IMG/VR virus record: IMGVR_UViG_3300028801_000026
Coordinates: 1-22,413 of that record
DNA length: 22,413 bases
Strand: one strand, 5' to 3'
Source: a virus
Both the position numbers and the translations under genes were made by a program. This document shows, piece by piece, positions 1-22,413 of this stretch (within the stretch, counting starts at the first letter, position 1; every line of letters begins with the position of its first letter). The notes under the pieces are model-generated. The model was not told the DNA's origin. It ran no database searches and was given only the letters and a program-made list of their open reading frames with translations.

Positions 1-13
1 GGAAACTCATAAC

Positions 14-370
14 ATGAAACCGTTTAATCTGAAAGAGGCAATGGTAGGGAAGGGAATCTGTACGAGAGATGGTACGGTTATGAAGTTTGGGGCGTACATC
101 CCGGACGCCCGCAAGAATACTAGACTTATTGTAATGGAGCTTTCTGGACAGTTGACGTGCCGTCACGACGACGGAAGGTTCTATCAAGAGCAGGACAGCC
201 AACTCGATCTATTTATGGCTCCCAACACCAAATCACAGGAGGTATATCTCTACAAAACGGGCCACGGCATTCCCGGTTGCGATCAAGCGCCGGAATTTCG
301 CACCTCACTGAACCCCAACATTAGTTGTTGGGAACTCGTAGGTAAATCAACTGTAACGTGGGAAGAATGA
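14..370 (+). CDS. Hypothetical phage protein, 118 aa
   Basis: Function unknown. The N-terminus (MKPFNLKEAMVGKGICTRDG) resembles a widespread kind of small phage protein that opens with a Lys-Pro-Phe, a short helix and a Thr-Arg-Asp-Gly turn before a beta-rich body; I recognise the pattern but know of no function. There is no membrane segment or signal peptide. It ends in an acidic, Trp-containing tail (WEE). The ATG lies 9 bases after GGAA at the window edge, so the ribosome-binding site may be only partly visible. It is the first gene of a tightly spaced run of unknown genes and is followed after 3 bases by the next start. Confidence 0.8.
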   Translation: MKPFNLKEAMVGKGICTRDGTVMKFGAYIPDARKNTRLIVMELSGQLTCRHDDGRFYQEQDSQLDLFMAPNTKSQEVYLYKTGHGIPGCDQAPEFRTSLNPNISCWELVGKSTVTWEE

Positions 371-373
371 CAC

Positions 374-565
374 ATGAACACCAGCACATACCCAGAGTAT
401 TATGACGAAATCAATCGCGTCTTGCGCGAGATTCCTCCGTTGGCTAATGAGGGACAAGAGCCCAAACCAGCGATGCAAGTGCAGATCAGCGAGCATCTGG
501 ACAATCGCATCTTCGTGGGTTCGGGGGACATTCACACGTGGGAGATGTGCAATGCTTTGTCCTGA
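374..565 (+). CDS. Hypothetical protein, 63 aa
   Basis: Function unknown. This is a small soluble protein: an N-terminal Tyr-rich helix (YPEYYDEINRVLREI, residues 6-20), then a Pro-rich stretch and a probable beta segment (residues 35-50). No metal-binding or catalytic motif is visible. The ATG follows GGGAAG with a spacing of about 8. The last 14 bases overlap the next gene, whose start lies in another frame. The region also reads open in the +2 frame (from 402), but that reading lacks a ribosome-binding site and is better explained as a chance extension of the downstream gene. Confidence 0.65.
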   Translation: MNTSTYPEYYDEINRVLREIPPLANEGQEPKPAMQVQISEHLDNRIFVGSGDIHTWEMCNALS

Positions 566-1271
566 AGAGGCCTTAGGATTTGAACAGTCTGGGATTTATG
601 TACAGACTAGCCGGATCGGGGGAAGTTACCCGAGACACATCCTTGTGGTTGAACAAGGGAGCTATGGTGAAAAGGCTTTTAAATGTTGTGGTGCTGGGTG
701 TATGTCAAGCATTAGGGGGACTTTCGTAAACATAAAGGAAGTTCAGTCTTTTCTGGCTTTTTTCGTTCGCCACTACTCCCTTAATGTGAGCTATTACTAC
801 ATCATCACAGACCCCAACCTGTATAAAGCGGATCTGCTTCACATCTCCGGATTGCTTCAGGAACTTGGGGCTGAGGTTATCGATTCGCGCCCCAATCGGG
901 TACATGGACCATCTAAGCTGTATATGATGGTGTGGGAACCGGCCTTGCACTTAGACAAGCTGGATAAGTACGTTAAACGGTATCCTGTGGCGAAACCACT
1001 GGGATACACCTATCCAGAATGGGAAGCCGACCCCTTGTGGTTCTTTGAGAACAAGGAGAAAGAGAATGTTCCCGTACCGGAAGTGAGTCAGAGAGCCAAG
1101 GTAATCTGGCCCACAAATGAACAGGGATTGGTTGTCAACGACGGTCAGTGGCCGGGATGGGTGCAACAATACGCGCTCGACCAAGCAGTGCAACCTTTTG
1201 GGCAACTAGCTCAACAGGCCATTTATCCTTTGGAAGGATTTAAACTACCAGGAGACATTAAAAATGTCTGA
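552..1271 (+). CDS. Hypothetical protein, 239 aa
   Basis: I do not recognise the family. I chose the ATG at 552 because GGGAG lies 7 bases upstream and it leaves only a 14-base overlap with the previous gene; the frame stays open back to 402, but that would overprint most of the 63-aa gene. Visible features are a Cys cluster (CCGAGC, about residues 43-48), an aromatic-rich segment (SYYYII) that is probably a beta strand, and a Pro/Trp-rich C-terminal third. There is no signal peptide or transmembrane helix. The Cys cluster could bind metal but has no second pair nearby. It overlaps the next gene by 8 bases, which suggests translational coupling. Confidence 0.75.
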   Translation: MLCPEEALGFEQSGIYVQTSRIGGSYPRHILVVEQGSYGEKAFKCCGAGCMSSIRGTFVNIKEVQSFLAFFVRHYSLNVSYYYIITDPNLYKADLLHISGLLQELGAEVIDSRPNRVHGPSKLYMMVWEPALHLDKLDKYVKRYPVAKPLGYTYPEWEADPLWFFENKEKENVPVPEVSQRAKVIWPTNEQGLVVNDGQWPGWVQQYALDQAVQPFGQLAQQAIYPLEGFKLPGDIKNV

Positions 1272-1695
1272 TCGAGTCTATCGCCCAGTTGAGCCCAGTG
1301 ACTTGCCCAAGATTCAAGAAGGTAAATTGAAGGCTTTCCGTCGTAATATCCTGACCACTTCAACACAGTATTTTCCGGCGAGGCTTGTGTCGGTGAATTA
1401 CCGCCCAATTGATCGGGGGGACTTCGGTGCTGCCTTTATGGTGGATTTTGCTGATTCACGGGGCGAGGTGCTGTGCTGTAGTGGTATATTCGTCGATGTG
1501 ACTCCCGAGGTTCGGTGGATCATCTGGAATCTGAAATATAACCGGATCAGTGGTTATATGAACGATAACAAGGCGGGATGGTCAGCACGTGGCGACGCAG
1601 AGCGCTTTTTGCAGGCAAAGCTAGAACGCAGTCACACCGTCCCCATGCGAGCCCCAAAAGCTGCCCAGTACAAAATCGTTTCTTTCGAGGTATAA
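1264..1695 (+). CDS. Hypothetical protein, 143 aa
   Basis: Function unknown. The ATG at 1264 has GGAG with a 9-base spacing. Residues 1-25 are polar. Residues 40-85 alternate hydrophobic and polar residues with aromatic positions, as expected of a beta-sheet domain, and the C-terminal part is basic (RAPKAAQYKI). No catalytic or metal motif is seen, and the length does not identify a family. It sits in the tandem run of unknown genes upstream of the amidoligase island and is followed after 4 bases by the next start. Confidence 0.75.
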   Translation: MSDRVYRPVEPSDLPKIQEGKLKAFRRNILTTSTQYFPARLVSVNYRPIDRGDFGAAFMVDFADSRGEVLCCSGIFVDVTPEVRWIIWNLKYNRISGYMNDNKAGWSARGDAERFLQAKLERSHTVPMRAPKAAQYKIVSFEV

Positions 1696-1699
1696 GATT

Positions 1700-1954
1700 A
1701 TGCTTTCAGATGCACTGATGCTTCGACAATATGCCCGCCACAGTCATAACCTTAGTACTGGCGACAAGGTAGTGGCGATTCAGGATGGTTTGTTCGATCT
1801 GTTCACTGGGCTTGGTTTCGCCAACCCGTCCCGTTTCCGCATCGTCAAGATCCGTCGTGGTGCTCCGGGCACGGCTGATCGCCAATTGATTCAGGTCAAC
1901 GGCAAGGCACTGGATCGAGAATATCGCGAACGTCTGCTCAAGGAATGTCAATGA
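1700..1954 (+). CDS. Hypothetical protein, 84 aa
   Basis: Function unknown. It is a small basic protein with an N-terminal helix (MLSDALMLRQYARHS), a beta-like middle (GDKVVAIQDG) and a C-terminal Arg/Glu-rich helix. GAGG lies 9 bases before the ATG. Its stop overlaps the next start as ATGA (1951-1954). The basic, compact form would suit a nucleic-acid-binding or regulatory protein, but nothing diagnostic supports that. Confidence 0.7.
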   Translation: MLSDALMLRQYARHSHNLSTGDKVVAIQDGLFDLFTGLGFANPSRFRIVKIRRGAPGTADRQLIQVNGKALDREYRERLLKECQ

Positions 1955-2496
1955 TGGGTCGAGCACGTTTGTCTGTTGTCAACCCTGTTGGGGGGGATGG
2001 AAAGTTGTATTTCGATCCCCCGGTTGTCCACGAAATAGTTAACAAGTCCCCTGTAACACAAGTTAAACACTTCTCAGCGGAGGACCAGAATTTCTCTCCA
2101 GTCCGGCTGAAGAGCAGTGGCTTTCCTCGCGTGGTTGACATGCCTCAGCACGTTGAGTATGCTCTGGGGAATTTCCCAAGCTACAATGAGGTGCAGGAAT
2201 ACATCTTGCGGGCCGAGATTGCTGGCTTTGGTCGTGGATCCATTGTGTGTCGTCGTTGGGACATACGAGGTCGATGGAAACATCCTCACACATGGGGCAT
2301 GATTACATTTACCCACACACGCCCCAATTCAGGGGCCAAGTGGTCTCCTTTTACAGTCAAGTGGTTTGATGACACAGACGCCCAATCACAAATTGAAGCT
2401 GCTTGGATGGAAGACCTTGTTGTCATTCATGCCTGTTTGGATGAAGGGGTTCTTTATGACATCCTTGAGACTCAAGACATGCCAGGGATGGACTAA
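1951..2496 (+). CDS. Hypothetical protein, 181 aa
   Basis: I do not recognise this protein. In-frame ATGs occur at 1945, 1951 and 1954. AAGGA at 1940-1944 touches the first but is correctly spaced for 1951, which also gives an ATGA overlap with the preceding stop, so I take 1951. The protein is rich in aromatic residues in the middle (WDIRGRWKHPHTWGMITFTH) and has an acidic C-terminus (DMPGMD). The His/Trp-rich segment is not a recognised motif. No signal peptide or membrane segment is present. The next gene starts on its stop codon (TAATG). Confidence 0.72.
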   Translation: MMGRARLSVVNPVGGDGKLYFDPPVVHEIVNKSPVTQVKHFSAEDQNFSPVRLKSSGFPRVVDMPQHVEYALGNFPSYNEVQEYILRAEIAGFGRGSIVCRRWDIRGRWKHPHTWGMITFTHTRPNSGAKWSPFTVKWFDDTDAQSQIEAAWMEDLVVIHACLDEGVLYDILETQDMPGMD

Positions 2497-2735
2497 TGGT
2501 AGGCACATATGACTGGCCAGGATACCGGCTAATAATCAGTCTGATCTGCAATGGTAAATACCTAACGGTGGTCAACGATCAGAAGTCTTTCGTAGAATTT
2601 ACGGAAGCTTTGAAGGAACACATAGGGGACGATATAACCCATCTGTTGTTTCTGAGCACCGTGGATTGCACTATGGCAGATGCAGAGGCCCTCAGAGACT
2701 TAGGCGTAATAACTTTCACAACTGGTGAGGTATAG
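2496..2735 (+). CDS. Hypothetical protein, 79 aa
   Basis: Function unknown. It is a small acidic protein with an alpha/beta pattern: two short beta strands (YRLIISLIC and YLTVVND), a helix (FVEFTEALKEHIG) and a further strand-helix pair. The ATG overlaps the preceding TAA by one base and has AGGG 8 bases upstream. Nothing shows a catalytic role; the size and fold pattern would fit a small binding or inhibitor protein, which is only a guess. Confidence 0.7.
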   Translation: MVGTYDWPGYRLIISLICNGKYLTVVNDQKSFVEFTEALKEHIGDDITHLLFLSTVDCTMADAEALRDLGVITFTTGEV

Positions 2736-2736
2736 T

Positions 2737-3174
2737 ATGGCAAAGCAGAAGATTAAACAATTCTGGTTTGTTTGTAAGTTGGCAGTCACTGCTGACCCAA
2801 ACAAATCGGTGATCAACTTTGAACCCGCTCAAGCGGAAGTGGCACGCGTTGCCCCACGTATTCGGAACCGCAACGAAATCCCTGTCCCCCAAGGTTTCGC
2901 CAATCTGGCGGATCCTCCTCCTCCGGAACAACCCCAGGTTGCCGAACCTGGGGCGGGATATGGGTATTATCTCCAGGCCGCAGACGCCAAGGAGTTAAAC
3001 AAGGTATTCACCACAGAAGAGGCCGCCATCAAATTCGCACAACAGTGTGCGGAAGAGAAGCCCACCACCACATTTGGTGTGTTTGGCTGCTTGCGCGTGT
3101 ATGAAACAACCGTCCCCAGTCTGATCGAAAAGGCATTCACTGCGGACGGAGAACTGCGCCTTGTCGTGGGCTAA
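2737..3174 (+). CDS. Hypothetical protein, 145 aa, Pro-rich linker
   Basis: Function unknown. The start is the ATG at 2737, 6 bases after GAGG; a GTG at 2725 is in frame but has no ribosome-binding site and would overlap the previous gene. The N-terminal part is a beta-like basic segment (KIKQFWFVCKLAV). Residues about 58-75 are a Pro-rich linker (DPPPPEQPQ), followed by a Gly/Tyr turn (GAGYGYYL) and an alpha/beta C-terminal domain (about residues 80-145). The two-part layout suggests separate folded domains. The next ATG lies one base after its stop. Confidence 0.7.
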   Translation: MAKQKIKQFWFVCKLAVTADPNKSVINFEPAQAEVARVAPRIRNRNEIPVPQGFANLADPPPPEQPQVAEPGAGYGYYLQAADAKELNKVFTTEEAAIKFAQQCAEEKPTTTFGVFGCLRVYETTVPSLIEKAFTADGELRLVVG

Positions 3175-3175
3175 A

Positions 3176-3538
3176 ATGCTGGATGCTCGATATTCAACAT
3201 TACCATATTGTTGTGGTGTGTATGAGGCCGGGGACTTTGGTGTAGATGAATATGCCGACGTAGTGTCGAAGACACCCAAAGGGCTGGTCGGGGAGCTGGT
3301 CGAGGCGGCAGAGGGCCGCCCCATCATATTCAACTTCGTGCGCCAGAGAATTGGAAATGGTTGGGAATTTTCAGGAGACCCGCTGACCTTGCCCCTGGCA
3401 GAAGAGTATGAGTATGAGGTACTGCGCAAGTATGTATCGAAACACGAGGACGCCCTACATGTGGCTGAGTTTATAAATCCCAACAGCGGAAACATGGTGG
3501 ATTCGTGGATCCTCTTGTCTAACCTAAGAAAGGAATGA
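3176..3538 (+). CDS. Hypothetical protein, 120 aa, paralogue of the 4218-4802 product
   Basis: The biochemical function is unknown. The protein shares a clear series of motifs, in the same order, with the product of 4218-4802: Tyr-Cys-Cys near residue 11, a Phe-Gly-x-Asp turn, an aromatic strand ending FNFV (about residues 52-55), and FINPNSGNMV (residues 99-108) against FVNQNTGNII in the other protein. I infer that the two are paralogues, this one lacking about 70 N-terminal residues. I prefer the ATG at 3176, next to the preceding stop; a TTG at 3161 with GGAG 9 bases upstream is a possible alternative. It precedes the class I amidotransferase gene, while the paralogue follows it. Confidence 0.72.
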   Translation: MLDARYSTLPYCCGVYEAGDFGVDEYADVVSKTPKGLVGELVEAAEGRPIIFNFVRQRIGNGWEFSGDPLTLPLAEEYEYEVLRKYVSKHEDALHVAEFINPNSGNMVDSWILLSNLRKE

Positions 3539-3540
3539 AA

Positions 3541-4221
3541 ATGGAAGTAGCAGAGAAGACGAAAGTACTAACGTTAGGACACGTAGGACGTGGTACAGGG
3601 GCGCTAGAGCCGTTCGATCAGGTGTATCCCCACTCGATGCTTGTTACGTCTCAGGACATAGCTGACGGGGCTGAGATTGATGCTCTGGTCATCTGGGGCG
3701 GTGAGGATATCTCCCCAAGCTACTACAATGAAGCGGCCGCCATCGGGGGATCATATGCGCCCAACTCGCCTAGTCGTCGGGACGTTATCGAAGCGAGTGC
3801 CTGTCGCACGGCTATTGATCGCGGTATTCCCATTATTGGCGTATGTCGTGGTGCTCAGTTGGTTTGCGCCTTGGCTGGCGGTTCTCTCATTCAGCATGTG
3901 GATAATCATGGTCGTACTCATGATATGATGACCAAGGATGGTTACGTCTTGGCCACATCGTCGGTACATCACCAGATGCAGTATCCATATGATGTTGAAC
4001 ATGAATTGATTGCCTGGGCACATCCCCGCCGCAGCAGTATCTACATCACTGAGGCCAGCGAAAACGATTTAAAGATGGCAGACAAAAAGGAGGCCGAAAT
4101 TGTCTGGTATCCGAAGATCAAAGCTCTTGGGATCCAGGGCCATCCGGAGTTTCACAGCAACCCGCGTCGTGATCCTTTTGTCCAATACTGCATGAAACTT
4201 GTTCGGGAGTATGTCCTGTGA
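3541..4221 (+). CDS. Class I glutamine amidotransferase / peptidase C26-like gamma-glutamyl hydrolase
   Basis: This is a class I glutamine amidotransferase fold, closest in pattern to the PuuD/C26 gamma-glutamyl hydrolases, which cleave gamma-glutamyl amide bonds through a Cys-His-Glu triad. Visible are the WGGEDISP loop (about residues 52-59), the nucleophile elbow GVCRGAQ (Cys102), GGSLIQH after it, SVHHQ (about 141-145), and QGHPEFH with His201 and Glu203. The triad is complete and the 226-aa length is normal. I chose ATG 3541 because AAAGGA (3529-3534) sits 6 bases upstream; an ATG at 3535 overlaps the previous stop but is too close to that site. In this neighbourhood it could trim or edit gamma-glutamyl products of the amidoligases (inference). 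Confidence 0.92.
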   Translation: MEVAEKTKVLTLGHVGRGTGALEPFDQVYPHSMLVTSQDIADGAEIDALVIWGGEDISPSYYNEAAAIGGSYAPNSPSRRDVIEASACRTAIDRGIPIIGVCRGAQLVCALAGGSLIQHVDNHGRTHDMMTKDGYVLATSSVHHQMQYPYDVEHELIAWAHPRRSSIYITEASENDLKMADKKEAEIVWYPKIKALGIQGHPEFHSNPRRDPFVQYCMKLVREYVL

Positions 4222-4802
4222 ATCAAGCCTCACGTGATCATCTAAACCCAGCCTTACACCTTGTTGCCGAGGATTTCCTGAAGGACAACAAGCTGGTTGT
4301 GGAACGACTTGGCCAATGCCTCAGGCAGACAGTAAAAGGACTGACAATCTCGGCGGCGGCGTCGGATTATTTTGCTCGTCAGTGTGCTCCCGAACGTGAA
4401 CCAGACACACTTATCCAAGTGCTGGTCGAAGGACGGGCTCTGCTCTGGTTTACTGTGTCTCCGTACAACTACTGTTGTGCGATGAATCAGATCAACGGCT
4501 TCGGTTACGACAACTGCCTAGAGTTTGAGTTTGTAGATGCCATGATGGCCACTTTGCAGAAGAGCGTTCGTCGATATTCATCACAGCGTTGGGTGTTTAA
4601 CTTTGTGGAAACACGGCGGGATCGCGACCACCCCGTTGACGCCACAGAAGTTGTCTTGCCGGAGGTGGAAAGAGAGCCTCGGATGCATTTCGAGTATCTG
4701 TATGACTGGGCCAAGAGGCAGGCCAAGTTCCAAGAGATGTTGTTTGTTAACCAAAACACGGGTAATATCATTCACTTTTGCGAGGTTGTATTCCATGAAT
4801 AA
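4218..4802 (+). CDS. Hypothetical protein, 194 aa, paralogue of the 3176-3538 product
   Basis: Function unknown. The GTG start forms a GTGA overlap with the preceding stop, and GGGAG lies 8 bases upstream. The N-terminal about 70 residues are helical and Leu-rich (DFLKDNKLVVERLGQCL) and are absent from the paralogue. The rest carries the shared motifs: YNYCCAMNQ (about residues 84-90), GFGYD (94-98), WVFNFV (125-130) and FVNQNTGNII (176-185). The pair of Cys residues and the Asn/Gly-rich turn are the most conserved points and may form a binding site. It overlaps the downstream amidoligase start by 8 bases, so the two are probably co-translated. Confidence 0.78.
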   Translation: MNQASRDHLNPALHLVAEDFLKDNKLVVERLGQCLRQTVKGLTISAAASDYFARQCAPEREPDTLIQVLVEGRALLWFTVSPYNYCCAMNQINGFGYDNCLEFEFVDAMMATLQKSVRRYSSQRWVFNFVETRRDRDHPVDATEVVLPEVEREPRMHFEYLYDWAKRQAKFQEMLFVNQNTGNIIHFCEVVFHE

Positions 4803-5571
4803 CATCACGATGCTCGGTACGGACCCTGAAGTCTTCTTGTTTGACCCCGCAGCGCAGAAGTTTATCAGCAGCGTCGGTTTGGTGGGAGGATCGAAGCAGT
4901 TCCCACGCCCGATTGATGAAGAGGGCAATGCGGTCCAAGAAGACAATGTAACAGTGGAGTTCAACACGCCCCCGTGCAAGTCCGCTGCTGACTTCATTTT
5001 GCATATCAACAAGAACAAGACCTGGATCAAAGACCTTGCAGCAGAGTTGGGCCTTGAGATGCTGGTCAAGCCGTCGGCGGTGTTTGACGACGACCAACTC
5101 CAGTCATTCGAAGCTCAGACGTTTGGCTGTGAGCCTGACTTCAATGCTTGGATGGATGGGGACATGAATCCGCGTCCCAACGCTGCGAACAAGAATCTCC
5201 GTTCGTGTGGTGGTCACGTCCACATCGCTCTCAACGATGGTGATGATGTGCTTGGTGTCATTCAAGCAATGGACCTGTTCGTGGGCTGTTTGATGCTGGA
5301 CTTCGACGAAGATATGGGCCGCAGAGAGCTTTACGGGCGTGCTGGTGCCTTCCGTAAGAAGAGCTACGGTGTGGAGTACCGCACGGCTTCCAACGCCTGG
5401 ATTGAGTCGGATGATCGAATCCAGTGGGTGTGGGATCAGACGGACAAGGCACTTGAGTTTGTCCGCAACGGCGGTAAATTCACCGAAGGCCAAGCCTCGG
5501 ACATTCAGAACTGCATCAATAACTCTGACAAGGTGTTGTTGGCAAAACTCAAAGTGGAGTTTGGGCTGTGA
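4795..5571 (+). CDS. phiEco32-type COOH-NH2 ligase (amidoligase)
   Basis: This is a glutamine-synthetase-fold amidoligase of the kind Pfam calls phiEco32-like COOH-NH2 ligase type 2. Such enzymes are expected to join a carboxyl to an amine with ATP. Signatures in order are LGTDPEVFL with Glu12 in the first strand, VTVEFNTPP with Glu55, FGCEPDFNAW (110-119), GGHVHIAL with His141 and His143, and VEYRTASNAW with Glu194 and Arg196. These correspond to the metal/ATP-binding acidic residues and histidines of the family. The 258-aa length is typical. I chose ATG 4795, 9 bases after GAGG; the frame is open further upstream without a start signal. The substrate cannot be told from sequence. Confidence 0.92.
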   Translation: MNNITMLGTDPEVFLFDPAAQKFISSVGLVGGSKQFPRPIDEEGNAVQEDNVTVEFNTPPCKSAADFILHINKNKTWIKDLAAELGLEMLVKPSAVFDDDQLQSFEAQTFGCEPDFNAWMDGDMNPRPNAANKNLRSCGGHVHIALNDGDDVLGVIQAMDLFVGCLMLDFDEDMGRRELYGRAGAFRKKSYGVEYRTASNAWIESDDRIQWVWDQTDKALEFVRNGGKFTEGQASDIQNCINNSDKVLLAKLKVEFGL

Positions 5572-5756
5572 CTCTAGGAGAATTACTTAACGGCCTAGGC
5601 GAAGTAGATGGCTTTGACAGCCTGAAAGCTGTTGAACATCTCCACAATCACGAAGTAGTATTTGACACCTCAGACAGGGCCAACTTATACCTATTGTCGG
5701 TGTATTTGTCTGATGATGGGAAGATTCACATAGATATTGGGGATGCTGATGAATAA
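5568..5756 (+). CDS. Hypothetical acidic protein, 62 aa
   Basis: Function unknown. The GTG start overlaps the amidoligase stop as GTGA, with GGAG 8 bases upstream. The protein is small and acidic, with a helix near the start, a His-rich turn (EHLHNHEV, about residues 23-30), and a C-terminal strand ending in an acidic tail (IHIDIGDADE). The His cluster could bind metal, but no partner residues are obvious. Its position between two amidoligase genes makes it a candidate accessory or substrate protein, without direct evidence. Confidence 0.7.
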   Translation: MTLGELLNGLGEVDGFDSLKAVEHLHNHEVVFDTSDRANLYLLSVYLSDDGKIHIDIGDADE

Positions 5757-6369
5757 TTCCGAAGTTATTCAGGACTTCCGCCGTCGGTGGGAGGGAACCT
5801 TCGTGTGGCTTCACATGGAGGAGAAGGACAAAGAGTGTCTAGTGAAGATCCGGGAGGTGGAAGAAAGTGCCTCCAAGATTGGGGTACTTCATCTGGATTC
5901 GGCGGAGTATGGTGCCATTACCATTAACATGGGATCGGAGGGACACAGCATCAAGTTCAAGTATCCTCCGGTAGGTGTCTTTCAATTCAAGAAAGATGCT
6001 GTAGTGTTCCGCCGCAAGCCCACTCGTCAGTACCGCCGTGGGATTTGTTCGGATAACTCCGTGCTGGAGAACACCACCCGACGGATTTGTGGTCAACACG
6101 TGGGTTGGGACATCAAGGCCATCGAAGCGGCATTTGACCACAAGATCTACACTGTGAAGGAGGCTTTGGCTGTATTGGAAACGGGGAAGGTGAGAAGTGT
6201 GGCACTGGACAATAATTACAGCTTGGCTCTTTCCATGTTTAAAGCTCCTGACCACGTGCTTTTCCATTGGCAGTTGCCTGTGGCTCGGGTATCCTCTGCT
6301 GGCCGAGTTACCAATATTTACGAGGCTGCATACATGGATCAACTCACGAAAATCTTTAACAGAGCCTGA
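5749..6369 (+). CDS. Hypothetical protein between the two amidoligases, 206 aa
   Basis: I do not recognise a family. The ATG at 5749 is 6 bases after GGGG; an ATG at 5743 and a TTG at 5737 are also in frame but badly spaced. Residues 1-95 look beta-rich (strands around VWLHM, IGVLHLD, AITINMG, VGVFQF). A basic segment follows (RRKPTRQYRRGICSD, about residues 88-102), then an alpha/beta region with a Trp-Asp (HVGWDIKAIEAAF) and a final part with FHWQLPVARV. No signal peptide or membrane helix is seen. It overlaps the preceding gene by 8 bases and is followed after 7 bases by the second amidoligase, so it belongs to the island by position. Confidence 0.78.
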   Translation: MNNSEVIQDFRRRWEGTFVWLHMEEKDKECLVKIREVEESASKIGVLHLDSAEYGAITINMGSEGHSIKFKYPPVGVFQFKKDAVVFRRKPTRQYRRGICSDNSVLENTTRRICGQHVGWDIKAIEAAFDHKIYTVKEALAVLETGKVRSVALDNNYSLALSMFKAPDHVLFHWQLPVARVSSAGRVTNIYEAAYMDQLTKIFNRA

Positions 6370-6376
6370 GGTTATC

Positions 6377-7279
6377 ATGGGAAAAACCATCGTAGAGTAT
6401 TTTGGGATGAAGCCGGTAAAGATCTACCCGGCCTGGAAAAAGACGTTTGACACGTTCCCTGTTCCCGGCGATCCTATAGAAAGTGAGGTGTTGGTGGGCA
6501 TTGAGGTAGAGGTGGAGAACGCTCAAGATACTTCAACACCTAATTCAGGGGCGTGGATTCCAACAGCAGACGGATCTCTTCGCAACGGTGGGGTTGAGTT
6601 TATCAGCCAGCCAATGCCAGCGAAGTATGCACCTCACATCTTGCAGGAATTGTTGCAGGACACCTTGAAGAAAGACTCGTGCTTCAGCCCCCGCACTTCG
6701 ATTCACGTGCATTTGAACATGCAGGATCTGGCGACAGAGAAAGTTGTCGACATCATTCTGATGTATGCGTGCATCGAACCGTTGTTGTACAAGTTTACGG
6801 GCCGTGGTCGTGCCAAGAACATCTACTGTGTGCCTCTGTTCGACACCAATCTGTTGACGTTCATGGCGACGGAGGATTTGGCAATGTCGACGGAGAAGTG
6901 GTCCAAATACACGGGCCTGAACATCCTGCCGTTGCGGGACAAGGGCACGCTGGAGTTCCGCCAGATGCATGGAACGTTCGACCACCACAAGGTCACTATC
7001 TGGGTACGCTTGCTCACCAAGTTGGTGGAGTTTTGTAAGGCCACGGAAACTGGCACGATCCGCAAGACGGTGTTGGGGCTGTCCAAGTCAACGGATATGT
7101 CCATCTTGATTAGCCAGATCTTTGGTCAAGATTCCCAATACCTGAAGTTTGAATCGTGGGAAGATGTGAAACACGCCGTTGGAAACGTTCGATCTGCTTT
7201 TGCTAAACCAGCTACCTTAAATGCTCTGATCCCAGAGCGGCTGGCCGATTCAGCTTATTTTGTTAAGACAAGGGGCTAA
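6377..7279 (+). CDS. Amidoligase_2-type enzyme
   Basis: This is a second glutamine-synthetase-fold amidoligase, matching the pattern of the Pfam family named putative amidoligase enzyme. Motifs in order are GIEVEVEN with Glu43, Glu45 and Glu47; ADGSLRNGGVEFIS with Asp65 and Glu74; SIHVHLNMQD with His110 and His112; WSKYTGLN (175-182); and GTLEFRQMHGT with Glu193 and Arg195. These are the expected ATP/metal and substrate positions, so it is probably active. The 300-aa length is normal. The start at 6377 follows TGAGG by 4-5 bases. It differs from the enzyme at 4795-5571, so two separate amide-forming steps are likely. Its product is unknown. Confidence 0.92.
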   Translation: MGKTIVEYFGMKPVKIYPAWKKTFDTFPVPGDPIESEVLVGIEVEVENAQDTSTPNSGAWIPTADGSLRNGGVEFISQPMPAKYAPHILQELLQDTLKKDSCFSPRTSIHVHLNMQDLATEKVVDIILMYACIEPLLYKFTGRGRAKNIYCVPLFDTNLLTFMATEDLAMSTEKWSKYTGLNILPLRDKGTLEFRQMHGTFDHHKVTIWVRLLTKLVEFCKATETGTIRKTVLGLSKSTDMSILISQIFGQDSQYLKFESWEDVKHAVGNVRSAFAKPATLNALIPERLADSAYFVKTRG

Positions 7280-7282
7280 GAC

Positions 7283-9004
7283 ATGTGTGGTATTTGTGGC
7301 ATTATCGCGCGAAAAGGAATGGGCTTGTCCCACAAGCATCTTGAATTGTTCGAACAAATGCTTGTTATCAACACCATACGAGGTAAGGATGCCACTGGTG
7401 CAATGACCGGCTTCCGTAACAAAGAGGCCCGAGTTGTCAAGATCGGAACCAATCCGTTCAACCTATTCCGCACGGACGCATGGACCAAGTTTAAGAGCGA
7501 CGCTATCAATCGGGGTCGGTTTGTTATCGGCCACAACCGTGCCAAGACCATTGGGGAAGCCAGCAGTGAGAACGCCCACCCGTTTGTGGAGAATCACATC
7601 ATCTTGGTCCACAACGGCACCTTGATGAATCACACCAAGCTAACCACGGAGAAGGTTGAGGTGGACTCCCACGCCATTGCTCACGCGCTGGCTGTGGATA
7701 CCCCGGAGAACGTCATCCCTACCATTGATGGGGCTTTCGCTTTGGTGTGGTACAATACCGAGACGGAGCGGCTGTATGCTGTTCGCAACAAGGAACGTCC
7801 GTTGAGTCTGCTGTACACCGACGATGCCTACATGGTGTCCAGTGAGCCGTGGATCGCAGCAATGCCCACAAGCCGCAGCAATATCAAGATAGATGACATT
7901 CAAGACATTGAGCCAGGTAAGTTGTACGAGTTTGACTTCCTGGGTAACATCAAGATCACGCAAGTGGAACTCAAGCCGGAGAAAGTGTATAAAAATCAGG
8001 GTGTTTTCGTTGGCAACGCACGAGACGAGTGGGAAGGGTATGGGGAACCCCACTCTTTTTTCAGAACGGGGGAAAGGGAGACCCCCCCGGAAATCAAGAG
8101 TCTCCAACAAGCCCTGACGACTCCTTCGAAAGATTGTGTGATCGAGTCGGGAGGCGTGTGTCAGGCAAGTCTGAAGTCCATAGCGGGCTTAGCGAACAGG
8201 ACAAAATCGAAACAACAAGAGAACTCAACCACCCGGCCCGTCGCTCTCTTAACCGCGTCGGGGACGGATGGCCGTACACCCCAGCCAGCGAACTCTAGTG
8301 AGGAAGAAAAGGCAGAAGCTGCCCAAGGTCACATCAAGATCTCTGATCCTGAGTTCGTCCGTGGCGAGCCGCTGTTGATTAAGATTTGGGAGACGACTCA
8401 AACTCCCACGGGGCGGTATCGGTTTGCTGGTAAGGTGATGCAACCCGACAAGTCTATGGCAGACATCACCGGATTCCTGCCTCAAGCTGTAACCAATGCC
8501 TCTCTGCATCTGTGGATCAGTGAGAATCTTCAAGCGGATGTAATGTTTGTGACTGTTACTGTTGGTGGTCGATCAATCTTCGTGCACAAAGTACGTCGCG
8601 TGGAGTACGTGCCGGTCCACGCCACGGATGGGGGGATTCCCAAACCGCTGTGGGAGCATGTCCAAGCCAACTGTCACTGTGATAAGTGTGGCCGTGAAGT
8701 TGAAGAGTGGGAGCGTGTGTTTACGCGAGTCACCATGAAGTCCATCATTGGTTCTGGTGAACCAAAGAACACGCCCACCATTTTGTGTGCTGATTGTGTG
8801 TCAGATAAGGTACAAGGAGAATTCGGTGAAGGCTACAAAGCGCGCTACAACAATGCAAAGAAAGCCATTGAAAACCAACGGGCCAGTCAGGAACGCATCG
8901 CCCATCTTTCTCCTTCCGTACAAAATAGGGAGTCAGTCGGCGCGGAACCTGTCGGAAAGAATGGGTCAGTTATTGTCGTGCCGGGTGCCCAGACTGTACA
9001 TTGA
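7283..9004 (+). CDS. Class II glutamine amidotransferase fused to a zinc-ribbon domain
   Basis: Residues 1-220 form a class II (Ntn) glutamine amidotransferase. Cys2 is the N-terminal nucleophile (MCGICGI), Arg86 lies in GHNRAKTIG, Asn111-Gly112 in LVHNGTL and Asp128 in VDSH; these are the glutamine-binding and catalytic residues of the class. It would release ammonia from glutamine. Residues about 255-345 are a low-complexity polar linker. Residues 350-445 appear beta-rich, and residues 464-505 hold a zinc ribbon (Cys466/Cys469 and Cys502/Cys505). No synthetase domain is fused, so the ammonia acceptor is probably a neighbouring enzyme. The start is certain because Cys must follow Met, and AGGGG is 7 bases upstream. 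At 573 aa it is much longer than a stand-alone domain. Confidence 0.93.
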   Translation: MCGICGIIARKGMGLSHKHLELFEQMLVINTIRGKDATGAMTGFRNKEARVVKIGTNPFNLFRTDAWTKFKSDAINRGRFVIGHNRAKTIGEASSENAHPFVENHIILVHNGTLMNHTKLTTEKVEVDSHAIAHALAVDTPENVIPTIDGAFALVWYNTETERLYAVRNKERPLSLLYTDDAYMVSSEPWIAAMPTSRSNIKIDDIQDIEPGKLYEFDFLGNIKITQVELKPEKVYKNQGVFVGNARDEWEGYGEPHSFFRTGERETPPEIKSLQQALTTPSKDCVIESGGVCQASLKSIAGLANRTKSKQQENSTTRPVALLTASGTDGRTPQPANSSEEEKAEAAQGHIKISDPEFVRGEPLLIKIWETTQTPTGRYRFAGKVMQPDKSMADITGFLPQAVTNASLHLWISENLQADVMFVTVTVGGRSIFVHKVRRVEYVPVHATDGGIPKPLWEHVQANCHCDKCGREVEEWERVFTRVTMKSIIGSGEPKNTPTILCADCVSDKVQGEFGEGYKARYNNAKKAIENQRASQERIAHLSPSVQNRESVGAEPVGKNGSVIVVPGAQTVH

Positions 9005-9704
9005 TCGCCCCAATCGTCAGCGTAACCTGACTCCCGGTAATAAGATTCTTTTGAACTGGGGCAACAGCGGGCCCCCTGTGGATGTGGGGGGAGTTCCTAT
9101 CTCTAAGTGGGTTAACAATCATAAACAAGTGTCCCTTGCAAGTAATAAGCTTAGGACTTTTCAAGAGTTGGAGAAGGTTGATGGAATACGTATCCCCGAG
9201 TTCACGACTAGTGGACCCACAGCCCGTGAGTGGCTTGCTTCCGGAGTTGCTGTTGTTTGTCGTACTAAGCTCACTGGCCATTCTGGGGACGGCATTGTAC
9301 TTGCTAATGGCAAAGAAGCAAGTTTACCAGCGGCTCCGTTGTATGTTAAGTACATCAAGAAACAAAAAGAGTTCCGAATCCACGTTGCCTTTGGAGAAGT
9401 GATTGATGTCCAAGAGAAGCGTAAGAGGAAAGACCTTGCAGACAACTTCGAAACGAACTACCAAGTTCGTAACCATCACACAGGATGGGTGTATTGTCGT
9501 GAAGACATTCAAGAGCCGGAGGAAATGCGAGGAATGGCTATCGCAACAGTTCGGGCACTTGGACTCGACTTCGGAGCCGTGGATGTTATATGGAACGAGA
9601 AAGCCAACCAGTGCTTCGTGCTAGAAGTAAACACGGCCCCCGGCCTGGAAGGTACAACTGTAGAAAAATACGCCGAGGCTTTTGTTAAGGAACTACGTAA
9701 ATGA
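8961..9704 (+). CDS. ATP-grasp ligase, RimK-like
   Basis: ATP-grasp enzymes activate a carboxylate as an acyl phosphate and join it to an amine or thiol. Visible are the small-domain ATP-binding segment VVCRTKLTGHSGDGI (Arg101, Lys103 and a Gly-rich loop), YVKYIKKQKEFRIHV with Glu137 and Arg139, LDFGAVDVIW with Asp207, and FVLEVNTAPGL with Glu222 and Asn224, the magnesium ligands. The 247-aa length is short for RimK, with a reduced N-terminal domain. The start is not secure: ATG 8961 overlaps the previous gene by 44 bases and has only a weak GGAAAG upstream; GTG 8985 is an alternative. It is the third ATP-dependent amide-bond enzyme in the island. Confidence 0.9.
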   Translation: MGQLLSCRVPRLYIDRPNRQRNLTPGNKILLNWGNSGPPVDVGGVPISKWVNNHKQVSLASNKLRTFQELEKVDGIRIPEFTTSGPTAREWLASGVAVVCRTKLTGHSGDGIVLANGKEASLPAAPLYVKYIKKQKEFRIHVAFGEVIDVQEKRKRKDLADNFETNYQVRNHHTGWVYCREDIQEPEEMRGMAIATVRALGLDFGAVDVIWNEKANQCFVLEVNTAPGLEGTTVEKYAEAFVKELRK

Positions 9705-9871
9705 AAGTACAGATGGAAAGCAGATTCCAACCTTACGTCATTAAGGTGGAAACATTCGAAGACCACAGATTACTTCTCAGTCTTATAGCAGCGGGCCTAA
9801 AAGAGTATGGATCGCAAGAAAATATTAAACAGTTTAAAGCACAAATCACCGAAGGGTTCCGGAGAAGTTGA
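9701..9871 (+). CDS. Small hypothetical protein, 56 aa
   Basis: Function unknown. The gene starts on the ATP-grasp stop (ATGA) with AAGGA 9 bases upstream and ends on the next start (TGATG), so it fills its slot exactly, which is the best evidence that it is real. The product is basic and appears mostly helical: a strand (YVIKVETF), a helix (HRLLLSLIAAGLKEYG, about residues 22-37) and a basic C-terminal helix ending RRS. No motif is recognised. Confidence 0.6.
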   Translation: MKVQMESRFQPYVIKVETFEDHRLLLSLIAAGLKEYGSQENIKQFKAQITEGFRRS

Positions 9872-10308
9872 TGAAAACGTTTAGTGGCAACATATGGCAA
9901 GAGACTGACAAGGCTGGTGTGGTAAGCATTGGGCTTCGTCAGACGTATCTGGAAGAGAAGATGCAAGAGTGTTTCCACATCCTTCAGGCAGACGCCATCA
10001 ATCTTAAGAAAGGGGGACCGATGATGGTGATCGAGACCAATGATGGGCTGGAGAGTCTTAAGAGTCCGCTTACGGGACGTATCACGTTCTTTAACGACAA
10101 GGCCCGCAACTTCCCGGATCGACTGGTGGAAGATGATGTTATCTTCACTGTGTTGCCGGAGGGAGTCAAGGCGGTTGAGGTAAAGAGGAAAGCTGTGACA
10201 AAGCCGAAGTTTGTTGATTGGTATGATTTTGAGGAGCAAGCAGCAGAGGTGCCCAGGCAGGCCCCAGTGGGGAACATGGCCAACAATCTTAACGTCCGTC
10301 TCCCTTAA
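9871..10308 (+). CDS. GcvH-like barrel-sandwich protein lacking the lipoyl lysine
   Basis: Residues 15-96 read like a glycine-cleavage H protein. VVSIGLRQTYLEE matches the family's opening strand and helix, followed by Gly-Gly-Pro and a strand MMVIET, the conserved SPLTG turn (residues 65-69), Asn75, FPDRLV and a closing strand VIFTVLPEG. Where H proteins have Glu-Ser-Val-Lys-Ala with the lipoylated Lys, this protein has Glu55-Thr-Asn-Asp58-Gly, so the attachment residue is Asp and lipoylation is not expected there. A basic linker and a polar tail (residues 100-145) follow. The start at 9871 has GGAG 6 bases upstream. The similarity is my reading by eye; a general biotinyl/lipoyl-like fold is the fallback. 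It closes the ligase island and could be a carrier or scaffold. Confidence 0.6.
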   Translation: MKTFSGNIWQETDKAGVVSIGLRQTYLEEKMQECFHILQADAINLKKGGPMMVIETNDGLESLKSPLTGRITFFNDKARNFPDRLVEDDVIFTVLPEGVKAVEVKRKAVTKPKFVDWYDFEEQAAEVPRQAPVGNMANNLNVRLP

Positions 10309-10313
10309 GGAGG
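10309..10313 (+). promoter_or_regulatory. Strong ribosome-binding site supporting an ATT start
   Basis: GGAGG directly follows the stop codon of the preceding gene (TAAGGAGG) and lies 8 bases before an in-frame ATT at 10322. No ATG, GTG or TTG occurs in that frame near the site, so this element is the main evidence for the non-standard start. Confidence 0.7.
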
Positions 10314-10321
10314 AACCCAAA

Positions 10322-10567
10322 ATTCACTGTCTAGCGTGTGATAAACTATTAAACGACTATGAATCCACTCGTAAGTACAGCAGTAGTGGTGATTTTGTTG
10401 ATCTGTGTAACAGATGTTTTTCCACGGTTGCTGAAGACATTCCGGACATTGATGACGGCCCTGTTGGTGAAGAGATCGATGAGATTGATGAGGGAGAGAT
10501 CATCGGTGAGGACGCATCACTTTGGCCAGGATACCGGTATGGAGAAGGATACTCCCAAGATGACTAA
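10322..10567 (+). CDS. Small zinc-finger protein with probable ATT start, 81 aa
   Basis: This is a phage zinc-finger-type protein. It begins, with ATT read as Met, as MHCLACDKLLNDYESTRK; Cys3/Cys6 and Cys29/Cys32 (LCNRC) form a four-Cys zinc site. Similar short phage proteins open the same way, so the mature N-terminus should lie here. The rest is a long acidic tail (DIDDGPVGEEIDEIDEGE). Starting at the upstream ATG (10211) would overprint 98 bases of the previous gene and has no ribosome-binding site, whereas GGAGG sits 8 bases from the ATT. AUU starts are known but rare in bacteria (infC of E. coli). The function is unknown; position suggests a DNA-metabolism accessory or regulator. Confidence 0.75.
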   Translation: MHCLACDKLLNDYESTRKYSSSGDFVDLCNRCFSTVAEDIPDIDDGPVGEEIDEIDEGEIIGEDASLWPGYRYGEGYSQDD

Positions 10568-10865
10568 CCCAATCATACTCTGTAAGCCGTGCAATCGAAA
10601 GATGACTCGGCTTGAGTGGATGAAAAACACAGCGTGTGACAACCCTGACTGTAGGTGTCCGGAGATAAAAAAAGCAATGAAGGCAACCCAAGTTGCAATT
10701 AAACGAGCGCAGTCTCGCGGCGGGGAAGAGGTGGCGAGGATGGCTAATACTATATCAACCAAGTCAACCCCAGTGCCGAATGGACGAGATGAGAACATCC
10801 ATCAACTCTACATCGACATCCCCCAGGTGATCACCATTGATATCTCTCCAAAGAGGAAGAAGTGA
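10560..10865 (+). CDS. Small Cys-rich (zinc-binding) protein, 101 aa
   Basis: The N-terminal part carries Cys8/Cys11 (CKPC) and Cys26, Cys31 and Cys33 (CDNPDCRC), a likely zinc-binding module, with a basic stretch between them. The rest has a Lys/Ala-rich helix (IKKAMKATQVAIKRAQS) and a strand-like C-terminus ending in basic residues (SPKRKK). The ATG is preceded by AAGGA with a spacing of 10 and overlaps the previous gene by 8 bases. The charge and zinc site suggest nucleic-acid binding (inference). It ends in a GTGA overlap with the primase gene. Confidence 0.75.
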   Translation: MTNPIILCKPCNRKMTRLEWMKNTACDNPDCRCPEIKKAMKATQVAIKRAQSRGGEEVARMANTISTKSTPVPNGRDENIHQLYIDIPQVITIDISPKRKK

Positions 10866-11662
10866 GTGGGCATTCCAGTGAGTCAAAGTTTAGCCATCAC
10901 GGTCCCTGTACGTCGTGTGGGTCCAAGGATAATGTCGCGTGGTATGCTGGGGCTGGTGCGAGGTTATCAGGATTCTGTTTCGGGTGCGGAAAGTTTTACC
11001 GCGAAGCAGGTCAAGGATTACCTGAGTTGGCATCTGCTGGAGCTAACACTTCAGGGACTCCTAAGGTGGGGGCACAATCCGAAGCTGGAGTACGACCCCT
11101 TGCTGATGACATTGGACATTATTATCCCCTAGGTGTGGTGGAGTGGGTCCAGAAGTACCACCTCACTCCTACCGACCTAATCCGTAACAACGTTTTTTGG
11201 AGTCCAAAGAATGAGCAACTCTTTTATGTCTTTTATGGAGTCGATAAAGAAGTTGTCCTGTGGCAAGCCCGGAACTTCCGAGCCACAACAACCCACAAGT
11301 CACGCTTCTTTACTAGCGGATCGACAGCAGATGTTATTGCAGCATACTATCCAGAACAAGATAGCGACTCGTGCTGCATTGTTGAAGACTGTGTTTCCGG
11401 CATCCGAGTTTCCCAAGCCGGTCGAACTGGAGTTCCATGCTTTAGTGCATCGATGCCGTCAGTCAAGCTCACCCGACTCGCCAGAATGTATCGGCGCATA
11501 GATGTGTGGCTTGATTCTGACAAGTTCAAAGAAGCGGTAGGATTAAGTAGAAAGATCCAGACTCTTGGATATGAAAGTCGGGTTATCCACACAACGGAAG
11601 ACCCAAAGTGCTATACAGTGGAACAAGTAAAGGAGATATTCGGCGATGAAACAGTGGCGTAA
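10862..11662 (+). CDS. DNA primase (zinc-binding and TOPRIM domains)
   Basis: A stand-alone primase like the N-terminal half of T7 gp4, which makes RNA primers on the lagging strand. Residues 14-46 form a zinc module (Cys16, Cys19, Cys39, Cys42) that would recognise the template trinucleotide. The TOPRIM domain follows, with Glu175 in CCIVEDCVSG and Asp218/Asp220 in VWLDSDK, the metal-binding acidic residues. The 266-aa length and absence of a Walker motif show that the helicase is encoded separately, at 13822-15054. The GTG start overlaps the previous stop, with AGGA 4 bases upstream. A further 2.2 kb separates the two partners, including a protease and an HNH gene. Confidence 0.92.
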   Translation: MSGHSSESKFSHHGPCTSCGSKDNVAWYAGAGARLSGFCFGCGKFYREAGQGLPELASAGANTSGTPKVGAQSEAGVRPLADDIGHYYPLGVVEWVQKYHLTPTDLIRNNVFWSPKNEQLFYVFYGVDKEVVLWQARNFRATTTHKSRFFTSGSTADVIAAYYPEQDSDSCCIVEDCVSGIRVSQAGRTGVPCFSASMPSVKLTRLARMYRRIDVWLDSDKFKEAVGLSRKIQTLGYESRVIHTTEDPKCYTVEQVKEIFGDETVA

Positions 11663-11798
11663 AGAAGGTCTGGGTCGTAAGAATAAGTTCAATCACATCG
11701 ATTTCAGCAAGTTCCAGTCAGGGCTTTTGCTGGTCTTGATCAAACGTGCTGGAGATAATTTCAAATTCCCAGGGAATCGAGTCCGTAATGAAAACTGA
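11646..11798 (+). CDS. Small basic protein, 50 aa
   Basis: Function unknown. It opens with a Lys/Arg-rich segment (MKQWRKEGLGRKNKFNHI), then a short hydrophobic stretch (SGLLLVLIKRAG, about residues 25-36) and a basic C-terminus. The ATG overlaps the primase end by 17 bases and AAAGGAG lies 11 bases upstream; the end overlaps the next gene by 11 bases. The tight tiling and plausible ribosome-binding site support it. The basic character suits a nucleic-acid-binding peptide, without proof. Confidence 0.5.
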   Translation: MKQWRKEGLGRKNKFNHIDFSKFQSGLLLVLIKRAGDNFKFPGNRVRNEN

Positions 11799-11982
11799 AA
11801 TGATTGCAGGTAAAGAGAGATTACTTTGCTATGCGGGAGGTATCCTTGGCAGTTTGTTGTCAAATCCCAACAACTCCCACACCCCGGCCTCCTTGATTGC
11901 CGGGAGTATTCGGACAGCACAACGGTTGATTGACACAGTGTACGACGATGAGAAACTAAAAGAGATCCTCAACGGTGAATAA
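11788..11982 (+). CDS. Small helical protein, 64 aa
   Basis: Function unknown. It appears mostly helical: KERLLCYAGGILGSLLSN (about residues 9-26) and ASLIAGSIRTAQRLIDTVYD (about 33-52). The first helix is moderately hydrophobic but not a clear membrane segment. I prefer ATG 11788; an ATG at 11800 is possible, and the frame is open to 11746. It overlaps the start of the lipoprotein protease gene by 8 bases. Confidence 0.6.
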   Translation: MKTEMIAGKERLLCYAGGILGSLLSNPNNSHTPASLIAGSIRTAQRLIDTVYDDEKLKEILNGE

Positions 11983-12649
11983 TTTCATTCGAGGTGCAAT
12001 GGTGGGCCTAGCTATTCTGCTGGCCGGATGTGCAGTTAACGTGCATTACTTTCCGCCTCTCCAGAAACAACTAGACAGTGTTGTGTCGGTTACGATGGAC
12101 TTGGGCCACTGTAGTGGTTGGGTACTGGCTGGAACCCACACGGTAGTTACAGCAGCCCACTGTCAGGAGGGACAGGCAGTGCCAGCAAGCCCTTATGTAG
12201 TGGACTTCGGGGACGGCAAGCCGCACGACTTTGTTATCGAAAAGAAAGGGGACGGGGAGAACTTTGCCACTGGTCCTGATCTGATGACGCTGAAGACCAC
12301 AGACGGGACTATCAATTGGCCGAAAGGTTTTCCTGTTTGTAAAGACCCCGCATATTATGGGGAACGAGTACACTTAATGGGCGGACCACTTGCACAAAGT
12401 AAAACTATTTCGTTCGGCACTGTCAGCAACCCGAGTCGAGACCTCACGGACGATCTTGGTAAGTTTGCTACTTTTGTTCAGTATGATGGTGTCATGCTTC
12501 CAGGAAACAGCGGTGGTCCTGCTGTTGACGACGTACATAGTTGTGTCGTTGGTGTCGCGGAACTGGCACTCAAAGCTGATCGGGGCAGTGACGTCCCGTT
12601 TGGCCTGAACTTCTTGACTCCAGCTAAGTCTTTGGAACTGATTAAATGA
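11975..12649 (+). CDS. Trypsin-like serine protease with lipoprotein signal peptide
   Basis: A chymotrypsin-fold (S1-like) serine protease that is probably exported and lipid-anchored. Residues 1-19 are a type II signal peptide: Arg6, a hydrophobic core and the lipobox LLAGC with Cys19; Ala at +2 predicts the outer membrane under the Lol rule. The catalytic triad is complete: His62 in VVTAAHC, Asp102 in GPDLMTL and Ser179 in PGNSGGP. Cys46 and Cys63 are placed like the disulfide next to the catalytic His, and Cys122 and Cys190 may pair. The GTG at 11975 gives the full n-region; ATG 11999 after GAGG would give a weaker signal. It does not fit the DNA-replication context. Possible roles are periplasmic processing or exclusion of other phages (inference). 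Confidence 0.88.
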   Translation: MNNFIRGAMVGLAILLAGCAVNVHYFPPLQKQLDSVVSVTMDLGHCSGWVLAGTHTVVTAAHCQEGQAVPASPYVVDFGDGKPHDFVIEKKGDGENFATGPDLMTLKTTDGTINWPKGFPVCKDPAYYGERVHLMGGPLAQSKTISFGTVSNPSRDLTDDLGKFATFVQYDGVMLPGNSGGPAVDDVHSCVVGVAELALKADRGSDVPFGLNFLTPAKSLELIK

Positions 12650-12969
12650 ACAAACTAGAACTATATCTGGAGAATTGCACTGTCTCGTTCCTCCGAATGC
12701 CCTTGGCTATCCTGGGGAAGTACCAAGCAGTTCAAGGTGATAGCTGGCTTAAGAACGTCCTGGTGACGTTGGACCAGTTGGGTAATGCCCTGACCTTCGG
12801 GGATCCCAACGAGACCATCTCAAGCCGTTCTGCGAAGGCTCAGCTAGCCGGTGAGGAGTGGGGATGTGTGATGTGTAAGCTCCTTAGCTGGTTTCAAACC
12901 AACCACTGCCAACTTGCCCTTGAGCGGGACAAAGGACGACGGGCAGTTATACCGGATGCTAATCCATAA
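12646..12969 (+). CDS. Hypothetical phage protein, 107 aa, 'GDPNETISSR' type
   Basis: This looks like a widespread small phage protein marked by an Asn-Ala-Leu-x-x-Gly-Asp-Pro-x-Glu-Thr-Ile-Ser-Ser-Arg core (about residues 47-61), a Gly-rich helix after it and a His-Cys near the C-terminus (NHCQLALE). In other phages such proteins often sit near lysis or late genes; the function is not known to me. No signal peptide is apparent, though residues 10-25 are moderately hydrophobic. The ATG overlaps the protease stop (ATGA) and the end overlaps the next gene by one base. Confidence 0.72.
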   Translation: MNKLELYLENCTVSFLRMPLAILGKYQAVQGDSWLKNVLVTLDQLGNALTFGDPNETISSRSAKAQLAGEEWGCVMCKLLSWFQTNHCQLALERDKGRRAVIPDANP

Positions 12970-13106
12970 TGAATGCAGACATTGCTGTTGTAATTGAACA
13001 ACTGTCTAACTACCTAGAGAATCCGGGTACACTGGATGGTATTGTAATACCAGTGAAAGACCTTCAATACTGGCTATCTGTTGTACAGGAGCAACAAACA
13101 CCATGA
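12969..13106 (+). CDS. Small hypothetical protein, 45 aa
   Basis: Function unknown. The start uses the last base of the preceding stop (TAATG) and the end overlaps the next start, so the gene fits the tiling of its neighbours. The product is acidic and helical with a central strand (LDGIVIPVKDL). There is no strong ribosome-binding site, so translation probably depends on coupling. Confidence 0.5.
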   Translation: MNADIAVVIEQLSNYLENPGTLDGIVIPVKDLQYWLSVVQEQQTP

Positions 13107-13186
13107 CTCCAATCTTGTGTTATCTCATTGGTTTATTGTTAGGTATTTGGGTAGGTCTTGGGATAGGGACATCCAGTTGTAGATAA
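13103..13186 (+). CDS. Putative 27-aa membrane peptide
   Basis: This tiny gene starts in an ATGA overlap with the previous stop, and AGGAG lies 11 bases upstream. Residues 3-22 are an uninterrupted hydrophobic segment rich in Leu, Ile and Gly (ILCYLIGLLLGIWVGLGIG) that would span a membrane once; the C-terminus is Ser-Ser-Cys-Arg. It is the last gene before the intergenic region at 13187. It could be an inner-membrane accessory of the adjacent block or a chance open frame; length alone cannot decide. Confidence 0.45.
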   Translation: MTPILCYLIGLLLGIWVGLGIGTSSCR

Positions 13187-13196
13187 GCAACACAAT

Positions 13197-13218
13197 GGGC
13201 TGGTCTACTTGACAGCCC
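13197..13218 (+). terminator. Possible weak terminator hairpin
   Basis: GGGCTG and CAGCCC form a 6-bp stem around a 10-base loop, followed by the pyrimidine-rich TTCTATTCT. It sits just after the last gene of the upstream block. The T-run is interrupted, so termination may be weak, and the right arm overlaps the -35 box of the next promoter. Confidence 0.4.
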
Positions 13219-13237
13219 TTCTATTCTGTGAGATAAT
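13209..13237 (+). promoter_or_regulatory. Near-consensus sigma70-type promoter
   Basis: TTGACA (13209-13214) is followed after exactly 17 bases by GATAAT (13232-13237): a perfect -35 and a 5/6 -10 at the optimal spacing. Transcription should start near 13244, giving a very short leader before the GAGGAG site of the HNH gene. It would drive the HNH, helicase and polymerase genes with host RNA polymerase. Confidence 0.75.
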
Positions 13238-13250
13238 AGTTACATAATAT

Positions 13251-13256
13251 GAGGAG
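13251..13256 (+). promoter_or_regulatory. Ribosome-binding site of the HNH gene
   Basis: GAGGAG lies about 7 bases after the predicted transcription start and 9 bases before an in-frame ATA at 13266. An ATG at 13249 precedes it but leads to a stop after six codons. The site supports translation of the HNH frame from a codon other than ATG, GTG or TTG. Confidence 0.55.
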
Positions 13257-13265
13257 AGCTATAAT

Positions 13266-13883
13266 ATAAAAGAAACTATTAATATAAAAGAACTAAAAGA
13301 ACAAATCAGATACGATTTAGTATCTGGATATTTCTTTTGGATTGTTTCTAAAAGAGGTAGAAGCCTAACAACACCAGCAGGTACAATTGACCACTTCGGT
13401 CATCGTAGGGTGTGTGTTAATGGAGTATTGTGGTTAGCATGTAACCTCGCATGGTATTACATGACTGGTGTGGTCCCCCCTGAACGAGTCCGTCACCTCG
13501 ACGGTAATCCCCTCAACAATCAGTGGACCAACCTACAGCTACAGACGCATGCTGAACACTTGAAGTATAGACGACGCCGACGTACCACGTGTACCGGAGT
13601 CAAGGGTATCTCTAAAAATTACGCTAACGATACCTGGGAAGTTTCCGTTGAACACAACGGTAAGTTTTACAATGCTGGACCTTTCCTTTCACTGGACGCC
13701 GCGCTTGCAGCGCACGAGACGTTAATTCAAAAGATTAGTAACGAAGTACCGAAGCAGGCCAAGCCTGTGGGACGTGTAAAATTCTCCGAAAAGGAGATAG
13801 CTCAAGCGATGGAGGTTTTTATTGAGCGAACTGAGCGTAATCCGCCACCTACTGAACAAGACGACTTACCATGGTATACGTGA
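13266..13883 (+). CDS. HNH homing endonuclease with AP2-like domain, non-canonical start
   Basis: A free-standing phage homing endonuclease. The N-terminal module reads YDLVSGYFFWIVSKRGR, then GTIDHFGHRRV and LAWYYMTG, the usual lead into the HNH site: His77 in VRHLDGNPLNNQ, with Asn85 and Asn89. Residues about 110-155 (GVKGISKNYANDTWEVSVEH onward) form an AP2-like DNA-binding domain, followed by a basic helical C-terminus. These frames are continuous with the region before GTG 13410, so that internal GTG would cut off a conserved part. No ATG, GTG or TTG exists upstream in frame; ATA 13266, 9 bases after GAGGAG, fits best and ATT 13278 is second. The 3' end overlaps the helicase start by 62 bases. 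Confidence 0.82.
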   Translation: MKETINIKELKEQIRYDLVSGYFFWIVSKRGRSLTTPAGTIDHFGHRRVCVNGVLWLACNLAWYYMTGVVPPERVRHLDGNPLNNQWTNLQLQTHAEHLKYRRRRRTTCTGVKGISKNYANDTWEVSVEHNGKFYNAGPFLSLDAALAAHETLIQKISNEVPKQAKPVGRVKFSEKEIAQAMEVFIERTERNPPPTEQDDLPWYT

Positions 13884-15054
13884 TAGAATCGATGTAGAGG
13901 ATCTCTCCAAAGACCTACATCCAATCCTACGTACTATTGATGCCCACTTTCTTGGTGACAACCACGAGAGTATCACAGTAGATGATCTATCTAACTTGTA
14001 TTTCTCAACGAATCGTGGTAAGATAGAGTTCTATCAAGATGTATTTGAAGCTATCAGGAAGAATGAAGCTTCGTTGGAAAGTACCGAGAAATTAATAGAC
14101 GGCCTACAAACGTCCAGGCTCCTACGGGAACTATCGCTGGATGCCTACGATGCAGCAGAGGGCCGCAAGCCAATGGAGGGCATTCTAGCCAAGCTGGAGG
14201 CACTTAAACAAACAGGTGAAGGAGATGCATCTAAAGATAGTGACTTGGATGACTTCGTATCTGATGATCTTATCGAGATCGTTAATGCAAGTCGTGCTGT
14301 GGAAGGTTTGCGATGGCGTCTTAACAGTCTTAATCAGGCTCTTGGTTCGCTTCGACAGGGTAATTTTGGTTTTGTATTTGCACGCCCCGAAACAGGCAAG
14401 ACGACGTTCCTCGCTTCGGAAGTTACACACATGGCTTCGCAAGCTAAGGGTCCGATTCTCTGGTTCAATAATGAGCAGGTTGGCCGAGAAGTAATGTTAC
14501 GTTGTTACCAAGCAGCCCTAGGGATTGACATGGTAACTTTGTTACGGGATATGCCGGGGAACCACAGACGATATCACGAGGTAACTCATGGGAATATCAA
14601 ACTCAAAGATTCGGCGAGTATCCACTGGAGGCAGGTGGAAAAGATCTGTTCGATCCAAAAACCATCTCTCGTTGTATTCGATCAAATTGACAAGATCAAG
14701 GGTTTTGATTCCGACCGGGAAGATCTCCGCCTTGGGGCGATCTACATATGGGCGCGTGAACTTGCGAAGACGTACTGCCCCGTTGTGGGGGTGTGCCAAT
14801 CTGATGGATCGGGAGAGGGTCAAAAGTGGCTTACCATGGGTAATGTGGCTAACGCCAAGACAAGTAAACAAGCTGAGGCGGATTGGATTTTGGGCATTGG
14901 CAAAGTGAATGAGCCTGGGTATGACAACTTACGCTTCATGCACCTGTCCAAGAACAAACTTGTTGGTGATCCAGACGGCAAGCCCGAGATGCGCCACGGA
15001 AGATTTGAAACACTGATTGATCCAACCATTGCCAGATATCAGGATTTAATGTGA
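13822..15054 (+). CDS. Replicative DNA helicase (RecA-fold, T7 gp4 C-terminal/DnaB-like)
   Basis: This hexameric-helicase-type motor unwinds DNA ahead of the polymerase and partners the primase at 10862-11662. Residues 1-130 are a helical N-terminal domain. The RecA core has the Walker A ARPETGKT (187-194, Lys193, Thr194), Glu218 in WFNNEQ as the likely catalytic base, the Walker B PSLVVFDQID (Asp287) and Gln326 in VCQSDGS. LSKNKL (375-380) corresponds to the late basic motif. The TTG start at 13822 is strongly supported: GGAGG is 6 bases upstream, and the next residues (MSELSVIRHLLNK) look like a normal helicase N-terminus. The length is 410 aa. The start lies inside the 3' end of the HNH gene. 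Confidence 0.93.
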   Translation: MSELSVIRHLLNKTTYHGIRDRIDVEDLSKDLHPILRTIDAHFLGDNHESITVDDLSNLYFSTNRGKIEFYQDVFEAIRKNEASLESTEKLIDGLQTSRLLRELSLDAYDAAEGRKPMEGILAKLEALKQTGEGDASKDSDLDDFVSDDLIEIVNASRAVEGLRWRLNSLNQALGSLRQGNFGFVFARPETGKTTFLASEVTHMASQAKGPILWFNNEQVGREVMLRCYQAALGIDMVTLLRDMPGNHRRYHEVTHGNIKLKDSASIHWRQVEKICSIQKPSLVVFDQIDKIKGFDSDREDLRLGAIYIWARELAKTYCPVVGVCQSDGSGEGQKWLTMGNVANAKTSKQAEADWILGIGKVNEPGYDNLRFMHLSKNKLVGDPDGKPEMRHGRFETLIDPTIARYQDLM

Positions 15055-15578
15055 AAAACTTTAAGTTGTTGGAGTTTGACTTCGACGCTGGACCTCTTCT
15101 TGAGGAACTAGCTGACAAGGAACATTTGTGGAACCAGAATGATATTCGAACCAAAGGTAATTCTTTTCACAAAGAAGCTGATGATATTCTGCTGATCTTT
15201 GATATTGATGAAGAAGATAACAAAGGATGCTATCCAGCGTCAGGGGAACTTGAAAAGCTGGGAGATTTTGTATATAACTTCTTGGAACATCTGGGGTACA
15301 CAGAAGACGACGCTGTATTGGGTCGCATGGTGTTGACTCGCCTTAAGCCAGGGAAAGTTATCTATCCCCATATAGACCTCAAGGACCACACGGATGCGTA
15401 TAACCGATATCATTTATGCCTTACCGATGCTGATAGTATTTTTATGTGTGGTGATGAAGTCCTTAACGAACTAGGTGGCACAGCTTTCTGGTTTGATAAT
15501 TCTTTGATGCACAGTGTACAAAACAAAGGCGACAGTGATCGCATTCACCTTATTGTGGACATAGCTAAACATGACTAA
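15051..15578 (+). CDS. 2-oxoglutarate/Fe(II) oxygenase, Asp/Asn beta-hydroxylase-like
   Basis: A double-stranded-beta-helix dioxygenase that should hydroxylate a substrate using iron, oxygen and 2-oxoglutarate. The iron ligands are visible as His107-x-Asp109 in LKPGKVIYPHIDL and His154 in NSLMHSVQNKG; Arg164 ten residues later is placed to bind 2-oxoglutarate. FWFDNSLMH and RIHLIVDI are typical of the aspartyl/asparaginyl hydroxylase branch. The acidic segment around 42-57 (DIDEEDNKG) has no known role. The GTG start overlaps the helicase stop, with AGGA 6 bases upstream. The substrate is unknown: it could be a protein side chain, a peptide from the upstream island or a nucleotide. Confidence 0.85.
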   Translation: MKNFKLLEFDFDAGPLLEELADKEHLWNQNDIRTKGNSFHKEADDILLIFDIDEEDNKGCYPASGELEKLGDFVYNFLEHLGYTEDDAVLGRMVLTRLKPGKVIYPHIDLKDHTDAYNRYHLCLTDADSIFMCGDEVLNELGGTAFWFDNSLMHSVQNKGDSDRIHLIVDIAKHD

Positions 15579-15759
15579 GAAACAGGAAGTGGCGTTTGTG
15601 GTGGTACGTAGCTGTGATGGAAAAGATCAAACTCCTGTGGCTATCTTCATGAACTACGATGACGCAGTGGAGACGGCCGGTGCCCACACCCAGAAGTTTA
15701 TTGACGAGGGTATCAAGGGCTTCCGGTTTGACGTAGCTACGACTGCATTTTATGATTAA
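15571..15759 (+). CDS. Small hypothetical protein, 62 aa
   Basis: Function unknown. It is an alpha/beta mini-protein: strand (EVAFVVVRSCDG), strand (PVAIFMNYDD), helix (AVETAGAHTQKFIDEG) and strand (FRFDVATTAFYD), a pattern seen in many small phage proteins that present a sheet and one helix. The ATG overlaps the oxygenase end by 8 bases and the stop overlaps the polymerase start (TAATG). Confidence 0.72.
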   Translation: MTKKQEVAFVVVRSCDGKDQTPVAIFMNYDDAVETAGAHTQKFIDEGIKGFRFDVATTAFYD

Positions 15760-16898
15760 TGAGTGCACTATGCGTAGATGTAGAGACGAGCACACACAAC
15801 AATGGTGCGCCCTATGATAGACGAAACACAATTGTATGTTATAGCTGGGCAGATGAGACTTCTGCGGGAGCAAATAAGGTTACATCGGATAGCATCGAAA
15901 TCCTTAGAGACAAGATTCTCGGAGCTAGAGTTCTCATTGGGCACAACATTAAATTTGATATCCATTGGCTCAACAAAATTGGAATCGAAGTCCCAGAAAT
16001 CTGCCGAGTCCACGACACCCAAACCGGCGAGTTCATCTTAAGTAGACAAACGGAGAGGTATCCTTCGTTGGAGGATGCCCTCGTGCGGCATGATCTTGGA
16101 CATAAGTTAGACGTTGTTAAGACGGAGTATTGGGCTAAAGGAATCCAAACGGAAGATGTGCCGTGGCCTATCCTAGAGGAGTATGCTATCTGGGATGCCA
16201 AGATGACCTTGGCCTTGTATCATAAACAACAAGAACTGTTAACACAAAACCAGAAACGTTTGGTCAATCTCATGGGCATGGATCTATTGATCCTTCAGAC
16301 TATGGAGAAAAATGGTTTGGTGTACGACGAGGAGTTATGTCATAAACGTGCGGAGGAGATTAAGGGAGAGATACAACGCATCACCGAGAAGTTATCTAGC
16401 ATTTATCCTAACGTGCCTATTAACTTCGGTAGTGGGGATCAGCTATCTGCCTTTCTTTATGGTGGAACAATTGTGGAGGAAGGTAAGGAGCACATCGGCT
16501 TCTTCAAAAGCGGAGCACGAGTAGGGGAACCTAAATATAAGAACATCGAGATTCTCCACGAACTTCCCAGATTAGTGACACCCCTGCGTGGGTCGGAACT
16601 AAAGAAGGAGGGATTCTGGGCAACGAATCAAGATACCTTACTCAAACTCAAAGGCAACAAAGCTACCAAAGCAATCATTGAGTTGATCCAGCGTCAGGTG
16701 CGACTTGATACCCTATTGTCTAAAACATATGAAGGGATCATCAAAGTCAACCGAGAGCAGATGTGGGAACCAGGTGTACTCCACGGTCAACTGAATCAAT
16801 GCGTGGCCGTCAGCGGTCGCCTCAGTGCTTCTAAACCCAACCAGCAGAACTTTGATGGGGAAGCTGCTGATTTATTCGTGAGCAGATATAGTGACTAA
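15759..16898 (+). CDS. DNA polymerase, family A, N-terminal fragment (3'-5' exonuclease and thumb)
   Basis: The first half of a split PolA-type replicative polymerase. The proofreading exonuclease is intact: ExoI LCVDVET (Asp7, Glu9), ExoII IGHNIKFDIHW (Asn63, Asp67) and ExoIII EYAIWDAK (Tyr142, Asp146). The thumb region and start of the palm follow, ending with VSGRLSASKPNQQNF and then DLFVSRYSD directly before the stop. In an undivided enzyme the next residues would be the motif A strand, which is found instead at 17048. The 379-aa protein therefore lacks all polymerase catalytic residues and must work with the second fragment. It starts on the previous stop codon (TAATG). Confidence 0.93.
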   Translation: MSALCVDVETSTHNNGAPYDRRNTIVCYSWADETSAGANKVTSDSIEILRDKILGARVLIGHNIKFDIHWLNKIGIEVPEICRVHDTQTGEFILSRQTERYPSLEDALVRHDLGHKLDVVKTEYWAKGIQTEDVPWPILEEYAIWDAKMTLALYHKQQELLTQNQKRLVNLMGMDLLILQTMEKNGLVYDEELCHKRAEEIKGEIQRITEKLSSIYPNVPINFGSGDQLSAFLYGGTIVEEGKEHIGFFKSGARVGEPKYKNIEILHELPRLVTPLRGSELKKEGFWATNQDTLLKLKGNKATKAIIELIQRQVRLDTLLSKTYEGIIKVNREQMWEPGVLHGQLNQCVAVSGRLSASKPNQQNFDGEAADLFVSRYSD

Positions 16899-17064
16899 GC
16901 ACGTTGTCAACGAAGAAAAGATGTTGAGTAATATCTTTGTAAAGCTGGAGTATTCTGACACCTTCCAGGACTTCATAATGAACTTGAGTAAGGAAGAATA
17001 TGAGGCTTTGAGTCATGCTGTCAAGACACGGGATCTGAAGGAATCTAATGCTGGTAGCGTGTGA
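16891..17064 (+). CDS. 57-aa protein wedged between the polymerase halves
   Basis: Function unknown. A GTG start lies 8 bases inside the first polymerase fragment and the stop lies 17 bases inside the second, so the gene bridges the split exactly. The product is charged and appears mostly helical (EEKMLSNIFVKLE, TFQDFIMNLSKEEYEALSHA). No ribosome-binding site is strong, so termination-reinitiation is likely. I see no nuclease motif, and the gap (about 150 bases) is too short for a typical group I intron. The frame could also be fortuitous coding of inserted DNA. Confidence 0.5.
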   Translation: MTKHVVNEEKMLSNIFVKLEYSDTFQDFIMNLSKEEYEALSHAVKTRDLKESNAGSV

Positions 17065-17770
17065 TGCCAGCCAATTGGAGTGGCGCACAGCCTTGCAGCT
17101 TAGCCAAGACCCGGTTGGGATCAAGGAGATTGTTGAAGGCCAAGATCCGCACAGCCTCAACGAAAAAGCCTTTAACCTACCTAGTCGATTCATTGCAAAG
17201 ATCTACCTCTTCCGCACTATTTTCCGAGGGAGCGGCTACGCCTTTTCAGTGGATCCGGATTTCATGCACGTGTCCACCAGTCCCGCTTTCTGGGACGGAA
17301 TAGGAGAAAAATTCTATGGTAAATACAAAGTACTTGATGCGACACATAAGCACTGGGCGGAAGAGGTCATGGCTGGTCGACCGCTCGTCGGTCCGTCAGG
17401 ACGAGAGTGGACTATCAAAATCACGCGAGATCGCTACGGAGAACTCAAAGTACCATGGACAACTCTAACAAACTACCCAGTACAGGGGACAGGTGCCGAT
17501 GTAATGATGATCGCCCGTATCAGCTTCTCACGCCGGTTGAAGGCTCTTGGTATTCCGGTACTGTTGATTTCAACGGTCCACGATTCAATCGTAGTGGATT
17601 GCGAGAAGAAGTATGTGGACCAAGTTGTAAAGCTGTTCTACGAGGTGTTCGACGATCTGGTGAGCAACCTGAATCGGACGTTCAAGATTAACTGGACAGT
17701 GCCCTTAGCTTGTGAAGTGAAAGTCGGAATGAACACTCTTGATATGGTTAAAGTTGACAAGCCTTATTAA
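17048..17770 (+). CDS. DNA polymerase, family A, C-terminal fragment (palm and fingers)
   Basis: The second half of the split polymerase holds all catalytic motifs: motif A LVACDASQLEWR with Asp6, motif B RFIAKIYLFRTIFRGSGYAF with Arg47 and Lys51, and motif C STVHDSIVVD with His178 and Asp179. GPSGREW and NYPVQGTGADVMM are also typical of the family. The ATG at 17048 has AAGGA 5 bases upstream, so it is translated independently and begins immediately before motif A. The 240-aa product is intact. Together with the 379-aa fragment it gives the length of a compact phage PolA. The break falls in the palm, where the two chains must associate to form the active site. Confidence 0.94.
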   Translation: MLVACDASQLEWRTALQLSQDPVGIKEIVEGQDPHSLNEKAFNLPSRFIAKIYLFRTIFRGSGYAFSVDPDFMHVSTSPAFWDGIGEKFYGKYKVLDATHKHWAEEVMAGRPLVGPSGREWTIKITRDRYGELKVPWTTLTNYPVQGTGADVMMIARISFSRRLKALGIPVLLISTVHDSIVVDCEKKYVDQVVKLFYEVFDDLVSNLNRTFKINWTVPLACEVKVGMNTLDMVKVDKPY

Positions 17771-17783
17771 ATTGTGTTAAGAT
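17754..17783 (+). promoter_or_regulatory. Probable sigma70-type promoter of the ssDNA-binding protein gene
   Basis: A perfect TTGACA (17754-17759), overlapping the end of the polymerase gene, is followed after 18 bases by TAAGAT (17778-17783), a 4/6 match to the -10 box. The predicted transcription start is near 17790, shortly before the AGGAG site of the ssDNA-binding protein. It would allow separate high expression of that protein. Confidence 0.6.
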
Positions 17784-17795
17784 GTATATATACAT
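17782..17795 (+). repeat. Perfect 14-bp palindrome over the predicted transcription start
   Basis: ATGTATATATACAT is its own reverse complement and spans the end of the -10 box and the predicted start point. Position and symmetry are what one expects of an operator for a dimeric regulator, but an AT-rich palindrome of this size can also arise by chance. Confidence 0.45.
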
Positions 17796-17807
17796 TTAGG
17801 AGATTGA

Positions 17808-18398
17808 ATGAGTATTCAAGTTCAGGTTTTATCAGTAACCAGTGAAACGAAACCGACTGCCAAGGGTAGTTATCAGATGCTTGAAGTAGCATACAAGAAT
17901 CTGAGTGATGGTGGTAAGGTTGGTGCGAAGAAGCTTATGTCCTTCAGCAAGACCGAAGGGACTACGTTTAGGGTGCTGGCAGACGCAAAGGCGTTGGAAG
18001 TGTATGACGTTGAGTTGGTTAAAGGGGAGAAGTATTGGGAATGGACGACCGCAACTCGAAATCACGGCGGCGGTGCGACCTCGGGGAGCACAAGTGGGTC
18101 TGGTTCGACGACGGGGACATCGGCTCGCACTGGTACTGCAAGTTATGCCACTGCAAAGCCGACCTACGAAACTCCGGAGGAACGGGCGAAGAAGCAGATC
18201 TTTATTGTTCGCCAGTCAAGTCTGAGCAACGCGATTGAACTTCTCACAACGGGAGCAAAGGTTCCCCCTCACGTGGATGACATAATTGCAACTGCTGAGC
18301 GTTTTGAGGCATTTGTTTTTGGTAGTGGAGAAGCTGAAGACACCGCTCGTAAAGATGTGGGAAGTATCGAAGATATGGAAGATTCTATTCCTTATTGA
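17808..18398 (+). CDS. Single-stranded DNA-binding protein (phage OB-fold type)
   Basis: It binds and protects ssDNA at the replication fork. Residues 1-82 are a beta-rich OB-like domain (SIQVQVLSVTS, SYQMLEVAYKN, KKLMSF, YDVELV). Residues 84-118 form a Gly/Ser/Thr linker. Residues 120-172 hold the conserved PEERAKKQIFIVRQSSLS motif and helices, and the tail ends in an acidic, Tyr-terminated stretch (IEDMEDSIPY) like the protein-binding tip of other SSBs. This layout matches the ssDNA-binding proteins of LUZ24-type phages as I know them. It has its own promoter and AGGAGA 7 bases before the ATG. A second gene overlaps the linker in another frame. Confidence 0.85.
   Translation: MSIQVQVLSVTSETKPTAKGSYQMLEVAYKNLSDGGKVGAKKLMSFSKTEGTTFRVLADAKALEVYDVELVKGEKYWEWTTATRNHGGGATSGSTSGSGSTTGTSARTGTASYATAKPTYETPEERAKKQIFIVRQSSLSNAIELLTTGAKVPPHVDDIIATAERFEAFVFGSGEAEDTARKDVGSIEDMEDSIPY
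18041..18238 (+). CDS. Overprinted small zinc-finger protein within the ssDNA-binding protein gene, 65 aa
   Basis: An open frame lying wholly inside the ssDNA-binding protein gene, in another frame. Its product looks like a real protein rather than a shadow: GEHKWVWFDDGDIGSHWY leads into CKLCHC, giving a zinc-ribbon-like arrangement with His17, His30, Cys33, Cys36 and Cys38. Small phage proteins of the form His-x-Trp...Asp-Asp-Gly-Asp...Trp-Tyr-Cys-x-x-Cys are common. GGGGAGAAG lies just upstream, suiting the ATG (spacing 11) or a TTG at 18035 (spacing 5). The overlap covers the low-complexity linker of the host gene, where a second frame would be tolerated. Function unknown. Confidence 0.6.
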   Translation: MDDRNSKSRRRCDLGEHKWVWFDDGDIGSHWYCKLCHCKADLRNSGGTGEEADLYCSPVKSEQRD

Positions 18399-18403
18399 AC
18401 CAT

Positions 18404-18434
18404 TTGCAGCACGGCTGTACACACGACTTATAAC
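18404..18434 (+). promoter_or_regulatory. Weak candidate promoter
   Basis: The 64-base gap after the ssDNA-binding protein gene contains TTGCAG (18404-18409) and TATAAC (18429-18434) separated by 19 bases. The spacing is long and the -35 box imperfect, so this is only a possibility. Confidence 0.25.
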
Positions 18435-18462
18435 ACTAACACAAATTAAGGACATATTAGAA

Positions 18463-18681
18463 ATGTTTACTTTTTTCTCGACGTTTAAAGCAAAAGTTGT
18501 AGCAGAATTGGCTGACATCAAAGCAGCATTCACGCGTATTGAACAGAAGCTGGATGCGATGTTTGGTGTGACGGCCAAGCCGGCAGCTCCCGCAGCAGCG
18601 GCTGATCCGAAGCCGGAAACGGTTGTGGTGCCTCCGGTAGTTGTTGCTCCGACGGAAACGACTACTCCCCCGGCAGCCTAA
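18463..18681 (+). CDS. Small coiled-coil protein with Pro/Ala-rich tail, 72 aa
   Basis: Function unknown. Residues 5-35 form one amphipathic helix, likely a coiled coil (KVVAELADIKAAFTRIEQKL), followed by an Ala/Pro/Val/Thr-rich extended tail (about residues 42-72). Such helix-plus-tail proteins often oligomerise, but no family is recognised. I chose ATG 18463, 10 bases after AAGGA; the frame is open upstream to 18286, inside the ssDNA-binding protein gene, without a start signal there. The exonuclease gene begins 3 bases after its stop. Confidence 0.7.
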   Translation: MFTFFSTFKAKVVAELADIKAAFTRIEQKLDAMFGVTAKPAAPAAAADPKPETVVVPPVVVAPTETTTPPAA

Positions 18682-18684
18682 ATC

Positions 18685-19389
18685 ATGCGAGCATTGGTGG
18701 ATGCTGATATTGTAGCGTTCTCCTGTGCCGCCTACAACAATGAGTACGGTTGGGACGCTGTGGTACGAGACATCGATGACCTAATGAATCGAATACTCAA
18801 CACCACGCGTGCCGACTCCTACCAATGTTTTATCACAGGCGACAACAACAAACGTTATGAAATCGATCCAGAATACAAAGCCAACAGGAAAGACAAAATA
18901 CCGCCAGTGTTCCGCGCCGAGGCTAATGCTTACATGGTCACTAAGTGGGGTGCCAGAGTCTCCGACGGTAATGAGGCTGACGATGAGATGGGCATCAATC
19001 AAAGCCAAGCGGAACCGCTAACCACGATCATCTGCTCCATAGACAAAGACCTTAAGCAGATCGCAGGTCGTCACTACAACTGGAGACGAGATGAGTTTGA
19101 TATGGTCGATCCTCTTGACGGACTACGCCTGTTTTATAGGCAGCTTCTCACTGGGGATACTAGTGATAATGTTCATGGTATCCGGGGTATTGGGCCGGTA
19201 AAAGCGGGTAAGTATATTAATGACGTAGAAGACGAATGGGACATGTTCGAGATAGTTCAAGCCCTATACAACGATGACGAACGACTTCTACGAAACGGTA
19301 AATTACTTTGGATAATGAAAAAAGACAATGACTGGTGGGAATTCCCGAAGGAAACAGAAGTTAGACTCGATCAAGCCATACAAGAGTAA
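18685..19389 (+). CDS. 5'-3' exonuclease (FEN/T7 gp6-like)
   Basis: A structure-specific nuclease that removes RNA primers and degrades duplex DNA from 5' ends. Acidic metal ligands are in place: Asp6/Asp8 in LVDADIVAF, Asp53, EADDEMG with Glu97, Asp99 and Asp100, SIDKDLK with Asp120/Asp122, and TGDTSDNVHGIRGIG with Asp158/Asp161 and the helix-3-turn-helix DNA-binding motif. YKANRKDK (64-71) is the usual arch-region Arg/Lys site. At 234 aa it is a compact member. No clear ribosome-binding site precedes the ATG, suggesting coupling to the upstream gene. The end overlaps endonuclease I by 62 bases. Confidence 0.92.
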   Translation: MRALVDADIVAFSCAAYNNEYGWDAVVRDIDDLMNRILNTTRADSYQCFITGDNNKRYEIDPEYKANRKDKIPPVFRAEANAYMVTKWGARVSDGNEADDEMGINQSQAEPLTTIICSIDKDLKQIAGRHYNWRRDEFDMVDPLDGLRLFYRQLLTGDTSDNVHGIRGIGPVKAGKYINDVEDEWDMFEIVQALYNDDERLLRNGKLLWIMKKDNDWWEFPKETEVRLDQAIQE

Positions 19390-19714
19390 GTTCGAGCAAA
19401 CATTTGCACAAGCTTATCCAAAACTAAAATACGAAACAGATAAGCTCCAGTATCAAGTAACACACACATACAACCCAGACTTCAAAGTAAAAGAGGGTGT
19501 GTACATCGAAACTAAGGGACTGTTCAAAGCACAAGATCGTGCTAAACATCTTCATATCAAAGAACAACATCCCGACATCACTGTTTATCTAGTGTTCCAG
19601 AATCCCAATAATAAACTGAGCCGAGTCTCTAAGACTACATATGGCGAGTGGTGCGACCAGCACGGGATCAAATGGGCTACGATAGACTCTATTCCAAAGG
19701 AATGGTTCAAATGA
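19328..19714 (+). CDS. Endonuclease I (T7 gp3-like Holliday junction resolvase)
   Basis: It cleaves branched DNA and host DNA. The PD-(D/E)xK active site is clear: Glu23 (KFEQ), Asp51 in YNPDF, and Glu61-x-Lys63 in YIETKGL. The downstream segment RAKHLHIKEQHPDI and the C-terminal TYGEWCDQHGIKWA closely follow T7 gp3. The 128-aa length is slightly below that of T7. The ATG at 19328 lies within the exonuclease gene and lacks a good ribosome-binding site, but the N-terminal basic segment (RRKQKL) suits this family and no later ATG exists before the active site. Confidence 0.92.
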   Translation: MTGGNSRRKQKLDSIKPYKSKFEQTFAQAYPKLKYETDKLQYQVTHTYNPDFKVKEGVYIETKGLFKAQDRAKHLHIKEQHPDITVYLVFQNPNNKLSRVSKTTYGEWCDQHGIKWATIDSIPKEWFK

Positions 19715-19866
19715 ATTCAATGGCATCAGCAGTAATCCGACAGATCCTTAATGGGTTTGTTGTTGTTCTCTTTGTCCCGCCCACCGCAACGGAAGGGGCT
19801 GTTGAAACCGAAACCTACTACGCTACGATAGCCGAGGCAAGCGCAGCACTGGTTGCGGCCCTTTAA
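19711..19866 (+). CDS. Small hypothetical protein, 51 aa
   Basis: Function unknown. The ATG overlaps the endonuclease stop (ATGA), with AAGGA 9 bases upstream. Residues 6-23 are hydrophobic (SAVIRQILNGFVVVLFV), perhaps a beta hairpin rather than a membrane helix, followed by a Thr/Glu-rich strand and an Ala-rich C-terminal helix (EASAALVAAL). The strand-strand-helix pattern resembles the other small proteins of this genome. Confidence 0.6.
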   Translation: MNSMASAVIRQILNGFVVVLFVPPTATEGAVETETYYATIAEASAALVAAL

Positions 19867-19900
19867 TGAAAAGCGATAACATCGCGGTGGAGCGCCGCTC

Positions 19901-20092
19901 ATGCGAGTAAAGCGAACTGTGGAACGGGAGGATGGTAGTGTGGTCTTCCAAGGCATCCTTGAAGGTGCTGAGTTGGCTTACGTGATTGAGGTGGGCCTTG
20001 ATACTTTGATTGAATCAGGACACCCTATCTTTGCAAGCACAGAAACCCATGCGATCCACGATCTGCATGAACTTCCTGAGGGGAAGCAATGA
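19901..20092 (+). CDS. Small hypothetical protein, 63 aa
   Basis: Function unknown. GGAG lies 8 bases before the ATG. The protein is compact alpha/beta: a basic first strand (MRVKRTVERED), a strand (VVFQGI), a helix (AELAYVIEVGLDTLIESG) and a His-rich acidic end (THAIHDLHELPEG). The stop overlaps the metallophosphoesterase start by 4 bases, which suggests coupled expression. Confidence 0.7.
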   Translation: MRVKRTVEREDGSVVFQGILEGAELAYVIEVGLDTLIESGHPIFASTETHAIHDLHELPEGKQ

Positions 20093-20853
20093 AACATCTA
20101 GTGCTGCCCGATTGTCAAGTAAAGCCGGACCATAACTACGATTACCTAGAACGCATCGGCCATTACATCGTCGAGAAACAGCCTGAGGTAATTGTGAACA
20201 TAGGCGACTTTGCGGATATGGCTAGCCTTAGTTCCTATGACGTAGGTCGTAAGTCGTTTGAGGGTCGTAGGTACATCGCAGACATCGAGGCCAGCCACGA
20301 GGCTATGCAGCGTCTCCTGGGGCCTATGAATGAGTTCAACGAACGTGCCCGCAAGAACGGTAAGAAACAATACAAACCTAGGATGGTACTGACACTCGGA
20401 AATCATGAGAATCGAATTGATCGTGTGGTTGATGGTGATCCTAAGCTCGATGGGACTATTAGTGTCGATGACCTGGGTTATGAACGCTATGGGTGGGAAG
20501 TTAAACCTTTTCTGGAGGTTTGTGTTATTGATGGTATTGCTTACAGCCATTATTTCACTTCCGGTGTCATGGGACGTCCAGTTGCAAGTCCTTCAGCGCT
20601 TCTTACAAAACGGCATATGTCAGCAGTGATGGGCCACGTACAGAATCGTGGCATCGCTTACGGACAGAAAGCCGATGGTACGGAGATTACGGGTATCTTT
20701 GCAGGCTGTTGTTATGAACATGATGAAGATTACCTGGGTGCACAAGGTAACAACTATTGGCGGGGTATCTGGGTTCTCCACGAAGTCAACAACGGAGAAT
20801 TTGACGCCATGCAAGTCTCCCTCAACTACTTGAAGAAGCGCTATGGAAGCTAA
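20089..20853 (+). CDS. Calcineurin-like metallophosphoesterase
   Basis: A two-metal phosphoesterase. Motifs in order are LPDCQ (Asp8, with Gln10 where the classic Asp-x-His has His), NIGDFAD (Asp40), LTLGNHENR (Asn105, His106, Glu107), YSHYF (His154) and MGHVQN (His183). The substrate could be a nucleotide, nucleic acid or protein phosphate; phage members of this class often sit, as here, with replication nucleases. The 254-aa length is ordinary. The Asp-x-Gln variant occurs in other phage members as far as I know, so it probably does not abolish activity. The ATG overlaps the previous gene. Confidence 0.88.
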   Translation: MKHLVLPDCQVKPDHNYDYLERIGHYIVEKQPEVIVNIGDFADMASLSSYDVGRKSFEGRRYIADIEASHEAMQRLLGPMNEFNERARKNGKKQYKPRMVLTLGNHENRIDRVVDGDPKLDGTISVDDLGYERYGWEVKPFLEVCVIDGIAYSHYFTSGVMGRPVASPSALLTKRHMSAVMGHVQNRGIAYGQKADGTEITGIFAGCCYEHDEDYLGAQGNNYWRGIWVLHEVNNGEFDAMQVSLNYLKKRYGS

Positions 20854-21052
20854 AGATTATACTGAGTTGCAGCAGATGATTGAACTCGCTGGCCGAGCAT
20901 TGGTTAGCGGTACGTTGACTGACTGGCAACACGCCAACACCAGTACGTTTCACATCTTGGCGTCAATGATACTGGATCTAAATGATAGAATTAATCGCGG
21001 CGATTACACCAGCTCTCTGGCCGATACCGGAGACTTGTACAATGGGATTTAA
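20843..21052 (+). CDS. Small hypothetical protein, 69 aa
   Basis: Function unknown. It appears largely helical: TELQQMIELAGRALVSG and FHILASMILDLNDRINRG. The ATG overlaps the phosphoesterase end by 11 bases with only a weak GAAGAAG upstream, and the stop overlaps the next gene by 11 bases. No motif is recognised. Confidence 0.65.
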   Translation: MEAKDYTELQQMIELAGRALVSGTLTDWQHANTSTFHILASMILDLNDRINRGDYTSSLADTGDLYNGI

Positions 21053-21422
21053 AGCAGACGCACAAGGGGATCTATTCCCCGATCAACATGCAGGTGGGAC
21101 CAAGCATGATACAGACAAGCCTAGAATGGATCTACTCGATCCTTGGGCATTGGAGGGGCTGGCTGCCGTACTTACCTTTGGTTCAAATAAATACGCCAGT
21201 TGGAACTGGGCCAAAGGTATTAACTATAGTAGGCTGGTTGCTGCTATGGAGCGCCATCTTGGGGCTATCAAGAAAGGTGAGTATCTTGATGGCGAATCGG
21301 GCCTACCTCACATTGATCATCTTGGTTGCTGTTGGATGTTTCTTTCTGCTCTGAGCAAGAAGGGGACCAAATGGGACGACCTTCCATACGGACCAAACGG
21401 CATTCTGAATGAAACTAGCTGA
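21042..21422 (+). CDS. dATP/dGTP pyrophosphohydrolase-like protein
   Basis: It matches the phage family described in Pfam as dATP/dGTP diphosphohydrolase, N-terminal. Shared features are THDTDKPRMDLLDPWALEGL-like wording (here KHDTDKPRMDLL, residues 21-32), the core LTFGSNKYASWNWAKG (44-59), SRLVAAMERHL (63-73) and SGLPHIDHLGCCWMF (86-100), with conserved Lys, Asp, Glu and His that would bind metal and nucleotide. It may adjust the dNTP pool for replication. The ATG at 21042 is 9 bases after GGAG; the frame is open upstream without a start signal. At 126 aa it is a single domain. Confidence 0.8.
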   Translation: MGFKADAQGDLFPDQHAGGTKHDTDKPRMDLLDPWALEGLAAVLTFGSNKYASWNWAKGINYSRLVAAMERHLGAIKKGEYLDGESGLPHIDHLGCCWMFLSALSKKGTKWDDLPYGPNGILNETS

Positions 21423-21861
21423 GTGTCATCCACAACGAAAACACCAAGCACGAGGTATGTGCAAACCCTGTTATGATAAATGGCTAAAGGAAACGAATCC
21501 AGTCTATAAATCAGATCAGCGTTCGAATACTACTAAGTGGATTCTTGCTAATCCTGACAGGGCCAAAGTCATCCAAGATAGAAGAAAGCAAAAAGAGAAG
21601 GACAATCCAGAAATTCGTAGAAGTAGAATGCTATTGAAGAACTACGGATTAACCCTGGAAGACTATGCCAGGATGCTAGACACTCAGAACGGTGGGTGTA
21701 AATTATGTAACCGCAAACCAGGTAAGATCCCACTCCATGTGGATCATAATCATACTACTGGACGGGTTAGAGGATTATTGTGTCACCAGTGTAATTGGTA
21801 TGTTGGAACCATAGACGCAGATCCTACGATTTTAAATAGGATCGAGGAATATATTAAATGA
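21409..21861 (+). CDS. Endonuclease VII-like HNH/His-Me finger nuclease
   Basis: A recombination-endonuclease-VII-type nuclease. The core has YGLTLEDYARMLDTQNGGC with Cys97/Cys100, LHVDHNHTTGRVRGLLC with Asp112, His113, Asn114 and His115, and LLCHQCN with Cys125/Cys128: the structural zinc site and His-Me finger of the family. An N-terminal Cys module (Cys6, Cys18, Cys21) and a long basic helix (residues 40-72) precede it. It could resolve branched DNA or act as a homing-type nuclease, as free-standing members do; the junction function is already supplied by endonuclease I. The ATG overlaps the previous gene by 14 bases and has no good ribosome-binding site. Confidence 0.88.
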   Translation: MKLAECHPQRKHQARGMCKPCYDKWLKETNPVYKSDQRSNTTKWILANPDRAKVIQDRRKQKEKDNPEIRRSRMLLKNYGLTLEDYARMLDTQNGGCKLCNRKPGKIPLHVDHNHTTGRVRGLLCHQCNWYVGTIDADPTILNRIEEYIK

Positions 21862-22406
21862 TCGAACCATATATCGAGACGTCCAGCGGTAAATCTTTTT
21901 ACTTCATGGATCCTAAGCCAGAGCAGATTGATATTAACGACATTGCGTTCGCTTTATCTAACAACTGTCGGTTTAATGGCCACTGTTCAGATTTTATGTC
22001 GGTGGCAGAACACAGCATTGCCGTGGCACGCCGTTTGCGATCCAAAGGATTCGACACTCGATTGTGTCGTACCGGACTGCTGCATGATGCTGCCGAAGCG
22101 TATATTACAGATATGCCCTCTCCGATCAAACAATTTCTTCCCGACTACAATAAGATGGAAGAAAAGATTATGGAAGTTATTGGTGAGAAGTATAATCTGG
22201 ATTGGGATAACTATAAAGAAGTAAAACAAGCAGATTGGGAACAGTTAAGTGATGAGGCACATTACTTACTGCCATCACAAGGTAATGATTGGAGTCTTTG
22301 GAGGGGCATTCGCCCTGAGATTGATCCAGAATATATGCCTTTGAATATGGAGCCCAAGACCGCAGCCTTTGCTTTTATGAAGATGTTTAAGGAATTGGAT
22401 GAGTGA
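21858..22406 (+). CDS. HD-domain nucleotide phosphohydrolase (YfbR/DatZ-like)
   Basis: An HD-fold metal-dependent hydrolase. The metal ligands are His52 in VAEHSIAV, His76-Asp77 in LLHDAAEAYITDMPSP, and Asp126 in VKQADWEQL. The beginning (SGKSFYFMDP...IDINDIAFALSNNCRF) is typical of phage HD proteins related to YfbR 5'-nucleotidase and to DatZ-type dATP triphosphohydrolases. Its substrate is likely a deoxynucleotide, but sequence alone does not separate 5'-nucleotidase from triphosphohydrolase. The ATG overlaps the preceding stop. The 182-aa length is normal. Confidence 0.87.
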   Translation: MIEPYIETSSGKSFYFMDPKPEQIDINDIAFALSNNCRFNGHCSDFMSVAEHSIAVARRLRSKGFDTRLCRTGLLHDAAEAYITDMPSPIKQFLPDYNKMEEKIMEVIGEKYNLDWDNYKEVKQADWEQLSDEAHYLLPSQGNDWSLWRGIRPEIDPEYMPLNMEPKTAAFAFMKMFKELDE

Positions 22407-22413
22407 ACTGACG
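22399..22413 (+). CDS. Start of the next gene, cut by the window edge
   Basis: An ATG at 22399, with AAGGA about 6 bases upstream and overlapping the previous stop, opens a frame Met-Ser-Glu-Leu-Thr that runs off the end. The tiling matches the rest of the window; nothing can be said about the product. Confidence 0.4.

Follow-up and report, generated by a model that had tools for sequence, protein, structure and literature searches.

What does a virus make with a compact, tightly packed set of amide-bond enzymes carried upstream of its primase? This question is raised by positions 3535-10308 of the window, by which we mean the whole 22,413-nucleotide stretch of viral DNA analysed here (IMG/VR record IMGVR_UViG_3300028801_000026). 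An earlier note, made from the letters alone, had described two amidoligases, an ATP-grasp enzyme, and a class I and a class II glutamine amidotransferase (GATase) here, a kind of gene set for which comparative work had predicted the making of peptide-like metabolites or the modification of proteins, and had suggested that it may make and edit a peptide tag on DNA precursors, wall or a protein. The cassette is carried by several hundred sequenced phages, some of which have laboratory strains of Escherichia coli and Pseudomonas aeruginosa as hosts. Since it is present in tractable phages (LUZ24, PaP3, and phiEco32-like), the question can be approached without the uncultured phage of the window.

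The enzymes of the locus

All the genes between 3161 and 10308 lie on the plus strand, and neighbouring genes overlap or are at most 7 nt apart, in agreement with the translational coupling proposed earlier. The core order is C26, COOH-NH2 ligase, protein X, Amidoligase_2, class-II GATase, and ATP-grasp, upstream of the genes for a primase (10862) and a family-A polymerase (15759). The five enzymes expected from the earlier note were all identified with Pfam and PHROGs profiles, and the alignments indicate that the catalytic residues are retained in every one of them.

Two of the enzymes are ligases of the GCS/GS fold. The COOH-NH2 ligase of phiEco32 type 2 (4795-5571; PF14395 8.6e-8; phrog_3815 5e-69) has 26 invariant columns over 14 phages, among them E12, E55, H141, H143, E194, and R196, and the Amidoligase_2 (6377-7279; PF12224 1e-10; phrog_7469 6e-39) has the invariant residues E43, E45, E47, H110, H112, R145, E193, and R195. 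The class-II GATase (7283-9004) was assigned by GATase_6 (PF13522 2e-15), by the PHROGs GATase-II profile (1.5e-54), and by GlmS and PurF structures; it combines an N-terminal Cys2 with a C-terminal CxxC...CxxC region. C2, R86, N111, G112, and D128 are conserved, and the C-terminal region is too divergent for useful modelling. The RimK-like ATP-grasp ligase (8853-9704) matches phrog_2599 (1e-75), Pfam RimK (3e-6), the MptN and RimK models, and RimK structures. Its true start lies at about 8853, which gives an out-of-frame overlap of approximately 150 nt with the GATase gene, and it shares 41% identity with PA11 gp8 in an alignment that begins at residue 18. Among the modules examined, no ORF joins two module domains. 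Two small ORFs complete the set, one of 62 aa ending in DADE (5568-5756), whose status as a gene is uncertain, and one of 56 aa ending in FRRS (9701-9871); relatives were sought for both and none was found. A search against Rfam gave no matches.

Another copy of a published cassette

The cassette of the window is a fresh copy of an already published module, not a novel system. The same cassette is present in phiRIO-1, phiEco32, LUZ24, PA11, and CW02, and PMC5498523 names it a "peptidoglycan modification cassette" (Hardies 2013, as cited in PMC5498523; Iyer 2009, as cited in PMC10580990). In PMC5498523 and PMC10580990, peptidoglycan modification and the block of superinfection are put forward as a hypothesis; our literature search found neither an experiment showing either of them nor a report of the cassette product. 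The window carries the features of the phiRIO-1/phiEco32 type, namely PF14395 with PF12224, a class-II GATase with a RimK-like ATP-grasp, a C26 protein, and a position upstream of primase and polymerase. With the phiRIO-1/PSA-HP1 cassette and its relatives it shares the four core enzymes, a gamma-glutamyl-cleaving enzyme, the location upstream of primase/helicase, and, in most of them, protein X between the ligases. It differs from that cassette in having C26 in place of a gamma-glutamyl cyclotransferase (GGCT), in its own order (C26-COOH-NH2 ligase-X-Amidoligase_2-GATase-ATP-grasp), and in an extra GcvH-fold protein and a paralogous pair that are known only from close relatives. What is new here is the association with C26 or GGCT, the recognition of X as a core part, a GcvH fold without the lipoyl-lysine, and an argument from restriction digests against a DNA tag.

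The nearest annotated phage is Alcaligenes phage vB_Af_QDWS535 (OK172329). It has the same order from the COOH-NH2 ligase to the ATP-grasp (51% identity for the former and 56% for the latter) and, as in the window, a short GcvH-like gene 3' of the ATP-grasp gene, but it carries both a C26 and a GGCT gene. On a wider scale, the genes do co-occur in other phages, the point on which the earlier note had made its proposal depend: all four core enzymes are found in 71 of the 80 IMG/VR loci collected via the first (COOH-NH2) ligase, and the amidoligase pair, the ATP-grasp, and the pair of GATase-type enzymes are conserved as a single unit across phages, in line with the comparative literature. These loci were retrieved with an alignment-based query; a locus scan with a single sequence returned none. 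Cellular homologues, in a scan with one strict motif, amounted to six loci in 84,980 genomes, all of them on metagenome-assembled contigs and four with most or all of the phage-type genes. Distance correlations within the module (r 0.55-0.79) are no higher than those with the primase, and therefore co-inheritance alone is no proof of function.

A probable gamma-glutamyl-cleaving enzyme as a near-constant companion

The first gene of the set (3535-4221) encodes a protein of the Peptidase C26/class-I GATase fold, a probable gamma-glutamyl hydrolase (Peptidase_C26 PF07722 1e-18; GATase 7e-11), in which C104, H203, and E205 are invariant in the family alignment. The best NCBIfam match is gamma-Glu-CDP-amidate hydrolase (7e-8), followed by PuuD, and the PDB matches are 3fij, 6vtv, and 7d4r, the last of which we take to be SpuA. 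The earlier description as a class I glutamine amidotransferase is right as regards the fold; the role of ammonia donor that it implies does not hold up so well, the nearest relatives (gamma-Glu-CDP-amidate hydrolase, PuuD, 3fij, and 7d4r) being stand-alone gamma-glutamyl hydrolases. Because of this proximity, and because GGCT takes the place of C26 or accompanies it in other phages, the sequence makes a trimming enzyme more likely than an ammonia donor, although the two share one fold and the sequence is therefore compatible with the latter role too.

Either C26 or GGCT is present in 67 of the 71 IMG/VR loci that have all four core enzymes, and one of the remaining four has a C26 gene elsewhere on the contig; in two long module contigs (83 and 65 kb) neither was detected. 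In annotated phages, the three ligase-type enzymes gave 119-121 matches for Pseudomonas, 92-93 for Escherichia, 8 for Proteus, 7 for Salmonella, and 6 for Cronobacter, and the cleaving enzymes gave 16 (C26) plus 105 (GGCT), 93, 8, 7, and 6, respectively. These tallies, which are per genus name rather than per record and include RefSeq/GenBank duplicates, agree nearly one to one. Given the 67 of 71 loci and this agreement, a gamma-glutamyl amide is the probable product of the cassette or one of its intermediates, and the near-constancy of the cleaving enzyme narrows the chemistry to something that can be searched for directly by mass spectrometry.

Protein X and the accessory genes

Protein X (5743-6369; phrog_11055 2e-7), not singled out in the earlier note, belongs to the core of the cassette in its podovirus form. 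Its profile is matched in 63 of the 80 IMG/VR loci and in 12 of 13 annotated phages, and its gene adjoins the amidoligase gene in nearly all the modules that bear it. The AlphaFold model (pLDDT 95.7) has a small beta-barrel as its N-terminal half, and the fold recurs in a BFVD match (E 1.5e-10) as well as in gp8 of CW02. The structure search gave no PDB match at E <= 0.001; residues 2-105 resemble only small barrels of the SH3/Sm/Tudor type (Z ~6), from which no function can be deduced. As a core protein, X offers a handle on the complex. In modules of the crAss-like order, which lack X, the amidoligases are indeed longer at the N-terminus, by about 145-235 aa; these extensions are dissimilar to X by profile, and a fusion of X to the amidoligase was discarded.

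The other genes are accessory and clade-specific. Just 3' of the ATP-grasp gene lies that of the GcvH-fold protein (9868-10308), for which the GCV_H match (0.003) is below the Pfam cut-off and the PDB GcvH profile gives 1e-4. A Foldseek search with its AlphaFold model led to GcvH structures (best E 9e-6), which bears out the fold announced earlier. The likeness to the glycine cleavage H protein does not extend to the lipoyl-lysine: in the profile alignment to E. coli GcvH an Asp stands opposite this residue, and none of ten relatives in the family has a Lys there. The paralogous pair was correctly recognized from the start and consists of two unknown proteins, P1 (3161-3538) and P2 (4218-4802), which align over 106 aa at 25% identity (E 3e-7 for the single BLASTP comparison). 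Their relatives are confined to loci L015-L019, and in two relatives the 3161-type gene is repeated in tandem, 5' of the C26 gene.

A proposed ligate-and-trim pathway and its alternatives

PuuD and BtrG remove gamma-glutamyl groups in polyamine and butirosin metabolism, respectively. In these pathways, ATP-dependent gamma-glutamylation by PuuA or BtrJ is followed by removal of the group by an enzyme of the C26 (PuuD) or GGCT (BtrG) family. The cassette resembles them in its removal enzyme, which in the window is C26, but its ligases are of other families (PF14395 and PF12224) and no downstream pathway enzymes were recognized in the window. We give an even chance to the operon being a cytosolic ligate-and-trim gamma-glutamyl pathway of mid-infection; in PaP3, ORF42-48 are middle genes, transcribed mid-infection (PMC4707531). 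In such a pathway, the RimK-like ATP-grasp and the two GCS/GS-fold ligases would use ATP to activate carboxylates and would make glutamate-containing amide bonds, one or more of them a gamma-glutamyl amide, while the class-II GATase would hydrolyse glutamine and supply ammonia or glutamate. The C26 hydrolase (elsewhere GGCT, or both) would then cleave gamma-glutamyl amides and remove protecting or misplaced glutamate, with X as a non-catalytic partner of the ligases. What the data show directly is the gene content and its order, the retained active-site residues, the co-occurrence of the genes, and the mid-infection transcription in PaP3; the gamma linkage, the direction of the reactions, and the part given to X are what we infer. 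A soluble wall-peptide precursor or a comparable small peptide is our best guess for the acceptor, and a tentative one.

Other targets have to be weighed against this pathway. RimK is known for modifying ribosomal protein S6 at its C-terminus, and the ATP-grasp of the cassette belongs to the RimK/MptN group; the RimK-like enzyme and the amidoligases might attach glutamate, or else a short peptide, to one particular protein of the host or the phage, with C26 or GGCT as editor, which corresponds to the protein option of the earlier note. In favour of it, four related phages have small proteins with a genome-specific C-terminal tail in or near the module, but neither a common tail nor a conserved acceptor protein exists in the window, in its clade, or in most module phages, and this reading appears rather doubtful. 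A tag of the pupylation type would be a conserved small protein ending in a ligatable Gln or Glu; the two small ORFs of the window, without relatives and ending in DADE and FRRS, do not have this character, and the Pup ligase model matched neither ligase in a Pfam scan that returned PF14395, PF12224, and a weak GCS2. It is unlikely that the cassette serves amino-acid or polyamine metabolism, through gamma-glutamylation and deglutamylation of polyamines or other amines or through recycling of glutamine nitrogen for the phage: the C26 enzyme is indeed nearest to hydrolases of gamma-glutamyl polyamines of the PuuD and SpuA types, but LUZ24-like and phiEco32-like phages use GGCT instead, and a simple amine cycle would not need two further ligases and X.

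Modification of DNA precursors or bases by a peptide-like group, one of the options first considered, has lost most of its ground. In its favour, most phages have the module immediately 5' of their primase/helicase and polymerase genes. Nevertheless, the DNA of module-bearing phages is cut by ordinary restriction enzymes, which weakens this option: that of phage tf, LUZ24-like and with the same module, is cut by RsaI, HpaI, EcoRV, SmaI, and HaeIII, all four bases being covered (PMC3517423), and that of a PaP3-type phage by BamHI (PMC8540360). Moreover, no base-hydroxymethylating gene is found among the scanned ORFs of the window, which is a fragment. A DNA target is accordingly regarded as very improbable.

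Shared C-terminal tails in related phages

Small ORFs were also considered as a general peptide tag and rejected, with no common tail in the window, in more than 80 module loci, or in PA11, KIT05, T5S1, RIO-1, and VpV262. A separate pattern is seen in Citrobacter phage CVT22, Erwinia phage Pecta, Klebsiella phage Asterion, and Salinivibrio phage CW02, each of which encodes 8-18 small proteins with one genome-specific C-terminal tail (LENE, LEND, LENK, and LEENV), many of the carriers being inside or near the module. It seems improbable that the module ligases act on protein C-termini, with these tails being recognized for conjugation or glutamylation and with other or fewer acceptors in the lineage of the window. 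An embedded Shine-Dalgarno sequence was discarded as the full cause of the tails; it accounts for the GAG codon near a following gene, but not for the tails that are retained without one.

Gene organization of the operon

The viral contig (22,413 bases, linear in the IMG/VR classification) carries, from 3535 to 10308 and on one strand, genes encoding a peptidase-C26/class-I GATase-fold enzyme (C26), the protein P2 (4218-4802), a COOH-NH2 ligase, a 62-aa ORF, the protein X (5743-6369), an Amidoligase_2 enzyme, a class-II GATase, a RimK-like ATP-grasp enzyme, a 56-aa ORF and a GcvH-fold protein, in this order. P1, which starts at 3161 directly upstream of the operon, is a paralogue of P2, as the earlier note had proposed. 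The enzyme names of that note are backed by Pfam and PHROGs; the island is real and its reading at the enzyme level correct. Adjacent genes of the operon overlap or are separated by no more than 7 nt. The ATP-grasp gene starts at about 8853, upstream of the frame chosen at first reading: in the ORF from 8853, the match to PA11 gp8 sets in at residue 18, so that the gene shares about 150 nt, in a different frame, with the GATase gene.

In alignments of the window copies with annotated phages, the residues C104/H203/E205 of C26 are intact, as are C2, R86, N111, G112 and D128 of the class-II GATase (which match the glutamine-site residues of GlmS), the invariant acidic, His and Arg residues of both amidoligases, and the D199/E213/N215 region of the ATP-grasp enzyme (numbered from the 8988 frame). 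This conservation argues, by sequence, for a working set of enzymes rather than relics.

Distribution of the cassette

A search of IMG/VR with 14 aligned COOH-NH2 ligase sequences gave 490 relatives, from which 80 loci were kept and scanned with HMMs built for this analysis. The amidoligase was detected in 74/80 loci, the class-II GATase in 75/80, the ATP-grasp enzyme in 74/80, C26 in 68/80, X in 63/80 and gamma-glutamyl cyclotransferase (GGCT) in 11/80. All four core enzymes (both ligases, class-II GATase and ATP-grasp) occur together in 71 of the 80, nearly all of the others being cut by contig ends, and the most frequent order, C26, COOH-NH2 ligase, X, amidoligase, class-II GATase, ATP-grasp, is identical to that of the window. 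In INPHARED, the three ligase-type enzymes match 333, 314 and 311 of 50,697 records, among others in Zobellviridae, LUZ24-like, phiEco32-like, Grimontviridae and crAss-like phages. Because the core enzymes co-occur in other phages, the lack of co-occurrence that would have spoken against the earlier reading is not observed. The window carries a further copy of a known and widespread phage cassette of predicted function, with a few lineage-specific additions.

X (about 190 aa) is a core part of the cassette. Its sequence is weakly conserved (13-25% to the window copy), but a profile still detects it in the 63 loci mentioned. The AlphaFold model reached a pLDDT of 95.7 from 52 input sequences; Foldseek found the same fold solely in uncharacterised phage proteins, including gp8 of the Salinivibrio phage CW02, and a PDB search returned nothing beyond weak small-barrel matches. 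The location of the gene between the two ligases suggests that X may be their partner. Modules with the order ligase, ATP-grasp, class-II GATase, amidoligase or similar (L007, L039, L061, L062, L068, L071, L073, L074, L078, L080, L085 and L088) are devoid of X, and their amidoligase bears an N-terminal extension of 145-235 aa with a sequence unlike X.

Probable gamma-glutamyl-cleaving enzymes and proposed role

The 3535 gene had been described as a class-I glutamine amidotransferase; the fold stands, but the best NCBIfam matches are instead gamma-glutamyl-CDP-amidate hydrolase and gamma-glutamyl-GABA hydrolase, both far below family cut-offs. Among entries of known structure, sequence comparison relates it to 3fij, 7d4r and PuuD. 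In many other module phages GGCT is present, replacing C26 in some and alongside it in others. Either enzyme lies nearby in 67 of 71 complete IMG/VR modules (both in 4); among the remaining four, one has C26 elsewhere on the contig, one is at a contig edge, and on two long contigs neither enzyme was found. Tallies by genus name in INPHARED agree nearly one-to-one between ligases and cleaving enzymes: Pseudomonas, 119-121 ligases vs 16 C26 plus 105 GGCT; Escherichia, 92-93 vs 93; Aeromonas, 9-11 vs 11; Proteus, 8 vs 8; Salmonella, 7 vs 7; and Cronobacter, 6 vs 6. GGCT is rare among phages outside the module-bearing set, the one exception examined being a Bacillus phage with an amidoligase and a poly-gamma-glutamate hydrolase close to its GGCT. 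In Bacillus phage 055SW001 (L102, 5006-14378), an amidoligase, a GGCT and an annotated poly-gamma-glutamate hydrolase lie within 10 kb, and the rest of the module is absent. The C26 and GGCT families both cleave gamma-glutamyl amides; therefore, we infer that the pathway makes one.

The module would be best explained as a cytosolic pathway that ligates and trims gamma-glutamyl groups. In phage PaP3, the module genes (ORF42-48) are transcribed as middle genes, with a maximum at 10-30 min post-infection (PMC4707531). It has been proposed that the cassette alters wall peptides and blocks superinfection (PMC5498523; PMC10580990), and no published experiment on this proposal was found. Modification of DNA, one of the options suggested in the earlier note, is unlikely, because the DNA of the module-bearing, LUZ24-like phage tf is cut by RsaI, HpaI, EcoRV, SmaI and HaeIII (PMC3517423). 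Modification of a protein and a role in amine metabolism would be less probable alternatives to the gamma-glutamyl pathway.

Lineage-specific proteins and neighboring genes

P1/P2 and the GcvH-fold protein are confined to close relatives. The GcvH-like assignment is good as regards the fold; the position of the lipoyl-lysine is occupied by Asp in the window and by Lys in 0/10 relatives, so the protein cannot be a classical lipoyl carrier. Immediately upstream of the module, a short protein (2725-3174) is conserved in 14 related loci, most members having a conserved GEL-type C-terminus.

Between the primase and helicase genes, 11975-12649 encodes a protease of the trypsin-like type (PF13365, 4e-14). 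It bears a lipoprotein-type signal (LAGC) and, in the motifs TAAHC and GNSGGP, a His/Asp/Ser triad; relatives occur in only four of the related loci (L015, L016, L017 and L019), and the protein may serve as a superinfection factor in the periplasm. A stretch of about 440 bases (12970-13410), to which no gene is assigned and whose G+C is lower than that of its surroundings, precedes an HNH endonuclease (13410-13883) and the DnaB-like helicase. Within the replication region, 15051-15578 encodes an aspartyl/asparaginyl beta-hydroxylase-type oxygenase (PF05118, 1e-13), for which a search of 94 other loci gave no relative. The family-A DNA polymerase (15759-17770) is divided between two ORFs that flank a third of 57 aa, and no intron was found there by Rfam; in the nearest annotated phage (L002) it likewise forms two ORFs.

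C-terminal tails of small proteins

An unusual pattern of genome-specific C-terminal tails, which merits separate study, was noticed in the Citrobacter phage CVT22 (L103), the Erwinia phage Pecta (L107), the Klebsiella phage Asterion (L106) and CW02 (L104). In the module, near it and in the replication region, each encodes 8-18 small proteins, mostly of 50-120 aa and with unrelated bodies, which share a tail that is constant inside each genome and different among the four: LENE in CVT22 (18 ORFs, including one ending in LENK), LEND in Pecta (16), LENK in Asterion (14, including one MENK) and LEENV-like in CW02 (8). The enzymes and late genes of these phages lack it. The tail was considered as a general substrate of the module and rejected, because neither the window nor most of the module phages tested have it. 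A Shine-Dalgarno sequence for the next gene is embedded in 49/50 tails followed by a start within 14 nt, which explains part of the pattern. In six tails without a close downstream gene, picked for having the tail and so showing persistence rather than frequency, the Shine-Dalgarno is lost in 5/6 and the peptide is retained via synonymous codons. Among the 44-52 thousand residues of all ORFs per genome, internal copies of the motif number 0 (LENE), 0 (LEND), 2 (LENK) and 0 (LEENV-like).

Follow-up and report, generated by a model that had tools for sequence, protein, structure and literature searches.

Rz1 is nested out of frame in Rz, and small phage proteins with CxxC zinc knuckles exist. 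Described systems close to the locus analysed here include the spanins (PMC6139136), the embedded sgl genes of ssRNA phages (PMC7693330) and the overprinted (de novo overlapping) viral genes (reviewed in PMC8227390). Few out-of-frame genes nested in the genes of dsDNA phages come to light, since they are excluded during annotation and their products have no homologues. The whole stretch of DNA analysed here (the window) comprises the 22,413 bases of an IMG/VR phage record, in which an open reading frame (ORF) in the -1 frame of an SSB-like gene is probably a real gene missed by annotation.

The host gene (17808-18398, + strand) encodes an SSB-like protein of 196 residues, as defined by the ORF and by relatives with 30-49% identity. 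The protein is composed of an N-terminal domain, a Gly/Ser/Thr/Ala linker (~18045-18167), a conserved ETPEER..RQSS block and an acidic tail ending in DSIPY. The gene is flanked by a DNA polymerase encoded as two ORFs (15759-16898 and 17048-17770) and by an exonuclease (18685-19389). The gene order is the same in related phages, and the relatives with 30-49% identity also adjoin a split polA and an exonuclease in other phages. Family searches with the main-frame protein gave no significant or supporting match to an SSB/OB-fold family. The C-terminal tip of the protein (EDSIPY) is acidic, and an acidic IP[FY]-like tail is present in 38 of 64 SSB relatives. The gene position and the acidic tip together make an SSB role likely. 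A family-A DNA polymerase encoded as two ORFs is also found in the Zobellviridae phages MEP401 and MEP402 and in Alcaligenes phage vB_Af_QDWS535. Between the two halves of the split polymerase of the window lies a 57-aa ORF (16891-17064, + strand), whose relatives were found only in L043, L108, L021 and L026 among the loci searched; MEP401 and MEP402 have a small gene at the same polymerase junction.

The overprinted ORF occupies the -1 (+2) frame at 18041-18238 on the + strand, from an ATG at 18041 to a TGA at 18236-18238, and its 65 codons would encode the product MDDRNSKSRRRCDLGEHKWVWFDDGDIGSHWYCKLCHCKADLRNSGGTGEEADLYCSPVKSEQRD. The stretch GGGGAGAAG at 18024-18032, upstream of the start, begins with a Shine-Dalgarno-like GGGGAG (18024-18029, + strand). 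A TTG 5 nt after GGGGAG (18035-18037, + strand) is a possible alternative start that would give 67 codons. The initial annotation of a 65-codon frame, out of frame in the SSB-like gene and preceded by a putative ribosome-binding sequence, is thus borne out. The CxxCxC site that it described is also present, as CKLCHC at ~18137-18154. A Cys/His-rich segment of the alternative product, CDLGEHKWVWFDDGDIGSHWYCKLCHCKA (18074-18160, + strand), lies over the SSB linker; CxxC motifs are in excess in the clade of related phages described below. However, the frame does not coincide exactly with the linker as claimed: at the 3' end, the last ~24 codons overrun it and lie over the conserved block ETPEERAKKQIFIVRQSS. 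The other sense frame is also open in this region and is longer (17905-18225, 106 aa), so the mere openness of the -1 frame means little.

In the window alone, the -1 frame is unremarkable. With the SSB amino acids and the phage codon usage fixed, 2-11% of synonymous recodings keep the frame open (a probability of 0.02-0.11, dependent on the span and the model), and about 0.4% keep it open with a CxxC. The codon usage of the window across the -1 ORF is exactly that predicted from the SSB only (z of -0.04). Within the span, a stop could form at only 13 of 65 codon junctions. No stop in the -1 frame can be completed by a Gly, Ser (TCN), Thr or Ala codon, and an Ala or Gly codon following a T-ending codon gives Cys or Trp in that frame. 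Thus, SSB-type linkers readily cast an open, Cys/Trp-rich shadow frame, and the ORF could be a chance product of such a linker with an accidental zinc site. Many relatives with a closed frame are also Cys-rich, which favours chance. The only other IMG/VR matches to the pattern DGxIGxHW[..]C, in L016 and L017, were rejected because their frames are rich in stops and a different frame of that DNA is the open one, and they too favour chance. Near-identical contigs have no change in the -1 ORF region, the close copies of the window being identical across it, and the next relatives are less than 50% identical in the SSB. Significance arises only from the comparison with relatives, and an early reading of the ORF as chance was dropped once an excess of open frames appeared at the level of the clade.

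The comparison set contained 94 non-redundant SSB relatives, comprising a clade of 8 and 86 others. The clade consists of the window and seven IMG/VR phages (L021, L026, L030, L033, L043, L046 and L108). These seven loci are the closest relatives of the window in polA1, polA2, the exonuclease and the endonuclease, wherever the sequence of the gene was available and with few exceptions, and in the SSB tree six of them group on a single branch. The definition of the clade is independent of the -1 frame, and the grouping is not by the trait alone. L108, fetched after the pattern had been noticed, fits the open-frame pattern. A polA2 scan for further members of the clade found none.

Comparison of the clade linkers showed that the -1 frame is open in all eight phages, against 0.96 expected, and contains 0 stops, against 15.4 expected, although the phages are only distantly related. 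The joint probability is about 1e-8 if the members are independent, and the product of the per-member probabilities is about 2e-4 for the four most divergent members (the window, L021, L033 and L043). The clade linkers show no nucleotide similarity beyond that of shuffled codons (median p 0.45), indicating that their codon choices are not simply inherited and that the members are approximately independent. The null codon model holds in the -1 frame of the other 86 relatives, of which 2 have an open frame (1.74 expected), with 285 linker stops (275 expected). Stops in closely related phages were initially named as what would speak against the gene; none occur in the nearest clade, whereas nearly all of the more distant relatives have them in the -1 frame. 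Two loci outside the clade, L098 (3216-3443) and L024 (1300-1470), which rank 9th and 7th in polA2 similarity, have an ssb -1 frame that is open through the linker and Cys-rich. The -1 frame may predate the clade, or these two cases may be due to chance.

The same 40-column scan was applied to eight other groups of the SSB family as a calibration. Apart from the 3' end of exo, the lowest control-group value for the -1 frame is 2e-4 among the values shown. The 3' end of exo gave 3e-8, 7e-8 and 1e-5. Because exo and the next gene overlap there in annotated relatives, this exo/endo signal looks like a built-in positive control, the overlap being traced in annotated relatives rather than in each group. 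Statistics of the +1 frame, which is low in the majority of control clades, were left out for that reason. With the control families calibrated in this way, the second frame of ssb is open across the clade beyond chance.

The depletion in the clade is specific to stops. Third-position T at sites that would form TAA, TAG or TGA in the -1 frame is observed 0 times in the linker (15.7 expected) and 0 times in the block (7.1 expected). Elsewhere third-position T is found 31 times before GC or GT, giving Cys (18.1 expected), and 14 times before GG, giving Trp (8.7 expected). Avoidance of TpA was rejected as the cause, with T before AC at 9 against 11.7 expected. Stop-forming junctions are near expectation upstream of the linker (33 vs. 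35.1) and past the ORF (22 vs. 19.9) and absent from the linker and block (0 vs. 22.8), showing that the stop depletion coincides with the ORF. The other alternative frames are not depleted of stops, except for one antisense frame that shares the T/A junction. The overlapped block has diverged at synonymous sites to 0.63-0.64 of expectation, compared with about 0.8 elsewhere in the gene, a signal that may partly reflect inherited codons.

A scan of 19 genes of the clade showed that ssb (1.8e-8) and polA2 (1.0e-8) stand out; the gene at 7283-9004 comes next (4e-7), and most other genes are unremarkable. The -1 frame of polA2 has 0 stops in the clade, against 18.4 expected, around window codons 151-191 (367 vs. 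327.5 in the rest of the family), and a -1 ORF of at least 65 codons, counted from stop to stop, is present in 8 of 8 clade phages. The second -1-frame ORF of the window (17455-17691, + strand), inside polA2 (17048-17770), starts at a CCATGG (Pro-Trp) codon pair, and its product would begin with MDNSNKLPSTGDRCRCNDD. In the gene at 7283-9004 (+ strand), a clade-wide -1 stop gap (0 vs. 14.6) is located at alignment columns ~338-378; third-position T is generally low there (26/37.8), and composition may thus explain the gap. The polA2 signal either marks a further hidden gene or warns of a gap in the codon null, and it is the main reason that confidence in the ssb overprinted gene is not higher. 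These depletions in polA2 and, more weakly, in the gene at 7283-9004 are what would be expected if something other than a protein product kept stops out of the -1 frame, for instance selection on local codon context or codon choices inherited within the clade. However, the ssb depletion is specific to stops and to this frame, the linker has no shortage of T at its other positions, most of the remaining genes of the clade phages are calibrated and the linkers are not shared by descent; a non-coding cause appears highly improbable. At the other extreme, several hidden -1-frame genes might exist in the clade, including at least one within ssb and another within the 3' polymerase gene (17455-17691), each specifying a small protein that contains Cys. 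The product of the ssb one would then have a first half that is replaced almost entirely from phage to phage, although the open frame and the cysteine pairs persist. We regard this wider proposal as speculative and quite unlikely.

Given an open frame, the clade products contain more cysteines than expected (31 vs. 20.6, P 0.002), and synonymous recoding conditional on the open frame showed that Ala codons alone are insufficient as the source of this excess. CxxC motifs are likewise in excess in the clade (9 vs. 2.2, P<0.001) and not in the other 86 relatives (27 vs. 29.5), although one control group of partly close relatives also has 7 vs. 1.75. A CxxC is present in 6 of the 8 linker halves of the alternative products, which is above expectation, with varying spacing; the linker half of L033 has no Cys. 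The mutual likeness of the linker halves does not exceed that of synonymous recodings (median p 0.53). A search for direct repeats as the source of the Cys motif found none. L108 (ERCFFCGGPTHKGYCIKPCGDEGW) and L043 (CSRCGGTGFEIGAGLTSCIDC) provide two-knuckle-like examples, and the alternative products resemble small two-knuckle metal-binding proteins.

Searches for stand-alone homologues of the 65-aa product, the check proposed with the initial annotation, found none in phage and plasmid records, Pfam, PHROGs or NCBIfam. For the 65/67-aa product, no homologues beyond the near-identical contigs were found in phages, plasmids, IMG/VR and GTDB contigs. The alternative products of the clade likewise have no homologues in Pfam, PHROGs and NCBIfam, zinc-binding families included. 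A PDB sequence search gave chance-level matches only (E 0.55-1.6), and a match to Gordonia phage Flapper (E 2) was rejected as lying on the wrong strand of an annotated gene. An overlooked overprinted zinc-finger gene was proposed initially; the overprinting is supported by the open frames, the stop avoidance, the Cys pairs and the GGGG, whereas the zinc finger, with no family match, is plausible but unproven.

The putative start lies at the codon preceding a conserved Trp of the SSB, where GAA TGG gives ATG in the window and GAT TGG gives TTG in six relatives. In L021, GAC TGG gives CTG, and a TTG lies two codons upstream. The clade shows no significant enrichment of non-CTG starts. GGGG is enriched in the Shine-Dalgarno window of the putative start (6/8 in the clade vs. 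3/80 in the others, Fisher 4e-6), yet the start codon itself varies; the GGGG of the window comes from a different codon than that of the relatives. The ORF is in the -1 frame relative to the SSB and opens right at the linker, where the GGGG is located, as would also be seen with a programmed -1 frameshift that fuses the SSB DNA-binding domain to a Cys-rich tail without the acidic tip. However, a slip at the GGGG in L026 and L108 would read GTA TAA and terminate at once, and inspection by eye of clade sequences from the upstream stop to the linker revealed no XXXYYYZ heptamer. The TAA between the GGGG and the start codon in these two phages makes a frameshift less likely than internal initiation, and we consider it very unlikely overall.

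Frame conservation, stop-specific codon avoidance, the CxxC excess and the Shine-Dalgarno-like enrichment, all computed here, point to a small gene overprinted in the -1 frame of the phage ssb in one clade, with an internal start and a fast-evolving, Cys-rich and possibly zinc-binding product, a reading to which we assign a probability of about 0.6. A chance ORF fails to predict the eight open frames, the absence of T only at the stop-forming junctions, the CxxC excess or the Shine-Dalgarno-like enrichment, and is considered unlikely, if still credible. For the overprinted gene we infer translation, metal binding and a role in replication or host takeover. Its mRNA would be the ssb message, on which ribosomes probably initiate internally at an NTG made with the third base of the codon before the conserved Trp, aided by the upstream GGGG or GGGGAG. 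The predicted products are Cys-rich and 65-78 aa long, with the first half over the hypervariable SSB linker and the second half over the conserved SSB block. Judging from the Cys pairs, the product may be a small, zinc-knuckle-like metal-binding module that would be made together with the SSB during DNA replication. A function alongside the SSB, in replication or host takeover, is conjectured from location and co-expression. The comparative test, calibrated on sister clades, singles out one candidate in uncultivated phages with clear, testable predictions. If the gene is real, it shows that new genes can originate and rapidly diversify over a flexible protein linker.

Comparisons with known systems show both likenesses and differences. 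Like the small CxxC zinc-knuckle phage proteins, the predicted product would have two-Cys knuckles in a protein of 60-80 aa; unlike them, it matches no such family in Pfam, PHROGs and NCBIfam. As with Rz1 in Rz and the embedded sgl genes, a short phage gene would be nested out of frame in a longer one, and the sgl genes likewise differ widely in sequence from phage to phage and escape annotation. In contrast to the nested lysis genes, the ssb -1 product has no signal peptide or transmembrane segment evident by eye; its ORF lies in the replication region and the product is Cys-rich. A likeness may also be drawn to the overprinted viral genes (PMC8227390), with which it shares a second same-strand ORF in an existing gene, restriction to a lineage, a product without homologues and a location over a segment of the older protein that is under little constraint. 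It differs from these in being known here from sequence alone, in having a phage SSB-like gene as its host, and in a product whose first half is hypervariable but keeps its Cys pairs.
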